Shown: positions 1 through 64,000 of the stretch, piece after piece | How the letters are laid out: each line of letters opens with the position of its first letter | How positions within the stretch are numbered: the first letter of the stretch is position 1 | NCBI GenBank assembly: GCA_017623055.1 | Contig: JAGAPX010000026.1 | Location: forward strand, 1 to 64,000 | DNA length: 64,000 bases | Reading direction: 5' to 3' | Origin: Phascolarctobacterium sp. | GTDB lineage: Bacteria; Bacillota; Negativicutes; Acidaminococcales; Acidaminococcaceae | Notes under the pieces: model-generated | Told to the model about the DNA's origin: nothing | The model's database searches: none | The model's input: the letters and a program-made list of their open reading frames with translations, nothing else | Position numbers and translations under genes: made by a program

Positions 1-465
1 CAAGCTTATGCTTCCATCGACTGGGTAACCATCTTCCTGTTCGCAGGTATGATGCCTGTATCCAAAGCTATGGACGTAACCGGCGCTGGCAAAATGATCG
101 CTGAATGGACCGTTGGTATCATGGGCGGCTCCCCGTCTCCGTTGGTAGTAACCGCAGTATTGTTCTTGCTCTCCTGCGGCTTGACCCAATTCATGTCCAA
201 CACCGCTTCTGCAGCTCTGCTCTGCCCGATCGGTATTGCGATCTCCCAAAACTTGGGCGCTGACCCGAAAGCTGTATTGATGGCAATCGCTGTAGCAGCT
301 TCCTGCGCATTCGCATCTCCGGTAGGTACTCCGCCGAACACCCTCGTACTTGGCCCTGGCGGCTACAAATTCATGGACTACGTAAAAGCTGGTACCGGTC
401 TGGTATGCGTATGCTTCGCAGTATCCTTGGTTGTAATCCCGATGGTATGGCCGTTCTTCCCCTGA
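1..465 (+). CDS. SLC13/DASS-family anion transporter, C-terminal part (5' truncated)
   Basis: The reading frame is open from base 1 to the TGA at 463-465, so only about 154 C-terminal residues are present and the start lies outside the window. Hydrophobic segments alternate with the paired SLC13 signatures: SNTASAA around residue 65 and GTPPNTLV around residue 110. These resemble the SNT motifs that bind Na+ and carboxylate in sodium-coupled dicarboxylate carriers. The protein probably imports succinate or a related di/tricarboxylate across the inner membrane. Codon use is strongly biased (GTA, CCG, TCC), suggesting high expression. A strong terminator follows at 499. The family call is solid; the substrate is inference. 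Confidence 0.82.
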   Translation, partial: QAYASIDWVTIFLFAGMMPVSKAMDVTGAGKMIAEWTVGIMGGSPSPLVVTAVLFLLSCGLTQFMSNTASAALLCPIGIAISQNLGADPKAVLMAIAVAASCAFASPVGTPPNTLVLGPGGYKFMDYVKAGTGLVCVCFAVSLVVIPMVWPFFP

Positions 466-498
466 TAATTAGTTAGGGTTTAAGAATCTAAGCAATTA

Positions 499-530
499 AC
501 AGACGCAACTTATGTTGCGTCTGTTTTTTA
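499..530 (+). terminator. Rho-independent terminator of the anion transporter gene
   Basis: An 11-bp perfect stem ACAGACGCAAC / GTTGCGTCTGT (499-509 and 514-524) with a TTAT loop is followed by a T-rich run. Confidence 0.93.
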
Positions 531-677
531 TTTTTTAGTAGGAAGTTTTCAATTTAAGGAAGAGCATTTGATTTTCTAAGAAGTGTTTAACTTTAGGATG
601 CAGCATTTAATTTTGAAAAGATTTATAAAAAACGGGAAATAGACAAGAAAAAGACACATCTGCTTGCTATGATTAAC

Positions 678-706
678 TTAACCTAAAGGAATAGTTATTG
701 TATAAT
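678..706 (+). promoter_or_regulatory. Putative sigma-A promoter of the macAB-like operon
   Basis: TTAACC (678-683) and TATAAT (701-706) are separated by 17 bp, 38 bp upstream of the adaptor gene start. The -35 is weak; the -10 is consensus. Confidence 0.5.
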
Positions 707-743
707 ATACTTAGAAGATTTTAATGTAAATGAGGGATGAATT

Positions 744-1814
744 ATGATGAACTTCATTAATCGTAACAAATATGCTCTTGCGTTTTGTGCATTGCTGCTT
801 GCTGGTGGTTATGGTGGCTACCGATATTATGTAAGCACTCAGACCCCCGTTGAAACCATTAAGACTGGCGTTGTGGAACGTGGCAATTTAGTTGAAACAA
901 TTTCTGCAACTGGCGCATTGAGCGCTGTAAATAATGTAGACATTAGCTCCAAGATTACCGGTCGTATCGTGGAAGTATTAGTTGAAGAAAATCAACACGT
1001 TAACGCAGGTGATGTACTGGTTCGCTTGGATGACACTGCTTTGGTTGCAACTATGAACCAAATGAAAGCTAAGTTGGATAATGCGGAAGCTAATTACTAC
1101 CGCTATCAAACTCTTGTAAATAGCGGTGCGGTTTCCCGTTTTGAATACGACAATATCTATGCTGATTATCTGGTAGCAAAAACCAATTATGATAAGGCAG
1201 CTTCTGATGTGCAAGATACCATCATTAAAACTCCTATTGATGGTTATATCATTGGTGAACCTACTCCCGTAGGTCAAACCATTAGCTCCGGTATTAGTGA
1301 GCCCCAAGTGATTATGTCCGTTGCTACTTTGGACGATATGCAAATTGAAGCAATGGTTGACGAATCTGACATTGGTCAGGTTAAAGTTGGTCAACGCGTT
1401 AAATTTACTGTTGACGCTTATCCTAACGAAACCTTTAGCGGTAAGGTACGCCTTATCTCCCGTAAGGCAGAGACTGAAAATAATGTAATTTACTATAAAG
1501 TTTATGTAGACGTTGATGAATCTAAAGGTAAGCTGCTGCCTACCATGACTGCTCGTGCTGACTTTATTATTGCCGAAGCTGATAACGTATTGATGGTTCC
1601 GTTGAACTGCGTTTATGCTGATGGCAAGCGTCGCTTTGTTAAGGTTTACAATACCAAGACTAAAGAGAGCAGAGAAGTTGACGTTAAGCTTGGCTTGAGC
1701 AACGACAGTGAAATTGTTGTTGAAACCAATGCGCTGCAACCGGGCGAAGTTTTGCTGGTGCGTAAAGCTGTAGCAAAACAAACTGGCGTAAGAGGCGGCG
1801 GAATGAGAATTTAA
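744..1814 (+). CDS. macA: MacA-like periplasmic adaptor (HlyD/RND membrane-fusion family)
   Basis: This 356-aa protein has one N-terminal membrane anchor (about residues 9-28) followed by biotinyl-lipoyl and alpha-hairpin segments typical of membrane-fusion adaptors. Recognisable stretches include the barrel-sandwich sequence VEENQHVNAGDVLVRLDD near residue 80 and the IKTPIDGYIIG segment near 155. It should bridge the MacB-type inner-membrane transporter encoded just downstream to an outer-membrane channel. No TolC-like gene is in the window. An SD GAGGGA precedes two adjacent ATGs (744 and 747); the first is used. The exported substrate is unknown. Confidence 0.85.
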   Translation: MMNFINRNKYALAFCALLLAGGYGGYRYYVSTQTPVETIKTGVVERGNLVETISATGALSAVNNVDISSKITGRIVEVLVEENQHVNAGDVLVRLDDTALVATMNQMKAKLDNAEANYYRYQTLVNSGAVSRFEYDNIYADYLVAKTNYDKAASDVQDTIIKTPIDGYIIGEPTPVGQTISSGISEPQVIMSVATLDDMQIEAMVDESDIGQVKVGQRVKFTVDAYPNETFSGKVRLISRKAETENNVIYYKVYVDVDESKGKLLPTMTARADFIIAEADNVLMVPLNCVYADGKRRFVKVYNTKTKESREVDVKLGLSNDSEIVVETNALQPGEVLLVRKAVAKQTGVRGGGMRI

Positions 1815-1841
1815 CAATCGCTCAAAAAAGGGAGTGACTGT

Positions 1842-2525
1842 ATGGCTACTTTGATTGAATTAAAAGATATTATGAAAACCTACGTTATGGGTGACAGCGT
1901 AGTGCACGCTCTTAATCACGTGGACGTAAAAATAGATTATGGCGAGTTCACTTCCATCATGGGTGCGTCCGGTAGTGGTAAATCTACTATGATGAACATC
2001 TTAGGTTGTTTGGATAGACCTACCTCCGGCGAGTACTTTTTAGATGGCAAGGAAATTGCTGGTTACAATGACGACGAACTGGCGCATACCCGTAATGCTA
2101 AGATTGGCTTTGTGTTCCAAAATTTTAACCTGCTTTCCAAGTTGACTGCACAGGCTAACGTGGCGTTGCCTTTGATTTACGCAGGTGTTGGCGAAGAAGA
2201 ACGCATGGAACGTGCCAAGAAAGCTTTGGAAGCTGTGGGCTTAGGCGACCGTTTGGACCATAAGCCTATGGAAATGAGTGGTGGTCAACGCCAACGTGTT
2301 GCCATCGCCAGAGCTTTGATTAATGACCCACCCGTTATTATGGCGGACGAACCAACTGGTAACTTGGATACCAAATCTAGTTACGAGATTATGGATATTT
2401 TTAAGAAGATGAATGAACAAGGCAAAACAGTAATCATGGTAACCCATGAACCTGATATTGCAGCTTATACCAAACGTATTATAGTAATGCGGGACGGTAA
2501 GATTGTGAGTGACGAAAGGAGGTAG
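1842..2525 (+). CDS. MacB-type ABC transporter ATP-binding protein
   Basis: This 227-aa ATPase has Walker A GASGSGKST near residue 41, a Q-loop (GFVFQNFNLL), the ABC signature MSGGQRQRVA near 145 and Walker B VIMADEPTGNLDT near 165. The Q-F-N-L-L and DEPTGNLD wording is typical of the LolD/MacB/FtsE subgroup. It lies 27 bp downstream of the adaptor gene and just upstream of a permease gene, so the MacB domains are split into separate ATPase and permease polypeptides, as is usual in Firmicutes. It energises the efflux complex from the cytoplasm. Confidence 0.92.
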   Translation: MATLIELKDIMKTYVMGDSVVHALNHVDVKIDYGEFTSIMGASGSGKSTMMNILGCLDRPTSGEYFLDGKEIAGYNDDELAHTRNAKIGFVFQNFNLLSKLTAQANVALPLIYAGVGEEERMERAKKALEAVGLGDRLDHKPMEMSGGQRQRVAIARALINDPPVIMADEPTGNLDTKSSYEIMDIFKKMNEQGKTVIMVTHEPDIAAYTKRIIVMRDGKIVSDERR

Positions 2526-2529
2526 CCTT

Positions 2530-3744
2530 ATGTTTAACGAATCCATTAAAATGGCTTTAGACGGAATGGTTTCTAATAAGCTACGTACCTTTTTGACCTT
2601 GCTGGGTATCATCATCGGTGTTGGTGCCGTAATTGCTATGGTTAGCTTAGGCTTTGGTGTGAAGGAAAACATCAAGGACAATATCTCTAAATTAGGTAGT
2701 AATCTGTTGATGGTTTCTTCCGGTGGTCGTACTGCTAGCGGTGCTCGCTTGGCTGCAGGTGAGGGCGCACGCTTGACCTTTGAAGATATGGAAGCTATTG
2801 CGAAACAAGTTGATGGTATCGCAGGTATTTCTGCAAGCGTAAATACCAGTTACCAACTGGTTGCAGGTAACCAAAACTGGACTGCTCGCGTGGAAGGTAC
2901 TACTCCTAGTAATTTCGCTATTCAAAACTACGAGCTGGAAGACGGCAGACTTTTTACTGAGCGCGATATGAACTCCCGTGCAAGAGTTGCTGTTATCGGT
3001 AAAACTGTAGCGGATAATTTGTTCCCAGGTGATGACCCTGTTGGTCAAATTATGCGTGTGAAGAAGGCTCCCTTCCAAGTTATCGGTGTGCTGAAAAGCA
3101 AAGGTTCTTCCGGAATGGGTCAAGACCAAGACGATATCGTAATTATGCCCTTAACCACCGCCCAAAATCGTATGATGGGTATTACTCACGTGCAACGCAT
3201 TACCGTGCAGGCGGAAAACGAAAATGTCATCAACGATGTGCAGGCAGAGGTTGAACAAGTACTGCGTGTACGCCATAAAATTAAAGATGGTGACTACGAC
3301 GACTTTACTATTAGCAACATGGCTGCTATTATGGATACTATGATGGAAACTGCCAACAGCATTACCTTGCTCTTAGGTTGTATTGCGGCAATCAGTCTTT
3401 TGGTTGGCGGTATAGGCATTATGAACATCATGCTGGTTTCCGTTACGGAACGTACTCGTGAAATTGGTATTCGCAAGGCGCTGGGTGCGACCTATAATAA
3501 TATCCTGCTCCAATTCTTGATTGAGGCAATGGTTATTGGTATCGTGGGTGGCTTCTTAGGTGTAGTGGTTGGTATAGGCGCGTCCTATGCGCTGAGCCAC
3601 TTTGCAGGTTGGAACACTGTTATTGCTTGGTGGGCAATCGTGGTTGCGGTTGTGTTCTCCGTAGGCATTGGCTTGTTCTTCGGTATTTACCCGGCTCGTA
3701 AGGCAGCCCTCTTAGACCCCATTGATGCTTTGCGCTACGAATAA
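2530..3744 (+). CDS. MacB/FtsX-type ABC transporter permease
   Basis: This 404-aa protein has a first membrane helix at about residues 18-40 (LRTFLTLLGIIIGVGAVIAMV), a large periplasmic MacB_PCD domain, and three C-terminal FtsX helices ending in the conserved GIYPARKAALLDPIDALRYE signature. I chose ATG 2530 because AAAGGAGGT sits just ahead of it; an in-frame GTG at 2509 lies inside the ATPase gene. It pairs with the upstream ATPase and adaptor as a tripartite mechanotransmission-type efflux pump. Confidence 0.92.
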   Translation: MFNESIKMALDGMVSNKLRTFLTLLGIIIGVGAVIAMVSLGFGVKENIKDNISKLGSNLLMVSSGGRTASGARLAAGEGARLTFEDMEAIAKQVDGIAGISASVNTSYQLVAGNQNWTARVEGTTPSNFAIQNYELEDGRLFTERDMNSRARVAVIGKTVADNLFPGDDPVGQIMRVKKAPFQVIGVLKSKGSSGMGQDQDDIVIMPLTTAQNRMMGITHVQRITVQAENENVINDVQAEVEQVLRVRHKIKDGDYDDFTISNMAAIMDTMMETANSITLLLGCIAAISLLVGGIGIMNIMLVSVTERTREIGIRKALGATYNNILLQFLIEAMVIGIVGGFLGVVVGIGASYALSHFAGWNTVIAWWAIVVAVVFSVGIGLFFGIYPARKAALLDPIDALRYE

Positions 3745-3759
3745 GGTGTAAAATTTTTT

Positions 3760-3939
3760 ATGACACAAAAAAATAATCCCTCGCATAAACCAACATACAA
3801 GGAATATTTCGAGGCCTTCTTGGATTATCTGAGAAGGCCTAAAACTGTTTTTGATTTAAAGGACAGAGCTAAGGCTGCTGTAATCATCGGTGCAGTAATA
3901 ATTCTTGTGCAAATGGTTGTTGAAAAGTTGATAAATTGA
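3760..3939 (+). CDS. Small membrane protein of unknown function (59 aa)
   Basis: ATG 3760 opens a 59-codon frame ending TGA 3937-3939, preceded by AAGGTG overlapping the permease stop region. The N-terminal 35 residues are polar and charged (YKEYFEAFLDYLRRPK), and one hydrophobic helix follows (AVIIGAVIILVQMVV). It probably belongs to the macAB-like transcription unit. I do not recognise a family. The gene is short, but codon use looks coding and the SD is plausible. Confidence 0.6.
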   Translation: MTQKNNPSHKPTYKEYFEAFLDYLRRPKTVFDLKDRAKAAVIIGAVIILVQMVVEKLIN

Positions 3940-3945
3940 TATAAT
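3917..3945 (+). promoter_or_regulatory. Putative promoter of the nadD operon
   Basis: TTGTTG (3917-3922), a 17-bp spacer and TATAAT (3940-3945), overlapping the 3' end of the small ORF and 36 bp ahead of nadD. Confidence 0.6.
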
Positions 3946-3981
3946 AATACGATAGAAAGTTTTAAGGAGGCTAGCTGTTGT

Positions 3982-4590
3982 ATGAAGAAGCTAGGGATTT
4001 TAGGGGGAACCTTTGACCCTATTCATACTGGACATGTTAATTCTGCGCAAGCTGTGTATGAGCAGTTGGGTTTGGAAAAAGTTTTGTTTATTCCGGCCTA
4101 CATCCCGCCTCACAAAATGGGTCAAGAATTTGCTCATGCTGCAGATAGATATAATATGACCGTACTGGCAACAGAGCCTTACAATTATTTTGACGTTTCG
4201 GATATTGAACTGAAACGAAGCGGAGTGTCGTATACCATTGACACTATGCGAGAATTGAAAAAGCTTTATCCTGAATATGAACTGTACTTCATCATCGGAG
4301 CAGATTCCGTACCGCAGCTGCATACTTGGGATAGAATTTACGATTTGTTTGAATTGGTAACATTTGCCGCTGCTTATAGACCAGGCTACAGCAATGTTAT
4401 CGAAACTGCCTGCGAGCAATTAGGGAATATTGCCCGGGAAAAGATTGTTTTGCTTGATACACCGGAATACGCAGTTTCTTCTACGGAAATCCGCAAGCGT
4501 ATTCGTGAAGGAGCAAGCCTTGAAGGTATGGTTCCTGAAGCGGTTGAAGAATATATCAAAAAGAATCAGCTGTACCTGGCGGCTGAATGA
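3982..4590 (+). CDS. nadD: Nicotinate-nucleotide adenylyltransferase NadD
   Basis: The 202-aa protein makes deamido-NAD from NaMN and ATP. The nucleotidyltransferase signature GGTFDP is at residues 8-13 and HTGH at 15-18. The C-terminal SSTEIRKRI motif is the family's second nucleotide-binding signature. AAGGAGG lies 11 bp before ATG 3982. It is first in a housekeeping operon nadD-yqeK-LCP-rsfS-cvfB, an order common in Firmicutes. Length is normal for the family. Confidence 0.96.
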   Translation: MKKLGILGGTFDPIHTGHVNSAQAVYEQLGLEKVLFIPAYIPPHKMGQEFAHAADRYNMTVLATEPYNYFDVSDIELKRSGVSYTIDTMRELKKLYPEYELYFIIGADSVPQLHTWDRIYDLFELVTFAAAYRPGYSNVIETACEQLGNIAREKIVLLDTPEYAVSSTEIRKRIREGASLEGMVPEAVEEYIKKNQLYLAAE

Positions 4591-4603
4591 AGGAAGTAAT
4601 AAT

Positions 4604-5182
4604 ATGTTGGAGCTGGAAGAATTAAAAAGCATCTTAAAGGCATCTTTGCCTTTGAAGCGCTACAAGCATTCTATTGCTGTTTATGAGACTGCGCTGGAAC
4701 TGGCTTCTGTTCATAAATTAGATGTACAAAAGGTAGCTGTTGCTGCTTTGCTCCACGATTGTGGTCGCGAAATTCCCAGTCGCGACAGCTTGGCAAAGGC
4801 AGCGGAGCTTGGCATTGAGGTTGATAGGGTAGAAGCTAATCAACCTATCTTATTACACGCTAAATTGGGTGTGTTCTTTGCCCGCAAAAAGTATGGTATT
4901 GAAGACCAAGAAATTTTAGATGGCATTTTGTATCATACAACTGGTGCACCTCATATGACGCCTTTGGCAATGGCTGTGTACCTGGCAGATTTGTTGGAGC
5001 CTACTAGAGATTTTCCTGGTATTGATGATATGCGTAAGCTTGCCAAGGTAGATATGGAAAAAGCTATGCTGAAAGCTTATGGTAATACCATCCGCTATTT
5101 ATTAGAATATGATTTGCTTATACACCCCAACTGCATCCACGGATATAATCAGTTGGTGGCAAAGTTTAAGAGGAAGAAATAA
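4604..5182 (+). CDS. yqeK: YqeK-family HD-domain hydrolase (Ap4A hydrolase, symmetrical)
   Basis: This 192-aa HD-superfamily protein has H22, HD at 51-52 and H85, with the later YHTTGAPHMT segment, matching the YqeK layout. YqeK proteins hydrolyse diadenosine tetraphosphate to ADP and normally follow nadD, as here. I start at ATG 4604, preceded by AAGGAAG; longer in-frame starts would overlap most of nadD's end and lack homology-like content. A metal-dependent cytosolic enzyme is expected. Confidence 0.92.
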   Translation: MLELEELKSILKASLPLKRYKHSIAVYETALELASVHKLDVQKVAVAALLHDCGREIPSRDSLAKAAELGIEVDRVEANQPILLHAKLGVFFARKKYGIEDQEILDGILYHTTGAPHMTPLAMAVYLADLLEPTRDFPGIDDMRKLAKVDMEKAMLKAYGNTIRYLLEYDLLIHPNCIHGYNQLVAKFKRKK

Positions 5183-5202
5183 CTCAAAGGAAGGGTAATG
5201 GT

Positions 5203-6198
5203 ATGGAAGAAAATAATTACCAAGAACCATCTCCTAAACGTAAATTGCGTTGGAGCAGGCTGCTCATTGTAGTAGTTGCTTTATCTGCTTTGGTAGCCAG
5301 CTTGTTTTGGGGAAGCGTTTGGGTTTATAAAAACATAATCAATCCGCCAACTAATATAGTCGTGGATATGGAACCTACCCAAGATGGCGCTGGTAATGTT
5401 GCTGTAGATGAATCTTTAAGTGAGCGCATCAACATTTTGCTTTTGGGTGTGGATGACGGCGACAGTGACGCGTCGGCAGATGAGCCTAAGCGTACTGACG
5501 TAATCATGCTTTTAAGCGTGGACCCTGAAGAAGAAAAAGTTTCCGTGCTTTCCATTCCTCGTGATACTAAGGTGGTTCTAAAAGGTCATCGTGACCCTTG
5601 CAAAATAAATGCTGCTTACGCCTTTGGTGGTGCGGTAATGACAAAGCAAACTGTGCAAAGCTTACTGCAAATTCCCATTCACTACTACGCCTTGGCAAAT
5701 TGGCGTGGCTTTATCGAGGTAGTGGACTTGATTGGCGGCGTAGATTTATATGTAGAAAAGGATATGTATTATCACGATCCTTACGCTGATTTACTTATTG
5801 ATATCAAACATGGTTATCAACACATGGATGGCACTACTGCGGGTAAATACATCCGCTTCCGCAGTGATGAATTAGGTGACATTGGTCGCGTACAGCGTCA
5901 GCAAAAATTCTTGCGAGCTGCAGCAGGGCAAATGTTCTCATTCCAAAATCTTACTAAGATTGGCGCCATCATGGATACCATTGAAAAATATATTGATACA
6001 GATTTAAATACTGTAACCATGATTAAAGCAGCCAATAGCTTTAAAATCTTCGGTGATGAAAAAATTAAGACCTGCACCTTGTATGGTCAGTTCGATGAAG
6101 AAGATGGCATTAGCTATTGGGCAACGGATAGAGCTTCCGTACAAAGAGCTCTGAACGAATTGGAAATTCCCTATAAAGGAAAAGATAAGAAGCAATAA
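5203..6198 (+). CDS. LytR-CpsA-Psr (LCP) family cell-wall glycopolymer ligase
   Basis: This 331-aa protein has a short cytoplasmic tail and one membrane helix (about residues 20-43), then an extracytoplasmic LCP domain. Typical motifs are NILLLGVDD, KRTDVIMLLSVDPEEEKVSVLSIPRDT near 100-125, and RFRSDELGDIGRVQRQQKFL near 220-240, containing the arginines that bind polyprenyl pyrophosphate. The family transfers lipid-linked glycopolymers to peptidoglycan or proteins. In this diderm its acceptor is uncertain. It follows yqeK by 20 bp. Confidence 0.92.
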   Translation: MEENNYQEPSPKRKLRWSRLLIVVVALSALVASLFWGSVWVYKNIINPPTNIVVDMEPTQDGAGNVAVDESLSERINILLLGVDDGDSDASADEPKRTDVIMLLSVDPEEEKVSVLSIPRDTKVVLKGHRDPCKINAAYAFGGAVMTKQTVQSLLQIPIHYYALANWRGFIEVVDLIGGVDLYVEKDMYYHDPYADLLIDIKHGYQHMDGTTAGKYIRFRSDELGDIGRVQRQQKFLRAAAGQMFSFQNLTKIGAIMDTIEKYIDTDLNTVTMIKAANSFKIFGDEKIKTCTLYGQFDEEDGISYWATDRASVQRALNELEIPYKGKDKKQ

Positions 6199-6215
6199 GA
6201 GGAGGTTATAATTTA

Positions 6216-6569
6216 ATGAACACTAAAGAATTGGCAATGAAAATTGCAACTTTCGCCAGCGACAAAAAGGCTAATGATATTTTGCTCTTGAACATGGAAG
6301 GCTTGTCTCCCGTAACTGATTACTTCGTAATTTGCAGCGCTTCTAACAGCATGCTTGTTAAAGCAATTGCTGACAACATTGAAGATAAACTGGCTGAAGA
6401 AGAAATCTTTTTTAAACATAAAGAAGGTTATTCTGACGCACGCTGGATTTTGATGGATTATGGTGATGTAGTAGCGCACATCTTCTTGGAAGAAGAACGT
6501 GACTTCTACAACTTGGAACAATTGTGGGCAGATGCGCCCTCTGAAGCTTTTGTGGAGAATGAAGAATGA
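6216..6569 (+). CDS. rsfS: Ribosome silencing factor RsfS (YbeB/Iojap family)
   Basis: The 117-aa protein binds L14 on the 50S subunit and blocks subunit joining during starvation. Family hallmarks are DYFVICSASNSMLVKAIADNI and the C-terminal GDVVAHIFLEEERDFYNLEQLW. AGGAGG precedes ATG 6216. Its stop overlaps the next gene's start (ATGA). Genetic linkage to nadD/yqeK is the usual arrangement. Confidence 0.96.
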   Translation: MNTKELAMKIATFASDKKANDILLLNMEGLSPVTDYFVICSASNSMLVKAIADNIEDKLAEEEIFFKHKEGYSDARWILMDYGDVVAHIFLEEERDFYNLEQLWADAPSEAFVENEE

Positions 6570-7462
6570 TTGAGAAAAACATCCAACAGGCTTTGAAATA
6601 CAAGCCCGGTGACGTTGTAACTTTAAAAGTAGCTCGTATTGGCGAGATGGGTGCGTTCCTTGACGCAGGTACTGGTAATACCAGTGATGATATTTTGCTG
6701 CACAAACTGCAACAAACAGAAGAAGTTAAGGAAGGCGACAAGGTTAAAGTTTATTTGTACCTTGACCCCAATAAACGCTTAACCGCCAGCATGAAGCTTC
6801 CCAAAATGCGTGAAGGTCAGCTTGGTTACGTAAAAGTTCTTAGCGTAACTAGAGATGGCGGCTTTGTAGACATTGGTGCAGAACGTGGTGTGTTCCTGCC
6901 TTATAGCCAAATGCGTGGTCACGTTAGTCCTAACCAATTGGTGTGGGTAAAACTTTACCGCGATAAGAGCGGTCGTCCTGCTGTAACCATGCGTGTGGAA
7001 GACGATATGGTAAAAGCTTCCAAACCTGCGGAAGGTGTAAAGATAGGCGATAAGGTTACCGGTACCGTTTACAATATTTTACCGGAAGGCTTCTTTATTT
7101 TTACTAATCAAAGATTTATTGCCTTCCTCCATCGTAGTGAGGTTCCCGGTGGTCGTTTGGACTTTGGTCAAGAAATTACCTGCCGTGTTACCTTTATCCG
7201 TGAAGATGGCAGACTGAACTGTTCCATGCGTTTGCAAAAAGAAAACGCTCTCGTAGCTGACGCAGAAGAAATTTATAACTTCCTTGTTAAACGTGGTGGC
7301 AAAATGCCTTACTGCGACAGCACTCCGCTGGAAATTATCAAGCAAAAATTTGGCATCAGCAAGGCTGCCTTCAAACGTGCTCTTGGTCACTTGATGAAGC
7401 AAGGCAAAATCCGTCAAGATGACGGCTGGACTTATTTAACTGAAAGCCCTGAGCAAAAATAA
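6566..7462 (+). CDS. cvfB: S1-type RNA-binding protein of the CvfB/YitL family
   Basis: The 298-aa protein contains successive S1/OB-type units (about residues 15-65, 75-135 and 150-215; e.g. GDVVTLKVARIGEMGAFLD and GYVKVLSVTRDGGFVDIG) and a C-terminal winged-helix domain (FGISKAAFKRALGHLMKQGKI), the CvfB architecture. CvfB homologues bind RNA and affect virulence-gene expression in Staphylococcus; the role here is unknown. It overlaps rsfS by 4 bp, so it is translationally coupled. Confidence 0.86.
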   Translation: MIEKNIQQALKYKPGDVVTLKVARIGEMGAFLDAGTGNTSDDILLHKLQQTEEVKEGDKVKVYLYLDPNKRLTASMKLPKMREGQLGYVKVLSVTRDGGFVDIGAERGVFLPYSQMRGHVSPNQLVWVKLYRDKSGRPAVTMRVEDDMVKASKPAEGVKIGDKVTGTVYNILPEGFFIFTNQRFIAFLHRSEVPGGRLDFGQEITCRVTFIREDGRLNCSMRLQKENALVADAEEIYNFLVKRGGKMPYCDSTPLEIIKQKFGISKAAFKRALGHLMKQGKIRQDDGWTYLTESPEQK

Positions 7463-7465
7463 AAC

Positions 7466-7500
7466 AGACACCTAATGCTTAAGGGTATTAGGTGTCTTAT
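7466..7500 (+). terminator. Terminator-like hairpin after cvfB
   Basis: AGACACCTAAT (7466-7476) and ATTAGGTGTCT (7487-7497) form an 11-bp perfect stem; the following T-run is short (TATGTTTTG), so efficiency is uncertain. Confidence 0.7.
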
Positions 7501-7517
7501 GTTTTGTAGAGGTTAAG

Positions 7518-8261
7518 ATGGAATTTTTAAACTTGTGTATTCCTGCATTGGCAATATTTTTGGCATCATTTTTTGCTACGGTAACAGGTTTTGGTTTTGG
7601 GCTTATTGCCATACCGCTGATGTCCTTAGTTATTTCTGTAAAGGTTGCCATAATTTGTGGGCTGATTATTACAGTACTGCTTAGAATAATTACTATGTAT
7701 AACACTCGTAAGACTTTTTCTTGGGATGTAGTACTGACTACTGTTCTTGGCAGCTCCTTGGGTATGATTCCCGGTAGTTATATGTTGAAGATTATTTCTT
7801 TGGCACATCTAAAGATTTTTCTTGGCTGCGTCTTGCTCATTGCTACCTATCTTATGGGCAGGAAGTACCATCTTGAAATTAAAAGTAAAATTTTGGGGCG
7901 TTTAACTGCTGGCTTTTTTAGTGGCTTCTTCGGTTCATCTACCAGTGTTGCAGGTCCGCCGCTGGTAATTTACTTTTTGAACGAAGGCACAGAAAAAGAT
8001 AAGATGCGTGCCAATATGATTTGGATTTTTGGTATTTCCTTTGTGGGAATGTTAATTGTAAACTTCTTAATGGGCAATATGCAGAACATTACGGATTGGA
8101 ATATTATTTTGCCGATGATTCCTGCTATGATTTTAGGCATTGTTCTTGGTGAAAAATTCTTTGAAAGATTAGACCAAGCCTTGTTCCGCAAGCTGGCGTT
8201 ATGCATCGTATGCGTTGGCGCGGTAATGATGCTGATTTCCGGCGTGAGGGAGATAGTGTAA
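7518..8261 (+). CDS. TauE/SafE-family membrane permease
   Basis: A 247-aa polytopic membrane protein with about eight hydrophobic helices and two repeated halves, each with a family-typical segment (FATVTGFGFGLIAIPL near residue 20 and GFFGSSTSVAGPPLVIYFL near 137). TauE/SafE (formerly DUF81) proteins export or import sulfite, sulfoacetate or other sulfur-containing organic anions. The substrate cannot be deduced here. It appears monocistronic, downstream of a terminator-like hairpin. Confidence 0.85.
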   Translation: MEFLNLCIPALAIFLASFFATVTGFGFGLIAIPLMSLVISVKVAIICGLIITVLLRIITMYNTRKTFSWDVVLTTVLGSSLGMIPGSYMLKIISLAHLKIFLGCVLLIATYLMGRKYHLEIKSKILGRLTAGFFSGFFGSSTSVAGPPLVIYFLNEGTEKDKMRANMIWIFGISFVGMLIVNFLMGNMQNITDWNIILPMIPAMILGIVLGEKFFERLDQALFRKLALCIVCVGAVMMLISGVREIV

Positions 8262-8288
8262 AAAAATTAAGATATTTTAAAGTAAAAT

Positions 8289-8317
8289 TTGACTAACGAA
8301 AAAATGTTTGCTAAAAT
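8289..8317 (+). promoter_or_regulatory. Putative sigma-A promoter of the GNAT-like gene(s)
   Basis: TTGACT (8289-8294), a 17-bp spacer and TAAAAT (8312-8317), 47 bp ahead of ATG 8365. Confidence 0.65.
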
Positions 8318-8364
8318 TATATTACAAGAACATTGATATCTTAGTTTCAATAGGAGGTGTAAAT

Positions 8365-8526
8365 ATGGCTACTTCTTCCATTTTAAAGAAATTTGTAGTA
8401 AAAGATGTAGAAGCTTTTGAGCGCATGAAAAAAGATATTAACACTCCTAAAGAAAGCAAGGCAATTCCAGAATCACCTTCTTTGGCTAGGAGCAGAAAAA
8501 AATTAAGCACATTTGTATTTCGTTAA
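8365..8526 (+). CDS. Small protein preceding a GNAT-like ORF (53 aa; antitoxin-like or N-terminal fragment)
   Basis: ATG 8365 has a good SD (TAGGAGGTG at 8351-8359). The protein starts MATSSILKKFVVKDVEAFERM and ends with a basic stretch (SLARSRKKL). Small proteins with a MATxSIL start directly ahead of GNAT-fold proteins are common in Firmicutes. The frame ends only 5 bp before the next frame begins, and a run of seven A (8496-8502) lies in the overlap with the open part of that frame. This may therefore be the true N-terminus of a frameshifted single gene. Confidence 0.6.
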   Translation: MATSSILKKFVVKDVEAFERMKKDINTPKESKAIPESPSLARSRKKLSTFVFR

Positions 8527-8531
8527 GTGAG

Positions 8532-9071
8532 TTGTTAGAAAGAGCATCTAATGTAGGCAGTACCAATCGTCTAGTAGATGCTCTTAATTATTTTGAATGT
8601 AATAAAGATAAAGATATCGAAACGTTCTTGCACGAAAAAGCAGTTGAATTCATAAGGAGAGGTTGGTGTTCTGTATACTTAATTTTAGATGAAGAAGCCT
8701 TTGATAATGGTAAAATAAAAGTATTAGCTTATTTTACTCTTTCCAATAAAGTACTTGACTTATCTGTGGGTAATGCTTCTAATTCTAAGGTTAGAGCTGT
8801 TGGTGGAATAAAAAATGTAGAATACTTACATTTTATTTTGATTGGACAGTTGGGTAAGTTTTATAATTATGAATGTTGTGCAGAAATTAGTTCCGAAGAA
8901 ATATTGGATTACGCTTTTGAAATCATTTATAATGTAAATTACCTAATTCCGTGTAGATGTGTTTTAGTAGAATGTAGTGACGAGGAGAAAATACATGCTG
9001 TTTATAAAAACTATGGCTTTGTGTATTTTCAATACGATGGAGAGCATCATCAGTTTTACAAACGAATTTAA
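8532..9071 (+). CDS. GNAT-like N-acetyltransferase domain protein (start uncertain)
   Basis: A 179-codon frame from TTG 8532; it is open back to 8490 but has no ATG/GTG. The content resembles GNAT-fold acetyltransferases of phage or toxin-antitoxin type: EFIRRGWCSVYLILDEE, then VLAYFTLSNKVLDLS, and a C-terminal KNYGFVYFQYD segment typical of the acetyl-CoA fold's last strands. There is no SD ahead of TTG 8532. Either it is coupled to the preceding small gene, or both frames are one protein split by a one-base indel in the A7 tract. A toxin role is only a possibility. Confidence 0.6.
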   Translation: MLERASNVGSTNRLVDALNYFECNKDKDIETFLHEKAVEFIRRGWCSVYLILDEEAFDNGKIKVLAYFTLSNKVLDLSVGNASNSKVRAVGGIKNVEYLHFILIGQLGKFYNYECCAEISSEEILDYAFEIIYNVNYLIPCRCVLVECSDEEKIHAVYKNYGFVYFQYDGEHHQFYKRI

Positions 9072-9088
9072 ATATTTTAAAATTTACT

Positions 9089-9120
9089 GCTGACTTCTAT
9101 TTTGAGGTCAGCTCTTTTTA
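9089..9120 (+). terminator. Rho-independent terminator after the GNAT-like gene
   Basis: GCTGACTTC (9089-9097) pairs with GAGGTCAGC (9104-9112) with one G-T pair; the loop is TATTTT and TCTTTTTA follows. Confidence 0.85.
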
Positions 9121-9130
9121 TTTTTGGAAT

Positions 9131-9146
9131 TGTTTCACGTGAAACA
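9131..9146. other. parS: parS centromere-like site, perfect consensus
   Basis: TGTTTCACGTGAAACA is an exact match to the 16-bp ParB/Spo0J recognition palindrome described in Bacillus subtilis and conserved widely. It is intergenic, 24 bp before the -35 of the receptor promoter. Confidence 0.9.
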
Positions 9147-9169
9147 TTGGAACTTTATAAAATAAGTGC

Positions 9170-9200
9170 TTGACAGTACAACCAGTATATACCTTATTAT
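9170..9200 (+). promoter_or_regulatory. MerR-type promoter P1 (19-bp spacer)
   Basis: TTGACA (9170-9175), exactly 19 bp, TATTAT (9195-9200). The spacer carries the right half-site GTATATAC. It drives the first TonB receptor operon. The overlong spacer needs a MerR-family protein to realign the two hexamers, an established mechanism for the family. Confidence 0.85.
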
Positions 9201-9223
9201 AGAGATAATTCAATATAGGAATA

Positions 9224-9308
9224 TTTCCTGATAAGAGAACCTGAAATTTTCACTCTCACAAATTTACTGCGACCTTGAAAGATAGGGCAGTAATGTTCTT
9301 GCAGGAGA
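9224..9308 (+). ncRNA. Conserved 5' leader RNA of TonB receptor gene 1
   Basis: The outer arms TTTCCTG (9224-9230) and CAGGAGA (9302-9308) can pair with one wobble. The inner hairpin TTACTGC (9264-9270) / GCAGTAA (9287-9293) encloses a GACC...GATAGG loop. The unpaired stretch CACTCTCACAAATTT lies just 5' of the inner hairpin. Related elements precede receptors at 25408 and 49830 (whole) and 44648 (inner hairpin only), with compensatory changes in the stems. No cobalamin-riboswitch box is recognisable. Confidence 0.65.
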
Positions 9309-9337
9309 TGTTGATAAATTTTTAGGAGATGAAGTAC

Positions 9338-11281
9338 ATGAAAAAGAAAATTAGTAAAAGTCTACTGATGACAGCACTTATTACTGGTATGTGCATTGGG
9401 GGGGCACAGGGTGCCTTTGCGGCTGATGATTTGCAAGAGTTTACTCTTGACCCGATGATTGTTACTGCAACCAGAACTGAAAAAAGAGATTTGGATGTTC
9501 CTGCTACAACAAGTATTTATACCAGCAAGCAATTGGCTGATACAGGTGCAACTACTCTGGAAGGTGCTCTCAAATATGCAACTGGTGTAGTATATAAATC
9601 AGAAACTATTGGTGATGGTGGCGGTGAATTTTTAATCCGTGGTAAAAGACGCGGTACTTTGATGTTGGTTGACGGTGTACCACTTAACGTTAGAACTGGT
9701 TATTATGATTTGGATGCAATTAATATTGATGATATTGAACGCATTGAGGTTGTACGTGGTGGCGGTGCTGTTCTTTATGGCAGTGACGCTAGCGGTGGTG
9801 TTATTAACATTATTACAAAAGATAAAAAATCTAATAGTATTGTAGTATCCGGTGGTAATTATGGTGTTCAAAAATATCAAACTTCATTACAATTGGGTAA
9901 ATTGGGCATTGGCGCAAGCTGGGATAAAAAAGGACCTGTAGATAAAATTTCTAATGCTACAAGTGATGGTGTTTGTTTTAATTTCTATGGTGGCGAAAAA
10001 ACTATCCTAAATATGAATTATAAATTTAATGATAATTTAAAAATAACTGCTGATTATAATAATTATGATTATACTAGAGGATATATTTTCGAAGCAACTG
10101 AGTTGCCTTATGATAAACGTTTTATTAACAGAGAAGAATATAAAGTTGTTGTAAATTACGAACAAGATGGTTGGAAGGCTGATGCATACTATCATAAGGG
10201 GTCTTCTGATTCCAGGTATCATTACTGGGGAAATGAGTATAAATATGATCGTCTTTATGCTAATGCATATTCTTATGGACATACTGATGAAATTAAGGGT
10301 TTAGACATTACGAAAGAATTTAATTTCAAAAACGATACACTTTTAGTTGGTGCTAAAATGTATAATGAGTCCTATGATTATTACAATGGATACAGTAAAG
10401 AATATAAGGAAGCATTTGGTAAATCTAAATATTATAATTATGATTATAATAGAAATGTTTATTCTGTTTTTGCGCAGTTGGAACACAATTTTGACGAGAA
10501 GAATGATATGATTATTGGTGCTCGTGAAACTTGGACTGGTAGTTCTCCTGATGGAACAAACTATAGTGAATTTACTCCGCAAATCCAATATTTGCATAAA
10601 GTTAGTGATGACCTAAGTGCGTACGCTAGTGTAGCAAAATCATTTACTATGCCTACTATGAATGATATGTACGGAAAAGGTGAGGTTATTAAGAACTCTG
10701 AAATTAAACCTGAAGTAGGGATGCACTACGAAGCTGGTTTGAAACATATTTCTGGTGACCATTCTTGGAAATTAGCTGTATTTAAAAGTGATGTAGAAAA
10801 CTTTATAACAACTACTTCTAAAAAAATTGATGGAGTTACTCAAGATGTAGCAATTAACGAAGATACTAAAAATATGGGGATTGAACTTTCTGGCGAAGTT
10901 GTAAGTAAAAATGGTTTTAGTGCACATTGGGGTATTTCTTATAGTGATCCTCAATACAGGTCTGAAAAAGAAGATGGTGGTATTTGGAAACGAAATTATG
11001 GTCGCTGGTTGTTGAATGGTGGTCTTAACTATCAACAGGACAAGTTTAATATCAGCTTGAATGGTAGTTATATGGCGGATCGTGTTATGCAAAAGTACCA
11101 AGAAGATATTAAACCTTATTTCTATACTTCCTTGCATGCATCCTACAAGCCGACAAAAGATCATGAAATTTTCTTGAACGTAGATAACTTGTTGGATAGA
11201 GAAGACATCACTTCTCACGTTTCTTCCCGTTACAAATCCTTGGGAACTAACTTCGTCCTTGGTTACAAATATAAATTCTAA
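9338..11281 (+). CDS. TonB-dependent outer-membrane receptor 1
   Basis: The 647-aa receptor has a signal peptide (about residues 1-26, ending AFAA), a TonB-box-like stretch (EFTLDPMIVTATRTE), a plug domain with IRGKRRGTLMLVDGVPLN and IERIEVVRGGGAVLYGSDASGGVINIITK (residues about 90-165), and a beta-barrel ending in aromatic F. It should import a large chelate such as a siderophore, haem or corrinoid; the sequence alone does not say which. I chose ATG 9338 because TAGGAG is 9 bp upstream; ATG 9329 abuts the SD. It is first in an operon with a binding protein and a nitrogenase-like pair, under a MerR-type promoter and a structured leader. Confidence 0.93.
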   Translation: MKKKISKSLLMTALITGMCIGGAQGAFAADDLQEFTLDPMIVTATRTEKRDLDVPATTSIYTSKQLADTGATTLEGALKYATGVVYKSETIGDGGGEFLIRGKRRGTLMLVDGVPLNVRTGYYDLDAINIDDIERIEVVRGGGAVLYGSDASGGVINIITKDKKSNSIVVSGGNYGVQKYQTSLQLGKLGIGASWDKKGPVDKISNATSDGVCFNFYGGEKTILNMNYKFNDNLKITADYNNYDYTRGYIFEATELPYDKRFINREEYKVVVNYEQDGWKADAYYHKGSSDSRYHYWGNEYKYDRLYANAYSYGHTDEIKGLDITKEFNFKNDTLLVGAKMYNESYDYYNGYSKEYKEAFGKSKYYNYDYNRNVYSVFAQLEHNFDEKNDMIIGARETWTGSSPDGTNYSEFTPQIQYLHKVSDDLSAYASVAKSFTMPTMNDMYGKGEVIKNSEIKPEVGMHYEAGLKHISGDHSWKLAVFKSDVENFITTTSKKIDGVTQDVAINEDTKNMGIELSGEVVSKNGFSAHWGISYSDPQYRSEKEDGGIWKRNYGRWLLNGGLNYQQDKFNISLNGSYMADRVMQKYQEDIKPYFYTSLHASYKPTKDHEIFLNVDNLLDREDITSHVSSRYKSLGTNFVLGYKYKF

Positions 11282-11294
11282 TAGGTGATAAATT

Positions 11295-12251
11295 TTGCGT
11301 TGCTTATTTTTGATAATTATTTTAATAACGTTTTTAACAGGCTGTGGTTTTGATAGAGATAATGCTAAGCATACTACTGCAAGAACTTATAGCGTTACCG
11401 ATGATTTAGGTAATGTATTACAGTTTGATAAGAAACCTACTAAAATATATGCTTCTACTCTTAGTCTTGAAGAAGTACTTGTAGACTTAGTGAGTCCTGA
11501 TAGAATAGTAGCTATTTCAGAGATGGCAACGGATGAGAAATTGTCGCTTATTTCTCAAAAAGCATTACTCGTAAATAAAAAAACACAAGGAAGAATTGGC
11601 GTTGAGGGAATTCTTTCCCTCAACCCTGACCTTGTTTTAATGCAGGATAATATGGATGCTACCATCATTAATTCTTTGAAAGATGTTGGCTTGAAGGTAT
11701 TCGTAAGTAATGTTCCTGTCACTGTTGAAATGATAGGTAAAAGAATCCTAAAAATTTCTCAGGCAGTGGGTGAAGAAGAGAAAGGTAAAAAACTTGTTGG
11801 TGAGATGTGGAGTAAGATTTTAAAATCTCAAGAGAAGCTTTCTTCTTTAACCGACAATGATAAAAAAATTATAATGGCTTATTCTCAACAAGGTGTTTTT
11901 GGAAGTGCTAAAGGCGTGTTTAACGATATTTGTAATAAGGCTTTAGTAAAAAATGGTGCAGCTATGGCTGGTCTTGTAAGAGGTGAGCATTTAAGCAAAG
12001 AAAAAATTATAGAATATAATCCAGACATATTTATTTTCCCAAGTTATGATACTGGAAAATATGGAAACTTAGATTTATTTATCCAAGAAGTTCTTAATGA
12101 CCCTGCATTAACTAATGTAAAGGCAATTAAGAATAACAATATAATGATTATAAAGGATAGATACCGTTCAACTACATCACATTATGTTGGTGATGCAATT
12201 CTTGAGATTTCCAAGAATGCATATCCACAGTATTTTGAGGAGAGTAACTGA
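11295..12251 (+). CDS. FecB/BtuF-type periplasmic binding lipoprotein 1
   Basis: A 318-aa class III substrate-binding protein for metal chelates. The N-terminus MRCLFLIIILITFLTGC is a lipoprotein signal with lipobox LTGC. The two lobes carry family wording: KIYASTLSLEEVLVDLV, VEGILSLNPDLVLMQ near 110, and a long linking helix near 150-190. It starts at TTG 11295 with AGGTGAT 6 bp upstream; no ATG is suitable. It follows receptor 1 by 13 bp and its stop overlaps the next gene (TGATG). It should hand the ligand to a BtuC/D-type transporter; the only permease of that type in the window is at 35687. Confidence 0.88.
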   Translation: MRCLFLIIILITFLTGCGFDRDNAKHTTARTYSVTDDLGNVLQFDKKPTKIYASTLSLEEVLVDLVSPDRIVAISEMATDEKLSLISQKALLVNKKTQGRIGVEGILSLNPDLVLMQDNMDATIINSLKDVGLKVFVSNVPVTVEMIGKRILKISQAVGEEEKGKKLVGEMWSKILKSQEKLSSLTDNDKKIIMAYSQQGVFGSAKGVFNDICNKALVKNGAAMAGLVRGEHLSKEKIIEYNPDIFIFPSYDTGKYGNLDLFIQEVLNDPALTNVKAIKNNNIMIIKDRYRSTTSHYVGDAILEISKNAYPQYFEESN

Positions 12252-13528
12252 TGATAAAAAAGACTAAACGGAAAAAAGTTATACACTGTAATTTAAGTGA
12301 AGTTTATACATCAGTGGCATTTAATCCAGATATAGTTGTTATTGTACATGCTCCCAAGTCATGTTCTCATATTATTTATAATGCTTGGTTGAATAGCAAA
12401 AGAAAAATGTTACTAAACTATAATGGTCAGGTTCCAGATGTTGAGGATAATTTATTTATTACAGGAATGACTGATAAAGAAGCTATTTTTGGCGGAGAAA
12501 AATTATTAGAGAACTGTATTGCAAATGTAGTTCAGTATAAGAATCCTAAATGCATAATTGTGGCTTCTGGATGTGCAGCTGCTGTAATTGGTGATGATGT
12601 ACAATCAGTATGTGACAAAGCAGAAGTTAAATATAATTTACCCATTATATTTATTCCTGGTTCTGGCTTCATGAGTGACCAAACAAAGGATGGTTCTCTT
12701 TTAACTACATCTTATCTTTATAAAAAATTTATAAAGAATAACCAACCAATAAAAGATGAGCAGTCTGTCGTGGTATTAGGTTTGAACAGATTGCAGTTAT
12801 TGCAATGGGAGCTTTTAGAATTAAAAAGAATATACGGATATTTTGGATACACAAATTTATTATTACCTCCAAGTGGGTTATCAGTAGAAGAGTTAACCAA
12901 CATAAGTAAAGCTTCATTGATTGGGACATATGCTCCAACTGTAGAAAAACTCAAAGAATATAACAAATTCAGTAATATGTTGTCCAAGGAATTATCAATA
13001 CCCACAATTAATAATCGTATTCCCTTATCGATTAAAGAAACTTATGAATATATAAATACTATGGGTGTATTACTTGACAAAGAAGATGTTGCTGAATCTG
13101 CAATTATAAATGAACAAAACTTGCTTAACAGTAATTTAGAAAAATACAAATCAATTTTTCAGGGAGAAAGGTGTACGATAGCACTTGGGCATCCTCTAAG
13201 ATTTATACAAATTGATGAATTGATTTTTATATTAAAGAGTGTTGGTTTCCATATAAAGGGACTTGTTTTGCTTAATGACCTTACTGATTCTGAGTTTAAT
13301 GAGTATAAAAATTATCTTGAGAAATCTGATTGTGGATTACAAATTTCACAAGAAAATGAATGGAATTATACAGAAGATGATGATATTTTTATAACTTCCA
13401 TTTTTAATGAGAAATTCAAAAGACAATTTTGTTTCAGACGAAAAAGAATTGGTATCGGTGGTATAAAAGTATTTTTAGAAAGGTTAAGCATTATAACTAC
13501 CAATAATAGGAGTCTTGGACATGAATGA
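12251..13528 (+). CDS. Nitrogenase component 1-like protein (NifD/NifE/BchN-type), second set
   Basis: The 425-aa protein has the three-cysteine pattern of nitrogenase-like component 1 subunits: C13 (IHCN), C38 (HAPKSCSH) and C108 (ASGCAAAVIGDD). The last matches the CxxGLIGDD motif that ligates the bridging Fe-S cluster. It is shorter than true NifD (about 480-520 aa), and no NifE/N/B genes are present, so dinitrogen reduction is unlikely. Relatives BchN/B, BchY/Z and CfbD reduce tetrapyrroles. It overlaps the binding-protein gene by 1 bp and the next gene by 8 bp. No NifH is in this operon; the one at 32252 could serve it (inference). Confidence 0.8.
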   Translation: MIKKTKRKKVIHCNLSEVYTSVAFNPDIVVIVHAPKSCSHIIYNAWLNSKRKMLLNYNGQVPDVEDNLFITGMTDKEAIFGGEKLLENCIANVVQYKNPKCIIVASGCAAAVIGDDVQSVCDKAEVKYNLPIIFIPGSGFMSDQTKDGSLLTTSYLYKKFIKNNQPIKDEQSVVVLGLNRLQLLQWELLELKRIYGYFGYTNLLLPPSGLSVEELTNISKASLIGTYAPTVEKLKEYNKFSNMLSKELSIPTINNRIPLSIKETYEYINTMGVLLDKEDVAESAIINEQNLLNSNLEKYKSIFQGERCTIALGHPLRFIQIDELIFILKSVGFHIKGLVLLNDLTDSEFNEYKNYLEKSDCGLQISQENEWNYTEDDDIFITSIFNEKFKRQFCFRRKRIGIGGIKVFLERLSIITTNNRSLGHE

Positions 13529-14798
13529 TTTAGAAAAATTTAAACCTTGTACCGGCTATTGTCAGATGATTGGTGCTGCAACAGCATTGTTGAGCATCAA
13601 AAGCAGTTTGGTAATATTCAATAGTCCAAGATGGTGTGCCTTAACAGCAGAACGTGAACTTGCTTGTATAAATAAAGATTATGAGAGAAAGGTTTTTTGT
13701 ACTGAAGCAAGAGAGAATGATATTTTGTATGGCATAGAAAAGTCGTTACGAGAAACCATTAAAGAAGCAATAGACATAGAAGGTACACCAACGCTTTTAA
13801 ATGTTATTACCAGTTGTTCGATGAGTTTAATTGGTGACGATATTAAAGGTGTATGCGTAAGTGAAACTAACTGTAATAATGTGATAACATTGGATGCTGG
13901 AGGATTTACTGGAACGTTTGAATCTGGATATCAGCTGGCAATGATAGCGTTGTTGAAAAATATAAATTCCAAAGTTAGAGAACAAAAATCTTTAAAAGTA
14001 AATCTTTTAGGTGTTTGCACTAGTTACCCCAATTGGAAAGGTAATTTAGAAGAATTAAAAAGATTATTAAGATTAGCTGGTATTGAGGTTAATGTTGCTC
14101 TAGGTGCAGATAATACTGATTTTGCTGAATTAGAAAAAATTGTGGAAGCAGAATTAAATGTGGTGCTTGTTCCTGAATTAAGCTTGAATATTGCTAATTA
14201 TTTATATGAAAGTTTAGGACAAAGGTACATTGTTGCAACCATGCCCTTTGGCTTTAAAGATAGTATTAAATGGTTAAATGATATCAGTTCTGAATTAGGG
14301 GTTATATCAAACCTAAAAGAAATTGAAAATGAGATAGAGCAATTAGAAAGAGATATAATTGATGAATCATATTCAATGCGTAATTTCTTTTCTGATTTTA
14401 ATTTATTACAAGTAGCATCATCTTTACCAGAGTCATTAACAATATCCATTTTTAAAGCAATGAATAATTCAGGGGTAGACCTGTTAAAATGTAATGCGTG
14501 TTACTGTAACAAAAAAGATGTTATTGAACAGACATCATCTAACGAATCCTTCCCATTAAAACAATTAACGGAAATAAAAGGATTGGATGGAAAAGGTTAT
14601 CAGTTGCTTTTAGGCACGGAAAAAGAAAGAATGAGGTTTAAGGATTTCACAAGAACTTTATATTTAAATTTTTCTATGCCAATGGAAAAAATTAAGTGTG
14701 AAAATGATTGTTATGTTGGCGTAAGAGGTTGGTCTAATTTTGTAAGAAATATTTTTAGCCAAATTAAAACTTTGGAATATATTAACAAAAGCCTATGA
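13521..14798 (+). CDS. Nitrogenase component 1-like partner (NifK/BchB-type), second set
   Basis: The 425-aa partner subunit has candidate cluster ligands C10 or C14 (KPCTGYCQ), C39 (NSPRWCAL) and the cysteine of ITSCSMSLIGDD near residue 97. I start at ATG 13521, with ATAGGAG 8 bp upstream. Overlaps of 8 bp upstream and 4 bp downstream imply tight coupling and equal stoichiometry, as expected for a heterodimer or alpha2-beta2 complex. The body shows the alternating Rossmann-like pattern of the family (KVNLLGVCTSYPNW). The electron acceptor is unknown; a tetrapyrrole fits the gene context. Confidence 0.8.
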   Translation: MNDLEKFKPCTGYCQMIGAATALLSIKSSLVIFNSPRWCALTAERELACINKDYERKVFCTEARENDILYGIEKSLRETIKEAIDIEGTPTLLNVITSCSMSLIGDDIKGVCVSETNCNNVITLDAGGFTGTFESGYQLAMIALLKNINSKVREQKSLKVNLLGVCTSYPNWKGNLEELKRLLRLAGIEVNVALGADNTDFAELEKIVEAELNVVLVPELSLNIANYLYESLGQRYIVATMPFGFKDSIKWLNDISSELGVISNLKEIENEIEQLERDIIDESYSMRNFFSDFNLLQVASSLPESLTISIFKAMNNSGVDLLKCNACYCNKKDVIEQTSSNESFPLKQLTEIKGLDGKGYQLLLGTEKERMRFKDFTRTLYLNFSMPMEKIKCENDCYVGVRGWSNFVRNIFSQIKTLEYINKSL

Positions 14799-15745
14799 AA
14801 AATATTTTTAAATTCATTATTTACTCTAGTGTTGTCTTAACAATTTGTTTTGGTAGCTTCATGAAAGCGCAAGCTTTTGAGTCTAGTTCAAATGTGGTTG
14901 TTGATGCTACTGGATATGAGCATAAGATTAAAGATAAACCCGATAGGATAATATCTTTGAATACTTCTTGTGATGAGATTTTGTTAAATCTAGTTGATGA
15001 TAGTAGAATCGTTGCTATCTGCACTAATTCTACTGATCCCAATATGTCATTTGTAGTAGAAAGGGCTAGTAAATTTCTAACAAGGTTACCATTGCGTACT
15101 AATTGTGAGATTATCCTAGGATTACAACCAGATTTAGTATTATTTCCTGCTGGTGGTCCAAGGGAAATGGTTGATAGTCTAAGAGATTTGGGAGTAAATG
15201 TATTTGTCGTAAGAGCATCAAATAATATCCAAAGTATTAAGGAAAAAATAAAAGAAATATCTATTGTGGTAGGTGAGGAGAAAAAAGGAAAAATAATTTT
15301 GCAAGAAATGAATCAAAGATTATCCGAGGCGAAGCAGTTTATTGATAACAATAAGCTTTCACCAAAGGTAGTCCTAGGATTTACGTTTGCTGGTGCATAC
15401 GGCAATGTCAATGGATTGTTCCACGATATCTGTGTTCATGCAGGGGTAATTAATGGCGCTGCAGAAATGGGATTAAAAATGGGGGAACGACTTTCGGCTG
15501 AACAAGTTATAAAAGTAAATCCTGACATTGTACTTTTGCCAACTTGGAGTCATCATAAGAATAATAACCCTCAAAAATTTAAGGATGACTTTATTAATAA
15601 TGAACCATACAAAAATCTAAAAGCAGTTAGAACTAATAATGTTTATTTGCTAGATGAAAAATATAGAGGTTGTGGTTCTCATTATGTAGTAGATGGAATA
15701 ATCAAACTGCATAAGATTGCTTATTTCAATGATAAGTTGGAATAA
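14795..15745 (+). CDS. FecB/BtuF-type periplasmic binding protein 2
   Basis: A 316-aa class III binding protein with a conventional signal peptide (cleavage near QAFES, residue about 29) rather than a lipobox. Family features include VVVDATGYEHKIKDKPDRIISL, LGLQPDLVLFPAGG and the C-terminal GCGSHYVVDGI. It overlaps the nitrogenase-like gene by 4 bp (ATGA). A reductase pair between two binding proteins is unusual: the products act in different compartments. It may deliver ligand to the same transporter as the other FecB-type proteins. Confidence 0.85.
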   Translation: MKNIFKFIIYSSVVLTICFGSFMKAQAFESSSNVVVDATGYEHKIKDKPDRIISLNTSCDEILLNLVDDSRIVAICTNSTDPNMSFVVERASKFLTRLPLRTNCEIILGLQPDLVLFPAGGPREMVDSLRDLGVNVFVVRASNNIQSIKEKIKEISIVVGEEKKGKIILQEMNQRLSEAKQFIDNNKLSPKVVLGFTFAGAYGNVNGLFHDICVHAGVINGAAEMGLKMGERLSAEQVIKVNPDIVLLPTWSHHKNNNPQKFKDDFINNEPYKNLKAVRTNNVYLLDEKYRGCGSHYVVDGIIKLHKIAYFNDKLE

Positions 15746-16052
15746 ATTTTTATCTTTGGTAACAACAGTATGGGGCGCAAGCCCTGTACTGATTGTCTTA
15801 CACATCTTTTCACAACTCACTCTCACTCCTAAGTAATTTTTATAAAATACCTTTCTTGTGGTTCGTAGTTTTATCTGAAGAATTAACAAAAAATAAAATA
15901 CTGACAATTTTTTTATTGAGAATATTCCGAGAATAAAACACATACATCATCAACCAACTCTAAAACTCTTTCTTCTTTTAAAGCGACGTTCCCAAGTTGG
16001 TATTTTATAAAATTTTTGGGAGTGCAATATATTTAACTTGAAGGTGACAATT
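15746..16052 (+). other. 307-bp intergenic region with a long GCAA-capped hairpin
   Basis: It contains a strong hairpin with stem CAGTATGGGGC/GCCCTGTACTG (15766-15776 and 15781-15791), capped by GCAA and extended by GTAACAA/TTGTCTTAC, without a T-run. The string ACTCACTCTCAC (15815-15826) resembles the unpaired motif of the receptor leaders. A second dyad TCCCAA (15990-15995) / TTGGGA (16016-16021) lies just before the next operon. No MerR-type promoter was found here. Confidence 0.55.
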
Positions 16053-16862
16053 ATGTCTTTCCAAATAAAGCGTATATTGGGATATGTTTTGGGATTCGTA
16101 CTTTTTTACGCTCCCTTTGCGCTGTTTCAAAAAACTATTTGCTACGCTATGACGGGTAAGTGGCTACCCCTTACCATTCACAGCTTATGCTTTAGAATTC
16201 AAACTGAACATTTACTTGACGGCAAACTGTTTAATCAGGCACCCCTGTTTATAGTTTGCTTCCTTATTTTATTGGCTGTAAGCTTTATTTTTGGACCAAT
16301 CTATTGTGGCAAGCTTTGTCCTGCAGGTGCTTCTACGGAATATTTAAGTAGGCTTGTTCCGGAAAAATTCCAAATTGATTGGACAAAGCATGTAGATATT
16401 ACTCCTATCCGTTATGGTATGCTGGCTGGCTTTGTTATTATTCCCTTTTTTAATACTGTCATTGCTTGTGTTTACTGTAACTTCTTTTTGTTTGACCTGT
16501 TTGTTAATTATTTTATCTTTGGATATTTTATTTCGTTGACTTCTAGTTTAATCTTAACTGCAATTGTGTGGGTAATTTTCTTTGGCTTGTTTACCAAAGG
16601 TGGCAGAGGTTTCTGTAATTTTCTTTGTCCTGTTGGGGCAATTCAAAGTTTTATTTATTACATTGGTTGCAAAACTCCTTGGTCTTATAAACTTAAGGTG
16701 CAACGCTGTAAATGCATTGGTTGTCAAAAATGCGTGAAGGCTTGTCCTATGGGGGCAATGTATATTCGTGATAAGAAGGCAGCGCACAATGTTCATAATT
16801 GTATTTTGTGTGGTGAATGTATTAATGCTTGTCCTGTTAAGGCTATTAAGTACAAGAGGTAA
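16053..16862 (+). CDS. NapH-like membrane polyferredoxin
   Basis: The 269-aa protein has about four to five membrane helices, two membrane-flanking CxxxCP motifs (CGKLCPAG near 90 and CNFLCPVGA near 190) and two C-terminal ferredoxin motifs (CIGCQKCVKACP and CILCGECINACP) for [4Fe-4S] clusters. NapH, NosR and YccM relatives pass electrons across or along the cytoplasmic membrane. ATG 16053 follows AAGGTG by 6 bp. It heads a three-gene cluster with a Cys-rich small protein and an anchored protein of unknown function. Whether it supplies electrons to the nitrogenase-like proteins is speculation. Confidence 0.85.
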   Translation: MSFQIKRILGYVLGFVLFYAPFALFQKTICYAMTGKWLPLTIHSLCFRIQTEHLLDGKLFNQAPLFIVCFLILLAVSFIFGPIYCGKLCPAGASTEYLSRLVPEKFQIDWTKHVDITPIRYGMLAGFVIIPFFNTVIACVYCNFFLFDLFVNYFIFGYFISLTSSLILTAIVWVIFFGLFTKGGRGFCNFLCPVGAIQSFIYYIGCKTPWSYKLKVQRCKCIGCQKCVKACPMGAMYIRDKKAAHNVHNCILCGECINACPVKAIKYKR

Positions 16863-16868
16863 TTACTT

Positions 16869-17066
16869 ATGAAAAATAAAATCATTAGCTTCCTTGTGGC
16901 AATGGGTATTCCTGTTTCTTCCATTTCCAGTGCTGGTGGTGGATGTACCGGTGTATGTGGTAGCTGTCAGTATAGCTGCACTCCGGGAATTTTAGCGTTG
17001 CTACTTTTAGGAACAAGGTTTTTATATAAAAAATTGGCACGCAAAGGACATGTTAGCTATGAATAG
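16869..17066 (+). CDS. Cysteine-rich small membrane protein (65 aa), unknown
   Basis: Starts 6 bp after the NapH-like gene and overlaps the next. The N-terminal hydrophobic stretch is followed by CTGVCGSCQYSC (four cysteines spaced 4, 3 and 4) and a second hydrophobic helix (ILALLLLGTRFLY) with a basic tail. The cysteine cluster could hold metal or an Fe-S cluster. I recognise no family. Confidence 0.7.
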   Translation: MKNKIISFLVAMGIPVSSISSAGGGCTGVCGSCQYSCTPGILALLLLGTRFLYKKLARKGHVSYE

Positions 17067-17556
17067 ATTTAATGTAAAAAGTTTGCTGCTTGCTGGACTG
17101 GCTATGCTCGTAGTTTTTGGCATGGGAGTTTTCAAAGGGCAGATTAATGGCGATAGAACCTTTCATAAATTTACCATGCAGCAGGGTGGTGAGTACGCTT
17201 ACACCATGGATGTTGGCAAGATGGGCATCGTCAAATATTTGGTTGAGCCTAATATCATGACTTTGTACCTGCGTTGCAAGGTTCCTGCCAATGTGCAAGA
17301 CTTGCGTTGTGAAATAGAAGGTATCGAAAATTTCGCTTCTCAAGGTAGCAAGAAAGGTGTTTGGAAAAAGCTGACTTCCTCAGATGTTTTAGAGAAAGGT
17401 CAATGGGGAGACTTTGTTCCTTTGAATCTGGAGATTGCCGTTCCGAGGGAAGATATTTATAAACGTAATGTTGCTAATGGGAAGATACATTTTTACAGTG
17501 GGAACAATTCTTTTGCCACATTAAATGTTGCTATTATTAATTCAAAATATCAATGA
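17059..17556 (+). CDS. Membrane-anchored extracytoplasmic protein, unknown (165 aa)
   Basis: One N-terminal membrane anchor (about residues 8-25) precedes a roughly 135-residue beta-rich extracytoplasmic domain. ATG 17059 is preferred (AAAGGA 10 bp upstream) over ATG 17050, which abuts it. It overlaps the Cys-rich protein gene by 8 bp, so it is part of the NapH-like operon. No recognisable catalytic motif; two cysteines (LRCKVPANVQDLRC) are close together. Confidence 0.75.
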   Translation: MNRFNVKSLLLAGLAMLVVFGMGVFKGQINGDRTFHKFTMQQGGEYAYTMDVGKMGIVKYLVEPNIMTLYLRCKVPANVQDLRCEIEGIENFASQGSKKGVWKKLTSSDVLEKGQWGDFVPLNLEIAVPREDIYKRNVANGKIHFYSGNNSFATLNVAIINSKYQ

Positions 17557-17592
17557 TAAATAAATTTACATTCAAGTAATGGAGGTCTGATG

Positions 17593-18360
17593 ATGAGAAA
17601 ATTTTTGATATTGATTTCTTGCTTGCTCATTGGATTGGCGATGTCAGGGTGCGGTAATAAAACTGTAACAGAAAAGAATGTTTTGTATGTAGCTACAACT
17701 GCCAACTTTCCGCCTTTTGAATATTTCCAATCTAATAGTGGCATCCACACAGGGTTTGACATCGAATTAATGCGTGAGTTAGGCAAAAATTTGGGCTATG
17801 ATAAAGTTGAATTTGTAAATGTTAATTTTACAAAGCTCTTAGATGGGTTGGAAGCTAAACAATATGATGCAGTAATTTCCGGTTTAGCTATTACGCCAGA
17901 GCGTGAAGAGAAGGTTGCTTTTACAAAACCTTATATTACGGACGGATTAACTATTGTACTTCCTGTTGGCACTAAGTTGCCTAATACACCGAAAACTTTA
18001 AAAGGCAGGCGTGTTGCTGTAGAAAGTGGTAGCATTGCTTTCGATTGGGTAATTGGACATACATATGCTAGTGATATTGTAGTGGTTGGTAGTACAGAAG
18101 AAGCAATCAAGGCTGTTGTAGAAGACAGGGCAGATTGTATGGTAGCATCTAAACTTGCTGTTGCTTTTTTGCTTGCTCATGGTTTTAGTGATAGTGTTCG
18201 TCTAGCAGGGGATGATGTACTTGTTGAAGATAAGATTGCCATTGCGGTAAACAAAGAAAATACTGTGCTTCTGGAAAAACTTAATAAAGAACTGGAAAAT
18301 AATCTTCAAACTCCCAAGTATAAACAAATCTATAGAACATATTTTGGTAGCATAAAATAA
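17593..18360 (+). CDS. Family 3 solute-binding lipoprotein (amino-acid-type)
   Basis: A 255-aa periplasmic lipoprotein with lipobox MSGC and the PBP2 fold: VATTANFPPFEYFQ, GFDIELMRELGKNLGY, AVISGLAITPEREEKVAFTKPY and VAVESGSIAFDWV are classic for polar-amino-acid binding proteins. GGAGGT precedes two ATGs (17590 and 17593); spacing favours 17593. No matching permease or ATPase is adjacent, so it is an orphan component here. A terminator follows at 18366. Confidence 0.88.
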   Translation: MRKFLILISCLLIGLAMSGCGNKTVTEKNVLYVATTANFPPFEYFQSNSGIHTGFDIELMRELGKNLGYDKVEFVNVNFTKLLDGLEAKQYDAVISGLAITPEREEKVAFTKPYITDGLTIVLPVGTKLPNTPKTLKGRRVAVESGSIAFDWVIGHTYASDIVVVGSTEEAIKAVVEDRADCMVASKLAVAFLLAHGFSDSVRLAGDDVLVEDKIAIAVNKENTVLLEKLNKELENNLQTPKYKQIYRTYFGSIK

Positions 18361-18365
18361 AAATT

Positions 18366-18398
18366 AGCCTTCTATTCTTTGCGGTAGAAGGCTTTTTT
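18366..18398 (+). terminator. Rho-independent terminator after the family 3 binding protein
   Basis: AGCCTTCTA (18366-18374) / TAGAAGGCT (18385-18393) followed by T6. Confidence 0.92.
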
Positions 18399-18441
18399 GA
18401 TATTTGCAACAAAAATTTTAGCAGCCCAGCCAATTTCGCCC

Positions 18442-18472
18442 TTGAGTATATACCTACTATATATCTTATAAT
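18442..18472 (+). promoter_or_regulatory. MerR-type promoter P2 (19-bp spacer)
   Basis: TTGAGT (18442-18447), 19 bp, TATAAT (18467-18472); operator AGTATATACCTACTATATAT. It now drives only a receptor pseudogene. Confidence 0.85.
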
Positions 18473-18505
18473 CTGTCATTGAAATTATTAAATGGTGGTG
18501 TTTTT

Positions 18506-20157
18506 ATGAAGTGGAATGGTAGGAAGGCTTTCCTAATTTTGGCAGTTTTTAGCTGTAGCTTTTTAAATAGTCAACAAAATGTTTATGCAGAAGAAAAATT
18601 ACAAGAATTTGTTTTAGATCCAATGGTAGTAACTGCTCAAGGCTTTGCTACTAAGGATTTAGAAACTCCTGCGTTGGTAGAAGTTTTCAATGAAAAAGAA
18701 ATTGAAGATAGTGGTGCCAATAATGCTTACGATGTTTTGCAAGATACTTTAGGTGTTACTGCTTCTTCCTATGGTTTTAATGGAACTAACCAAGGAACTA
18801 TGACTTCTAAAATTATGGTGCGTGGAGTGCAGGACGGAACTTTAGTTTTGGTAGATGGCATTCCCATGAATATGGATGGGCGTTATAATCTTGACGATAT
18901 TCCTAGTGATGCTATCGAGCGTATTGAAGTTGTTAAAGGTGGAGGTTCCGTTTTGTACGGAAGTGAAGCGACTGGCGGCGTGATTAATATTATCACTAAA
19001 AAGCAGTTGCGAAATAAAATTAAGGTTGCGACTGGCAACTATGGTAAAGAGCGTTACGATATCAGTATTGGCTCAGGTAAGTTTAATTTGCTTGCTGGCT
19101 TGGAAAATCGTGGGGAAGCAAAAAATTTAAAAGGTCTTGGCTACAACAAGGCTCCTGAAAAAGAAAGTGTTTATGATTATGGCAAGGGAGAACGTCAAAG
19201 TATACGTTGGAACTATTTGTTGAGCGAGGGTTTGACTTTTACACATAGTTATTCTGAAAATGAAAATAGATATTTGAAACGTAAGTATCTTAGTCATACC
19301 TATAATCAGATGAATGATTATAAGAATACGGATAACAGCTTTTTGCTTGACTATGATAAAGATGGGTGGAAGGCGTATATTTCTTATGGTACTCAAGAAA
19401 AGGATAACGACCAAACAAATATCAAGAGTGGTGTAAGAGAACTGATAAATAATTACAACTGGCGCAAGGGGCATAATACCAATATGAAATTGCAAAAGCA
19501 GGTAAATCTTTTAAGCTGCCGACGATGACACAAATTTATGGTAGCGGAGCTTTGCAACCAGCGTTGGACTTGAAGCCAGAAGAGGGAACTCATTATGAAA
19601 TTGGCTACAAGCTAAACGCAGAAAAGAGTGCTTGGCGTTTGGCAATCTTCAATTACGAAGTAAAGGATTCTGTGGAAGCAGTAAAGAATGAAGATGAGAG
19701 TCAAGGTTACGATTATTTTAATAAGGATATTCGTAACACAGGGGTTGAGATTTCCGTAACGCTTGCACACGACAATAAATGGACTAGCCGTTGGGGCGTG
19801 ACTTATCATAATCCGCAAGTAAGGGATGATAACCCCGATGGTTATGCAGATAATGCTTGGCACGATTACGGAAGCAGGTATCAAATTAATGGCTCACTTA
19901 GTTATGTAGATGCTAAGTTCAGCAGTACCTTGAAGGCTAATTTTGTGGGTGACAGAACTTCTGACACCAAGGAGCAACGTCATATTAAACCACAATTATT
20001 TACGGACTGGCATTTTTCTTATCAGCCTCAGGCAAATCATAAAGTCTTTTTGCATATCAACAACATCTTGGACAGAAGAGATATCGTTTCCACAGGGAAC
20101 AGCAATTACTATAATTTAGGACGTAACTTTATGTTAGGGTATGAGTATTTGTTTTAG
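18506..20157 (+). pseudogene. TonB-dependent receptor with an out-of-frame internal deletion
   Basis: The N-terminal part (ATG 18506, SD GGTGGTG) has a signal peptide, TonB-box-like EFVLDPMVVTAQ and a full plug (IERIEVVKGGGSVLYGSEATGGVINIITKK), then stops at 19526-19528. The barrel continues in another frame (open before 19490, through GKSFKLPTM, to the terminal F at 20157). Alignment by eye with receptor 1 indicates that about 100 residues between the NWRKGHNTN segment and GKSFKLPT are missing, with a frameshift at the join near 19485-19500. The product cannot form a barrel. The promoter is intact, suggesting recent loss. Confidence 0.87.
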
Positions 20158-20174
20158 AGAATAAGTTAAAAATT

Positions 20175-20210
20175 AAGAGCGTTGCATTTTGAAATGTAGC
20201 GCTCTTTTTA
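20175..20210 (+). terminator. Terminator after the receptor pseudogene
   Basis: AAGAGCG (20175-20181) / CGCTCTT (20200-20206), extended by TGCATTT/AAATGTA, followed by T-rich sequence. Confidence 0.88.
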
Positions 20211-20219
20211 GTTTGCAAA

Positions 20220-20235
20220 TGTTTCACGTGAAACT
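20220..20235. other. parS: parS-like site, one mismatch
   Basis: TGTTTCACGTGAAACT differs from the consensus only at the last base. It is intergenic, between a terminator and the P-type ATPase promoter. Confidence 0.75.
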
Positions 20236-20284
20236 TTTTTACGAGAGGGACATAGATTTTAAAATTTTTTTGAAAAAATATAGA

Positions 20285-20309
20285 TGAACAAATACTCATG
20301 TGTTATAAT
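20285..20309 (+). promoter_or_regulatory. P-type ATPase promoter region with ArsR/SmtB-like operator
   Basis: TATAAT (20304-20309) is overlapped upstream by TGAACAAATACTCATGTGTT (20285-20304). The TGAACA-N2-TACTCA core resembles the imperfect 6-2-6 palindromes bound by ArsR/SmtB metal sensors. A near-identical copy lies at 20361. No ArsR gene is in the window. Confidence 0.5.
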
Positions 20310-20360
20310 GAAAGCAACGAAGGCAAAGTAAAAGCTTTCGTAAATTTTTAAGACAATATA

Positions 20361-20380
20361 TGAATAAATGCTCAAGTGTT
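20361..20380 (+). promoter_or_regulatory. Second copy of the ArsR/SmtB-like operator
   Basis: TGAATAAATGCTCAAGTGTT matches the box at 20285 at 17 of 20 positions, in direct orientation 76 bp downstream, just before the ATPase SD. Confidence 0.5.
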
Positions 20381-20395
20381 TTTCAGAGGTGTATT

Positions 20396-22354
20396 ATGAA
20401 GAAAAATTTGGAGAATGAACATTCTTGCGGTTGTGGCTGTGGCTGCGGGCACGAGCATCATCATGAAAAAACAGCTTCTTGTGGTTGCGGATGTGGTTGT
20501 GGTCATGAGCATGGTGAGCATAGTAAATGGGAAGCAAGTACTCTTGTGCTTGGCGGAGTTGTTTTTGTAGTAACGGAAGGCTTTAGAATTGTTCCTGAAG
20601 CTCATCACATCTACGCATTAATTATTGCCTATCTACTCTTAGGTGGAAAGATTGTTTTGACCGCGTTAAAGAATCTTGCCAAAGGTCACGTTTTTGATGA
20701 AAACTTTTTGATGACTGTTGCAACTCTAGGTGCTTTTGCCATTCAAGCGTGGGAAGAAGCTGTTGGCGTAATGTTCTTTTATCGTGTGGGAGAATATTTT
20801 GAGCATCGTGCTGTAGAAAAAACTCGTGGGCAAATTATGGCGGCGGTGGATATGCGACCAGAAGTTGTCAACATTATTGTTGGCAATGAAGTAAAAGTTA
20901 TACCTGCCGCAGATGCCAAAGTTGGCGACGAACTTTTGGTTAGAGTTGGTGACCGTATTCCTTTGGACGGTGTTGTTGTGGAAGGCGAAAGTCTTTTGGA
21001 CACTTCTCCTGTAACTGGTGAACCTGTTCCCGTAAAGCGTGTGCGTGGTGATGAAGTTGTTTCCGGCTGCGTTAATACTTCCGGTATGCTCAAGATGCGT
21101 GTTCAAAAAGTGCTGGAAGAATCTATGGTTACGAAAATTTTGGACAGCGTGGAAAATGCTGCGGCAAGCAAGCCTGCCATTGATAAATTCATCACTCGCT
21201 TCGCTCGTATCTATACTCCGTTTGTGGTGGCAGTAGCTATCTTGACGGCAGTTGTGCCTTCGCTCGTAACTGGTGAGTGGGAAAAATGGATTTACACAGC
21301 GTTAACTTTCCTCGTTATCAGTTGCCCCTGTGCTTTAGTTTTGAGCGTACCTTTAGCATTCTTCTCTGGCATTGGTGCTGGCTCTAAGTACGGTATTTTA
21401 TTTAAGGGCGGCGTAGCAATGGATGCTTTAAAAAATATTAAAGCAGTTGTTATGGATAAAACCGGTACTGTAACCAAAGGGAATTTTGTTGTCCAAAAAG
21501 TTCGTGCCGGTAAAGGCGTAACTGAGCAAGCACTCTTGCAAATTTGCGCAGGTGCAGAACTGGCTTCCACTCATCCCATTGCAGTAAGTGTTGTGGAAGC
21601 AGCAAAGGAACGTGGCTTGAAGCTAATTCGTCCTGATAAATTTGAAGAACTTGCTGGTGAAGGACTTGTCGCTTATTACGGCGAGGATATTGTACTGTGC
21701 GGTAATGTTAAGCTTTTGGAACGTTACGGTGCTAACATTACTGATTACCACGAAGCAGAAAGTGGCAGTGAAGTTTTAGTTGCGAAAAATTCTAAGTATC
21801 TTGGGCAGCTTGTAATCAACGATACTTTGAAAGAAGATGCCAAGCTTGCTGTTACAGAACTGAAAAAGCAAGGTTTGGTAACTGCAATGCTCACTGGTGA
21901 TTCTCAAAGAGAGGCAGAAGCTATAGGTAAAGCGGTAGGAATTGACGAAGTGCGTGCGAAACTTTTACCACAAGATAAATTGCAGGAGCTTAATAGCTTA
22001 CGTGATAAGTACGGTTCTGTGATGTTCGTAGGTGATGGCATCAACGATGCACCAGTTTTGGCAGGCGCAAACATAGGTGCGGCTATGGGTAGTGGTGCAG
22101 ATGCTGCCATTGAAGCGGCGGACGTAGTCTTTATGAATTCCGAAGTGCAGTCCATTCCCAAAGCTATTGACATTGCTAAGGAAACTGGCAGGATTGCTTG
22201 GCAAAACGTAATTTTCGCTTTAGCAGTGAAAGCAGTAATCATGGTGGCTGGTCTTTTAGGTTATGCTTCCATGTGGGCAGCAGTCTTTGCGGATACGGGC
22301 GTGGCAATGCTCTGCGTGCTGAACTCTGTCAGAATTTTATACAAGAAGTTTTAA
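20396..22354 (+). CDS. Heavy-metal-translocating P1B-type ATPase (Zn/Cd-type)
   Basis: The 652-aa pump has an N-terminal tail with two copies of CGCGCGCGHEH (near residues 11 and 29) instead of a ferredoxin-like HMA domain. The core is complete: TGEPVP actuator, SCPCALV in the membrane (CPC ligands), phosphorylation motif DKTGT, HP motif (STHPIA), MLTGDS and GDGINDAPVL. CPC with this wording fits ZntA/CadA-type export of Zn2+, Cd2+ or Pb2+, though Co2+ cannot be excluded. ATG 20396 has AGAGGTG upstream; an earlier ATG at 20360 lies inside an operator-like repeat. It has its own terminator. Confidence 0.92.
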   Translation: MKKNLENEHSCGCGCGCGHEHHHEKTASCGCGCGCGHEHGEHSKWEASTLVLGGVVFVVTEGFRIVPEAHHIYALIIAYLLLGGKIVLTALKNLAKGHVFDENFLMTVATLGAFAIQAWEEAVGVMFFYRVGEYFEHRAVEKTRGQIMAAVDMRPEVVNIIVGNEVKVIPAADAKVGDELLVRVGDRIPLDGVVVEGESLLDTSPVTGEPVPVKRVRGDEVVSGCVNTSGMLKMRVQKVLEESMVTKILDSVENAAASKPAIDKFITRFARIYTPFVVAVAILTAVVPSLVTGEWEKWIYTALTFLVISCPCALVLSVPLAFFSGIGAGSKYGILFKGGVAMDALKNIKAVVMDKTGTVTKGNFVVQKVRAGKGVTEQALLQICAGAELASTHPIAVSVVEAAKERGLKLIRPDKFEELAGEGLVAYYGEDIVLCGNVKLLERYGANITDYHEAESGSEVLVAKNSKYLGQLVINDTLKEDAKLAVTELKKQGLVTAMLTGDSQREAEAIGKAVGIDEVRAKLLPQDKLQELNSLRDKYGSVMFVGDGINDAPVLAGANIGAAMGSGADAAIEAADVVFMNSEVQSIPKAIDIAKETGRIAWQNVIFALAVKAVIMVAGLLGYASMWAAVFADTGVAMLCVLNSVRILYKKF

Positions 22355-22360
22355 AATAAA

Positions 22361-22388
22361 AAGCGTAGTCGCAAGGCTACGCTTTTTT
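22361..22388 (+). terminator. Rho-independent terminator of the P-type ATPase gene
   Basis: AAGCGTAG (22361-22368) / CTACGCTT (22377-22384) followed by T6. Confidence 0.93.
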
Positions 22389-22413
22389 GTGTAGTTGTTG
22401 GACTATTTCTAAA

Positions 22414-22444
22414 TTAACAGTATAGTTGGTATATTGTTTGAAAC
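22414..22444 (+). promoter_or_regulatory. Decayed MerR-type promoter
   Basis: TTAACA (22414-22419), 19 bp containing GTATAGTTGGTATATTGTT, and a poor -10 (TGAAAC). The dyad matches the intact P4 operator closely, but the hexamers are weak; no gene follows before the hairpin at 22452. Confidence 0.45.
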
Positions 22445-22451
22445 TTTTGAG

Positions 22452-22503
22452 GAGCAGAGTGATTTTACATTAAAATAGATGGACTTAAACTGCTCTTTTT
22501 CTT
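22452..22503 (+). terminator. Terminator-like hairpin with a long loop
   Basis: GAGCAG (22452-22457) / CTGCTC (22490-22495) followed by a T-rich run. It would end any transcript from the decayed promoter at 22414. From here to 22652 the sequence is AT-rich with no gene that I can see. Confidence 0.5.
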
Positions 22504-22652
22504 TTTAATAAAGTTAATTTTTTTACGCTTGCTAGTATAAAAAACATTTTCTTTTAGAATTAGCAACATTGTTGAATGAAAAACAAATCGTAATAATTCC
22601 GAATAAGATTAAAAACTTATATAAAAACTTCAAAAATTTTTTGTAAAACTGC

Positions 22653-22683
22653 TTGACAATATACTGGGTATATACTTTACAGT
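22653..22683 (+). promoter_or_regulatory. MerR-type promoter P3 (19-bp spacer)
   Basis: TTGACA (22653-22658), 19 bp with ATATACTGGGTATATAC, TACAGT (22678-22683). No protein gene follows before the terminator at 23083. Confidence 0.75.
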
Positions 22684-22689
22684 ATGATT

Positions 22690-23130
22690 AAGGAACAAAT
22701 CAATATTTCGCATAAGAAGTTTTGGGTTAGTAGGATAAAGAAGTTCTAAACATCACAACACCTTTTACCGAAAACAACAATGCTTTTTACCTAGCGTTAG
22801 CTACCTGTTAATGGCGGAAGATGTTAAAGCTGCAAGTTTTGTTTATGTGAGAGTGGCAGAATTTCAGTGGAAATATTTTAGATGTGCGTTTCATGCTTGC
22901 CGGAACAAGCATCTGCTTTCCAAAGTAACAGGGCGAAATATTGGTTTCCCCTCCAAAATGAGAACAAGCAAACTGGACACTTGCTTCGCATAGAATTAAT
23001 GCTGTTCTGATAAAAAATAATCTTATATTTTCTCCTTCACCTCTCTCTCAAAGTGCATTCTGTAGGGGTGCAGTAATGCCGAAATAAGATGCGTGTTACC
23101 TGCCATTGGTAATAGGCATCTTATTTTTTG
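22690..23130 (+). ncRNA. Candidate structured non-coding RNA of about 440 nt
   Basis: It is bounded by promoter P3 and a strong terminator and has no credible ORF. Paired elements include CCTGTTA (22804-22810) / TAACAGG (22926-22932); ATGCTTG-CCGGAA-CAAGCAT (22892-22911); a three-way-junction-like unit with AGAACA/TGTTCT outside and AGCAA/TTGCT plus GCAT/ATGC inside (22970-23008); and GCATTCTGTA-GGGG-TGCAGTAATGC near 23055-23079. The 5' end (AATATTTC..ATAAGA) and 3' part (CTTCACCTCTC..GCAGTAATG) resemble the receptor leaders, as if a leader carried an insertion of more than 300 nt. Confidence 0.6.
23083..23130 (+). terminator. Strong terminator of the non-coding RNA
   Basis: AATAAGATGC (23083-23092) / GCATCTTATT (23116-23125), inner TTACC/GGTAA, then T5 and G. 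Confidence 0.92.
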
Positions 23131-23158
23131 TTCAAAATTTTACTAACTGATTAAGGTC

Positions 23159-23189
23159 TTGACAGTAAAGTTGCTATATAGTTTATCAT
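23159..23189 (+). promoter_or_regulatory. MerR-type promoter P4 (19-bp spacer)
   Basis: TTGACA (23159-23164), 19 bp ending GCTATATAGTT, TATCAT (23184-23189), 32 bp ahead of the cbiZ start. Confidence 0.87.
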
Positions 23190-23221
23190 TAGAAAAAATA
23201 AAAGCAGTTAAGGAGACGGTT

Positions 23222-24307
23222 ATGTCTGAACACATTTGCACCCTTTCTACAGGTGATAAGGTTTATTTTTACGATAAAAGCATAGTGATTTTCTTTAATG
23301 GCAAGCGTAAAGTGTTGAGCACTTCCGTTTATAATGGTGGCTACCACGAAGATTACGTTGCAGTTTATAATTACGATGCTAAGCAAGGCTCAGGTATGCC
23401 ATGCGAAGTTTTGGCAGATACTTACGTTGAACATATGCGTTTAATTTCCAAACGTCTTGCTCTAAATCCAGATATGGTTACTGGAATGGGAACGGCGGCG
23501 AGCATGGAGAATGCTGTCGTTGAAAAAATGAACTATAAAGATTTGACCATAACTGCCATTGTGACTGGTGGTATTGAAACGAATGGTGGTCGTGTTGGTG
23601 ATCCTTCCGATTATTACAAACCTTTAGAGCGCTTAGATAAATGCGGAACAATAAACATAATGCTCGTTTTGGACTGTGATATGCCAGCAGGAGCATTAGC
23701 ACGCGCTCTCGTTACTTGTACGGAAGCAAAGACAGCTGCTATTCAAGAACTGCTTGCTGGAAGCAATTATTCCAATGGCTTAGCCACAGGCAGCGGTACA
23801 GACCAGACAATTATTGTTGCCAATCCAGAAAGAGATTTGTATTTTGAAACAACGGGTAAACATTCTAAACTTGGTGAAATGATTGGCAAGGTTGTCATCA
23901 AAGCAGTGAAGCGCGCTTTAGAAAAACAAGCTGGCTTAAATGCAGAATTTCAGCATAACGTATTCCGTCGTTTAAAACGCTTTGGTATTTTGCCGGGAAC
24001 AATGTGGGGAGAATACCAAGAAGCTACCAATGCAGAAGTAAAGCCTGTCTACCTCCTCGCTGCGGAAAATCTGGCGAAAGACAAAATGATGCTAACATTT
24101 ACTTCCTTATATATACATCTGCTTGACCAATTTTTATGGCAACTTATTAACGCAGAAGAAATGCAGATAGCTGGGCAAAACTTGCTTGATACAATTGCTT
24201 CCTATTATAATGTAGAAAGTGAGCAGATTCTGGAAGCAAACCTTGAGGGAATGTTAGCAAGCTGGAAAGCTTTGTTCAATAAAATTATCGCTGTAAAAAG
24301 TGAATAA
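23222..24307 (+). CDS. cbiZ: CbiZ-type adenosylcobinamide amidohydrolase
   Basis: The 361-aa protein has the CbiZ core: VTGGIETNGGRVGDP near residue 125, TINIMLVLDCDMPAGALARALVTCTEAKTAA near 155-185, and GLATGSGTDQTIIVA near 205. CbiZ cleaves the nucleotide loop of adenosylcobinamide derivatives so that salvaged corrinoids can be rebuilt with the cell's own lower ligand. It is longer than minimal CbiZ (about 220-240 aa), with about 85 extra N-terminal and 130 C-terminal residues. ATG 23222 has AAGGAG 6 bp upstream. It has its own MerR-type promoter. Confidence 0.85.
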   Translation: MSEHICTLSTGDKVYFYDKSIVIFFNGKRKVLSTSVYNGGYHEDYVAVYNYDAKQGSGMPCEVLADTYVEHMRLISKRLALNPDMVTGMGTAASMENAVVEKMNYKDLTITAIVTGGIETNGGRVGDPSDYYKPLERLDKCGTINIMLVLDCDMPAGALARALVTCTEAKTAAIQELLAGSNYSNGLATGSGTDQTIIVANPERDLYFETTGKHSKLGEMIGKVVIKAVKRALEKQAGLNAEFQHNVFRRLKRFGILPGTMWGEYQEATNAEVKPVYLLAAENLAKDKMMLTFTSLYIHLLDQFLWQLINAEEMQIAGQNLLDTIASYYNVESEQILEANLEGMLASWKALFNKIIAVKSE

Positions 24308-24319
24308 ACTGGTGTATAT

Positions 24320-25276
24320 ATGAAGCAATTAATAAATTATTGTCCTGTACATGGATATAAAGAAGAAATTGCAGCTTACCACGGAGGCATGTCTGGGTAC
24401 TTAAAGGATAGCAACCTTGACGGGGTGGAGCTGTACGTTTACGATATCAAGCCTTATGAGGAAGATTATTCTAAGTGGGCTACTGGTGCTCATTTAAAAT
24501 ATTGGCCCTATTGGTTAGATTTTTGGCGTAACAATAAGAAAGAACTAGCACGTAACCATAAGAATAAGCAGGAAATGACAGCTTATTTTAATGGAGCAGT
24601 GAACCGCGACCAATGGTTGGAGGTCATTCAGAAAAATATTACTGCATCACTTGCTGTCAAGCCGGAGTATTTAGTTTGGCACGTAAGCCACTGTGGTTTG
24701 GAAGAAGCCTTCACTAGAAAGTTTACCTACAATGACGAGCAGATTATTGATGCAACAGTAGAAGTATTCAACAGCATTAGCACTTGTGTGCCTGATGATG
24801 TAACAGTGCTGTTTGAAAATTTGTGGTGGCCAGGCTTAACCTTAACCAATCCTCAAGTTGTAGATAGATTTTTTAGCAAGCTTAACAAAAGCAACGTGGG
24901 CATCATGCTCGATACTGGACACCTGATGAGTACTAATTTAGAACTTCAATCTGAAAAGGAAGCTTTGGAATACGTCAAAAAGGTTGTCCATAATTTAGGA
25001 AGCTATAAAGATTTAGTGCAGGGGATGCATTTTAGTTGTTCTTTGTCTGGCGAATACCAAAAGAATTCCATTGGAGCAATGCCTGCTGGGATTACAATGG
25101 GAGAAATTTTACAGCACGTTGGCAAAATTGACCAGCATAGAATTTTTACGGATGCTCCTTTAAAAGAGTTCATCGAGTATATAGCACCTACATATCTGGT
25201 GCATGAATTGTTCTATAATACTATGAGCGTGATGCAGGAATACGTAAAAAGCGAGCAAAAATTAATGAAAAAATAA
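24320..25276 (+). CDS. Xylose-isomerase-like TIM-barrel protein, function unknown
   Basis: A 318-aa protein of the AP-endonuclease-2/xylose-isomerase-like superfamily. Candidate metal ligands are the H and E of WHVSHCGLEEAF, the E of VLFENLWWPG, DTGHL near 200 and MHFSCS near 238. It lies 12 bp after cbiZ and is probably co-transcribed, suggesting a step in corrinoid handling, but none is known to me. The SD is weak (GGTG). Epimerase, isomerase or lyase activities all occur in this fold. Confidence 0.75.
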   Translation: MKQLINYCPVHGYKEEIAAYHGGMSGYLKDSNLDGVELYVYDIKPYEEDYSKWATGAHLKYWPYWLDFWRNNKKELARNHKNKQEMTAYFNGAVNRDQWLEVIQKNITASLAVKPEYLVWHVSHCGLEEAFTRKFTYNDEQIIDATVEVFNSISTCVPDDVTVLFENLWWPGLTLTNPQVVDRFFSKLNKSNVGIMLDTGHLMSTNLELQSEKEALEYVKKVVHNLGSYKDLVQGMHFSCSLSGEYQKNSIGAMPAGITMGEILQHVGKIDQHRIFTDAPLKEFIEYIAPTYLVHELFYNTMSVMQEYVKSEQKLMKK

Positions 25277-25281
25277 AAAAT

Positions 25282-25326
25282 GAGCGTTAATTTTATCTTG
25301 AATAAGGATAATTTTAACGCTCTTTG
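25282..25326 (+). terminator. Terminator after the TIM-barrel gene
   Basis: GAGCGTTAA (25282-25290) / TTAACGCTC (25314-25322) followed by TTTG; the loop carries a smaller stem. Confidence 0.8.
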
Positions 25327-25360
25327 TCATTTTAAATAGGAATTATTACTAAAAAATATC

Positions 25361-25391
25361 TTGACTATAAAGTTGCTATATAGGCTAAAAT
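25361..25391 (+). promoter_or_regulatory. MerR-type promoter P5 (19-bp spacer)
   Basis: TTGACT (25361-25366), 19 bp with AAAGTTGCTATATAG, TAAAAT (25386-25391); upstream of receptor 2. Confidence 0.87.
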
Positions 25392-25407
25392 GTTAGCAGT
25401 TGGAAAA

Positions 25408-25504
25408 GAACATTCTGGTTAAGCCAAAACTTCACTCTCACAAATTTTGCTGCGGCCATGAAAGACTGGGCAGTAACTTCAAGTTCACTTGATTGGTTAT
25501 GTTC
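25408..25504 (+). ncRNA. Conserved 5' leader RNA of TonB receptor gene 2
   Basis: The outer helix GAACAT (25408-25413) / ATGTTC (25499-25504) continues as AGCCAA (25422-25427) / TTGGTT (25493-25498) after an 8-nt bulge. The motif ACTTCACTCTCACAAATTTT is followed by the inner hairpin TTGCTGC (25447-25453) / GCAGTAA (25470-25476). The outer stem sequence differs from leaders 1 and 4, yet pairing is kept. Confidence 0.7.
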
Positions 25505-25530
25505 AAAAAAATTTTAGGAGATGAAGTTTT

Positions 25531-27480
25531 ATGAAAAAGATGACTAAAGCAATGCTTATGACTGCTCTTATTTGTGGCACAATGTATTGCGGTGCAGAAC
25601 CTGTTCATGCAAATGAACTGCAAGAGTTTACCCTTGACGAGTATGTAGTAACAGCTGCGAGAACAGAAACTAAATTAGTAGATACCCCTGCGAATATTAG
25701 CGTGGTAACTGCTGAACAAATTGAAAGCAGACATTATACTAACGTTGCGGAAGCATTGAAAGATGTACCAGGTGCAAATGTTTTGGATACTGGTAATGGT
25801 TCTTATGAAAAACCTATATTATTAAATGGTGATGAACGTGTATTAGTATTGGTTGATGGTAGAAGAGTTAATTTTGATATAGGAACTATGTCTGGCAGAG
25901 CTGGTTATGATTTAAACCAATTACCTGATGTGGGACTTATCGAACGCATTGAAGTATTAAAAGGTGCTGGTGGTGCACTTTATGGTTCTGATGCTGTTGG
26001 CGGTGTAATTAACGTTATTACTAAAAAGGCTGATAGAAGTTACGGGAAAGTTTCTGTAGGTATTGGTTCTAATGGTACTAAAGACTATAATGTTTTATAC
26101 TCTATTAAACAAGATGGTACTGGAATAAACTTATCTGCATCTAAGTATAAACAAGATTATTACAAATATAGACATTATGAATCAGATACAACAAAGCGTT
26201 GGCCTTATGATGTAGATATGGACAACGAAAAGGTTTCTCTTAGCCTTACACAAGAATTGAACGATGATAGTAATATCACAGTTGGTTATGATTATAGTAA
26301 TTCAGAAGGACTTGGTACTTCTCAAATGAAGTATTCTTCTCAAAGAATAGAAAAGCGTACTGATAACTTTTATGCTAAATATGATTGGACTTTGAATAAA
26401 AAGGATCAAGGCTATTTGCAATTTTATCATAATGAGTTAGATTATTATTTCTCTGGTGGTATGGAAGAGAAAACTAATGGCATAGATGCTCAACAAGCTA
26501 TTACAATTGCTGATAATAATAAGCTTATAGTTGGTGCTTCTTGGCGTGAAGCAAAAGCTTTTAATGAGTATTATTATCAACAAGAAGAAAAAATAGAAAA
26601 TTTAGCTTTGTTTGTTAATGACATCTGGGAATTTGCACCCACATGGTCTTTAAACGCAGGAGCACGTTATGACAATCATAGTGAAGCTGGAAATGAAACT
26701 ACATTTAGTGCAGGCTTAAATAAAAAAATTAGCGATAATAGTCATGCATATATTAATTGGGGACAAGTATTTAAAGCTCCCAATACTGATGATTTGTTTT
26801 ATTATGCACCTGGTGGTTCCTATGAATATAATGGAGTAACCTATTATTATGGACCGTCTTTGGGTAACAAAGATTTAAAACCTGAAACTGGTGAAACATG
26901 GTCTGTTGGGTATACTTCTCTGATTTCCGATAAAACTAATATTGGTATCAATTATTTTGAAAGTGATTTGGTTGATGCGATAGATTGGGTTAGTGGAATC
27001 GGTGCAGAACCAACTTATGTTCGCAATGTAGATGAACAAAAGAAAAAAGGATTTGAAATGAGTGTTAGTCATAAATTGAATGACACTTTAGATTTAGAAG
27101 CATCTTATACCTATATAAAAGTAGAAAATAATGATGCAGGTGCAGGGTTTGAAAGAGATTGGAATTATATTCCCAATTTGTACAGAATTGGTGCTCGCTA
27201 TCATGATGGTAAATGGAATGCTGATTTATTCTTGCGTTATGGTGCAGGTGGTTCTACTGGTACACATGGTGGCAAACAATCTTATGTAGAAAGTGATTAT
27301 ATGACTATAGATTTGGCGGTTACTTATCAAGCAGCAAAAAATATTAAAGTGTTTGCAAAAGGTTATAACTTGCTTAATGAGGCATATTGTGAACAAGCTG
27401 GATATATTAGCGATTTAGGTTCTTATAATTGTCCCGCACAAGCTCGTCGTTTCTTGATTGGTGCTGAATACTCCTTCTAA
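25531..27480 (+). CDS. TonB-dependent outer-membrane receptor 2
   Basis: A 649-aa receptor with a signal peptide (KAMLMTALI core, cleavage near residue 28), TonB-box-like EFTLDEYVVTAARTE, a plug with ERVLVLVDGRRVN and IERIEVLKGAGGALYGSDAVGGVINVITKK, and a barrel ending in F. The plug wording is closer to BtuB/FepA/colicin-receptor types than the other receptors here. It is a single-gene unit with its own MerR-type promoter, leader RNA and downstream hairpin. The ligand is unknown. ATG 25531 follows TAGGAG. Confidence 0.93.
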   Translation: MKKMTKAMLMTALICGTMYCGAEPVHANELQEFTLDEYVVTAARTETKLVDTPANISVVTAEQIESRHYTNVAEALKDVPGANVLDTGNGSYEKPILLNGDERVLVLVDGRRVNFDIGTMSGRAGYDLNQLPDVGLIERIEVLKGAGGALYGSDAVGGVINVITKKADRSYGKVSVGIGSNGTKDYNVLYSIKQDGTGINLSASKYKQDYYKYRHYESDTTKRWPYDVDMDNEKVSLSLTQELNDDSNITVGYDYSNSEGLGTSQMKYSSQRIEKRTDNFYAKYDWTLNKKDQGYLQFYHNELDYYFSGGMEEKTNGIDAQQAITIADNNKLIVGASWREAKAFNEYYYQQEEKIENLALFVNDIWEFAPTWSLNAGARYDNHSEAGNETTFSAGLNKKISDNSHAYINWGQVFKAPNTDDLFYYAPGGSYEYNGVTYYYGPSLGNKDLKPETGETWSVGYTSLISDKTNIGINYFESDLVDAIDWVSGIGAEPTYVRNVDEQKKKGFEMSVSHKLNDTLDLEASYTYIKVENNDAGAGFERDWNYIPNLYRIGARYHDGKWNADLFLRYGAGGSTGTHGGKQSYVESDYMTIDLAVTYQAAKNIKVFAKGYNLLNEAYCEQAGYISDLGSYNCPAQARRFLIGAEYSF

Positions 27481-27526
27481 AATACGTCTCCTCCAAAATA
27501 AACATTATACTTACTCCTGCGAATGG

Positions 27527-27552
27527 GGCGAAGCTGCGGCTTCGCCTTGTTT
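27527..27552 (+). terminator. Terminator after receptor 2
   Basis: GGCGAAGC (27527-27534) / GCTTCGCC (27539-27546) followed by TTGTTTG. Confidence 0.75.
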
Positions 27553-27575
27553 GCGTGTGGGGGGAAACAAGAAGA

Positions 27576-27604
27576 CCACGCAACTTTCTGTTACGTGGCC
27601 TTTT
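27576..27604. terminator. Hairpin between convergent genes, possible terminator for the AAA gene
   Basis: CCACGCAAC (27576-27584) / GTTACGTGG (27590-27598), one mismatch. It is next to the 3' end of the minus-strand gene at 27612. Confidence 0.6.
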
Positions 27605-27611
27605 GTTGATA

Positions 27612-28835
27612 TCAAATATATCCGATGGGTATAACCTTGTCGGTACCTTTGAGTGTCAATAAGTTTTCGTATGTGCAAACAACTCCTCCGTTACCTCGTT
27701 TCATACCGGGGATATTGTCTAAAATATCAAAAGTTTTAATATCAGCAACTTTTGGGTCAGAATGTTTCTTGATTTCAATGGGATATAAAGTGCCATTATC
27801 TTCGATTAGCAAATCAATTTCTTTTTGCTCTTTGTCACGATAAAAGTATAGTGCTGGCTCTAAAATACCTTTGTTATAGTAACTTTTAATTATTTCAGAA
27901 ACAACAAAGGTTTCAAAGAAGGCGCCTGCCATTGCACCATTTTTTAACACGTCAGGAGAGTTCCACTTAGTAAGGTATGCAGCAAGACCAGTATCTAAGA
28001 AGTATAACTTCGGAGTTTTTACTGCTCGTTTTAAAACATTGTTAGAATATGGTCTAAGCAGGTAAACAATATTGGAAGTTACTAAAATGGATAACCATCG
28101 TTCTGCTGTAGCGTTGCTAATGCCAACATCTCTCGCTAATGAAGCTAGGTTTAGCAATTGACCTGTTATACTTGCTACAGCAATCATAAATTTTATGAAC
28201 AATACTTCGTCGCCAACTTGAGTAAGCTCTCTTACGTCACGTTCAATATAAGTTTTGACATAGGAAGCATAAAATATTTGCCAATCAAATTCTGGGTTAG
28301 CGACTAAATCGGGCATACTTCCTCTATGGATTATTTTCCAAAGCTCGTCATAATCCGTATGAGTTTCATACGAGCTTCTGCTTGTGAAATATTCTTCTGT
28401 TGGCAAGAAGGGAGTTGAAAAATCTATACCCTTGCGTTCACGCATGGAAATTCCTAAAAGGTTTAGCACGCCCAATCTTCCAGCTAAAGATTCACTAACG
28501 TTTTTCATCAGCTTAAACTGTTGAGAACCTGAAAGATAAAATAATCCCTTCTCCTGTTTAACATCAACATACATCTTGATGTACGGAAATAGATGAGGAG
28601 CATATTGAATTTCATCAACAAATACCGGTGGCTTAGCATCTTTGAAAAACGTACTGGGTTCTTCTACTGCGGCTTGTAAGCGCAAAGGGTCATCCAAAGT
28701 TACATAGGTGATATTGCCAGTAAAGTTGCGTAACAATGTAGTCTTTCCTACTTGTCTAGGGCCAACAACAATAATTGCGCCAAACATTTTTGAAACCATG
28801 GTAAGGATTTTTTCTAAGTGTCTATGGATATACAT
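27612..28835 (-). CDS. AAA ATPase with DUF4143 domain
   Basis: A 407-aa protein of the widespread ATP-binding/DUF4143 family. Walker A GPRQVGKTT is near residue 25, Walker B PPVFVDEIQY near 70. The C-terminal part contains EIDLLIEDNGTLYPIEIKKH, a PD-(D/E)xK nuclease-like motif. The biological role of the family is unresolved; its members are often horizontally mobile. ATG 28835 has GGAGA upstream. It is one of only two minus-strand genes and interrupts the regulon without a MerR-type promoter. A perfect 8-bp dyad CGACTAAT/ATTAGTCG (28847-28854, 28872-28879) lies just upstream and may be an operator. Confidence 0.88.
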   Translation of the reverse strand: MYIHRHLEKILTMVSKMFGAIIVVGPRQVGKTTLLRNFTGNITYVTLDDPLRLQAAVEEPSTFFKDAKPPVFVDEIQYAPHLFPYIKMYVDVKQEKGLFYLSGSQQFKLMKNVSESLAGRLGVLNLLGISMRERKGIDFSTPFLPTEEYFTSRSSYETHTDYDELWKIIHRGSMPDLVANPEFDWQIFYASYVKTYIERDVRELTQVGDEVLFIKFMIAVASITGQLLNLASLARDVGISNATAERWLSILVTSNIVYLLRPYSNNVLKRAVKTPKLYFLDTGLAAYLTKWNSPDVLKNGAMAGAFFETFVVSEIIKSYYNKGILEPALYFYRDKEQKEIDLLIEDNGTLYPIEIKKHSDPKVADIKTFDILDNIPGMKRGNGGVVCTYENLLTLKGTDKVIPIGYI

Positions 28836-28846
28836 AAGCAATTCTC

Positions 28847-28879
28847 CGACTAATTTATTATCTAATAATATATTAGTCG
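28847..28879 (-). promoter_or_regulatory. Inverted repeat at the promoter/leader of the AAA ATPase gene
   Basis: Perfect 8-bp arms CGACTAAT and ATTAGTCG flank 17 AT-rich bases that include TATTAT/TAATAA -10-like strings. Autoregulatory operator or mRNA hairpin; not distinguishable. Confidence 0.5.
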
Positions 28880-28923
28880 AAATTTTTGGCTTTTACAAGT
28901 GATTTATTAAAGAATTTTTCCTC

Positions 28924-28954
28924 TTGACACAATAGCAGCTATATACCTTATCAT
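28924..28954 (+). promoter_or_regulatory. MerR-type promoter P6 (19-bp spacer)
   Basis: TTGACA (28924-28929), 19 bp ending GCTATATACCT, TATCAT (28949-28954); drives a binding lipoprotein. Confidence 0.86.
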
Positions 28955-28990
28955 CATAGCCAAGAGGCGTAGATTTATTTTAAAAGCAAA

Positions 28991-29006
28991 TGTTTCACGT
29001 GAAACA
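28991..29006. other. parS: parS site, perfect consensus
   Basis: Second exact TGTTTCACGTGAAACA, here in the 5' untranslated region between promoter P6 and ATG 29033. Confidence 0.9.
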
Positions 29007-29032
29007 TTTTATTTTTGGAAGGTGTTGTAGTT

Positions 29033-30010
29033 ATGAGAAAAGATTTTAATAAATTTTTTAGAGCTATCAAGTTTTTACTGGTATTTGTAATTTGCGTAGG
29101 CGTTCTGCTTTGCGCAGGTTGCTCTAAAAAAGAAAGCACTGCTGTAAATTTGGAGGAAAGTGGCTACACTGTAACGGACTTAACCAACACGAAGCTTACC
29201 TTTTCAGAAAAACCACAGCGAATTGTATCAATGTCTATCGGAACTGATGAGATACTTTTAGATTTGGTACCCTTAAACAGAATTTTAAGCGTTACCTATT
29301 TGGCAGATGATGGTGGTATTTCCAATATTGTTGAGCGTGTCAAAAGCATTCCCAATCGTACTCACGGAAGCACTCCCGAAAGCGTAATTGGTCTTAATCC
29401 TGATGTGGTACTTATTTCTGACTTCTTCCCTCCAGAAAGTTATCAAACCTTGCGGGAAATGGGTATGAAGGTGTATGTTTACAAAACTCCTTCTAATTTT
29501 GAAGAGATTAAGGCTTCAATCTTAGAACTTGCCCAAGTTGTAGGTGAGCTGGAAAAAGGCAAGCAGATGGTTGCGGAAATGGATGCTCGCATTCAAAAGG
29601 TGCAGGAAAAATTAGGCGATATCAAAGAAAAACGCAAGGTTCTCTTCATGCACGCAATGGGTGCCTACTATTCTCCAGACGGAACTTTCAGCGATACCTG
29701 CCGCCTTGCTGGCGTAGAGGATGTTACCCAAAGCTTGAACTATTCTCAAACTTGTACTCTTTCCCAAGAAACGATAGTACAGTTAAATCCGGATAGCTTC
29801 GTGATTGGCGACTGGAACTTTGACGGAAAACATAGTCCTGAAGCGTTAAAGACAGAACTTTTATCCAACCAATCTTATATGACGACCAATGCTGGAAAAA
29901 ATAAAAGTATTCTTGTAATTCCCTCTGCACATCTTTTGACTTGTTCTCAGCAATTCGTTTTAGGAGTGGAGGATATGGCGAGAGCAGCTTATCCTGAAAA
30001 ATTTCCTTGA
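29033..30010 (+). CDS. FecB/BtuF-type periplasmic binding lipoprotein 3
   Basis: A 325-aa lipoprotein with lipobox LCAGC after a membrane-like signal. Features of metal-chelate binding proteins are present: TFSEKPQRIVSMSIGTDEILLDLVP, VIGLNPDVVLISDFFPPESY and LNPDSFVIGDWNF. ATG 29033 follows GGAAGGTG. It is the first gene after MerR promoter P6, and its stop codon overlaps the -35 of promoter P7. No cognate permease is adjacent; the BtuC-type permease at 35687 and ATPase at 47798 are candidates. Confidence 0.88.
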   Translation: MRKDFNKFFRAIKFLLVFVICVGVLLCAGCSKKESTAVNLEESGYTVTDLTNTKLTFSEKPQRIVSMSIGTDEILLDLVPLNRILSVTYLADDGGISNIVERVKSIPNRTHGSTPESVIGLNPDVVLISDFFPPESYQTLREMGMKVYVYKTPSNFEEIKASILELAQVVGELEKGKQMVAEMDARIQKVQEKLGDIKEKRKVLFMHAMGAYYSPDGTFSDTCRLAGVEDVTQSLNYSQTCTLSQETIVQLNPDSFVIGDWNFDGKHSPEALKTELLSNQSYMTTNAGKNKSILVIPSAHLLTCSQQFVLGVEDMARAAYPEKFP

Positions 30011-30037
30011 CTATATAATTACTATATAGTGTATAGT
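30007..30037 (+). promoter_or_regulatory. MerR-type promoter P7 with a perfect operator
   Basis: TTGACT (30007-30012), 19 bp, TATAGT (30032-30037). ACTATATA-ATTAC-TATATAGT is a perfect 8-5-8 palindrome. The -35 overlaps the TGA (30008-30010) of the preceding gene. Confidence 0.9.
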
Positions 30038-30071
30038 TAAGCTTACCAAATAATATAAAGAGGTGAAAGTT

Positions 30072-30386
30072 ATGACCTGTACCCATCCGAAATATGAACT
30101 TCCCAACGATCCCCATGCTAAATATCGTTACGAAAGCGCAATGAAGCATGTGGAAGCTGCTAAAGCTGCTGGTAAATCCAGTGAAGAAATTCACGCTATC
30201 TTCAAAAAAGTTATGGAATTTGATCCGAAAAACATCGATGCTATTCCTAACGCCGAAGCTCACGCAAAATATCGCAGTGCAATGGTTCATATGCAAAAAG
30301 CTCTTGCCAACGGCAAAAGCGTAGAAGAAGCTCATGAAATTTTTGAAAAGGTAAGAAGCGGTAACACAACTGGTCACTGCAAATAA
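30072..30386 (+). CDS. Small His-rich protein with two internal repeats (104 aa), unknown
   Basis: Two repeats of about 36 residues (near 16-50 and 64-98) share the pattern HAKYRxxxAMxHxxxAxAxGKSxEExHxIFxKV, predicted as helical hairpins. The protein begins MTCTHPKYELP and ends TGHCK, so a Cys/His pair sits at each end. There is no signal peptide, so it is cytosolic. ATG 30072 follows AGAGGTG. It is the first gene behind a perfect MerR operator, so it should be strongly induced. A metal- or haem-binding/storage role is possible but not shown; I recognise no family. Confidence 0.85.
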   Translation: MTCTHPKYELPNDPHAKYRYESAMKHVEAAKAAGKSSEEIHAIFKKVMEFDPKNIDAIPNAEAHAKYRSAMVHMQKALANGKSVEEAHEIFEKVRSGNTTGHCK

Positions 30387-30461
30387 TAATTGACGATTTG
30401 ATATAGGGTTAAACCTATTAATAACGAGAAAGATGTTTTGTAAAAGAAAGAGAGTAGAGTT

Positions 30462-31229
30462 ATGAAGATTGCTTTGTGCCATTTGGAGGTAAGCTGCGGA
30501 CTACAGGCAGATAATTTAAAAAAGATTGCCAATGCAGTTGAGGTTGCTGGTAAGAATGGTGCAAGGCTTGTCATTACTCCCGAGACTGCGGTGCAAGGTT
30601 ACTACTTCCATCGTATAGATGAGGAGCGCAAATTGGAAGAACAGCCTGCCTCTTACTTAGATGAACTTCGTAGAATTGTCAAGGAACAAAATTTATATCT
30701 TTTTCTTGGTTGTGGAGAATATGTACCGGATTCTGGACTGCATCATAATTCCTGCTTCGTATTTGCACCAGACGGAAGTCTTCAAAGCAGGCATCGTAAG
30801 ATTTATGGTGAGAAATTAGGCAGTGAAAAGTGGGCAAGTCCCGGTGATAGAGTTACTACTACTAATTGCGATGGTTTAGACATTGGTGTGCTTGTTTGTG
30901 CAGATTCTTGGTTTGACGAACGACCTTTATCTTTAAAAGAGCAAGGAGCTAGGTTGCTTATTGATATTGCTGCCTGGCCGGAGACTCCAGAAACGGGGAA
31001 TCCTTTGCCAACTTGGCAGAAAGTAACAAGAATTACTGGATTGCCTTTCATTCTGAACAATCAAACAGGTAAAACAAAATGGATGGATATGTCAATTGGT
31101 GAAAGTGTCGCAATTCAAGATGAAACTGTAATATGCAAATACAGTGGTGATGAAGCGGTGCTGATTCTTGAATTTGACGTAACCAACAAAAAAATACTGT
31201 CTAATGGATTTGAAGTTCATAAGCTTTAG
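30462..31229 (+). CDS. Carbon-nitrogen hydrolase (nitrilase superfamily)
   Basis: A 255-aa enzyme with the Glu-Lys-Cys triad of the family: E41 (ITPETA), the Lys of RHRKIYGE and the Cys of LVCADSWFDE. It should hydrolyse an amide or nitrile C-N bond in a small molecule in the cytosol. It follows the 104-aa repeat protein by 75 bp with no intervening terminator, so it probably belongs to the MerR unit. Side-chain amides are abundant on corrinoids, but that link is speculation. Confidence 0.88.
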   Translation: MKIALCHLEVSCGLQADNLKKIANAVEVAGKNGARLVITPETAVQGYYFHRIDEERKLEEQPASYLDELRRIVKEQNLYLFLGCGEYVPDSGLHHNSCFVFAPDGSLQSRHRKIYGEKLGSEKWASPGDRVTTTNCDGLDIGVLVCADSWFDERPLSLKEQGARLLIDIAAWPETPETGNPLPTWQKVTRITGLPFILNNQTGKTKWMDMSIGESVAIQDETVICKYSGDEAVLILEFDVTNKKILSNGFEVHKL

Positions 31230-31255
31230 TAAAACCCTAGGTCAACATACCAAAA

Positions 31256-31292
31256 ACAGTCCCAAAGCGTAATCGCTTTGGGACTGTTTTAT
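31256..31292. terminator. Bidirectional terminator between the nitrilase and merR-like genes
   Basis: A 14-bp perfect stem ACAGTCCCAAAGCG / CGCTTTGGGACTGT (31256-31269, 31274-31287) with loop TAAT has T-runs on both strands. Confidence 0.95.
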
Positions 31293-32134
31293 TTTTTCTT
31301 TACGTTAAGGAAAATTTTATTAATATATTCGTCCGTATCTTTATAGAACAAATGGTTTTCAATGGTAAGTATGTAAATATCACCACTGGCTTCTAATTCG
31401 TTTAGCTCCATAAATTTGTTGATTATATCTACAAGCTTAGGAAAGTTTTTATAGAAGGTTCCCTTAAAATAAATTTCCAGATATAATCCAGCAGGAATTT
31501 TTATCATGGACTTTGCTTTATGTTTAGGCGTGTTCAGAACGAAAGAGAAGTAAGCTTTTGTAGGATGGTAGTCTCGTTTTACAAACAAGTCTTCTTGGGA
31601 GATTATCCAGCCAACATGACGCTCTAAAGATTTTTTATTATGGAAAGTATGTTGGGCATGTTTCGTAAATAAAACTATTCTATCTTTGCCAGAGTCTTTG
31701 CTATAAACGGGAGTAACTTTCATCAAGCGTTCTTCTTGGAATGTAAGTAAGGGCTTGAAAAAAACGAAAGGTCTCTCGCATTTTGCAATGTCGTTGATAG
31801 CTTCTAAAGATTTTATGATTGCTTGGTTTTCTTTGATGATAGCCATACATTCTTTTTCTTTGCGTGCCACCAAGTCGATAAAATCATTTTTACTACGTTT
31901 TTCAAGATAAGTTTTTATATCCGGTATGCTGATATTGAAGGAGCGCAGATTAACAATGATCTCCAAATCTAAATATTGTTGGATTGAATAATGCCTATAG
32001 CCTTTTTCGCAAATAAAATCAGGTGAGAGTAGGCCTATTTTGTCATAATACAACAAGGTTTGTTTAGAGATTCCAAAAAGATTTGCGAGTTCTCCTGCTG
32101 TGAAATAGGCATCGTCAGAATTATTGTTGCTCAT
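31289..32134 (-). CDS. MerR-family transcriptional regulator, likely activator of the window's 19-bp-spacer promoters
   Basis: A 281-aa protein with an N-terminal MerR winged helix (residues about 10-78: FTAGELANLFGISKQTLLYYDKIGLL, then GYRHYSIQQYLDL), a dimerisation coiled coil (about 85-115) and a C-terminal effector-binding domain of the BmrR/GyrI-like size class (about 120-281). It lacks the short Cys-rich metal-loop tail of MerR, CueR or ZntR, so an organic ligand is more likely than a bare metal ion. It is divergent from the perfect operator at 32155-32175, whose edge is about 20 bp from its start codon, so it probably represses or autoregulates itself. Start ATG 32134 has AGGTGA upstream. 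Confidence 0.9.
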   Translation of the reverse strand: MSNNNSDDAYFTAGELANLFGISKQTLLYYDKIGLLSPDFICEKGYRHYSIQQYLDLEIIVNLRSFNISIPDIKTYLEKRSKNDFIDLVARKEKECMAIIKENQAIIKSLEAINDIAKCERPFVFFKPLLTFQEERLMKVTPVYSKDSGKDRIVLFTKHAQHTFHNKKSLERHVGWIISQEDLFVKRDYHPTKAYFSFVLNTPKHKAKSMIKIPAGLYLEIYFKGTFYKNFPKLVDIINKFMELNELEASGDIYILTIENHLFYKDTDEYINKIFLNVKKK

Positions 32135-32151
32135 AAAGCTTTCACCTACCC

Positions 32152-32182
32152 TTGACTATATAACAAGTATATAGTTTAAAAT
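32152..32182 (+). promoter_or_regulatory. MerR-type promoter P8 with a perfect operator, divergent from merR
   Basis: TTGACT (32152-32157), 19 bp, TAAAAT (32177-32182). ACTATATA-ACAAG-TATATAGT (32155-32175) is a perfect 8-5-8 palindrome centred between the hexamers. It drives the nifH-like/chelatase operon. Confidence 0.92.
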
Positions 32183-32251
32183 TAAAAATAAATCTATGTA
32201 GGACATTATATCATATTCAAATATGTATTGCAAAATGTTAGGAGGATTTTT

Positions 32252-33058
32252 ATGAAAAAGATTGCTATATATGGTAAGGGTGGAATTGGTAAATCTACAA
32301 CAACGGCAAATGTGTCTGCTGCATTGAGCGAAAATGGCTTGAAGGTTTGTCAAATTGGTTGCGACCCCAAAAATGATTCCACACGTCTGTTGCTGGGAAG
32401 AATTTGTACCCAAACAGTTTTAGATGTTGTGCGTGATAAAGAAGAAGTTTTAGCGGAAGATATTGTGCATATTGGTTACAACGGAATTAAGTGCGTGGAA
32501 GCTGGCGGACCTGAACCGGGAGTTGGTTGTGCAGGACGTGGTATTATCGTTGCCTTGGAAAAACTCCGTTCTTTAGACGTCATTGAAGACGAAGATGTTT
32601 TGCTTTACGATGTTTTAGGTGACGTAGTATGTGGCGGTTTTGCTGTACCAATTCGTGAAGGCTACGCTACTGATATTTACATTGTTTCTTCTGGTGAGCT
32701 GATGAGTCTTTACGCTGCCAACAATATTGCCAAAGGCGTGAAACGTTTTGCTTTACGTGGAGGTGTTCGTTTAGGCGGAATCATTGGTAACAGCCGTAAT
32801 ACTCCCAACGAAAAGAATTTGTTGGAAGAATTTGCCAAACGTTTAAATACAAAACTGATTGCCTTTATTCCTCGTGATGTTGTTGTGAATAAGGCGGAGA
32901 ATAATCGCCAAACTGTTTTGCAATATGCACCAGAAAGTGAGCAGGCGCAAATCTATCGCAATTTGAGCAAGGTGCTTGTTGAAAATGCAGAGCTTACTGT
33001 GCCTACGCCAATGACCTTTGAAGAATTAGAAAAGCTGGTTGAAAAATATGGGAATTAA
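32252..33058 (+). CDS. NifH/BchL/CfbC-like ATP-dependent reductase iron protein
   Basis: A 268-aa homodimeric Fe-protein-like ATPase. Walker A GKGGIGKST is at residues 8-16, CDPKNDST near 37 and the cluster ligands are C93 (GVGCAGRG) and C127 (DVVCGGFAVP). It would use ATP hydrolysis to push electrons from a ferredoxin to a component 1 partner. TTAGGAGG precedes ATG 32252. It overlaps the next gene by 11 bp. It is the only NifH-like gene in the window, whereas there are two component 1 pairs. Confidence 0.93.
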   Translation: MKKIAIYGKGGIGKSTTTANVSAALSENGLKVCQIGCDPKNDSTRLLLGRICTQTVLDVVRDKEEVLAEDIVHIGYNGIKCVEAGGPEPGVGCAGRGIIVALEKLRSLDVIEDEDVLLYDVLGDVVCGGFAVPIREGYATDIYIVSSGELMSLYAANNIAKGVKRFALRGGVRLGGIIGNSRNTPNEKNLLEEFAKRLNTKLIAFIPRDVVVNKAENNRQTVLQYAPESEQAQIYRNLSKVLVENAELTVPTPMTFEELEKLVEKYGN

Positions 33059-34340
33059 AACTAAACGCTTTATCAATATCAGAAAAAGTTGTAGCTGCAG
33101 TATGCCCGGTGTATGGCGAGCAGTTGCTTATATGGATGGTGTGGTCGTGATTTTCCATAGCCCTCGTGCGTGCGCACATATTGCTCGTACAATGGATATC
33201 AATACTCATTATCGTGCTATGGGTGATGGTAGAAAAGAAGAACGTGCTTCCGTACCATTGTTGTCTAGTCAATTGGAAGAAAAACATTCCATTTTTGGTG
33301 GTATAGATAGATTAAAGAAGTGTATTGCTTACGCTATAGAAAAGTACGATCCCAAATGCTTGGTGTTAGGTGGTTCCTGCGTTGCCGGTGTAATTGGTGA
33401 CGATGTGGAAGCTGTAGCTAAAGAAGTTGAAGAAGAATATAATTTGCCAGTCATTACGGTGGATAGCTACGGATTTTTAGATGGTGAATTTTTTGAAGGC
33501 TACTTTGAAATTACTTATAAATTGATTGATAGATATTTATATCCGCAGGAGCATATTCCTAAAACAGTGGTGCTGATTGGGGATAATGGTGGACCGTGGG
33601 GACATTACGCTACTGAGGTTACAAGAATTTTAAAAGCAATGGGTGTTACTGTTATTGGTCAGTTCCCCGGTTATATTACCCTTGCAGATTTACCCAAGAT
33701 TACCAGTGCAGAAGCAATGGTCGTTTTAGGTGGTAAGGGGAATACTCACGAAGGTCTCGAGTGCTTGACAAAACGTTTGCAGGAAAAATTTGGCTTTAAA
33801 TTTTTGCAGGACGTTTATCCTGTTGGCTGGGAAAGAACTCAGCAATGGATTGTAGAGATGGGTAAGCTGTTAAATTGTGAAGAAAAGGCTGAAGAAGTTT
33901 TGCAAGCAGAACGCCTTCTTATGGAGAAAAGCTTGGCACAATTTTTGTCGGTGACCAAAAGTAAAAAGGCTACTCTTTGCATTGGCAGATGGTTAATGTA
34001 CTTCCATCCAGAGTCCATGCTAGGTGTAATTAATGCCTTAGAGTTAGATTTGCAGGGAATAGTTTTGCTTGATGCTTTGGAAGCAGGCTATTTTGACGAA
34101 ATGGTGGGCGCATTGCGCAAATATACCGATGTTCCTATTTATTCTAATCTTGACGGTGAACGCTTGCTGAAAGAAGCAGATGTGGTACTGACAACGCACG
34201 AGCTGCAGGACAAAAACTTGAAGCAGGTTTTCTTGCCTATGCTTCCTAAAGTGGGAACCCTTGGAGAAATTGAATTTATGCAAGTCATTTATAGAGTGCT
34301 GTGTAGTAAGCACAAGGGCGGAGGTTTAGTTTATGTATAG
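33048..34340 (+). CDS. Nitrogenase component 1-like protein (NifD/BchN-type), first set
   Basis: The 430-aa protein has cluster-ligand candidates C15 or C17 (KSCSCSMPG), C42 (HSPRACAH) and C111 (GGSCVAGVIGDD). An alternative TTG at 33039 adds three residues but has no better SD. It resembles the 12251 protein in layout (HxPxxC; SCxAxVIGDD), so the two sets are paralogous. Length is that of BchN/CfbD-class enzymes rather than NifD. It overlaps nifH-like and nifK-like genes by 11 and 8 bp. Confidence 0.85.
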   Translation: MGIKTKRFINIRKSCSCSMPGVWRAVAYMDGVVVIFHSPRACAHIARTMDINTHYRAMGDGRKEERASVPLLSSQLEEKHSIFGGIDRLKKCIAYAIEKYDPKCLVLGGSCVAGVIGDDVEAVAKEVEEEYNLPVITVDSYGFLDGEFFEGYFEITYKLIDRYLYPQEHIPKTVVLIGDNGGPWGHYATEVTRILKAMGVTVIGQFPGYITLADLPKITSAEAMVVLGGKGNTHEGLECLTKRLQEKFGFKFLQDVYPVGWERTQQWIVEMGKLLNCEEKAEEVLQAERLLMEKSLAQFLSVTKSKKATLCIGRWLMYFHPESMLGVINALELDLQGIVLLDALEAGYFDEMVGALRKYTDVPIYSNLDGERLLKEADVVLTTHELQDKNLKQVFLPMLPKVGTLGEIEFMQVIYRVLCSKHKGGGLVYV

Positions 34341-35631
34341 CAATAACCAATGGGGAAATATTTGTCATAGAGTTGACTGCTGTGCATTAAGTGGAGCTGC
34401 AGCCTTTGTGGCAGGTATTCCCGATGCTGAAATCTTGGTAAACGGTCCGTTGTGGTGTTACTTTTACGCATTACGTACTTTGGAACACGCAAAATACGAT
34501 ATGGGAGAACGTTTTCACGATTGTCAGCCCGATAATAATGCAATTGTCTATGGAACGGAAAAGTTTTTGACGGAAGCTTTGAAGCGTTTGCTGGATAGTG
34601 GTCGTAAGCCTGCACTCTTATTGGTAGAAAACAGCTGCTCACTTAGCTTAATTGGTGATGATTTGGCAGGCATCGTTCGAAAAATGGAACTGCCTTATCC
34701 CTTTGTAACCCTGGATTGCGGTGGTTTGGTTGGTGGCTTTGCTGAAGGTTATACTAAGGCGGCACTTGCTGTTTTAAAAAAATTTGCTGATGAAAAAGTT
34801 GAACCATTAGAGAACAATGTAAATCTTTTAGGCTTAAGTGATTTCTACTACAACGGTGTTGCTGATAGAAATGAAATAATTCGCTTGCTTACCAAGGCTG
34901 GTTACAAAATAAATGCTGTTCCCGGTGCGGGAAGCAGTCTGGAAGATGTACAGGAGATTGCTCGTGCTAAGCTAAACATTGTCTGCAACGAAGAGCTTGG
35001 CTTGCAATTGGCACAGTGTTTGGAAAAACGCTTTGCCACTCCCTATGTCGTGGTAGGTATGCCTTACGGAATTGAGGGTACTAAAAATTGGTTAACACGT
35101 ATTCACGAAGCACTGCCTTGTGAAAATTTACAAGCAGTCTTTGATGAAGGCACTGCTCAAATGGAACGCTTAACTGCTAAAGAAAATGACTATCGTGGTG
35201 TGTGGGGAAGCCTTTGGTTTGACAAGGTTATTCTTTCGGCAGCGGGTACTCAAGCTTTGTGTATGGCGCAGGCTTTACGTAACGAGTGGTTAGATATGGG
35301 AGAACTTACCGTAATTTGTCAACACGAGGTCAAAAGTGCAGACTACTGCGAGGTGGCAGATAAAGTTCTGGTTACTGGCAAGGATGCTGATGAAATTGAA
35401 AAGCTTTTCCAAAATGCAGAAGACGTTTTGCTTTTGGCGAGCAGCAGTGAAACTAGCAATTTACGCCGTCGCGGAGTACGCTTTTACAGCTGTAACATTG
35501 CCTATCCGTCAGCTGACGAAGTTTTACTGACGGAAACTCCCTTTGTGGGAATCAAGGGTGCGGCGCACTTGCTAGAGCGTTTGTGGAATGTATATGTTAA
35601 AAAACAAATGGATGAGCAGGTGGATAAATGA
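34333..35631 (+). CDS. Nitrogenase component 1-like partner (NifK/BchB-type), first set
   Basis: The 432-aa partner has C11/C16/C17 (NICHRVDCC), C42 (NGPLWCYF) and C102 (ENSCSLSLIGDD). It resembles the 13521 protein (xxPxWC; SCSxSLIGDD). With the upstream gene it should form the catalytic heterotetramer that accepts electrons from the NifH-like protein. The substrate is unknown; the downstream CobN/ChlI/ChlD-like genes favour a tetrapyrrole. Its stop overlaps the start of a 20-codon ORF (ATGA). Confidence 0.85.
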   Translation: MYSNNQWGNICHRVDCCALSGAAAFVAGIPDAEILVNGPLWCYFYALRTLEHAKYDMGERFHDCQPDNNAIVYGTEKFLTEALKRLLDSGRKPALLLVENSCSLSLIGDDLAGIVRKMELPYPFVTLDCGGLVGGFAEGYTKAALAVLKKFADEKVEPLENNVNLLGLSDFYYNGVADRNEIIRLLTKAGYKINAVPGAGSSLEDVQEIARAKLNIVCNEELGLQLAQCLEKRFATPYVVVGMPYGIEGTKNWLTRIHEALPCENLQAVFDEGTAQMERLTAKENDYRGVWGSLWFDKVILSAAGTQALCMAQALRNEWLDMGELTVICQHEVKSADYCEVADKVLVTGKDADEIEKLFQNAEDVLLLASSSETSNLRRRGVRFYSCNIAYPSADEVLLTETPFVGIKGAAHLLERLWNVYVKKQMDEQVDK

Positions 35632-35690
35632 AAAGACTGTGGCTAATCTGCTTGGTTTACCCGGAATATTTTAGAGGTGAGAAATCTTGA
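35628..35690 (+). CDS. Candidate 20-aa ORF coupling nifK-like and permease genes
   Basis: ATG 35628 overlaps the preceding TGA (ATGA); its own TGA (35688-35690) overlaps the permease's TTG start (TTGA). The peptide (MKRLWLICLVYPEYFRGEKS) is hydrophobic in its first half. Overlaps at both ends suggest that it keeps ribosomes moving to the permease start. Whether the peptide itself functions is unknown. Confidence 0.4.
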   Translation: MKRLWLICLVYPEYFRGEKS

Positions 35691-36724
35691 TTATAAAAAG
35701 AAGAAACAGTGGGATTGCTTTAACATTCTTGCTGTTAACTTTAGTTATTGTTGCTTTAGGCTCACTAACCTTTGGGCAAATTGATGTGCCAATGGAAAAC
35801 ACTCTAGCAATTATTTGTGGAAAGTTAGGCTTACCTTTATTAAATGAAGGAAACTTTACCAAGGAACAGCTTGCTGTTATTTGGTTTATTCGTATGCCTC
35901 GTATGTTGGTTGGCTTACTTGTTGGTGCAACTCTCGGGATTTCTGGCGCAGTAATGCAGGGCATTTTTAGTAATCCCTTGGCAGACCCTGGTCTTATTGG
36001 TGTTTCTGCAGGGGCGGCGACTGGTGCAGTACTTTCTATTGCGCTGGGCAGTGCAACTAGTAGTATGTACACTATGCCAGCTTTTGCATTTTGCGGAAGT
36101 ATTTGCGCCGTATGTTTGACAGTTTTCCTTGCTATGCGTAATGGCAAGATTCCTGTAATGACCTTGCTGCTTGCCGGTGTTGCCGTAGGTATGCTTTTAG
36201 GCGCAGTAACTTCTGGCTTACTTACCTTTATGAACGAACAAAAGCTACAGCAATATTTATTCTGGATGGTAGGCGGCCTTGACTATCGCCGTTGGGAACA
36301 TGTTTATCTTGCGGTTGGCCCTGTTCTGACAGGTATTTTCATTATGCTTTTGATGGCTCGTCATTTAAATATCTTAGTGCTTGGAGAAACGGAAGCTAAG
36401 GCTGTAGGTATGCCTGTTACTGCTTTTCGCATGGGATTACTTTTCGTATCTGCTATGACAACGGCAACTTCTGTTTGCGTTAGCGGTAGCATTGGTTTTG
36501 TAGGTTTAGTAATTCCACATATGATGCGAATGCTACTTGGTCCAGATCATCGAGTGTTGTTGCCGGCAAGTGCTCTTGGCGGTGCTATGTTTTTAGTTTT
36601 GTGCGACACTTTGGGCAGAATAGTTATCCCTCCCTCCGAAGTTAGGGTAGGTATAATGACTGCGCTTTTGGGCACGCCCTATTTCTTATATTTGCTTAGA
36701 AGAATGCAAAAACAATTCTTCTAG
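35687..36724 (+). CDS. BtuC/FecCD-type ABC transporter permease
   Basis: A 345-aa, roughly ten-helix permease of the FecCD family: RMPRMLVGLLVGATLGISGAVMQGIFSNPLADPGLIGVSAGAATG (about residues 65-110) and GFVGLVIPHMMRMLLGPDHR near 270 are diagnostic. It begins at TTG 35687 with GAGGTGAG 8 bp upstream. It imports vitamin B12, haem or a siderophore with an ATPase and binding protein; the likely ATPase is far away at 47798. It is the only FecCD permease in the window for five FecB-type binding proteins. Confidence 0.93.
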   Translation: MIIKRRNSGIALTFLLLTLVIVALGSLTFGQIDVPMENTLAIICGKLGLPLLNEGNFTKEQLAVIWFIRMPRMLVGLLVGATLGISGAVMQGIFSNPLADPGLIGVSAGAATGAVLSIALGSATSSMYTMPAFAFCGSICAVCLTVFLAMRNGKIPVMTLLLAGVAVGMLLGAVTSGLLTFMNEQKLQQYLFWMVGGLDYRRWEHVYLAVGPVLTGIFIMLLMARHLNILVLGETEAKAVGMPVTAFRMGLLFVSAMTTATSVCVSGSIGFVGLVIPHMMRMLLGPDHRVLLPASALGGAMFLVLCDTLGRIVIPPSEVRVGIMTALLGTPYFLYLLRRMQKQFF

Positions 36725-36737
36725 AATTGAGGTAAAA

Positions 36738-39700
36738 ATGAGTAAGATTTTATTTTTGACAAACGTTATCCGCCGTATGGGAATGATGCAGCAAACTGTG
36801 GAACGTCTACAACGTGAACAAAAGGTTAGTAATGATTGCGCTTGCCATTGGATAACTGATAAAACTGTATGGGATAAAAAATGGGAAGAAACCCTGCGTA
36901 CTACGGACGTAGTCCTTTTGAAATGGATGGGCAGTGGTTTGGACACACCTTTCCTGAAAAAACTGGTACAGTTTTTAGATGCACGCAAGATTCCTTATTA
37001 TATAGATGCTGCCGGTACAAACGAGGGCGAGCTTAAATTTGGCTTTACCTCTGAACAGCTGGCAACCTTAAAAAAATATACTTCTTTTGGTGGTGAGCGT
37101 AACTACTATAATTTGTGGCAGTACCTTGACCAATGCTTGGAAGGCAACGACAAAGAGATTGAAGCACCTGACCCGATTCATTGGTGTGGAATTTATCACT
37201 CCCGTGCGAAAAAGGTTTATACAGATTTAGCAGAATACCAAGCAGATTTCTGTGATGCTTCTAAACCTACTATTGGTATGCTTTTTTATCGTGATGAATG
37301 GGTTTGGGGAGATTTAACTTACCAAAGCGCAACCATCGAAGAAATTGAAGCTCAAGGCATGAACGCAATTTGTGTATTCAGTAATGGTATGCCCATTGAA
37401 GAAATGGGCATGCCCAGTTTGACTAAAGTTTTTGACGGCTTCTTCTGTAAAGATGGAGTGCCTGCTATTGACGCACTTATCAATGTAATGAAATTTTCTT
37501 TGAGCAGTAGTGGTACCATTACCGTAGACTATTTCAAAAAATGGAACGTTCCTATTTTGGCAGGCTACACTATTATGACTGACTACGAGGAATGGAAGGA
37601 AAGCTTCGAGGGTATGAATGCCATGGAAGTTTCCATTGCCATTTCCCTGCCAGAATTTGACGGAACCATTCACGGTGTACCCATTGGTTACAAAAAAGTT
37701 TTGGAAAATGGTGATGTGCGTTACCTGCCTATAATGGAACGTGTTCAACGAATGGTAAGCAAGGCTCGTAAATGGGCAAGCTTGCGTCGTAAGGCTAATG
37801 CAGATAGAAAAATTGCCATTATCTTCCATAATTATCCTCCTCGTAATTCCAATATTGGTAGTGCTCTTGGTTTAGATACCATTGAAAGCATCCGTCGTGT
37901 ATTGGTTGCAATGAAAGAACGTGGCTATAAAGTAGATAGTGTTCCAGAGGATACCAAGGAATTTATCAAGGAACTTACAGCCAATGCTACTAACGACAAG
38001 GCTTTACTGACGGAAAAGCAAATTGCTGAAGCACAAAAGATTACTGGTGCTGAATATAAAAAATTCTTTGCTACCTTTGACCCCAAGGTGCAAGCACAGC
38101 TTATTAAAGATTGGGGCGAAGCACCGGGAAACGTTATGGAATATGACGGTGACCTGCTTGTTCCGGGTACTATGAACGGAAATGTTTTTGTTACGGTGCA
38201 ACCTCCTCGTGGTTTTGGTGATGACCCCAGTAAAATTTACCATTCCCCTTATTGCGCACCCACTCATCATTATTTAGGCTTCTATCGTTGGGTGCGTGAT
38301 ATTTGGCAAGCAGATGCTGTTGCTCATATTGGTACTCATGGTTCCTTAGAATGGTTACCTGGCAAAAACGCAGGCCTTGACTGCACCTGTTATCCTGATT
38401 TGGCATTGGGAGATTTGGTTAATATTTATCCCTATAATATTACGATTACTGGTGAGGGTATTCAGGCAAAACGTAGGGGTGCTGCCTGCCTAATTGAACA
38501 TTTGCCTGCTCCTCAAAGTAAGGCAGATGTCTATGACGAGCTGGAAGAACTGGAAAAAATTATGGATGAGTATGTGCATTTTGAAACTACTCAGCCTGAA
38601 AACCTGCCTAGCTTAGAAGCACTTGTTAAAGAAAAGGTTGCTGCTGCCAATTTACAGGACGAAGTTGAGTATGACGAAAGCAAGCCTTTCGGCGAATATG
38701 TAATGGCGTTGCACAACTACATTACAGATTTAAAGAACCTTGAGGTGCATGTTGGCTTACATATTTTAGGACAACCTCCTGTTGAGGAAGGTTTAACTGA
38801 GTATTTGTGGATGCTTACCCGCTTGAACAATGGTGATGTTCCAAGTTTGACGCAGGCTATAGCACAGTACTATGGCTTTGATTATTACTATTTACTGGAA
38901 AACAGCAGCTTGATTTATGAACCGCTGAATATTACCTACGCAGTTTTGCTTGATAAGATTACAGATCAGAGCCAAGAGATTATTAAAATTTTGCAGGAGA
39001 AAGATTTTACCGCAGAAGCATTGCAAGACATTTGGAAATTGGCTTGGGTACAGGAAGGCAGTGCAGAATTTAAAGAACAGCTGGAAAAAGTTTGTACCTA
39101 TATTTGTGAGACAATCTATCCTAATTTACAGCTTACCACCCAAGAACAAGATAATATGCTCCGTGGCTTTGAAGGACAGTATGTAGAGCCTGGTCCTTCC
39201 GGCGCTCCGACTAGCGGTTGTGCAGATTTACTGCCTACTGGTCGTAACTTCTATGGCGTTGACCCGCGCACCTTGCCAACTCCTGCAGCGTGGGAAATTG
39301 GTAAAACCTTGGGTGACCAAGTTATTGAACGCTTTATTGCGGAGGAAGGTCACTATCCTGAAAACATTGGTATTGTACTGTGGAGTGGTGCCAATATGCG
39401 TAGTCACGGTCAATGCGTGGCAGAATTCCTTTACCTGATGGGCGTGCGCCCAATTTACCAAGCAGGCAGTATGCGTATTAATGGCTTGGAACCTATTCCT
39501 TTAACAGAACTACGTCGTCCCCGAATTGACGTTACTGCAAGAATAAGTGGTTTGTTCCGTGATACTATGCCTACCATCATGGAACTACTTGACCAAGCAA
39601 CTCTGCTTGTTGGTGGTTTGGACGAAGATTTGGAACTGAACTATGTGCGTAAGCATTTACTGGCAGATAGTGCAGAACTGGAAGCAGAGGGTATGAGCAA

Positions 39701-40457
39701 GGAAGAGGCTTGGCGACAGGCTGCCTTTAGAATTTTTGGCGACGAGCAAGGCGTGTACGGCGCAGGTGTTGCGGCGCTCTTGGAAGCTAAGAATTGGGAA
39801 ACTATTGATGACATTGCAGAAGTTTATGTACGTTGGGGTGGTCATGCCTACGGAGGCAAGTTTAAAGGTAAATTCTTGCCCCAACAATTCCGCAAACGTA
39901 TGGGTAGCCTAGATGTTACCATTAAAAACGAAGACAATCACGAAACTAATATGCTTTCCAGTGATGACTACAACGCTTATCATGGGGGAATGATTGCTGC
40001 CGTTCGTAGTATTAAGGGTAGCGCACCTCGTTCCTACTGTGGTGATAGTACGGACAGAAGCAAAATTAAAATGTATAGCGTGCAAGAACAAGCTAAACGA
40101 ATCTTCCGCAGTGAATCCATTAATCCTAAATATATTGAAGGTATGATGAAGCATGGCTACAAAGGCGCAGCAGATTTGGCAAATATGATTGCTCACAGCT
40201 ATCAATGGGATGCGACCAGCGCTGTCATGGAAGATTGGATGTACGAAAAATACGCAGAAAAATATACCTTTGATCCTAAAGTACAAGAATGGCTTCGTGA
40301 TGTGAATCCTTGGGCATTGCAACGTATGGCAGAAGTTCTTCTGGAAGCAGAAAAACGTGGTTTGTGGAATGCGAAGCCTGAAACTAAGAGCGAGCTGCAA
40401 AAATTGTACCTTTCCATCGAGGGCGATATTGAGGAACGCAGTGATGCAAACTCCTAA
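36738..40457 (+). CDS. CobN/BchH-like giant chelatase subunit
   Basis: The 1239-aa protein belongs to the CobN/magnesium-chelatase H family. The core signature AHIGTHGSLEWLPGK is near residue 530, followed by a GDLVNIYPYNITITGEG segment; FAYGR-type blocks in the C-terminal third include GVYGAGVAALLEAKNWE and WGGHAYGGKF. Relatives bind the porphyrin or corrin and insert Co2+ (CobN) or Mg2+ (BchH); HmuS homologues in Bacteroidota haem loci are reported to act in haem demetallation. Because this organism has anaerobic cbi genes and an exported CbiK, aerobic-pathway cobaltochelatase is unlikely. The ChlI/ChlD-like genes downstream would supply the AAA motor. Direction and metal are unknown. Confidence 0.88.
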   Translation: MSKILFLTNVIRRMGMMQQTVERLQREQKVSNDCACHWITDKTVWDKKWEETLRTTDVVLLKWMGSGLDTPFLKKLVQFLDARKIPYYIDAAGTNEGELKFGFTSEQLATLKKYTSFGGERNYYNLWQYLDQCLEGNDKEIEAPDPIHWCGIYHSRAKKVYTDLAEYQADFCDASKPTIGMLFYRDEWVWGDLTYQSATIEEIEAQGMNAICVFSNGMPIEEMGMPSLTKVFDGFFCKDGVPAIDALINVMKFSLSSSGTITVDYFKKWNVPILAGYTIMTDYEEWKESFEGMNAMEVSIAISLPEFDGTIHGVPIGYKKVLENGDVRYLPIMERVQRMVSKARKWASLRRKANADRKIAIIFHNYPPRNSNIGSALGLDTIESIRRVLVAMKERGYKVDSVPEDTKEFIKELTANATNDKALLTEKQIAEAQKITGAEYKKFFATFDPKVQAQLIKDWGEAPGNVMEYDGDLLVPGTMNGNVFVTVQPPRGFGDDPSKIYHSPYCAPTHHYLGFYRWVRDIWQADAVAHIGTHGSLEWLPGKNAGLDCTCYPDLALGDLVNIYPYNITITGEGIQAKRRGAACLIEHLPAPQSKADVYDELEELEKIMDEYVHFETTQPENLPSLEALVKEKVAAANLQDEVEYDESKPFGEYVMALHNYITDLKNLEVHVGLHILGQPPVEEGLTEYLWMLTRLNNGDVPSLTQAIAQYYGFDYYYLLENSSLIYEPLNITYAVLLDKITDQSQEIIKILQEKDFTAEALQDIWKLAWVQEGSAEFKEQLEKVCTYICETIYPNLQLTTQEQDNMLRGFEGQYVEPGPSGAPTSGCADLLPTGRNFYGVDPRTLPTPAAWEIGKTLGDQVIERFIAEEGHYPENIGIVLWSGANMRSHGQCVAEFLYLMGVRPIYQAGSMRINGLEPIPLTELRRPRIDVTARISGLFRDTMPTIMELLDQATLLVGGLDEDLELNYVRKHLLADSAELEAEGMSKEEAWRQAAFRIFGDEQGVYGAGVAALLEAKNWETIDDIAEVYVRWGGHAYGGKFKGKFLPQQFRKRMGSLDVTIKNEDNHETNMLSSDDYNAYHGGMIAAVRSIKGSAPRSYCGDSTDRSKIKMYSVQEQAKRIFRSESINPKYIEGMMKHGYKGAADLANMIAHSYQWDATSAVMEDWMYEKYAEKYTFDPKVQEWLRDVNPWALQRMAEVLLEAEKRGLWNAKPETKSELQKLYLSIEGDIEERSDANS

Positions 40458-41496
40458 AATAAAAAACTTGGTGCTAAGTTTAACAGGACAATGTAATTTT
40501 GCTTGTCGCTACTGTTACGCTGCAGAGCACGATAAAAATATAATGAATGTGGAAACTGCTCTTGCCGCCATTGATTTGGCGGTGAGTAGTTTACCCGTCA
40601 ATGAAAAGTTCATTATTCAGTTTAGTGGTGGTGAACCTCTATTAAATTTTAAGGTCTTGCACGCGGCGGTGAGTTACGTTCAGAAAAATAAGATGCCTGC
40701 CGTTTTGCAAATTCAGACCAATGGTTCACTCTTGACTGACCAAATTGCTCAGTATCTTTTTAAAAACAAGGTTGCCATTGGGGTCAGTCTTGATGGGAAA
40801 CCTAACGTGAATGATAAATTGCGCTTGACCAAGGACGGAAAAGGGGCAACCAATTTAATCTTACACGGCTTGGAGGTTTTGAGGCGTAACAACATTTCCT
40901 GTGGTCTTACTTGTGTAGTAACTGCAGATAATGTTGATGAACTTTCAGGAATAGTGGATATGGCATATTTTTTGGGCAACGTGCGTAAGATTGGCTTCGA
41001 TTTATTGCGAGGACAAGGGCGTGGTAGCGGGCTAGTACCACCTACGGAAGCACAAATGTTAAAAAGTATGGAAGAAGTCTATGCAAGAGTAGAGCAGTTA
41101 AGTCAATTGGCAGGTTATAAAATTAGTATTTCCCAAGCGGAAAGAGCAAAGCTTCTGTGTACGGAAAGCTGTCGCCAGTTTGGACATTGCTACGCTATGA
41201 ACGGAGAAGCTGCCTTTGTAGATGCCAGTGGCAAAATTTATGCGTGTTCTTCCTTGATTGGTAACGAAGATTTTTATCTTGGCAATGTGCAGGACGGCTT
41301 AGACAATGCACTTGTAGAAAAGGTAAGTAACAAAATTTTTCAGAGTATGTCCTTTTGCAGGGAATGTGCAGATTTTAAATTATGTGGAGGCGGTTGCTTT
41401 GCTCGTTGGTACGGGAGTGGGGAGAAAGTCGCTTACAAAAGTGAGTGCGCAATGAAACGCATATCGATAAAGATGATTGGAGAGAGTGAGAAATGA
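40444..41496 (+). CDS. Radical SAM protein with SPASM-type C-terminal cysteines
   Basis: The 350-aa protein has the radical SAM motif C17xxxC21xxC24 (CNFACRYC), the GGEP motif (QFSGGEPLL) and C-terminal Cys clusters ([31 protein letters not shown]) resembling SPASM/twitch domains of anSME-like maturases. Such proteins modify peptides or proteins, but some act on small molecules. I start at ATG 40444, which overlaps the CobN-like gene by 14 bp. It overlaps the ChlI-like gene by 4 bp. It could mature the chelatase or modify the tetrapyrrole; both are guesses. Confidence 0.87.
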
Positions 41497-42524
41497 AAAG
41501 AACAGCAGTATATCCTTTTACCGCCATTGTTGGGCAAGAGGATATGAAAATGGCATTAATTTTAAATGTAATAAATCCTGCCTTGGGAGGGGTGTTGATT
41601 AAAGGTGAAAAAGGAACAGCAAAATCAACAGCAGTGCGTGCTTTGGCAGAACTTCTCCCGGCAATGCAAGCTGTCCATGGTTGCAGATTTAATTGTGATC
41701 CTCATAATCACAATCTGTTTTGCGATGATTGCGCAAAAAATTATGTATCTGATGCAGTTTGTCACATTGAAGACGTTAAAATGCGTGTTGTGGAACTGCC
41801 TGTTAGCGCTACTGAGGATAGAGTAGTGGGTACTTTAGATATTGAACATGCAATAAAACACGGCGAAAAGAAATTTGAAGCAGGTATTCTGGCGCAAGCT
41901 AACCGCAACATTTTGTATGTTGATGAAATTAATCTTTTGGACGACCATGTTGTAGACGTTTTGCTAGATGCTGCAGCAATGGGTATTAATACTGTTGAAC
42001 GGGAGGGGGTTTCCTATTCTCATCCGGCTCGTTTTGTTTTGGTAGGCACGATGAATCCGGAAGAAGGCGATATCCGTCCACAATTGCTTGACCGTTTTGG
42101 TCTTTCCGTTGTTGTTACGGGTGAACATGATCCCAGCCAACGAGTTGAAGTTATCAAACGCCGCTTGGCTTATGAAGATAATGCAGATGATTTCATTGCA
42201 GGCTATCAAGAAGAACAACAGGCTCTTGCTGATAAAATTATGCAGGCTCGTGAAGCATTGCCTAATGTTACCATCAGTGATGAACTTTTGGAAACTGTTG
42301 CGAAATTGGCAGTAGAGCTGGGTGTTGATGGTCACCGAGCTGATATTACCGTAATTAAAACTGCTTTGACCTTAGCAGCCTTCAATGAACATCAAGAAGT
42401 AGAACTGTCCGATGTGAAGGTTGCGGCAAAACTTGTATTGCCTCATCGTATGCGTCGTCGTCCTTTTGAAGAAGGACAATTAGATTGGAATAAAGTTGTA
42501 GCTTTCTTGGAACAGGAAGCCTGA
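41493..42524 (+). CDS. ChlI/BchI-like AAA+ chelatase motor subunit
   Basis: The 343-aa AAA+ protein has Walker [10 protein letters not shown] (residues 38-46), Walker [13 protein letters not shown] and sensor segment [24 protein letters not shown] Cys-rich insertion (FNCDP...FCDDC, near residues 66-84) may bind zinc and is typical of the non-photosynthetic ChlI-like group. With the ChlD-like protein it would form a double hexamer that drives the CobN-like subunit with ATP. It overlaps the radical SAM gene by 4 bp. Confidence 0.92.
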
Positions 42525-42540
42525 AAGGGGCAGATGAATT

Positions 42541-44463
42541 ATGCTGCACTCTATTTATCCTTTTACCGCTGTTGTTGGACAATCGCAGGCAAAGAGGGTA
42601 ATTCTTATTGCGTTGGTTAATCCTCGTGTTGGTGGTCTTTTGATTGGCGGTCGCAAGGGCTCTGCCAAAACTACTTTAGTTCGTGCTGCGCAGGAACTTA
42701 TTGCACCACGCAAGATTATAGATTTACCTTTAAATGTAACCGAAGATATGCTCTTTGGTAGTATTGACATTGAATATGCCGTTAGTAAGGGAGAACGACG
42801 CTTCTTACAAGGTATCTTGGGTAGGGCTAATGATAATGTACTTTATATAGATGAAGCAAATCTGCTTCGCCAAGAACTCTTAACTGCAGTCCTTGATGCC
42901 AATACTGCAGGCTTTAACCATGTGGAGCGAGACGGGATTAGCTTTACTCACGAGGTTAACTACACTGTCATTGGCACTATGAATCCAGAAGAAGGAATTT
43001 TGCCGGGACATATCCTTGATAGATTTGGAATGTATGTGGATGTACAAGGCGAAGCAGAGATTGCTAATAGAGTAGAAATTATCAAACGAGCCTTGGCGTA
43101 TGGCAAAGACATTGCTAAATTTAGAAAGCAGTATGCCGAAAGCATTGTTGAGTTGCACGAACTGGTTAATGTTTCTCGTGAAACATTGAAGCAGGTAGAG
43201 GTTACTGAGGCTATGATGCAACTGGCGGCGCAAATGTGCGCTCAAGCCTTCTGCGCAGGACATAGGGCAGAAATTTATCTGCTTGAAGCTGCCCGTGCCA
43301 TTGCTGCTCTAGAAAAACGCACCTATATTTTACCGAAGGATATGCAAGAAGCCGCTGTTTATGTTTTGGCTCATCGCATGCGTACTCCGCCTGAAACTCA
43401 GGAAATGGAACAAGAGCAACAGCAAAATGAAGAGCCGGAAGAAAATCAAGAGCAGGAGCAAAATCAAGGCGAGGCTTCTGAACAATCTGATGAACTTCCT
43501 CCACCGCCTCCGCTGCCAGATAACGAAGATGATGGCAGTGACGAAAACAGTGATGAAAATAATGAGCAAGATGAGAAACAGGAAGAGGAGCAGAATAGCA
43601 ACCAGCTCGCTCCCGAAGAACAGATTGCTGATATAGATAGAACTTTTAAAATTCCCAAGCTTATCCTTGATATGGGGAAGAACACTACCTTGCGGAGAGG
43701 TAGCGGTAAACGGAGCACGACCAAGACTGATTTGAAGCAAGGTCGTTATGTTCGGGCAGAGCTTCCCAAAGCGAAGGTAGAGGATTTGGCTTTTGATGCT
43801 ACCATTCGTGCGGCGGCACCTTACCAAAGAATGCGCGAGGCAAATGGCTGTGCTTTGAACATTCAAAAAGAAGACCTGCGCCAAAAAGTAAGGGAGAAAC
43901 GCATTGGTAACACCTTCCTTTTTGCCGTAGATGCCAGCGGTTCCATGGGTGCGCGCGAAAGAATGCGTGCTGTAAAAGGGGCAATCTTTTATATGCTCCA
44001 AGATGCGTACCAAAAACGTGACCGAGTTGGCATGGTAGCCTTTCGTCGGCAAAAGGTAGAGGTGCTTTTGCCAATTACTAGAAGCGTTGACCTTGCCCAA
44101 AAATGTTTGGCAGAAATGCCTACGGGCGGGAAGACTCCTCTTGCTGACGGCTTGGCTATTGCGCTTTTAACCTTGGCAAGGATTAACAAAAAGGATAGCG
44201 AGCTGGAGCCAATCTTGGTTCTGGTAACTGACGGCAGGGCAAATGTCGTAGAAGGCAATGAAGACCCTGTAGCAAGCGCTATTAAAATGGCAGAAAAAAT
44301 TCGTAAAGCAAAGATAACATCCGTAGTCATTGACACGGAAAATGATTTCATAAAATTGGGCGTAGCTAAAAAGGTTGCCCAAGCTATGGGTGCAAGCTAC
44401 TACAGCTTGAATCAGCTTTCTAAGGAACAGATTTTAAGAATCGTTAGGAACTTGGGAGAGTAA
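42541..44463 (+). CDS. ChlD/BchD-like AAA+/von Willebrand A chelatase subunit
   Basis: The 640-aa protein has an N-terminal AAA+ domain with Walker A GRKGSAKTT (residues 37-45), a very acidic and Gln/Pro-rich linker (about residues 283-365) and a C-terminal vWA domain with MIDAS DASGSMG near 465. This is the ChlD architecture; unlike many ChlD proteins the Walker A looks intact. It bridges motor and substrate-binding subunits. SD AAAGGGG precedes ATG 42541. A parS-like sequence lies within the gene at 43170. Confidence 0.92.
   Translation: MLHSIYPFTAVVGQSQAKRVILIALVNPRVGGLLIGGRKGSAKTTLVRAAQELIAPRKIIDLPLNVTEDMLFGSIDIEYAVSKGERRFLQGILGRANDNVLYIDEANLLRQELLTAVLDANTAGFNHVERDGISFTHEVNYTVIGTMNPEEGILPGHILDRFGMYVDVQGEAEIANRVEIIKRALAYGKDIAKFRKQYAESIVELHELVNVSRETLKQVEVTEAMMQLAAQMCAQAFCAGHRAEIYLLEAARAIAALEKRTYILPKDMQEAAVYVLAHRMRTPPETQEMEQEQQQNEEPEENQEQEQNQGEASEQSDELPPPPPLPDNEDDGSDENSDENNEQDEKQEEEQNSNQLAPEEQIADIDRTFKIPKLILDMGKNTTLRRGSGKRSTTKTDLKQGRYVRAELPKAKVEDLAFDATIRAAAPYQRMREANGCALNIQKEDLRQKVREKRIGNTFLFAVDASGSMGARERMRAVKGAIFYMLQDAYQKRDRVGMVAFRRQKVEVLLPITRSVDLAQKCLAEMPTGGKTPLADGLAIALLTLARINKKDSELEPILVLVTDGRANVVEGNEDPVASAIKMAEKIRKAKITSVVIDTENDFIKLGVAKKVAQAMGASYYSLNQLSKEQILRIVRNLGE
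43170..43185. other. parS: parS-like site inside the chlD-like gene, one mismatch
   Basis: TGTTTCTCGTGAAACA differs from consensus at one central base and lies in coding sequence (NVSRETL). Central changes may weaken ParB binding. Confidence 0.45.
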
Positions 44464-44471
44464 AGCAAAAA

Positions 44472-44509
44472 ACACCTCACCAACCGAAATGGTTGGTGGG
44501 GTGTTTTTC
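44472..44509 (+). terminator. Terminator of the nifH-like/chelatase operon
   Basis: ACACCTCACCAACC (44472-44485) / GGTTGGTGGGGTGT (44491-44504), then T5. Confidence 0.95.
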
Positions 44510-44574
44510 TATGTGTGTTGATATTTTCCTTGTTTAAATTTATTGAAACTCATTACTAAAATAAATGATAAATC

Positions 44575-44597
44575 TTTTTGAGAACTATTCTCAAAAA
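44575..44597. promoter_or_regulatory. Fur-box-like palindrome upstream of receptor 3
   Basis: TTTTTGAGAA-CTA-TTCTCAAAAA is a perfect 10-bp inverted repeat. Its core TGAGAACTATTCTCA resembles the 7-1-7 Fur box (TGATAATNATTATCA). It lies 4 bp before the -35 of promoter P9. Confidence 0.5.
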
Positions 44598-44601
44598 ATG
44601 C

Positions 44602-44632
44602 TTGCGTGTATAGTAACTATATAGTTTAGAAT
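44602..44632 (+). promoter_or_regulatory. MerR-type promoter P9 (19-bp spacer)
   Basis: TTGCGT (44602-44607), 19 bp with GTAACTATATAGTT, TAGAAT (44627-44632). Confidence 0.85.
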
Positions 44633-44647
44633 TTCAAGTAAGTAATG

Positions 44648-44680
44648 CACGACCATGCAAGACTGGGTGCGTGAAAGGTT
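44648..44680 (+). ncRNA. Short form of the receptor leader hairpin (receptor 3)
   Basis: ATGCAC and GTGCGT flank GACC-ATGCAAGACT-GG, matching the inner hairpin of the other leaders (GACC, GAAAGACTGG) with a different but paired stem. The outer helix and CTCTCACA stretch are missing. Confidence 0.5.
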
Positions 44681-44705
44681 AAGTATATTTTTGGGAGATG
44701 ACGTA

Positions 44706-46742
44706 ATGAAAAAGATGACTAAAGCTATGTTGATGACAGCGCTTATTTTAGGCTCTGTATCAATGGGAACTGCAGTTGAAGCAAATGAACTCAACACTTT
44801 TGCTTTGGATGAGTATGTTGTTACTGCAACCCGTTATGAAAAGAAAGCTGTAGATGTAGCAGCTTCTGTTGAAGTTTTTGACCAAGAAAGATTGCAAGCA
44901 ACTGGTGCAAGCAATTTGTACGAAGCAATGCAATATGGTACTGGCTTATTGGTTAATCAATATGGCAGTGGTGGTTCTTCTATGGGTAATATGACCAGTA
45001 AAATTGTTATTCGTGGAAATACTAATGGTACACTTGTTCTTGTAAATGGTATGCCTATTAATTTGCGTGGCACTTACGATTTGAATGATATTCCCATTGA
45101 AAATATTGAACGTGTAGAAATTGTACGCGGTGGCGGTTCTGTTCTTTATGGTAGTGATGCAACTGGTGGTGTAATTAACATCATTACTAAAAAAGAACGT
45201 CAAAACTTTGTGAAAGCTGCTGTCGGTAACTTTGGACAACAAGAATACGTTGCTTCTGTGCAAGCAGATAAGCTTGGCTTTAGTTACAAATACTCCAAAT
45301 GGGGTAGCGTAAATGATATGGGATGGAATAAAAGCGATAAACTTTTTGACAGAAGTTGGAAAGGACCGGAAAATAATAACTTTGATTTAACATATAAATT
45401 TAACGATAGACTTTCTCTAATGGCATCCCATAATGAGTCCAAATATAATTACCTTACTACATTTACTAAATCTACCAGGATGGGTTTTACACCTGCAAAT
45501 GACACTAAACAAGAAGTTAAGAGAAATAATATTCAGCTGACATATCAAGACAATGGATTCAAAGCTACAGCTTATTATGTTGATAGGGATAGAGAGAAAT
45601 ATGGTAATCTGTTAGAAGACGGAAGATTTTATAATCATGATGATGAACTGTCTAAAAATTATGGTTTAGATGTTCAAAAATCTATTGATATGAAAGATGC
45701 TACATTTTTGATTGGTGCAACTTATCAAAGTGAAAATTACAAATCGGAAGAAGAAAGTCAAGCTTATAAATACGAAAGCGATACAAGTACTAAAATCGTA
45801 AAAGATCCTGACGAAGGTGGTGTGGAGGGTTATACAACAGATTCAACTAAAGGAAATCAAAGCAGAGATAACTATTCTATCTATATGCAATATGATAAAA
45901 AGTTGAGTAAAGCTAATAGTATTATTCTGTCTGCACGTGAATCTTGGACAAATAACTCTCCTACTGGTGACGAGTTTGATAATTTTAGCGGACAAGTACA
46001 ATTCATTCATAAATTAAATGACAATGAAAGTCTTTATGCAAGCGCAGGTCAATCTTTCAAAATGCCAACCTTGTATCAAAATTACAGAAATCAAGGTGCT
46101 GATTTAGAACCTCAAGAAGGTACACACTATGAAATCGGTTGGAAAAAGGATATTGATGATAATAGAAGTTTACGTGTAGCACTCTTTGATTATGAAGTAG
46201 AGAATAATATTAGCGCTAAAGCTAATGAAGAAACACATGAGTGGGAATACACTAATGAAAATATTAAGAATACTGGTATTGAGGCAGAATATGCTTTAGT
46301 TAGTGCTAAGGGTTTTGGTTATAATGTTTCTGCTTCTTATGGTAATCCTAAGGCTCAAAGTATTGATAAGTACGGTTATGATTTTGGTTGGCAAAAAGAT
46401 AATAATAAGTTTGAGTTGAAAGCTGGCTTAACTTATCGTATGGATAAATGGAAAGCTGCTATGAATGCTGCTTATGTATCTGGCAGGCATGGATTTAAAA
46501 CAACTAGTGCAAAATATAAAGATAATGGAAGCCTTAAAACACCAGCCAGTCTTAGCACTTTCGATGCAAAAGCTTATTTGCTCACTAACTTAAATATTGA
46601 ATACCAAGCACAAAAAGATTTAAGTTTCTTCGCAACTATTAACAATATCTTTGATAGAGATGACGTTGTATTCTATTCTGATTCCGCAGAATACTATTGC
46701 ACTCCTGTAAACTTCTTGATTGGTATGAAATATAGCTTCTAA
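44706..46742 (+). CDS. TonB-dependent outer-membrane receptor 3
   Basis: A 678-aa receptor with a signal peptide sharing the KAMLMTALI core of receptor 2, TonB-box-like FALDEYVVTATRYE, a plug with IRGNTNGTLVLVNGMPIN and IERVEIVRGGGSVLYGSDATGGVINIITKK, and a barrel ending in F. I start at ATG 44706 (GGGAG upstream); an upstream in-frame ATG at 44655 lies within the leader hairpin. It heads an operon with a binding lipoprotein, BtuD-type ATPase and exported CbiK, making a cobalt, corrinoid or porphyrin ligand plausible. Confidence 0.93.
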   Translation: MKKMTKAMLMTALILGSVSMGTAVEANELNTFALDEYVVTATRYEKKAVDVAASVEVFDQERLQATGASNLYEAMQYGTGLLVNQYGSGGSSMGNMTSKIVIRGNTNGTLVLVNGMPINLRGTYDLNDIPIENIERVEIVRGGGSVLYGSDATGGVINIITKKERQNFVKAAVGNFGQQEYVASVQADKLGFSYKYSKWGSVNDMGWNKSDKLFDRSWKGPENNNFDLTYKFNDRLSLMASHNESKYNYLTTFTKSTRMGFTPANDTKQEVKRNNIQLTYQDNGFKATAYYVDRDREKYGNLLEDGRFYNHDDELSKNYGLDVQKSIDMKDATFLIGATYQSENYKSEEESQAYKYESDTSTKIVKDPDEGGVEGYTTDSTKGNQSRDNYSIYMQYDKKLSKANSIILSARESWTNNSPTGDEFDNFSGQVQFIHKLNDNESLYASAGQSFKMPTLYQNYRNQGADLEPQEGTHYEIGWKKDIDDNRSLRVALFDYEVENNISAKANEETHEWEYTNENIKNTGIEAEYALVSAKGFGYNVSASYGNPKAQSIDKYGYDFGWQKDNNKFELKAGLTYRMDKWKAAMNAAYVSGRHGFKTTSAKYKDNGSLKTPASLSTFDAKAYLLTNLNIEYQAQKDLSFFATINNIFDRDDVVFYSDSAEYYCTPVNFLIGMKYSF

Positions 46743-46749
46743 AATTTCC

Positions 46750-46776
46750 AATGACGGCGCTTTGTGCGCCGTCATT
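46750..46776 (+). other. Intercistronic hairpin after receptor 3
   Basis: AATGACGGCGC (46750-46760) / GCGCCGTCATT (46766-46776) is an 11-bp perfect stem without a T-run. It fits an mRNA-processing or attenuation element separating receptor and binding-protein cistrons rather than a full terminator. Confidence 0.7.
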
Positions 46777-46823
46777 ACAACTTTTCTAAATCCATAAACG
46801 TGCTGACGAAAGATGTATATATA

Positions 46824-47783
46824 ATGAAGAAAACTTTGTTGTTACTGTTCTGTTTGCTTACTTGTTTTATAGTTGGATGCGCAAGTGAAAGCAAACCCCT
46901 TGAAAAAGAAAACAATGTTAAAGCTACTTATAGCGTAACTGATGATAGAGGCAAAGTCTTTGAATTTGCCAAGCCACCTACAAGAATGATGACCACAAGT
47001 CTTGCTTTCCAAGATATTCTTTTGGAAATGGTACCTGTGGAACATTTCATTGCCACTTCTGTTTCTGCGGCTGACCCTAATTATTCTATGACCGCAGAGC
47101 TTTCCAAGAAGATTCCCAATAAATATCGTCCTCGTATTACGGTGGAACAAGTTCTGAAATACAAGCCAGACCTTTTTATAACTACACCTCTTACCAATCC
47201 GGAGGTGAGCAGTACTTTGGAGAATATGGGCGTTAAGGTTTTTATGCTTAATCAAGTTGACACCTATGCCGATATTAAAAAGAGCATTACTAAATTAGGC
47301 GAGCTTGTTAATGAAAAAGAAAAGGGTGCTGCCCTAATTGAAAAGATGCAGGCTGGCGAAAAGGCTCTTGCTGAAAAGTTGGCAGTTATTCCCAAGGACA
47401 AGCAGAAGCTTGTGATACAGCTTACTTACAGCGGAACCTACGGAATGCTGCAAAATATTTTTGGTATGCTCTGCGATTTGGCACATGTGAAAAATGGTAT
47501 GGAGGTTATGCCTGTGCGTGCCAGCATGCCTGTGAGTAAGGAAAAGATTGTGGAACTGAACCCCGATGTTTTATTCTTGCCCTCTTGGGATGCTAAAGGT
47601 AGTCAAAATTCTGATACTTACTTTAACCAAATCGTCAATGATCCTGCTTATAAGGAGCTGACTTGCGTAAAGAACAAGGCAGTCTATAAATTTCCGGAAC
47701 GCTATCGCTACTGCACCTCTCAACATATTTTAGAGGGTGCTGAGTATATGGCGAAGCTTGTTTATCCTGAATACTTACACTAA
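46824..47783 (+). CDS. FecB/BtuF-type periplasmic binding lipoprotein 4
   Basis: A 319-aa lipoprotein (lipobox IVGC) of the metal-chelate class III family, with TYSVTDDRGKVFEFAKPPTRMMTTS, VEQVLKYKPDLFITTP and LNPDVLFLPSWDAKGS. ATG 46824 has only a weak SD (AAAGATG). It is adjacent to the BtuD-type ATPase gene, so this is the likeliest cognate binding protein of the FecCD transporter. It follows receptor 3 across a hairpin. Confidence 0.88.
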   Translation: MKKTLLLLFCLLTCFIVGCASESKPLEKENNVKATYSVTDDRGKVFEFAKPPTRMMTTSLAFQDILLEMVPVEHFIATSVSAADPNYSMTAELSKKIPNKYRPRITVEQVLKYKPDLFITTPLTNPEVSSTLENMGVKVFMLNQVDTYADIKKSITKLGELVNEKEKGAALIEKMQAGEKALAEKLAVIPKDKQKLVIQLTYSGTYGMLQNIFGMLCDLAHVKNGMEVMPVRASMPVSKEKIVELNPDVLFLPSWDAKGSQNSDTYFNQIVNDPAYKELTCVKNKAVYKFPERYRYCTSQHILEGAEYMAKLVYPEYLH

Positions 47784-47797
47784 TGGGAGTTAATTTT

Positions 47798-48631
47798 ATG
47801 TCTGATGGTGTTATCGAACTTAAAAATTTAACTATTGGTTATGGCGAGCGCCATGTGCTTTCTGATGTTAATGCTACCATTAAAACTGGCGAGATTGTTG
47901 GCATAATTGGGCGCAATGGTGCAGGCAAAAGTACTTTGCTAAAAACAATCCGTGGTATTTTGCCTAAACATAGTGGCGAAGTGCTGTTCTTCAATAAAAA
48001 ATTAGAAGACTACCACGAAAAGGAGCTTGCCTGTAAGGTTGCTTACCTGCAACAGCATGTAGAGGTTGGCTTTGGTTATACAGGTCAGGACATTGTGCTT
48101 GCTGGTCGCTACCCTTATATGAAATGGTACGAGAGTGAAAGTGAAGCAGATAAACAGCTTGCACTAGATTGCATGGACTACACTGGCACCTTGGAATTGG
48201 CAGATACTCCTGTTACAGAAGTTAGTGGCGGTCAGAAGCAACGTATTCTTTTGGCAAAGGTTCTGGCGCAACAGACACCCATCTTATTTTTAGACGAACC
48301 TACTACCGGTCTAGATATGGTGTATCAGGAAGAAATTTTTCGTTTTGCCAAGGAGCTTGCGCAAATGGGCAAGACCATTCTGATGGTAGTGCACGAGCTT
48401 AATTTTGCAGCTAAGTATTGCAGCCGCATCCTTCTTTTAGGTGAGGGCAAGCTTTTAGCTGATGCACCACCTGAAGCTGCATTTACGGAAGAACTTTTAA
48501 GTAGAGCCTACGATGCTGACATTCAGGTAACACGTAATCCGTTGAATAATAATTTGGAAATTACAACTAAGGTTAACGCTAAGGAAAAGGCCAAAGAAAA
48601 AACTTTGCTCCAAAAAATTTGTAACTTTTAG
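47798..48631 (+). CDS. BtuD/FecE-type ABC transporter ATP-binding protein
   Basis: A 277-aa ATPase with Walker A GRNGAGKST near residue 37, the FecE-type signature VSGGQKQRILLAKVLAQ near 145 and Walker B ILFLDEPTTGLD. The segment VGFGYTGQDIVLAGRYPYMKW is typical of metal-chelate importers. GGGAG precedes ATG 47798; an earlier ATG at 47783 abuts the binding-protein stop. The partner permease is at 35687 in a different MerR-controlled operon. Confidence 0.93.
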   Translation: MSDGVIELKNLTIGYGERHVLSDVNATIKTGEIVGIIGRNGAGKSTLLKTIRGILPKHSGEVLFFNKKLEDYHEKELACKVAYLQQHVEVGFGYTGQDIVLAGRYPYMKWYESESEADKQLALDCMDYTGTLELADTPVTEVSGGQKQRILLAKVLAQQTPILFLDEPTTGLDMVYQEEIFRFAKELAQMGKTILMVVHELNFAAKYCSRILLLGEGKLLADAPPEAAFTEELLSRAYDADIQVTRNPLNNNLEITTKVNAKEKAKEKTLLQKICNF

Positions 48632-48672
48632 TTTTACAGGCTTACTGCCTAAAATAAAAAGGAGTGATTTAG

Positions 48673-49677
48673 ATGAAATTGAATATGAAAAAAATGTTAG
48701 CAATGGGTTTATTGTGCATGGTAGGTTGTGGCTTTGCAGTTGTTGGTAATGCTGGTAGCTTCAAGCTTAGCGAAGATGTGAAGGCTCCAACCGTTGCTTT
48801 GAAGCAAGCTGCACAAGTTGGTCTGCTCACTCACGAAACTGCAGCGCTGCAAAACTTGGAAAATAAAGATGCCATTCTTGTAATGAGCTTTGGTACTACC
48901 GTTAAAGAAACCCGCGAAAAAAATATCAATGCCACCGTTAACGCAATTAAAGCTTTGTATCCTGATACCAAGGTTGTGCTTGCTTTTACCTCCCACATCA
49001 TCATCGACAGAGTAAAAGCTAACGAAGGCTTGGTTATCCCCACTCCGGAAGAAGCTTTGGCACAATTAAAGGCAGAAGGCTATACACGTGTTGCCATGAC
49101 TTCCTTGGATATTATCCCCGGTATTGAATACGATTACAAAAAAGCAGTGTTTAATCTGCATAAAAACGATTTCAAAAAGGTTACCTTTGGCACTCCGTTA
49201 ATGTACTGGCAAGGTCAAGAAGATAAAGACGATGATGTTGCTGAATCTATGCAAGCTCTCGCAACACAGTTCCCACAAGGAGGTAAAAAGGATGCAATTC
49301 TTGTTATGGCACATGGTACTCCTCACCCGGCAAATGCTTATTATGCAGTAATGCAAGATAAATTGAATGCTCTTGGTCATAACAATGCTTTTGTCTTTAC
49401 TGTAGAAGGTTGGCCTTCTTTCGAAAATGCTTTGGAAGAACTTAAAGAACGAAAAATTAAAAATGTAACCTTGATGCCGCTTATGATGGTTGCAGGTGAT
49501 CACGCCCTTAACGATATGGCTGGCGATGAAGAAGATTCCTTTAAATCTATCTTGAAAAAAGAAGGCTACAATGTTGACGTGTATCTCCACGGTTTAGGAG
49601 AAAACATCGCTGTCCAAAACCTTTTCGTGAAAAAAGCAAGCCAAGCGTGGGAAGCACTGCAAGGCGCAAAAGAATAA
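48673..49677 (+). CDS. cbiK: Exported CbiK-type anaerobic cobalt/ferro-chelatase
   Basis: A 334-aa CbiK-family protein. The N-terminal 28 residues form a signal peptide (hydrophobic core, cleavage near GNAGS), so it is periplasmic, like CbiK-P of Desulfovibrio. Core motifs are AILVMSFGTTVKETREKN, MAHGTPHPANAYYAVMQ and LMMVAGDHALNDMAGDEEDS, carrying the family's active-site histidines. CbiK inserts Co2+ into sirohydrochlorin in B12 synthesis, but periplasmic forms may handle haem or metal trafficking. Cobalt insertion for B12 would need a cytosolic enzyme. AAGGAG precedes ATG 48673. Confidence 0.9.
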   Translation: MKLNMKKMLAMGLLCMVGCGFAVVGNAGSFKLSEDVKAPTVALKQAAQVGLLTHETAALQNLENKDAILVMSFGTTVKETREKNINATVNAIKALYPDTKVVLAFTSHIIIDRVKANEGLVIPTPEEALAQLKAEGYTRVAMTSLDIIPGIEYDYKKAVFNLHKNDFKKVTFGTPLMYWQGQEDKDDDVAESMQALATQFPQGGKKDAILVMAHGTPHPANAYYAVMQDKLNALGHNNAFVFTVEGWPSFENALEELKERKIKNVTLMPLMMVAGDHALNDMAGDEEDSFKSILKKEGYNVDVYLHGLGENIAVQNLFVKKASQAWEALQGAKE

Positions 49678-49726
49678 ATTGTAGTTTGAAACAATCTGCT
49701 TGAGAATTGTTAGGTTAATAAAATTG

Positions 49727-49767
49727 AGCCCTCTATCTTTTGGATAGGGGGCTTAATTATTTTTCAA
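49727..49767 (+). terminator. Terminator after cbiK
   Basis: AGCCCTCTATC (49727-49737) / GATAGGGGGCT (49743-49753) with one wobble, then TAATTATTTTT. Confidence 0.88.
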
Positions 49768-49773
49768 AATCTC

Positions 49774-49804
49774 TTGCGTATACAACAACTATATAGAGTA
49801 GAAT
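49774..49804 (+). promoter_or_regulatory. MerR-type promoter P10 (19-bp spacer)
   Basis: TTGCGT (49774-49779), 19 bp with CAACAACTATATAG, TAGAAT (49799-49804). Confidence 0.84.
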
Positions 49805-49829
49805 AAGTATCGTATTTAATATGATAACC

Positions 49830-49916
49830 TTTCCTGATAAGAAATCATAAAAACTTCACTCTCACAAATTTTACTACAACCTTTCAAGATTAGGCGGTAG
49901 TGTTCTTAGCAGGAAA
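49830..49916 (+). ncRNA. Conserved 5' leader RNA of TonB receptor gene 4
   Basis: The outer helix TTTCCTG-A-TAAGAA (49830-49843) / TTCTTA-G-CAGGAAA (49903-49916) pairs 13 of 14 positions. ACTTCACTCTCACAAATTTT precedes the inner hairpin ACTAC (49873-49877) / GTAGT (49897-49901), a compensated change from ACTGC/GCAGT in leader 1. Confidence 0.72.
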
Positions 49917-49946
49917 TGTTTATAAAATCTTAAGGAGATGAAGTAA

Positions 49947-51902
49947 ATGAAAAAGACGATGTCTAAAAGTCTACTTATGACAGCACTTATTGCAGGTTTG
50001 TGTATTTGGGGGGGACAAGAGGCGTTCGCGGCTGAAAAGCTTAACGAGTTTGCGCTTGATGAGTATATAGTTACTGCAACAAGAACAGAAAAACGAGATA
50101 TTGATATTCCAGCAAGTACTGAAGTTTTCACAAAGGAAGATTTAGAAAAAACTGGTACGACAAACGTAGCTTCTGCTTTGTCAAATGCTTTAGGCGTAAC
50201 ATTTATAACTTACGGTCCGGATGGTGCTTCTCAAGGAAGTAAAAATAGTAATATTAGTATTAGGGGAATGGATAGAGGTACTTTAGTATTAATCAACGGT
50301 TCTCCTTTGAATCTGAATGGTCGTTATAATTTAGAAGATATGCCCTTTGATGGAATTGAGCGTATAGAAGTTGTAAGAGGCGGTGGCAGTGTACTTTATG
50401 GTAGCGAAGCTATTGGTGGCGTTGTTAATATAATTACAACGAATGGTGTAAAGAATAAGGTTTCTATTGCTGCTGGCAATAATGATAGAAAATCTTACGA
50501 AGCAAGTTATCAACTTGGTAAGCTTTCCTTGGCTGCTAGTCATAAAGAATGGGGGAAATCTACTAGAACTTCAGAACAGTTTACAAGTACAAAAACTATG
50601 CATTATTATTTGAAAGATATGGATAAAGATAGTATCTTTTTGAATTATAATTTTGATAAAAAATCTAATTTAATGATTCAACATACCGAATCTGAAAAAA
50701 GTAATGACTACTTTTTTGGAAGAGGTTATGCTGATTCTTTGTTTGGTAAAAATAGATATAATAAAGTTTATCAATATGAAAAGAACTTTGCTCAATATAA
50801 TTTTAATGATGGAGCGTTAAAAGGCAATATCTATTTCAATGAAGCAAAGACTGAAACGGATACAAAAGAGTTTCTCAGTAGTAAAGGCTCCAGTACTGGA
50901 TATCCTAAATTTTCGAATGCAAAAGATAAGAATGTATCTTATGGATTTGATATAAATAATAATTGGATTGTTGGTAACAATAAATATTTAGTTGGTATTA
51001 CCTATCAAAATGAAAAGTATAATCCTGATGAATATGCTAATGACCAATGGGATAGAAACAACTATTCTATTTATGCACAATGGGAAAAAGATTTTGATGA
51101 CAAAAATAATTTAATCATTAGTGGTAGACAAAGCTGGGGTGAACTCGAAGAGGAAATATTGAGTGATTTTAGCGGTCAAATTCAATATGTTCATAAGTTG
51201 ACAGATGATCAAAGTGTATATGCTTCTGTTGGGCAGTCTTATAGATTGCCATATTTGAGAGAGTTGTATTCTTCTGGTGACGGTTATTTGGCAGGTAACA
51301 GAAACTTAGAACCGGAAAAGGGTGTTCATTATGAACTTGGTTGGAAAAAAGAAGCTGAAAATCATTTGTGGAAAGTGGCTTTGTTTAACTATTACATCGA
51401 AGATAATATTTCCTATACCTTACAGGATAATGGTACTTCCTTATGTACTAATGAAGATGTAAAAAATACTGGTGTAGAAGCAAGTGTGAAATATCAAGGG
51501 GATAATGGTTTTAATTATAATATTGGTTTCTCTTATGGTGATCCTAAAGCCAAAACAAGGAAAGATAATGCTTTAAATAAAAACGTAAAAGATTATTGGG
51601 ATAGACAGTATGGTAGGTTCCAAATCAATGGTGGCATTGGATATACTTACGGCAAATGGTCAACGAATTTAACCGCAAATTATATGTGGCAACGTGTTGC
51701 CTCTCCCTCTAGTGACCACTCTTTTGATATAAAACCTTACCTTTTGACTTCTATGAATATTAAATACGCAGTAGATGATAACAGTGATATTACATTGTCT
51801 ATGGAAAATCTTTTGGATAGAGAAGATAACTTCGGCGGTTCTACTACTGCTTATTATTCTACTCCGCGTTGTTATTTACTCAAATACACCTATAAATTCT
51901 AA
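49947..51902 (+). CDS. TonB-dependent outer-membrane receptor 4
   Basis: A 651-aa receptor very like receptor 1 at its N-terminus (KSLLMTALI signal core, AFAAEKL cleavage region, EFALDEYIVTATRTEKRDIDIPA). Plug motifs ISIRGMDRGTLVLINGSPLN and IERIEVVRGGGSVLYGSEAIGGVVNIIT are present and the barrel ends in F. TAAGGAG precedes ATG 49947. It is followed after 14 bp by a DUF4198 gene, suggesting that the two products work on one ligand, possibly a metal complex. Confidence 0.93.
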   Translation: MKKTMSKSLLMTALIAGLCIWGGQEAFAAEKLNEFALDEYIVTATRTEKRDIDIPASTEVFTKEDLEKTGTTNVASALSNALGVTFITYGPDGASQGSKNSNISIRGMDRGTLVLINGSPLNLNGRYNLEDMPFDGIERIEVVRGGGSVLYGSEAIGGVVNIITTNGVKNKVSIAAGNNDRKSYEASYQLGKLSLAASHKEWGKSTRTSEQFTSTKTMHYYLKDMDKDSIFLNYNFDKKSNLMIQHTESEKSNDYFFGRGYADSLFGKNRYNKVYQYEKNFAQYNFNDGALKGNIYFNEAKTETDTKEFLSSKGSSTGYPKFSNAKDKNVSYGFDINNNWIVGNNKYLVGITYQNEKYNPDEYANDQWDRNNYSIYAQWEKDFDDKNNLIISGRQSWGELEEEILSDFSGQIQYVHKLTDDQSVYASVGQSYRLPYLRELYSSGDGYLAGNRNLEPEKGVHYELGWKKEAENHLWKVALFNYYIEDNISYTLQDNGTSLCTNEDVKNTGVEASVKYQGDNGFNYNIGFSYGDPKAKTRKDNALNKNVKDYWDRQYGRFQINGGIGYTYGKWSTNLTANYMWQRVASPSSDHSFDIKPYLLTSMNIKYAVDDNSDITLSMENLLDREDNFGGSTTAYYSTPRCYLLKYTYKF

Positions 51903-51916
51903 AAGGAGAAAGTAAT

Positions 51917-52729
51917 ATGAGTTTCAATAAATCTTTATCAACAACATTAATTACTGCTTTGTTGTGTGGTGTTACCGCAGTTGCAAGTGCACATACTTTG
52001 TGGGTTAATTGCACAGATTATACTCCTGCATTTAGTGAAAAATCTGGTGCAAAAACTAAAATTTATATGGGTTGGGGACACCATTTTCCTGTAGACAGTT
52101 ATGTTAAGGCAAGTGATTTTACTGATATTACTTTGCTTGCACCGTCTAAAAAAGCTGAAAAACTTACCTTAGAAACTACTGGGTTTGGTGCTAAAGAAAT
52201 CAAATTTGGTGAGAATGGTTTGTATGTTGTTGCCGTAACTAGAAAAGATGCATACAATACTTCTTATCTCGAAAATGGTAAGTTGAAGATGATAAAAGGT
52301 ACTAAAGAAGGATTAGAAAATGTTATTGGCAGCACATACTCTCAACAATTTGCTAAGTCTTTGATTAACGTTGGTGCAGGTGAAGCTAAAAATTTATCTC
52401 ATGTATTCGGGCAAAAATTGGAAATTATTCCTTTAACTAATCCATATGAAATAACGAATAACCGTGGTGGTACAATGAAAGTAAAAGTGTTGTTCAATGG
52501 CAAGCCTGTTCAACATAAAAAAGTATTTGCGATGTACGAAGGCTATTCTAATGATGATGCAGCTTCTTGCACAGTATCTACTGATGCTAAGGGTGTAGCA
52601 GAGTTAAGAATTGACCATTGGGGTACATGGGTTGTAAAAACCAAGATGGAATTACCTGCTACTAAAGAATTTGCTAATAAAGTAAATCAAGAAAACTATT
52701 TTGCATCTTTAACATTCAATATTCAGTAA
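51917..52729 (+). CDS. DUF4198-family periplasmic protein
   Basis: A 270-aa secreted protein with a signal peptide ending near VASA, then AHTLWVN and MGWGHHFPVDS, the hallmark opening of DUF4198 proteins. That family is associated with nickel or cobalt uptake loci. The mature N-terminal His and the GHHF pair could bind metal. AAAGGAG precedes ATG 51917. It is co-transcribed with receptor 4, consistent with a periplasmic accessory of metal or metallo-tetrapyrrole uptake (inference). Confidence 0.85.
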   Translation: MSFNKSLSTTLITALLCGVTAVASAHTLWVNCTDYTPAFSEKSGAKTKIYMGWGHHFPVDSYVKASDFTDITLLAPSKKAEKLTLETTGFGAKEIKFGENGLYVVAVTRKDAYNTSYLENGKLKMIKGTKEGLENVIGSTYSQQFAKSLINVGAGEAKNLSHVFGQKLEIIPLTNPYEITNNRGGTMKVKVLFNGKPVQHKKVFAMYEGYSNDDAASCTVSTDAKGVAELRIDHWGTWVVKTKMELPATKEFANKVNQENYFASLTFNIQ

Positions 52730-52750
52730 AAGTAGATAATATTAACTAAA

Positions 52751-52777
52751 ATATTAGTGTTATTACAATACTAATAT
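52751..52777. repeat. AT-rich inverted repeat
   Basis: ATATTAGT (52751-52758) / ACTAATAT (52770-52777), between the DUF4198 gene and its terminator. No T-run. Confidence 0.6.
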
Positions 52778-52796
52778 ATTTAATTTGCCTTTGTAA

Positions 52797-52830
52797 TGAG
52801 GATAGGGGATAAACTCTGTCCTCATTTTTT
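52797..52830 (+). terminator. Terminator after the DUF4198 gene
   Basis: TGAGGATAG (52797-52805) / CTGTCCTCA (52816-52824) followed by T6. Confidence 0.9.
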
Positions 52831-52845
52831 ATTTCTTAATACCTT

Positions 52846-52876
52846 TTAAGAGTACAACGACTACACACTTCAGAAT
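52846..52876 (+). promoter_or_regulatory. Decayed MerR-type promoter
   Basis: TTAAGA, 19 bp GTACAACGACTACACACTT, CAGAAT. The spacer matches promoter P1's left half (GTACAAC), but both hexamers and the right half-site are degraded. An 8-codon ORF (ATG 52906) then runs into promoter P11, like a gene start truncated by deletion. Confidence 0.4.
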
Positions 52877-52928
52877 AGATTATGGTTGTTTCTAAGGTGA
52901 GAAAAATGAAAAATGCTTCCTTTTTCCC

Positions 52929-52959
52929 TTGAGTATATACCAACTATATAGTTTATAAT
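52929..52959 (+). promoter_or_regulatory. MerR-type promoter P11 (19-bp spacer)
   Basis: TTGAGT (52929-52934), 19 bp, TATAAT (52954-52959); dyad AGTATATA-CCAAC-TATATAGT with one mismatch. It appears to drive the secreted-protein/ECF/cbi operon. Confidence 0.9.
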
Positions 52960-53023
52960 TACCCAATATAATGGAGGGGAATTTTTCTCCGAAATATTGG
53001 CAAGCGATATAAGGAGGCTTTTT

Positions 53024-53626
53024 ATGAAAAAGTTTTTGTTAATGATATGTACGTTAGTAGCAATGTTAGTTTTAAACGGTAACGCTTTTGCCAATAAGCC
53101 TGTGCCTCAACCTAACCAAGACCCTATGAACTGGCAAATTAGTATGATGCCGGAGCCCACTGCCGAAGAGATTGAAGCTGCCCGTTGGAGCGTGGTAGTT
53201 GAAAATGACTTGGGTGTTTACGCTTACGATATGAGTTCCTTGGATTTTGGCAAGAATAAAAAAGATGAATATGATAAAAATATCGTTAATGTCTTGGTAA
53301 AGACTGTCTTTACTAATAAAGATGTTCTGAAAAAATTGAAACAGGACTACGCTACCAAGCTTGAGGGCAAAGAAAAGGTTCTGTATTGCAAAATGGATAT
53401 GCAATATAAGATGAAGGAAAAATCTTACACCGTAAAGACCATGCAAGTTTTTACTAACACCGATAGACAAATTGATGTAAAGAAGAACAAAAATAAATTT
53501 GCTCCTATTCCGGAAAAATCTTTTGCAGAAGCACTGTATGAGGTGTGTCAAAAATTTGTTGCTGATGTAGAAGCAGCAGAGCTGGCAATGCAGGAACAAG
53601 CTGCTAAGGAAGCGAGCAAAAAATAG
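53024..53626 (+). CDS. Secreted protein of unknown function (200 aa)
   Basis: A signal peptide (about residues 1-23, cleavage near NAFA) precedes a hydrophilic, Lys-rich domain with a helical C-terminus (VEAAELAMQEQAAKEASKK). The segment WSVVVENDLGVYAYDMSSLDFG followed by alternating beta-strands resembles small periplasmic proteins of unknown role in Negativicutes. AAGGAGG precedes ATG 53024. It is first in the P11 operon, 15 bp before the ECF S-component-like gene, so it may be an accessory of that transporter. Confidence 0.85.
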   Translation: MKKFLLMICTLVAMLVLNGNAFANKPVPQPNQDPMNWQISMMPEPTAEEIEAARWSVVVENDLGVYAYDMSSLDFGKNKKDEYDKNIVNVLVKTVFTNKDVLKKLKQDYATKLEGKEKVLYCKMDMQYKMKEKSYTVKTMQVFTNTDRQIDVKKNKNKFAPIPEKSFAEALYEVCQKFVADVEAAELAMQEQAAKEASKK

Positions 53627-53641
53627 TTAAGGATAACAAAG

Positions 53642-55297
53642 ATGAAAATTTTAACATTGGTACTACTGCTTTTAACTTATGTGCAGGTTGCTTGTGCCGG
53701 AATGAAGTTAGAAGCAGTGTATCCTTATCATTTGGGAAAAAAGGGTATTGAAACTGTTTATGAGGAAAGTACCGTTCCTCTTTATGTGAACATCGTTAAC
53801 TTTGACAACGATGCTCCTGTTGAAGCAGAAGTAAAGATTACCTTGCCTGATGGGTTTAATCCTGTGGTAGATAACAAGTGGCAGACTAAGACCATTGGCG
53901 ATAAAACCATTGTTACTACAAAGTGGCTATTGCCTCAAGATTACGGACAAACCTTTGATTTGCTTTATGTGGAAGCGCAAGAGGACGTTCCTTTTGGCAA
54001 AAAGCAGGTACTTGTAGAAGCAAATAGTGGTGCGTGGAAGGAAAGTAAAATTTTAAGCTTTACCTACGAGGCGGGGCAGGAAGCTGTCAGCGAAATTCCT
54101 AAGGGCAAGAAAAAATTAGATAAGAAAAAATTTAATTGGTATATCCAAAGCATTACTTTCCCCGTAGATAATTTGGGAATTAAGGATGACAAGGCAGAAG
54201 CTGGTGTGATTTATGTACGCGATACATCTTTAGAAGGTTTCCGCAATCGCATGACGGGGGAGGGGACAACAAGCTGGTCTTCTGTTTTTAACCATCCTGC
54301 TGCTCACCTGCTGTTAGAATTGCGTAATCCACAAAGTGATGTGCGTGTCTTGAAGTTTAAGGCAGAGCTGACGGATAAAAATACTGGTGAGCCTGTGCCG
54401 GGCTTGTGCGTGGCTGGTAGTATTGATGAAGAAGAATCTCAAGGCTGGCAAGAAAGGAACAAAGCAAATGATGCGACAACGGCACTGATTTCTTTAGACG
54501 GCAACAAGGCACCGCGATTTATTCTTCCTTTATATATAGACTATCTGAATGTTTTAGAGGGTGAATATAATCTGCGCATTACCCTTTCCGGTGGTGGACA
54601 GGAAAAGCTTTACGAAGCACCCATCGTCATTGCCAAGAAACATAGCATTGGACTTTTTGCCGTAGGCTTTGCGTTTACCTGCTTGGCTTTAGTTTTGGCG
54701 TTCAGCTACAAAATTAAGAATACCATTTACGCCATTGGTGCGAAGGGAGCAATTACCGTTGCCCTGTTTGCAGCAATTGCCTTTGGTGGTATTACCCTGC
54801 CTACTACTATTTTGGGGGATCTGCTCCATGTTTTCTTAGGACCTTTCTCCGGTTTGGTAACTGGGCTTTTGAACGGGGTATTGCAATATCTTTTGATAGT
54901 TTCTCTTCTGGTGCTGTTCCGTGCGCCGGGAGTTTTAAGCTTGATGTTCGTAGTGAAGTTTATGCTTTCTGGTTTGATGTTTGGGCACTTCTCTCCACTA
55001 GGCGTGTTAAGCTTCTGCGTTTACATCGTAGTTTTGGAAGCTACCTTATATTTTAGTGGTTTCTATAAAAATGATGCTAAAGGTAATTATATGCTGCTTC
55101 TGTGCTTCATGCTTGGTGCTGCAGATGCGTTCATTACCTTTATTAACTTAGAACAGATGATGTTCTTCTACCGTCTGTATTACGCAGATTGGTACTTAGC
55201 TTTATATATGTTGATTAACGGCTTGCTTTATAGCAGTGTTGGTAGCTGGCTTGGCATTAAGACAGGCTTAAAGCTGCGGCAGGTAATGGGGGAATAG
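53642..55297 (+). CDS. ECF-type substrate-binding membrane protein with a large extracytoplasmic domain
   Basis: A 551-aa protein with a signal peptide (cleavage near ACAG) and a roughly 310-residue extracytoplasmic beta-rich region. One membrane helix follows (about residues 336-355), then a compact bundle of about five to six helices (about 365-540) like an ECF S-component. It lies immediately before fused EcfA-type ATPases and an EcfT-type protein. S-components usually have about 180-220 residues with no periplasmic domain, so this is an unusual fusion that may receive ligand from the outer-membrane side. Co2+, Ni2+, corrinoid or porphyrin are candidate substrates. Confidence 0.72.
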   Translation: MKILTLVLLLLTYVQVACAGMKLEAVYPYHLGKKGIETVYEESTVPLYVNIVNFDNDAPVEAEVKITLPDGFNPVVDNKWQTKTIGDKTIVTTKWLLPQDYGQTFDLLYVEAQEDVPFGKKQVLVEANSGAWKESKILSFTYEAGQEAVSEIPKGKKKLDKKKFNWYIQSITFPVDNLGIKDDKAEAGVIYVRDTSLEGFRNRMTGEGTTSWSSVFNHPAAHLLLELRNPQSDVRVLKFKAELTDKNTGEPVPGLCVAGSIDEEESQGWQERNKANDATTALISLDGNKAPRFILPLYIDYLNVLEGEYNLRITLSGGGQEKLYEAPIVIAKKHSIGLFAVGFAFTCLALVLAFSYKIKNTIYAIGAKGAITVALFAAIAFGGITLPTTILGDLLHVFLGPFSGLVTGLLNGVLQYLLIVSLLVLFRAPGVLSLMFVVKFMLSGLMFGHFSPLGVLSFCVYIVVLEATLYFSGFYKNDAKGNYMLLLCFMLGAADAFITFINLEQMMFFYRLYYADWYLALYMLINGLLYSSVGSWLGIKTGLKLRQVMGE

Positions 55298-55300
55298 TTA

Positions 55301-56956
55301 ATGTTAAAAATTGAAGAGTTGTCCTATCGTTACCAAAGTCGTGAAAATTTTACTCTCCAAAAAATTAACTTACAGCTTGACCGTGGTGAGATGCTTCTAC
55401 TGGCAGGACGCAGTGGCTGTGGTAAAAGCACTTTGATTAAAGCCATCAGTGGTTTGCTTAATAATAACGACAAGGGTGAATTAGTTGGCAAGATTTTTCT
55501 GGAGAATGAAGATATTACTAACTTTTCTCCGGAAAAGATTGGCATTATGGTTGGTACTGTGTACCAATCGCCGGATGACCAGCTTTTTGCCATGACTGTT
55601 GCTGATGAAGTAGGCTTCGCTCTGGAAAACCAAGGCTTGGAACCTGACTACATTCGTGAGCAGGTAAGTGAAACCCTGCGCTTGGTAGGCTTGGGTGGTT
55701 TTGAAAGCTACAGTATTCATCAGCTGAGTGGTGGTCAGCGCCAACGCTTAGCTTTGGCTTCTATCTTGATTACCAAACCGCGTCTGTTAATTTTGGACGA
55801 GCCTGTCAGTCAGATGAACCCTCAAGGCGTGCAAGACTTTTTGAATTTACTGCTCAAGCTTAACCGTGAAGAAAAGATTGCCATTTTAATGGTAGAGCAT
55901 CGGGTAAATGAGCTTGCCGGTTATTTTAAACGCCTTGCTGTAATGCAACAGGGTAAAATAATTTACGACGGAGCTACGGAAGATGCTTGGAGCCTTTTGG
56001 ACGGCAAGGAAGATGTTGGCTTGCGTGAGCCTCAAAATGTAAAGCTTTGTCGTGCCTTGGAGCTTTCTGCTTTATCCAGCGTTCACCAAAAGGTTGTAAG
56101 CCTTATCAAAAATGAGTGCTGTATTTTGGGAAATGGTAAGACGAATTGCAAAGCTTGTTGTGCTCCTGAAGAAAAGCTTGTTGAAGTACAAAGCCTTCAT
56201 TATAAATATCCTGGTGCCAGTGCAGATACACTGCATGGGGTGAATTTTGAACTTTGTAAAAATCAGATTACCGCTTTGATGGGTTTTAATGGTGCTGGTA
56301 AAAGTACCTTAATGAATTTGCTTGGCGGTCTTGCTGCCGTAGAGGAAGGTAAGGTTTTCTTAACAGGCTCTCCCATTCACAAGGAGCTTGGCAAAATTGG
56401 TTATCTTCGTCAGGAACCAGACCTAATGCTTTTGGCTGACACGGTTTTAGAAGAATTGTGCTGGAAAAATAAAACTATTACTGCTCAAGAAGTAGAAGCA
56501 CTTTTAGTGAAGCTTAATTTAGAAGATTACGCCCGCGATTTTCCCTTGGCTTTAAGTAAGGGACAACGCTTGAGAGTTGTCTTGGGGGCAATGCTTGCCA
56601 AGAAGCCACAGCTTTTACTTTTAGATGAGCCTACTACAGGGCAGGACGAGCAAAGCTTAACGGAAATTAAAAAGCTGCTTTTAGATTATAAGTGTGGCGG
56701 TGGGTGCGTTTTCATCTGTACTCATGATGTGGAGCTGGCGACGGAAGTTGCCGATAGGGTAATTGTTCTGAACCAAGGTAAGATTATTGCCGATGCTCCT
56801 ACGGAAAAGGTTTTGAGTAACCGGGAGCTTCTGCACGCAGGAGGTCTAGCTGCTTCCAGTTTGTTAGATGTGTGCGAAGAAATTAGTGTACCGCCGTGTA
56901 TCTCAGCAGAGGAGGTGAAGCGTTATGTCAGTACGTCAGCTCTGGGAAGGCACTGA
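55301..56956 (+). CDS. ECF transporter ATPase, two ABC domains fused (EcfA-EcfA')
   Basis: A 551-aa protein with two ABC domains. Domain 1 has Walker A GRSGCGKST near residue 36, signature LSGGQRQRLALAS near 143 and Walker B LLILDEPVSQMNP. Domain 2 has Walker A GFNGAGKST near 332, a divergent signature LSKGQRLRVVLGA and LLLLDEPTTGQDE. A Cys-rich linker (CCILGNG...CKACC) lies between them. It begins 4 bp after the S-component-like gene and overlaps EcfT by 32 bp. It powers an energy-coupling-factor importer. Confidence 0.92.
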   Translation: MLKIEELSYRYQSRENFTLQKINLQLDRGEMLLLAGRSGCGKSTLIKAISGLLNNNDKGELVGKIFLENEDITNFSPEKIGIMVGTVYQSPDDQLFAMTVADEVGFALENQGLEPDYIREQVSETLRLVGLGGFESYSIHQLSGGQRQRLALASILITKPRLLILDEPVSQMNPQGVQDFLNLLLKLNREEKIAILMVEHRVNELAGYFKRLAVMQQGKIIYDGATEDAWSLLDGKEDVGLREPQNVKLCRALELSALSSVHQKVVSLIKNECCILGNGKTNCKACCAPEEKLVEVQSLHYKYPGASADTLHGVNFELCKNQITALMGFNGAGKSTLMNLLGGLAAVEEGKVFLTGSPIHKELGKIGYLRQEPDLMLLADTVLEELCWKNKTITAQEVEALLVKLNLEDYARDFPLALSKGQRLRVVLGAMLAKKPQLLLLDEPTTGQDEQSLTEIKKLLLDYKCGGGCVFICTHDVELATEVADRVIVLNQGKIIADAPTEKVLSNRELLHAGGLAASSLLDVCEEISVPPCISAEEVKRYVSTSALGRH

Positions 56957-57800
56957 TGCTGCACCTTGGATGCAGAATTTGAATGGTCGTACTAAATTGA
57001 TTGTATTGTTTTTATTCGCCATCCTTACGATTACTATAGATAATCCTCGTAGTTTATTTGTGCTTTTTTCTATTACGCTACTCCTGCACTTAGCGGCAAA
57101 GACTTCCATTTATAAATGGAAGGTGCTGGCAATCTTACTGCTTCTTGGTTTGTGGGGCAGTATGTTCAGTCAGGCGCTGTTCTTCGCCCAAAGCACACGC
57201 ACTCCTCTTTTTGTACTTATTGAACCTAACGCGGGCTTCCTCGGAACTTTGACTGGAGGTCTTTATGTTTACAGGGAAGGAATCCTGTACGGGGCAGTGC
57301 AAGGATTGCGTTCTGCAAGCATGATGAGTTTGGGACTTTTGGTGTGCTGGACTAGCGATCCTCGCCAATTGTTACAAGCCTTAATTGCCTGGCGCCTTTC
57401 TCCCCAAATCGCTTTTATGCTGGTTACGGCAATTCGTTTTTTACCGGTACTGGCAGCAGAAACTGGTGAAGTAATTACTGCTCTTCAATTACGGAGCGAT
57501 AGTCATAGTGGCAGAACTGCTGTCATTCGACACTTACCCTACATTGCCAAGCCACTGCTTGCCCGTTGTCTAAGACGTGCCCAAACTTTGGCACTTTCCG
57601 TCGTCAGCAGGGGCTTCTTCCTTGCCAACGCTAATAAGCAGGCAGTTGTGTGGGATTGGCGCGAAAAACTTTGCTGTATTTCTTTAAGTGTTTTAGTTGC
57701 TGTAATTGTCAGCAGTAAAATTTCTTATCTTTTGTCAGAGCAAGGCTTTTACTTTGGCGTGCTCAGGCAAGCTTATGATTGGACGAAATTATACTTATGA
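56925..57800 (+). CDS. ECF transporter transmembrane protein EcfT/CbiQ-type
   Basis: A 291-aa membrane protein with about five helices (starting near residue 25) and two cytoplasmic coupling motifs with conserved arginines (LRSASMMS; CLRRAQTLALSVVSRGF), the second an Ala-Arg-Gly-like coupling helix. It connects the fused ATPases to the S-component. ATG 56925 has GAGGTGAAG upstream. Its stop overlaps the next start (ATGA). Confidence 0.9.
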   Translation: MSVRQLWEGTDAAPWMQNLNGRTKLIVLFLFAILTITIDNPRSLFVLFSITLLLHLAAKTSIYKWKVLAILLLLGLWGSMFSQALFFAQSTRTPLFVLIEPNAGFLGTLTGGLYVYREGILYGAVQGLRSASMMSLGLLVCWTSDPRQLLQALIAWRLSPQIAFMLVTAIRFLPVLAAETGEVITALQLRSDSHSGRTAVIRHLPYIAKPLLARCLRRAQTLALSVVSRGFFLANANKQAVVWDWREKLCCISLSVLVAVIVSSKISYLLSEQGFYFGVLRQAYDWTKLYL

Positions 57801-59212
57801 ATAAATTAAAGGGGTGGCTTGCCCTCGTAATTTTGGCAGTGAGCTGGTGCGCGCTGTATTGGATTACGGGGAGTCGAACACCGTGGAACCAATTTAATAC
57901 TGGAAGTAATGAGCAGGGAGTGAGCGCTTACCTAGGCGATATACCTGTTATAAATTACGATCGCATGGGTTTTACCAAAGCCGTTGTGCGCTACATCAAA
58001 GCGGAGAATGGTTGGCTGGTAGGTACGGAGCGGGGCGAGCTGTTTCTTTTCAATAATGAAGGACGCGTTTTGTGGAAACGCTCCCTTGGCATTGGCAAGC
58101 TTATCTCTGTTTGTATCAGCAACGATACCAAAACAGCTTATATTGGTGAAGCTAGTCCGGAAGGAAATTTATACGCGATAAATGTTAAAAGTGGCGACAT
58201 CATTTGGCAACACAAGGCTTCTGACTTTGTAGGGACGGAAGCTTCCCTGCGTTCCCATCCTTCCATTGTGCATATTGCGGTGGATAAGGAAGACAATGTT
58301 TTTGCCAACTGCTACCGTTTTAAGATGACTAAGGACGGAACTAGAAGCTACAGCGCAAAAATGTTAGCTATCGAAAAATCTGGCAAGCTGTTGTGGGAAT
58401 ATCCTGCCCATGAAACTATCGACTGTTGGATAAACTGGTGTGATGTTAACGATAACAATGGTAAGGTTGTCATTTCCACATCTGCCTACGATTACAGACC
58501 TGATATGAAATACAGGGATACCTTGTACTTTTTAGATAAGAAGACTGGTACAAAGGTAAACTCCGTGTGGGTTCCGCCTGTTCCCCCGTTTGAGAACACT
58601 GTTGTCCGTAGTAGCCCTAACTATTCCAAAGACGGAAGATTTTTGGCGGCGTCCTGTAGTGACGGTAGGGGAATGCTCTTTGATTCAGTGGGTAATCTGC
58701 TGTGGACAAGATTTGTTTCCGTTCCGGCAAATGTTGATAATACTTGGATCAACGCTTCCGGACGTGACGGCTTCGTTACAGATTATGGCGTTACCTTTAC
58801 CACCATCAACACCTTTAACCGTGAAAACTGGCAGTTGCCCACGCCCTTGGAGCATCCTAGTAACAATAGCATCTTCCTCTTTGGCTTAGATGGTGAGTTC
58901 AAGTATCAGTTCAAGGCAGAGGGAACAATGGAAGAACTTGCCTTTGCAGATAATCTTGTTGCCTGCGCCGTAGGCCGTAATGTGCGTACTCACAACTACG
59001 CTGCTCACGGAATGTTATTAATAGATTTAAAGGACGGCAAGGAAAAACTTTTCCATCATACGGAAGGTCCTTGCCAAGCCATAGACATAAGTGCTGACGG
59101 CAGTAAGGTTGCTGCCGTGGAAGCGCCCGTCTTAACGCCCCAAGGAAAAATCTTGGGAGCGTATCGCTTACATATTTGGGACACTGGTTTAGGAGGTAAA
59201 GGCAATGATTAA
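57797..59212 (+). CDS. Membrane-anchored PQQ/WD40-like beta-propeller protein
   Basis: A 471-aa protein with one N-terminal membrane helix (residues about 6-25) and an extracytoplasmic beta-propeller made of repeated four-strand blades (e.g. GWLVGTERGELFLFNNEGRVLW; GNLYAINVKSGDIIWQHKA; GRGMLFDSVGNLLWTRF). No PQQ-dehydrogenase active-site residues are evident, so it may be a binding or scaffolding protein. It overlaps EcfT by 4 bp and the next ABC exporter by 8 bp, implying a joint role. Confidence 0.82.
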   Translation: MNKLKGWLALVILAVSWCALYWITGSRTPWNQFNTGSNEQGVSAYLGDIPVINYDRMGFTKAVVRYIKAENGWLVGTERGELFLFNNEGRVLWKRSLGIGKLISVCISNDTKTAYIGEASPEGNLYAINVKSGDIIWQHKASDFVGTEASLRSHPSIVHIAVDKEDNVFANCYRFKMTKDGTRSYSAKMLAIEKSGKLLWEYPAHETIDCWINWCDVNDNNGKVVISTSAYDYRPDMKYRDTLYFLDKKTGTKVNSVWVPPVPPFENTVVRSSPNYSKDGRFLAASCSDGRGMLFDSVGNLLWTRFVSVPANVDNTWINASGRDGFVTDYGVTFTTINTFNRENWQLPTPLEHPSNNSIFLFGLDGEFKYQFKAEGTMEELAFADNLVACAVGRNVRTHNYAAHGMLLIDLKDGKEKLFHHTEGPCQAIDISADGSKVAAVEAPVLTPQGKILGAYRLHIWDTGLGGKGND

Positions 59213-60917
59213 AAACTTTCTTGCTTATTACCGTCCCTACAAGCCACATTTCATATTTGTGGTGCTAGGTTCCTGTGTGGCGGCGCTTCTAGATTTAATC
59301 TTTCCTATTCTGGTTAGGCATATTTTAAATGTAGAGCTGCCTCAGAAAAACGTGGAGGGCATTCTGAACTGGATATGTCTTCTGATGGCAATGTACTTCT
59401 TCAATTTTGGCTTGCTCTTTTGCATTAACTATTTTGGACATATAATGAGTGCTTCCATTGAAAATGATATGCGCCGTGATATGTTTACCCATTTGCAAAA
59501 AATGTCCTTCCGTTTTTACGACAATGTTAAAACTGGGCAGCTGCTTTCCCGTTTGACCAGCGACATTGTGGAAATAAGCGAGCTTACTTATCGCGGACCT
59601 AACGATTTATTTATCTGCTGTATTACCATGGTTGGCACTTTGGGTGTTTTGGTGTGGATGAACCCCACCCTTGGAGCTTTGATTGCCTTCCTGCTCCTAG
59701 TGAAAGCAGTACACACAGTCATTGTAAATCGCAAGATGAAGAACGCTTTCAGAAGAAACCGTGCCAAATCCGGTGAGCTTTCAGCTCAGGCAGACGAAGC
59801 TTTGGGCGGTGTACGCCTTGTAAAAGCCTTCGCCGCAGAAGAGGCGGAACGACTTCGTTTTATGAATAAAAGTGATGAACTGCGTGATACACGCATTTCG
59901 TCCTATAAATTACTTTCCTATTTTAATAGTAGTATCAATTTGTTTACCAATACTACTAATTTGATTCTTCTTGGCTGTGGGGCGTTGCTCATTGCGGCAG
60001 ATGAACTTACCTTAAGTGATTTTGTTGCCTTTTTGTTGTATGTGAACCTGTTTATGAAACCACTTTTGCGTTTGACGGTGTTTACGGAAATGTACCAAAG
60101 AGGTATGGCAGGTTTTGTCCGCTTCCATGAAATTGTGTCCAAGCCTGAAGAAATTAAAGACGTTGGAGATGCCATTCCTTGCACCAACATTAAAGGTGAA
60201 ATCGTTTTTGAAAACGTTACCTTTGGTTATCTTGATGGTAAAAATGTTTTGAAAAATGTAAATTTACGCATAGCTCCCGGTGAGAAGGTTGCTTTCGTAG
60301 GAACTACAGGAGCAGGAAAGACTACAATTGCTAATCTGCTTTTACGTTTTTATGAACCACAGCAGGGTAGAGTTTTGCTAGACGGTTTAGATATTCAAAG
60401 ATATCAACAGCGAAGCCTGCGCGAACAGATTGGCTTGGTTCAGCAGGACGTGTTCCTCTTTTCAGATTCTGTGAAGTTTAACATTGCTTATGGCAAATGG
60501 GAGGCTAGTGAAGCTGAAATTAGGGAAGCTGCGAAGAATGCTGCGGCTGATGAGTTCGTCGAGCGTTTACCTCAAGGTTATGCTACGGAAATTGGCGAGC
60601 GTGGGGTGAAGCTTAGCGGTGGGCAAAAGCAACGCATTGCCATTGCCAGAGTGTTCCTGAAAAATCCACCTGTCTTGATTTTGGACGAAGCAACATCTGC
60701 TCTTGATACGCGTACTGAAAAACAAATCCAAGGAGCGTTGGACAAGCTTTCTCAAAATAGAACAACCCTTATCATTGCTCATAGACTTTCTACCATTATG
60801 AATGCGGATAGGATTGTAGTACTTAACAATGGTGAGATCGCGGAGATTGGGAAACACGAAGAGCTTTTAGCTTTGAACGGTATTTATAAAAAATTATATG
60901 AATTAAGCGAGTACTAA
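59205..60917 (+). CDS. ABC exporter half-transporter (MsbA/ABCB-type)
   Basis: A 570-aa protein with six N-terminal helices (residues about 15-310) and an ABC domain: Walker A GTTGAGKTT near 366, Q-loop GLVQQDVFLF, signature LSGGQKQRIAIARVFLK near 474 and Walker B VLILDEATSALD. It likely homodimerises. Its place between ECF genes and cbi genes suggests export of an intermediate or product, but such half-transporters have varied lipid, peptide or drug substrates. AGGAGGT precedes ATG 59205. Confidence 0.9.
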   Translation: MIKNFLAYYRPYKPHFIFVVLGSCVAALLDLIFPILVRHILNVELPQKNVEGILNWICLLMAMYFFNFGLLFCINYFGHIMSASIENDMRRDMFTHLQKMSFRFYDNVKTGQLLSRLTSDIVEISELTYRGPNDLFICCITMVGTLGVLVWMNPTLGALIAFLLLVKAVHTVIVNRKMKNAFRRNRAKSGELSAQADEALGGVRLVKAFAAEEAERLRFMNKSDELRDTRISSYKLLSYFNSSINLFTNTTNLILLGCGALLIAADELTLSDFVAFLLYVNLFMKPLLRLTVFTEMYQRGMAGFVRFHEIVSKPEEIKDVGDAIPCTNIKGEIVFENVTFGYLDGKNVLKNVNLRIAPGEKVAFVGTTGAGKTTIANLLLRFYEPQQGRVLLDGLDIQRYQQRSLREQIGLVQQDVFLFSDSVKFNIAYGKWEASEAEIREAAKNAAADEFVERLPQGYATEIGERGVKLSGGQKQRIAIARVFLKNPPVLILDEATSALDTRTEKQIQGALDKLSQNRTTLIIAHRLSTIMNADRIVVLNNGEIAEIGKHEELLALNGIYKKLYELSEY

Positions 60918-60930
60918 AGGAGTTGAGATA

Positions 60931-62079
60931 GTGGAAGAATATCAATTTTCGTATGGTAAGAGCTTACGTTGTGGTTATACTACAGGAAGTTGTGCTACTG
61001 CTGCCTCTAAGGCAGCGGCAGTAATGCTCTTAACCAAAGAAAGAGTAGAAGTTGTGCGTATTGATACTCCTAAAGGTATAGTTTTAAATTTAGAACCTTT
61101 GGAAGTTGAGCGAGTAGAAAACTACGTTAGCTGCGCTATTCGTAAAGATTCCGGCGATGACCCTGACGCTACAAATGGTGTATTGGTTTATGCTCGTGTT
61201 GAAAAAACAGATACTGCAAACATTGAAATATGTGGTGGTGTAGGAGTGGGCAAAGTGACCCAGCCAGGTCTAGCCTGTGCAATGGGAGGACCTGCAATTA
61301 ACCCAACTCCTCGAAAAATGATTATTGCTGAACTTACTAAGGTAATGGAGCAAAATAATTATCACGGTGGACTAAAGGTAACTATTTCCATTCCGGCAGG
61401 AGTGGAGATTGCTAAGAAAACCTTTAACCCACGCCTTGGAATAGTGGGTGGACTTTCAGTTCTCGGTACAAGTGGTATTGTGGAGCCTATGAGTGAAAGA
61501 GCGTTGGTAGAAACCATACACGTTGAACTTAATATTCAAAAGGCTAAGGGTAACAAAAATCTTTTGGTATTCTTCGGAAATTACGGTGAAGATTTTACTC
61601 GTGATGTTTTACAGTTGGATATTTCTAATCGTGTAACCTGTAGTAATTTTGTAGGGGAGCTTTTAGATTACGCAGTTTATTGTGGATTTGAAACATTGCT
61701 TTTGATTGGGCATGCAGGTAAATTAGTAAAACTGGCTCAAGGAGTAATGAATACTCATTCCAAGTACGCTGATTGTAGAACAGAAGTTTTCGCATTGCAA
61801 GCAATGCTTAATGGTGCTTCTAAAGAGGTGGGGCAAGAAATTTATAACTGCCTGACCACGGACGAAGTTACTAAGATTTTACAGCGAGAGAAAATTTTTG
61901 AACCTGTCATTCAAGAAATAACGAAAAAAATTGATTTTTACATGCAGTATCGCGTGCATGGAAAGATAAAAACTGGAGCGTTAATGTTCTCCAATGTTTA
62001 CGGCATACTTGGTAAAACAGAACATGCTGATGAACTTGTGAACTTACATAAACGTGTAGAAAAGGAGATTGAGGTATAA
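60931..62079 (+). CDS. cbiD: Cobalt-precorrin-5B C1-methyltransferase CbiD
   Basis: A 382-aa CbiD, which methylates C1 of cobalt-precorrin-5B in the anaerobic B12 pathway. RCGYTTGSCATAASKAA near residue 10, KDSGDDPDATNGV near 72, VTQPGLACAMGGPAINPTPR near 110 and the GNYGEDF and LLIGHAGKLVKLAQGVMNTHS segments are diagnostic. It starts at GTG 60931 with AAAGGAG upstream, 13 bp after the ABC exporter. I see no promoter or riboswitch in the gap, so it is probably read through from upstream. Confidence 0.96.
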   Translation: MEEYQFSYGKSLRCGYTTGSCATAASKAAAVMLLTKERVEVVRIDTPKGIVLNLEPLEVERVENYVSCAIRKDSGDDPDATNGVLVYARVEKTDTANIEICGGVGVGKVTQPGLACAMGGPAINPTPRKMIIAELTKVMEQNNYHGGLKVTISIPAGVEIAKKTFNPRLGIVGGLSVLGTSGIVEPMSERALVETIHVELNIQKAKGNKNLLVFFGNYGEDFTRDVLQLDISNRVTCSNFVGELLDYAVYCGFETLLLIGHAGKLVKLAQGVMNTHSKYADCRTEVFALQAMLNGASKEVGQEIYNCLTTDEVTKILQREKIFEPVIQEITKKIDFYMQYRVHGKIKTGALMFSNVYGILGKTEHADELVNLHKRVEKEIEV

Positions 62080-62864
62080 TGATTTATTTTATTGGTGCTG
62101 GTCCTGGCGCAGTTGACTTGATTACTGTAAAGGGCAAAGAATTGTTGGAAAAAGCTGACCTGATTATTTACGCAGGTTCTTTGGTTAATCCCGGCTTGCT
62201 TGATTATGCAAAACCGGAATGTGTAATTATGGATAGTGCTTCCATGACCTTGGAAGAAGTTATTGCGGCAATGGTTCCTGCTGCTCAAGAAGGCAAGCTG
62301 GTAGTTCGTCTGCATACTGGCGACCCCAGCGTGTATGGTGCTCACCGCGAACAAATCGATTTGCTACGTAGCTATAACTTAGATTTTGAAATTGTTCCGG
62401 GCGTAAGCTCCTTCTGTGCGGCAGCAGCTGCTCTTGATGCAGAATACACTCTGCCCAATGTAAGTCAATCTGTAATCATCACCCGTATGGAAGGCAGAAC
62501 TCCCGTTCCCTCCAAACAAAAAATTGCTGATTACGCAGCCCACAAAGCTACCATGGTTATTTTCCTCAGTAGCGGTATGCTGGACAAATTACAAAAAGAA
62601 CTTATCAAAGGCGGTTACAGCGAAGGAACTCCGGCTGCAATCGTTTACAAAGCTTCTTGGCCTGATGAAAAGGTTGTACGTTGCACCGTGGGTACCATTG
62701 CAACCTGCGCAGCAGAACATAATATTACCAAAACTGCTTTGATTACTGTAGGCGATTTCCTTGGCTGTGAATATGAACGTAGCGAATTGTACAATCCTAC
62801 TTACACCCACATGTTCCGCCAAGCTGATCCTAGCAAGCTGGATTTGAAGCCTGAGGTTAAATAA
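62079..62864 (+). CDS. cbiF: Cobalt-precorrin-4 C11-methyltransferase CbiF
   Basis: A 261-aa SAM-dependent tetrapyrrole methylase. The N-terminal IGAGPGAVDLITVKG motif and RLHTGDPSVYGAHREQIDLL near 85 are typical of CbiF/CobM, and VPGVSSFCAAAAAL follows. It adds the C11 methyl in the anaerobic corrin pathway. Its start overlaps the cbiD stop by 1 bp. Confidence 0.95.
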   Translation: MIYFIGAGPGAVDLITVKGKELLEKADLIIYAGSLVNPGLLDYAKPECVIMDSASMTLEEVIAAMVPAAQEGKLVVRLHTGDPSVYGAHREQIDLLRSYNLDFEIVPGVSSFCAAAAALDAEYTLPNVSQSVIITRMEGRTPVPSKQKIADYAAHKATMVIFLSSGMLDKLQKELIKGGYSEGTPAAIVYKASWPDEKVVRCTVGTIATCAAEHNITKTALITVGDFLGCEYERSELYNPTYTHMFRQADPSKLDLKPEVK

Positions 62865-62865
62865 A

Positions 62866-63936
62866 ATGCGTGCCGCAGTTTATTCCTTTTCCCTGCGTGG
62901 AGCAGAGTTAAGTAAAAAGGTTGGTGCCCTTTTGGAAAGCCTTGGCTACGCAACTAGAGTAGAGGCTTTACCAAAATATGCAGAAGAAGCTAAGCTGCCA
63001 GCTATGGCTGGTAACCACTATCAAGTTACGGAGAAAGCGTTCAAAGATTGCCAAGCAGTTGTGTATGTTGGTTCCGTGGGAATTGCAGTGCGCTCCATTG
63101 CACCTTATATAAAAAGTAAGTTGATTGATCCTGCTGTGATTTCCATAGATGAACGTGGCAACTTTGTAATTCCTTTGGTGTCCGGTCATATTGGCGGAGC
63201 TAATGAACTGGCACGAGTACTAGCTGCACACATTGGCGGTCAAGCCTGCGTGACTACTGCTACCGATGTCAACGGACTTTTCGCCGTAGACGAATGGGCT
63301 GCCCGAAACAGAATGGTAATCTGCTCTTTGAATGCGGCGAAGGATTTTGCAGGAGCCCTTGTTCACAACGATGTTGTTGGCGTGTACAGTGACTTCCCAG
63401 TTTTAGAACCCTTGCCCCGAAATATGGAGCTTACTTCTGAATTTGGTAAGTACCCTGTGGGAATGGCAGTAACCTTGGATAAAAGCGCCAAACCTTTTAC
63501 GACAACTGTCTTGCTTTTGCCGAAGATTGTTCATCTTGGCATTGGCTGTCGCAGAAATACACCTATGGAAAATATAGAAGCCTTGGTGCTTGCGGAACTG
63601 GAACGCCTTAAAATTGACAAGCGTTCTGTCGTTAGCATTGCTTCTGTCGATTTGAAAAAAGACGAGCAAGGTTTGCTAGCCTTTGCTGAAAAGTATAAAT
63701 GGCTTACTAAATTTTACAGTACAGAAGAATTAAGCAAAGTTGAAGGTGATTTTACATCTTCTGATTTTGTGGCGAACGTTGTGGGCGTAAGCAATGTGTG
63801 TGAGCGCAGTGCAGTATTGGCGAGCGGTGGTAGTAAGCTGTTGTTACGCAAAACTTCCCTCAACGGGGTGACCCTTGCCATTGCTATTGAAGATATTACT
63901 TTAGACTTAAATAAAACCGGATTAAAAATTGAGTAA
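62866..63936 (+). CDS. cbiG: Cobalt-precorrin-5A hydrolase CbiG
   Basis: A 356-aa CbiG, which opens the delta-lactone ring and releases acetaldehyde. VYVGSVGIAVRSIAPYIKSKLIDPAVISIDERGNFVIPLVSGHIGGANELAR (residues about 65-115) is the family signature, and VHLGIGCRRNTPMENIE marks the C-terminal domain. It begins 2 bp after cbiF. CbiG is specific to the anaerobic pathway, consistent with the lifestyle inferred for the organism. Confidence 0.95.
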   Translation: MRAAVYSFSLRGAELSKKVGALLESLGYATRVEALPKYAEEAKLPAMAGNHYQVTEKAFKDCQAVVYVGSVGIAVRSIAPYIKSKLIDPAVISIDERGNFVIPLVSGHIGGANELARVLAAHIGGQACVTTATDVNGLFAVDEWAARNRMVICSLNAAKDFAGALVHNDVVGVYSDFPVLEPLPRNMELTSEFGKYPVGMAVTLDKSAKPFTTTVLLLPKIVHLGIGCRRNTPMENIEALVLAELERLKIDKRSVVSIASVDLKKDEQGLLAFAEKYKWLTKFYSTEELSKVEGDFTSSDFVANVVGVSNVCERSAVLASGGSKLLLRKTSLNGVTLAIAIEDITLDLNKTGLKIE

Positions 63937-63951
63937 GGATGGTGCCTTAAT

Positions 63952-64000
63952 ATGGCTAAAATTTTTGTTGTGGGTCTTGGACCCGGCGGCGTGGAGCAAA
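63952..64000 (+). CDS. cbiH: Tetrapyrrole methylase, probably CbiH (3' truncated by window end)
   Basis: Only 16 residues are visible (MAKIFVVGLGPGGVEQ), with the SAM-binding VGLGPGG motif of precorrin methylases. Its position right after cbiG favours CbiH (cobalt-factor III C17-methyltransferase), but CbiE or CbiL are possible. Confidence 0.65.
   Translation, partial: MAKIFVVGLGPGGVEQ

Follow-up and report, generated by a model that had tools for sequence, protein, structure and literature searches.

A nitrogenase-like component 1 pair in a receptor and binding-protein operon of Phascolarctobacterium that probably shares the single Fe protein of its genome and may act on corrinoids or related metallo-tetrapyrroles

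In the nitrogenase family, the right precedent for sharing of one Fe protein by two component 1 complexes is NifH, which serves both NifDK and NifEN. These two act in one pathway, where NifEN is the cofactor maturase, whereas the two enzymes described here appear to be mobile, interchangeable reductases with receptors of their own. BchLNB (DPOR) and BchXYZ show another resemblance: an ATP-dependent Fe protein works with a heterodimeric component 1 that has no FeMo-type cofactor, and the substrate is a tetrapyrrole, as is proposed here. However, each of the two has a separate Fe protein (BchL and BchX, respectively), so the sequence-only reading of this DNA was mistaken in choosing them as the analogy for sharing. 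Moreover, the enzyme described here comes without a chlorophyll pathway, and the cluster of DPOR is ligated by three cysteines plus an Asp, compared with six cluster cysteines here. CfbCD carries out nitrogenase-like reduction of a metallo-tetrapyrrole, again as proposed here. Its CfbD is a single-subunit homodimer (PMC11423573), whereas two genes encode the component 1 described here, and no F430 pathway is seen. MarHDK and IsrHDK (group IV) have separate H, D and K subunits as well, and the six P-cluster cysteines recur in MarDK; however, Mar also carries an [Fe8S9C] cluster, for which it needs the NifB-like MarB and which has Cys270 as a ligand (PMC12552129), and neither NifB nor an equivalent of this cysteine accompanies the present pair.

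Two further systems resemble the surrounding genes. Operon-2 of Dehalobacter restrictus (FepBCD-CbiZ-CobN-chelatase) is controlled by a riboswitch and is up 346-fold on corrinoid starvation; the text of that paper contains 0 mentions of nitrogenase (PMC4285132). HmuS is a CobN-superfamily protein of gut anaerobes, whose gene accompanies those for TonB and ABC import. It is a single-component, ATP-independent, membrane-linked heme de-chelatase (PMC12583661), whereas CobN is accompanied here by BchI and BchD. In the literature on nitrogenase-like enzymes with Negativicutes, heme, CbiZ, CobN or riboswitches, we found no description of a system such as the following one.

The window, i.e. the whole 64,000-nucleotide stretch analysed, contains a translationally coupled operon (9329-15745) with the gene order TonB-FecB-A1-B1-FecB:

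9329..11281, + strand: T1, TonB-dependent outer-membrane receptor, first gene of the module (PF00593/PF07715, plug and barrel; alternative ATG at 9338)
11295..12251, + strand: P1, FecB/BtuF-type binding lipoprotein, lipobox LTGC (PF01497, Peripla_BP_2, 3.5e-24; TTG start)
12251..13528, + strand: A1, alpha-type component 1 subunit, clade I in the trees (PF00148, 2e-39)
13515..14798, + strand: B1, beta-type component 1 subunit, clade I in the trees (PF00148, 1.2e-51; start at TTG 13515 or ATG 13521)
14795..15745, + strand: P2, second FecB-type binding protein, signal peptide without lipobox (PF01497, 5.8e-30)

T1 and P1 are separated by 13 nt, and the later genes overlap by 1 nt (P1/A1), 8-14 nt (A1/B1) and 4 nt (B1/P2). 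This bears out the earlier claim that two component 1-like genes are coupled to two FecB-type genes. P1 and P2 are 34.7% identical to each other. The gene list and Pfam also agree with the claim that the operon has no nifH-like gene. Promoter and terminator scans gave a signal at chance level.

Both subunits belong to the nitrogenase component 1 superfamily, scoring 136 (A1) and 176 bits (B1) with PF00148 (cut-off 28.6 bits), and the three-cysteine patterns noticed previously are cluster cysteines. When aligned to the NifK/NifE columns, the P-cluster ligand positions are occupied by C13/C38/C108 in A1 and C16/C41/C101 in B1, with matching cysteines in the second pair of the window (A2, C20/C45/C114; B2, C17/C42/C102). 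By sequence, each subunit thus has the three cysteines expected of a P-cluster-type component 1, as in NifDK and MarDK. These cysteines are kept in 43/44 alpha chains and 41-44/44 beta chains. The first one is lost in two clade I beta chains (Ser in G047, Ala in G733), and the clade I A gene of G047 contains a stop codon; such clade I satellites may be decaying or different. The corresponding subunits of the two pairs are 26.6% (A1-A2) and 30.0% (B1-B2) identical, above the 18-22% of the cross pairs, indicating two pairs of corresponding subunits rather than a recent tandem copy. The AF2 model of A1 (pLDDT 77.9) has the MarDK chain 9d9u_B as its best VIA structural match (Z 24.1), and matches DPOR chains with a Z of about 21.9. 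The quality of the B1 model drops after residue 282, and its unreliable C-terminal third was left out of use.

Tests of the pair for NifDK, Mar/Isr, CfbCD and DPOR/COR were negative. Residues 121 to 308 of A1 include no Cys that could be the equivalent of NifD Cys275, and none of its His residues lines up with the NifD ligand (His442) of G061/G020. The nifD equivalog cut-off is missed (61 vs 653 bits), and NifB (TIGR01290) has no match at E <= 1e-20 in the genome of the window (G000). NifB is also absent from every genome that has clade I or II and neither clade III nor nif genes. Nitrogen fixation was therefore rejected. The same absences, of a NifB-like radical SAM neighbour and of a [Fe8S9C] ligand cysteine, led us to reject Mar/Isr-type chemistry for A1B1; the Mar/Isr-like lineage here is clade III, which in the relatives does have a NifB-like neighbour. 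With CfbD (TIGR03282, cut-off 268), A1 and B1 score 37 and 32 bits (range of the scores with this model, 23-46 bits), and the component 1 has two genes and not one. The equivalog cut-offs of BchN/B/Y/Z (324 or more) are missed as well, with at most 83.5 bits for A1/B1, as is the curated BchB cut-off of 490 (49-99 bits).

Further downstream, the window contains H, the second pair and these other genes:

23159..24307, + strand: CbiZ-family adenosylcobinamide amidohydrolase (PF01955, 1.1e-54)
31289..32134, - strand: MerR-type regulator, divergent from H (PF13411/PF00376)
32252..33058, + strand: H, NifH-like Fe protein, putative shared reductase (PF00142, 366 bits; P-loop and both cluster cysteine motifs)
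33039..34340, + strand: A2, alpha-type component 1 subunit, clade II (PF00148, 1.3e-50)
34333..35631, + strand: B2, beta-type component 1 subunit, clade II (PF00148, 1.5e-52)
35687..36724, + strand: FecCD/BtuC-type permease, candidate shared importer (PF01032, 5.6e-95; best NCBIfam matches are BtuC)
36738..40457, + strand: CobN-type chelatase large subunit (TIGR02257, 903.5 bits, cut-off 822)
40357..41496, + strand: radical SAM/SPASM-like protein (PF04055; below every curated cut-off)
41493..42524, + strand: BchI-type chelatase AAA subunit
42541..44463, + strand: BchD-type chelatase subunit (AAA and VWA)
44655-46742, + strand: TonB receptor, first gene of a three-gene stretch (44655..48631)
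46764-47783, + strand: FecB-type binding protein
47783-48631, + strand: FecE ATPase

The window thus holds the transport (FecBCD/BtuFCD), CbiZ, CobN and chelatase AAA (Mg-chelatase) genes that also make up operon-2 of D. restrictus. A second FecCD is located on contig C34. No cobalamin riboswitch was detected in the window, permissive settings included, nor elsewhere in its genome, so the link to corrinoids rests on the relatives. In the trees, clade I (the A1/B1 lineage) and clade II (the A2/B2 lineage) are sister groups. CobN is found in 29/29 genomes with clade I or II versus 1/34 of the others; CbiZ and BchI/BchD are often present too, and CbiZ repeatedly neighbours CobN. A cobalamin riboswitch immediately precedes H in G031, G020 and G021, heads the cluster in G062 and BchI-BchD-H in G478, and starts the operon of G025 that is syntenic to 44655..48631. 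Because clades I and II occur only with CobN and often with CbiZ and BchI/BchD, and because of these riboswitches, the substrate class is likely a corrinoid or a related metallo-tetrapyrrole. Riboswitch control is a link to corrinoid status and not proof that a corrinoid is the substrate. The previous suggestion that the imported ligand is the substrate gains indirect support from the conserved module, which in several families includes the receptor and binding proteins, and from the riboswitches over the wider gene set of relatives. The suggestion that the two enzymes act on successive bonds is, on the contrary, disfavoured. In Succiniclasticum ruminis, RUG097 and G478, clade I takes the place of clade II within the CobN-CbiZ-BchI-BchD cluster, which suggests that the two pairs serve alternative ligands rather than consecutive steps.

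Rather unlikely, given these data, is a variant in which the Fe protein is shared and the ligand is heme or another porphyrin or chlorophyll breakdown product; CobN-BchI-BchD would then be a HmuS-like de-chelatase and the pairs would reduce the macrocycle so that iron or magnesium can be harvested. The CobN homologue HmuS does strip iron from heme in gut Bacteroidota (PMC12583661), the binding proteins and T1 match IsdE and TonB-hemin models, respectively, as well as B12 models (all far below the cut-offs), and the multiple diverged receptors of each genome suggest that there are multiple ligands. However, at least five relatives have a cobalamin riboswitch at the head of the cluster, CbiZ, the repeated neighbour of CobN, is a corrinoid enzyme, and HmuS needs no ATP subunits, whereas BchI and BchD are present here. 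It is also unlikely that the enzymes reduce only the cobalt centre of imported corrinoids, Co(II) to Co(I), before adenosylation or remodelling, leaving the ring untouched. The riboswitches and the CbiZ/CobN neighbourhood are equally consistent with this, a low-potential, ATP-driven electron donor would suit Co(I) formation, and CbiZ-type remodelling requires adenosylated corrinoids. On the other hand, the characterised cofactor-free nitrogenase-like enzymes (DPOR, COR, CfbCD) all reduce C=C bonds of the macrocycle, and known Co(I) reductases are much simpler.

In Phascolarctobacterium, a gut bacterium, the cassette looks horizontally acquired, because its GC content is 30-33% versus 42% and dS is low. 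T1 is only 69% identical to the syntenic gene of G024 (dS about 1.0), whereas its neighbours are 95-99% identical. A phage origin was rejected, since phage records gave no match. A plasmid search with B2 as query retrieved, among the matches listed, only nifE/bchB-type genes of <30% identity. An AT-rich, recently acquired cassette without partner genes could also be cryptic or in decay and have lost its function with H, as illustrated by G047, where the clade I copy has decayed (A carries a stop, and B has Ser in place of a Cys). We consider this quite improbable: the frames are intact, all six cysteines are present, dN/dS between the window and G024 is 0.13-0.17, and the H-less architecture is also intact in G664 and G733.

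We return to a working A1B1 that shares H. PF00148 finds exactly four genes in the whole genome (a draft of 1.72 Mb in 46 contigs, 98.3% complete), all within the window. PF00142 finds one real Fe protein (32255-33052, 366 bits vs a cut-off of 25) and one MinD-like ATPase (52 bits). The 32252 protein is thus the only iron protein not just of the window, as had been stated, but of the genome, and a second, dedicated H was searched for and not found. H belongs to the NifH/CfbC family of Fe proteins (Pfam cut-off, P-loop and two cluster cysteines), with intact GKGGIGKS, GVGCAGRG and GDVVCGGF motifs. It falls just under the nifH equivalog cut-off (393.5 vs 394.35) and reaches 384 bits with the CfbC model (cut-off 402).

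Eight genomes contain clade I, and its usual form is a TonB-FecB-A-B module lacking H, as in the window and in G024, G664 and G733. A scan of genome contigs by the A1 profile recovered no more than three named loci owing to its narrow peptide patterns; the class-wide search was more sensitive. In S. ruminis DSM 9236 (G043) the situation is reversed: the sole H is in the clade I operon, the clade II and clade III pairs are orphaned, and in the H tree this H is nearest to those of G045 and G054, whose only pair is clade II. In G478 (complete, one contig), clade I is the sole pair of clade I/II type, with no other match to the clade I profile, and the sole H, located nearby, is 78% identical to that of the window. 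Two alpha genes and one H recur in eight species of the genus g26, two of them single-contig (G527 and G529); G528, sister to these species, retains a second H beside its second pair. Two pairs in G056, where no H was found, are a warning about draft assemblies. That a dedicated H for A1B1 hides in a gap of the present 46-contig draft is very improbable, given its completeness, the two pairs and one H of the near relative G024 and the equal stoichiometry in S. ruminis, G733, G527 and G529. Sharing of H by A1B1 and A2B2, as originally proposed, is well supported by this comparison of genomes, that is, by the single H, its reciprocal linkage and the recurrent two-pair genomes.

It is therefore fairly probable, in our opinion, that this operon is a plug-in satellite to a nitrogenase-like system of corrinoid salvage and uses the resident H and importer to reduce a corrinoid or metallo-tetrapyrrole. 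T1 would carry the corrinoid (or close metallo-tetrapyrrole) across the outer membrane, and P1 and P2 would pass it on to an importer of the FecCD/BtuC type whose genes lie outside the operon, the likeliest being 35687 together with the ATPase 47783. In the cytosol, the A1B1 heterodimer, with a six-cysteine Fe-S cluster and no FeMo-type cofactor, would reduce the ligand in the pocket that accommodates the tetrapyrroles of DPOR and CfbD. H (32252), normally the partner of A2B2, would supply electrons and ATP coupling. We infer the docking of H on A1B1, the corrinoid ligand, the reduction of ring or cobalt and the use of the resident importer.

More tentatively, these genes could represent an undescribed nitrogenase-like branch of ATP-driven reductive corrinoid chemistry, whose component 1 spreads among gut bacteria as a receptor-binding protein-enzyme cassette plugging into the resident Fe protein and importer. 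Reduction of the ring might allow CobN-BchI-BchD to exchange the cobalt, or else corrins that are damaged or lack a metal might be salvaged. Such chemistry would join the N2, chlorophyll, F430 and C-S reductions known for the nitrogenase family. The ties to cobalamin riboswitches, CobN and CbiZ give a testable substrate class to one branch of the group IV nitrogenase-like enzymes, the mostly unassigned portion of the superfamily, and the recurrent genomes with two catalytic pairs and one Fe protein (two of them single-contig) are a natural system for Fe-protein partner choice. Where the nitrogen fixers of gut metagenomes are counted by nifH or nifD, genes of this kind can also push the numbers up; the closest sighting in the literature is a remark on 'nifD' reads, without nifK, from Phascolarctobacterium faecium and Selenomonas (PMC8597730).

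The five-gene operon claimed by the sequence-only reading was recovered in full, and the frames of its last four genes (P1/A1/B1/P2) overlap:
9329-11281, TonB receptor (T1)
11295-12251, FecB-type lipoprotein (P1)
12251-13528, component 1-like alpha protein, PF00148 (A1)
13515-14798, component 1-like beta protein, PF00148 (B1)
14795-15745, FecB-type protein (P2)

A1 and B1 greatly exceed the Pfam cut-off for PF00148, and neither reaches the cut-off of any curated nitrogenase, DPOR, COR or CfbD model. A second component 1 pair, A2 and B2 (33039-34340 and 34333-35631), is placed 3' of the gene for the NifH-like Fe protein H (32252-33058). The pairwise comparison proposed in the same reading gives identities of 26.6% for A1 and A2 and 30.0% for B1 and B2, versus 18-22% for cross pairs. 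The view that H is the sole iron protein of the window extends to the entire genome (1.72 Mb, 98.3% complete, 2.8% contaminated): a whole-genome search found four genes with PF00148 and only one genuine NifH-like protein, all of them inside the window. No dedicated nifH-like gene was found elsewhere in this genome.

In component 1 trees covering the order and the class, the A1/B1 lineage (clade I) is sister to the A2/B2 lineage (clade II), and the alpha and beta trees mirror each other. SH-aLRT values for clade I are 95 and 98 in one tree set and 98 and 91 in the other. In these trees, clade I is present in 8 genomes from four families of the class. Among named relatives, the best is G024, a roe deer caecum MAG of Phascolarctobacterium (A1 98% identical); the other two named genomes are Succiniclasticum ruminis DSM 9236 (G043) and RUG097 (G050). 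The remaining genomes, besides our own, are G047 (with a stop in the A gene), G664, G478 and G733. Collinearity around its H suggests that G046 is a ninth.

The proposal that one NifH-like reductase may serve two complexes is supported by four independent patterns across genomes. The window and G024 have one H each, which adjoins clade II and leaves clade I orphaned; the H-less TonB-FecB-A-B architecture is also found in G664 and G733, both of which encode H and a clade II operon at other sites. S. ruminis DSM 9236 encodes its one H within the clade I operon (BchI-BchD-TonB-FecB-FecB-A-B-Nit-H), leaving its clade II and clade III pairs without an H. In the H tree, this protein clusters (support 98/94) with the H proteins of G045 and G054, which stand alone in genomes whose only pair is clade II; near-identical H proteins therefore have to work with clade II in two species, and in a third such an H adjoins clade I. 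In the single-contig genome G478, the clade I profile matches nothing but clade I itself, and the sole H, which shares 78% identity with that of the window, is encoded nearby; there, a member of this H family thus has, or had, clade I as its only partner. Finally, eight species of a genus in another family (g26) have two alpha genes and one H, G527 and G529 being single-contig genomes, whereas in a sister species (G528) the second pair is still accompanied by a second H. Loss of H beside a retained pair thus recurs. Given this agreement, H is very probably common to A1B1 and A2B2, and we infer that it docks physically on A1B1. Several comparison genomes are draft MAGs, and drafts can miss H: in G056 (L096, L097; 96% complete), two component 1 pairs were found and NifH was not, reflecting an assembly gap or something stranger.

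The three-cysteine patterns noted earlier in A1 (C13/C38/C108) and B1 (C16/C41/C101) align, as do those of A2 (C20/C45/C114) and B2 (C17/C42/C102), with the P-cluster ligand columns of relatives' NifK and NifE. The same six positions hold the [8Fe-7S] cluster in MarDK and nitrogenases (PMC12552129). Of the 44 alpha chains from clades I and II, 43 keep all three cysteines (the other is a truncated frame); in the 44 beta chains, the three positions are Cys in 42, 44 and 41. The predicted A1 structure (pLDDT 77.9) matches component 1 chains of MarDK (Z 24.1), MoFe protein (~22.9), NifEN (22.1) and DPOR (21.9), which supports a component 1 fold, although these scores do not tell subfamilies apart; the B1 model is unreliable past residue 282.

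A nitrogenase or a Mar-like enzyme can be rejected, because A1 lacks both a Cys in residues 121-308, where the NifD cofactor cysteine lies, and a His in line with the His ligand of NifD, and because NifB was not found in the genome. NifB is likewise absent from 23/23 genomes of the order with clade I/II but without clade III and nif genes; it adjoins clade III pairs. A1B1 is like the cofactor-free tetrapyrrole reductases, but differs in its unusually complete cysteine set. An extra CNACYC motif (B1 residues 326-331) is shared with G024 and is missing from the clade I beta chains of G043, G050 and G047. In the second pair of g26, the third beta cysteine is Ser in 3/3 loci (L201, L203, L204), with or without an own H. 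Clade III pairs in six relatives (L088, L097, L098, L102, L105, L067) always have a NifB-like neighbour and never an adjacent NifH; they probably represent Mar/Isr-like enzymes which likewise depend on a borrowed Fe protein.

Several observations bear on the ligand. First, among 63 genomes of the order, the chelatase subunit CobN is present in 29/29 with clade I or II versus 1/34 others, species not being independent; within genus g14, four species have both and three have neither. The amidohydrolase CbiZ, often adjoining CobN, occurs in 19 of these 29. Second, in G031, G020 and G021, H is preceded on its own strand by a cobalamin riboswitch at a distance of no more than ~200 bp; we estimate chance placement at ~0.001 per genome (at most 15 riboswitches, ~2 Mb genome). 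In G062, both the TonB-TonB-Nit-BchI-BchD-H-A2-B2 series and CbiZ-CobN begin with such a riboswitch, as does BchI-BchD-H in G478; in the congener G025, these riboswitches precede a TonB and an ECF operon belonging to this cluster. Third, the FepBCD-CbiZ-CobN-chelatase operon of Dehalobacter restrictus, in which nitrogenase-like genes were not reported, is riboswitch-controlled and 346-fold up under corrinoid starvation (PMC4285132). Finally, in S. ruminis, RUG097 and G478 the CobN-CbiZ-BchI-BchD cluster holds clade I where clade II would stand. A corrinoid or close relative is therefore favoured as ligand of both pairs. We consider a corrinoid-type ligand fairly probable, with different receptors probably taking different forms; given that, reduction of the ring rather than of cobalt is an even bet. 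Phascolarctobacterium species are propionate producers dependent on B12 enzymes (PMC7568257). A gene for a MerR regulator runs divergently from H. The riboswitch family RF00174 was not found in the window or in our genome, despite its cobalamin-pathway genes; congeners carry 2-6 riboswitches. A further lineage, clade IV (L070, G031:C4), has its own distant H (50% identical) and beta chains without any of the three cluster cysteines. Its operon in G031:C4 (TonB-TIM barrel-FecB-H-FecCD-FecE-A-B) sits right behind a cobalamin riboswitch (G031:C4:82372-82563).

The operon has a GC content of 30-34% versus 42-43% in H-A2-B2, CobN and upstream genes. Between the window and G024, dS is 0.06-0.12 for P1-A1-B1-P2 and 0.26-0.53 for H, A2, B2, FecCD, CobN and the NapH-like gene following the operon. 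Clade I is missing in two other members of the genus. These patterns fit the recent transfer of a cassette whose receptor was exchanged afterwards, and the dN/dS of A1/B1 (0.13-0.17) argues against decay. The cassette carries no permease, ATPase or H and would have to rely on resident parts; besides FecCD (35687-36724), a further FecCD permease is encoded on contig C34, so the importer is not certain. The TonB receptors T1 and T4 (25531-27480) are 69% identical (dS ~1.0) to the syntenic G024 genes (L086/L087), and their flanking genes 94-99%, reflecting receptor swapping or strong diversification. The NapH-like membrane ferredoxin gene (16038-16862), also 3' of the operon in G024, could encode an electron donor, but its divergence history differs (dS 0.28). 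Another TonB receptor (18479-20157) occupies two overlapping frames, 18479-19528 and 19525-20157; the gene has probably been broken or suffered an internal deletion. In G023, G024, G025 and other relatives, a FecB-type gene separates B2 from FecCD; it is missing from the corresponding interval of the window (35631-35687).

Follow-up and report, generated by a model that had tools for sequence, protein, structure and literature searches.

A probable trans-acting small RNA, most likely descended from a vitamin B12 sensor, in Phascolarctobacterium and related gut bacteria

Riboswitches have mostly been described as switches of the mRNA that carries them, and to our knowledge few that act in trans are known. 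The closest stand-alone AdoCbl riboswitch RNAs described are EutX of Enterococcus faecalis and Rli55 of Listeria monocytogenes which consist of an AdoCbl aptamer, a terminator stabilised by B12 and then a trans-acting part (PMC5821096), and which sequester the ANTAR protein EutV. SreA, the product of a Listeria SAM riboswitch, acts on the leader of prfA (PMC8383071). The sRNAs OmrA and OmrB act on btuB of E. coli, the mRNA of a TonB-dependent B12 receptor (PMC11162775).

The RNA reported here can be set beside each of these. Its riboswitch-bearing relatives have the same plan as EutX and Rli55; those two RNAs titrate a protein, however, whereas pairing with mRNA leaders is what the evidence suggests here, and the copy under study has no aptamer. 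Like SreA it would be a riboswitch-derived RNA acting on the leader of another mRNA. SreA is the terminated product of a cis-riboswitch and arises when its ligand is plentiful, whereas the present RNA would form when AdoCbl is scarce and, unlike SreA, does not lie upstream of a gene that it could control in cis. The predicted likeness to OmrA and OmrB is that of an sRNA whose target is the mRNA of a B12 receptor of the TonB-dependent kind, but OmrA does not derive from a riboswitch, and its effect on btuB is repression. The AdoCbl and cobalamin riboswitch families (RF01482 and RF00174) are matched by the 5' part of the relatives; the copy under study matches neither, and the RNA differs from both families in that it ends in a terminator of its own and has no gene downstream to act on in cis. 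In this family of gut bacteria there appears to be, mostly in single copy, a B12-gated RNA whose predicted targets are genes of B12 uptake and use, and three copies without an aptamer provide a natural experiment, in that the part conserved after decay of the aptamer would be the trans-acting part.

The stretch of DNA analysed, referred to here as the window, comprises 64,000 nucleotides of a Phascolarctobacterium genome of 1.72 Mb (G000). By gene content it is a cobalt/corrinoid locus, in which periplasmic binding proteins are also present. Its main genes are:

12251 and 13515: nitrogenase-like proteins
23222–24307: CbiZ
48673–49677: CbiK
56925–57800: CbiQ
60931–62079: CbiD
start at 9329 (or 9338), 25531–27480 and 49947–51902: TonB receptors
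18479–20157: split TonB receptor

No tRNA or tmRNA was found in the window, and no phage record similar to its DNA.

A sequence-only reading had marked 22653–23130 as a promoter and a strong terminator enclosing strong helices and a three-way-junction-like unit, with no credible ORF, and on all of these points our analysis agrees with it. A likeness of the two ends of the RNA to the receptor leaders, also remarked on in that reading, was judged by eye; the link between RNA and leaders is one of complementarity, through the loop at 22847–22855. The parts of the RNA are as follows:

22653–22683, + strand: promoter-like site of MerR type, TTGACA - 19 nt - TACAGT
22693–23129, + strand: non-coding RNA, its start being an estimate based on the promoter and on the conserved motif AAATCAATATTTC at the 5' side (22697)
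22697–22710, + strand: 5' strand of the long-range helix P0 (AAATCAATATTTCG), with 96.7% of cells paired and two pairs changed on both sides
22711–22834, + strand: degenerate remnant of an AdoCbl riboswitch aptamer, the B12-box motifs of the relatives being absent
22835–22863, + strand: P13 hairpin with the conserved loop TTTATGTGAGAGTGG; the stem covaries (5/7 pairs) and the loop is kept
22847–22855, + strand: seed GTGAGAGTG, the complement of CACTCTCAC in predicted target leaders
22880–22916, + strand: remnant of the riboswitch terminator hairpin T1, its T-run lost in the window copy
22934–22947, + strand: 3' strand of P0 (CGAAATATTGGTTT)
22961–23008, + strand: three-way-junction unit, also kept in several related RNAs
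23030–23049, + strand: pyrimidine-rich stretch, the tract being broken by an A in the window copy
23082–23129, + strand: intrinsic terminator with a strong hairpin

Promoter and terminator are separated by about 435 nt in which no reading frame is conserved: no ORF of at least 80 aa is found inside 22653–23130, one listed ORF only begins at 23159, and no frame is kept in relatives. The RNA folds at -116.7 kcal/mol, compared with -99.1 (sd 6.0) for 100 dinucleotide shuffles, none of which was as good (z -2.95). In the three-way junction AGAACA (22961–22966) closes on TGTTCT (23003–23008), with two inner hairpins. It is possible that the pyrimidine-rich stretch serves as a second, anti-Shine-Dalgarno pairing region. 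No Rfam family reached its gathering score in the region of the window RNA, and at E <= 10 there were four chance-level matches only, the best being a microRNA model on the terminator hairpin (E 0.23).

Comparison with relatives, which the sequence-only reading had proposed, found the same RNA conserved there. By DNA search it is present in 4/4 genomes of the genus, and within the family, represented by 59 genomes of Phascolarctobacterium and relatives, a search with the copy of genome G003 gave matches in 38 at E <= 0.01, some of them only terminator- or aptamer-sized. A covariance model of the RNA's middle part (R1), built from 19 sequences with the three aptamer-less copies left out, gives the window copy a score of 54.1 bits. 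Run against 63 genomes of the order, it detects 39 places with E <= 5.2e-7, spread over 38 genomes that all belong to this one family; each has a single place apart from G001, which has two, and there are five weaker matches besides (E 2.4e-4 to 0.006). At E <= 0.01 the model found none in four genomes of other families of the order, a number too small for exclusion. A search of 84,980 species for the exact motif TTTATGTGAGAGTGGC gave 43 stretches, and the scattered ones outside Phascolarctobacterium are probably due to chance. The genes on either side of the RNA change from genus to genus, and the one that follows often runs on the opposite strand, so the RNA is no leader of a downstream gene; as a stand-alone RNA it resembles EutX and Rli55 in having a terminator of its own and no cis-controlled gene. 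A description of it was not found in the open-licence literature; most subscription journals lie outside this, so the result is no proof that the RNA is unpublished. One carrier is a named strain, Phascolarctobacterium faecium DSM 14760, in which a NiCo riboswitch is found close to the locus of the sRNA (L030, 166–256), opposite to another gene which we take to resemble, at its start, a cation-diffusion transporter.

Analysis of these homologues proved informative as to the origin of the RNA. Eight of the 20 homologous loci match the AdoCbl or cobalamin models at the Rfam cut-off (RF01482 at L014, L015, L016, L018 and L020; RF00174 at L030, L033 and L039), and the aptamer core motifs (GGYG.AA.TCC and a box like TCCCGYCRCYGT) are seen in 17/20 aligned RNAs. 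On the 3' side of the aptamer come the P13 hairpin, the terminator-like hairpin T1 with a T-rich tract and the 3' strand of P0, the long-range helix formed with the 5' end of the RNA; beyond P0 are found the three-way junction in several genera, the pyrimidine-rich stretch and the final terminator, the length of this 3' part being variable. Helices P0, P13 and T1 are supported by covariation: together they have 90.2% of cells paired, against 83.7% in shuffles and 37-53% when slid, and 49 cells changed on both sides against 17.1 in shuffles. Neither figure was reached in any of 500 shuffles; the number of further pair types was not unusual (128/500). Because most homologues open with an AdoCbl aptamer and terminator, the ancestral RNA is taken to have been a B12-gated stand-alone transcript. 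The aptamer core and the T-run of T1 are gone in three copies, those of the window, of G002 (L009) and of G001 (L010), and at E <= 10 no cobalamin model matched any of the three. G003 has the riboswitch version only and G001 has both versions. The window copy retains the loop and the 3' part. Judged by this comparison, the window RNA most likely descends from a vitamin B12 sensor RNA whose sensor part has been lost.

The P13 hairpin loop, GUGAGAGUG, is conserved in 19/20 aligned RNAs. The GTGAGAGTG within it is identical in the same proportion, G026 having GTGAGAATG; it persists where aptamer and terminator have decayed, and it is missing from all 18 cis cobalamin-riboswitch regions taken from relatives. 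The loop is predicted to be at least partly open in most folds, the exceptions being G033, G056 and partly G026, and in the predicted folds the RNA has the conserved, exposed seed of a trans-acting base-pairing sRNA. All seven sites of CACTCTCACAAA in the genus lie in leaders of TonB receptors. In the window the sites are:

9251–9260, + strand: CACTCTCACA, leader of the receptor starting at 9329/9338
25433–25442, + strand: CACTCTCACA, leader of the receptor at 25531–27480
49857–49866, + strand: CACTCTCACA, leader of the receptor at 49947–51902

Among 52 gene-start regions of the window these three leaders pair best with the loop, at -17.4 kcal/mol each, the next reaching -14.0, and none of 2000 shuffled loops attains the summed energy with the three. 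When all 15-nt segments along the sRNA were scanned, those covering the loop fitted the three leaders best. The leaders are homologous, and their sites are therefore not three independent events.

Sites of CACTCTCAC were also counted in seven genomes, one per genus. There are 48, of which six are the sRNA itself and were set aside, and a site was scored if a Shine-Dalgarno-like motif and the start of an ORF of at least 80 aa followed within 120 nt downstream, in sense. Upstream of a start lie 18 of the remaining 42, compared with 1/22 for the dinucleotide-identical control CTCACACTC, which is one permutation only (Fisher p 0.0009). Two of the 18 are doubtful (one is followed by a 114-aa ORF at 115 nt, the other by a start inside a longer frame), and their removal gives 16/42 (p 0.003). 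With the mutase and receptor groups counted once each the figure is 10/34 (p 0.02), or 8/34 (p 0.06) when the doubtful two are also removed. Complementary sites thus occur in leaders beyond chance, as is expected of the targets of an sRNA, and this is weaker when orthologues are counted once. The pattern read backwards is not a valid control because CACTCTCAC reads the same in reverse, and ACACTCTCAC, tried as a control, shares the 9-mer, and its sites include the mutase leaders and the leader of a PduO-type adenosyltransferase. In genus g2, whose genomes are without a strong sRNA match, CACTCTCACA has five sites in nine genomes, none of them before a Shine-Dalgarno motif and start. A perfect hairpin elsewhere in the window genome, AACACTCTCACTTTTTAAAAAGTGAGAGTGTT (L187/L193, G000:C11:84881-84908), contains both the seed and its complement; it is probably a terminator and contributes two of the 42 counted sites.

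The leader of methylmalonyl-CoA mutase bears the site (CACTCTCACC) in 10/11 genomes examined, from seven genera, and the stem of the hairpin that follows it varies between genera, the site itself being constant. Further sites lie approximately 28-44 nt before the starts of several genes, and those with a site before the start are:

g6, g9 and g14: ABC substrate-binding proteins of one family
G035: PduO-type cobalamin adenosyltransferase
g17: phosphonate-type binding protein, HU-like protein and enoyl-CoA hydratase
g14: sugar-binding protein
g18: SLH/porin-like protein

Some observations speak against pairing. In G026 the loop is changed yet the targets are not; P. faecium (G031) has the sRNA, but CACTCTCACA is absent outside it, the 9-mer alone being present in the mutase leader and elsewhere; and G016 carries the sRNA, but its mutase leader is not among the site-bearing places. 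A second contact, between the sRNA loop YGGACA and a GUCCA loop of the mutase leader, is not claimed, since GUCCA is also found where the sRNA is without that hairpin (g6 and g17). In G043 the CACTCTCAC site lies between a cobalamin riboswitch and the gene for the small subunit of methylmalonyl-CoA mutase (L241, G043:C21:56300-57800), that is, the gene of a B12-using enzyme stands behind a B12 riboswitch.

On this evidence we believe that the window element is probably a trans-acting, base-pairing small RNA of the vitamin B12 regulon. It would appear to be a real, conserved and riboswitch-derived RNA with a well-supported seed, and regulation of B12-receptor and B12-enzyme mRNAs is what its complementarity predicts.

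Other explanations have to be considered alongside this one. Protein titration is the mode of the closest known stand-alone AdoCbl riboswitch RNAs (PMC5821096), and the 3' part contains conserved hairpins that would be unneeded for pairing. The RNA and the leaders might then be linked through a regulatory protein in the manner of EutX and Rli55, with no RNA-RNA pairing. This seems unlikely to us, as the conserved sites in the RNA and in the leaders are complementary and not alike, and as the loop is still kept in some genera that lack the three-way junction. The same complementarity divides the first suggestion of the sequence-only reading, a regulatory RNA of the regulon that might act as a decoy: a regulatory RNA it would be, but hardly a decoy, since it complements the receptor and B12-enzyme leaders and does not mimic them. 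The second suggestion, a functionless leader remaining after loss of its receptor gene, draws on the promoter being of the same type as those of the receptor leaders. We give it next to no probability, because the RNA is stand-alone across the family and is conserved with covarying helices in many genera. The intact receptor ORF which that suggestion envisaged at this locus in close relatives is also absent from the one syntenic relative seen, G002, where the order is ATPase, RNA, CbiZ, with no receptor ORF. What was lost is, to judge from the alignment, the riboswitch aptamer and terminator, not a receptor.

Cobalamin riboswitches have an L5-L13 contact, and in most copies the AGTGGC in the loop is able to pair with a GCCGCT in the aptamer. 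The loop could therefore have been conserved just as a kissing loop of the riboswitch, with CACTCTCAC in the leaders being coincidental or meant for another regulator. It is quite improbable, however, that this is all the loop does, when its aptamer partner has been lost from three copies in the genus with the loop identical, when the cis riboswitch regions lack GTGAGAGTG and when the placement of the sites is non-random. A slender chance only can be given to the idea that the main seed is the pyrimidine-rich 3' stretch, covering Shine-Dalgarno sequences, and not the loop. A script found a tract of at least 12 nt with CTCC, CCTC or CCTT in the 3' half of 15/20 aligned RNAs, but five of the 20, the window copy among them, are without such a tract, the loop is better conserved, and it is at the loop that the receptor leaders pair best.

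If the base-pairing sRNA is accepted, the question arises of how its synthesis is governed in a strain without the aptamer. The promoter of the window RNA has a 19-bp spacer, whereas riboswitch-bearing relatives have one of 17 bp, and the longer spacer is found in all three aptamer-less copies as opposed to the riboswitch copies. The features concerned are:

9170, 18442, 22653, 23159, 25361, 28924, 30007, 32152, 44602, 49774 and 52929, + strand: motifs with the 19-bp spacer
31289–32134, - strand: MerR-family regulator gene, proposed controller of these promoters

This motif, centred on TATATA and with promoter spacing, was counted without a shuffle control at those 11 places on the + strand and at one on the - strand, and a looser pattern gave 12 against 9.9 expected, which is not above chance. 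The closest relatives of the MerR gene, in G002 (97%) and G001 (78%), share their contigs with the sRNA that has no aptamer. A spacer of 19-20 bp, as in MerR-controlled promoters, is common to the promoters near a MerR gene, and we infer that the MerR-family regulator controls the sRNA and the other promoters of this type. With strict filters RF00174 has no match in G000, two to six in sister genomes, and is above cut-off in 46 of the 59 family genomes. The G000 lineage may have swapped riboswitch control for a MerR-type regulator throughout.

In the relatives AdoCbl would favour the terminator, and under AdoCbl shortage RNA polymerase would read through and finish the sRNA; such gating is suggested by the usual action of these riboswitches and by the analogy with EutX. 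In the window strain switching would instead fall to the promoter, with the MerR-family regulator turning on the sRNA. The loop, once free, would then pair with CACTCTCAC, which lies close to the 5' end of the target mRNAs. In the receptor leaders the predicted effect of the site is to mask the ribosome-binding site, and pairing of the sRNA would open it, which is the reason for supposing that pairing raises receptor synthesis, a supposition to which we give about even odds. In the consensus fold of seven receptor leaders the site is base-paired to the Shine-Dalgarno region GAGATGAAGT, in a helix that hardly varies and has no covariation. For the segments taken alone the duplex energies are unremarkable, with 10-13 of 31 background starts doing as well, and in single-sequence folds of the three receptor leaders the site is open in one, intermediate in one and mostly closed in one. 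On balance activation is the better guess for the receptors; the mutase may instead be repressed, as a way of sparing B12. General auto-inhibition, in which every CACTCTCAC site would mask its own ribosome-binding site, was tested and is unsupported, and masking is retained for the receptors alone because the seven-leader consensus fold predicts it. More tentatively, and with rather more doubt than confidence, it may be proposed that a riboswitch-born sRNA runs the B12 regulon, that the loop of its expression platform doubles as the seed, so that AdoCbl would control both completion of the sRNA and freedom of the seed, and that the window lineage swapped aptamer and terminator for a MerR-type promoter with seed and targets kept.

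Two features of the surrounding locus may be added. The split receptor at 18479–20157 consists of two overlapping ORFs, of 349 aa on the plug side and 210 aa on the C-terminal side, with the middle of the protein unaccounted for, and is likely to be broken or partly deleted; it has a promoter motif at 18442 but is without the seed site. At 12251–14798 and 32228–44463 there are nitrogenase-like reductase proteins (PF00148) together with a magnesium-chelatase-like AAA/VWA protein. These genes adjoin CbiK, CbiQ and CbiD and have the promoter motif in common with them, and they possibly form a pathway for the modification of corrinoids or other tetrapyrroles.
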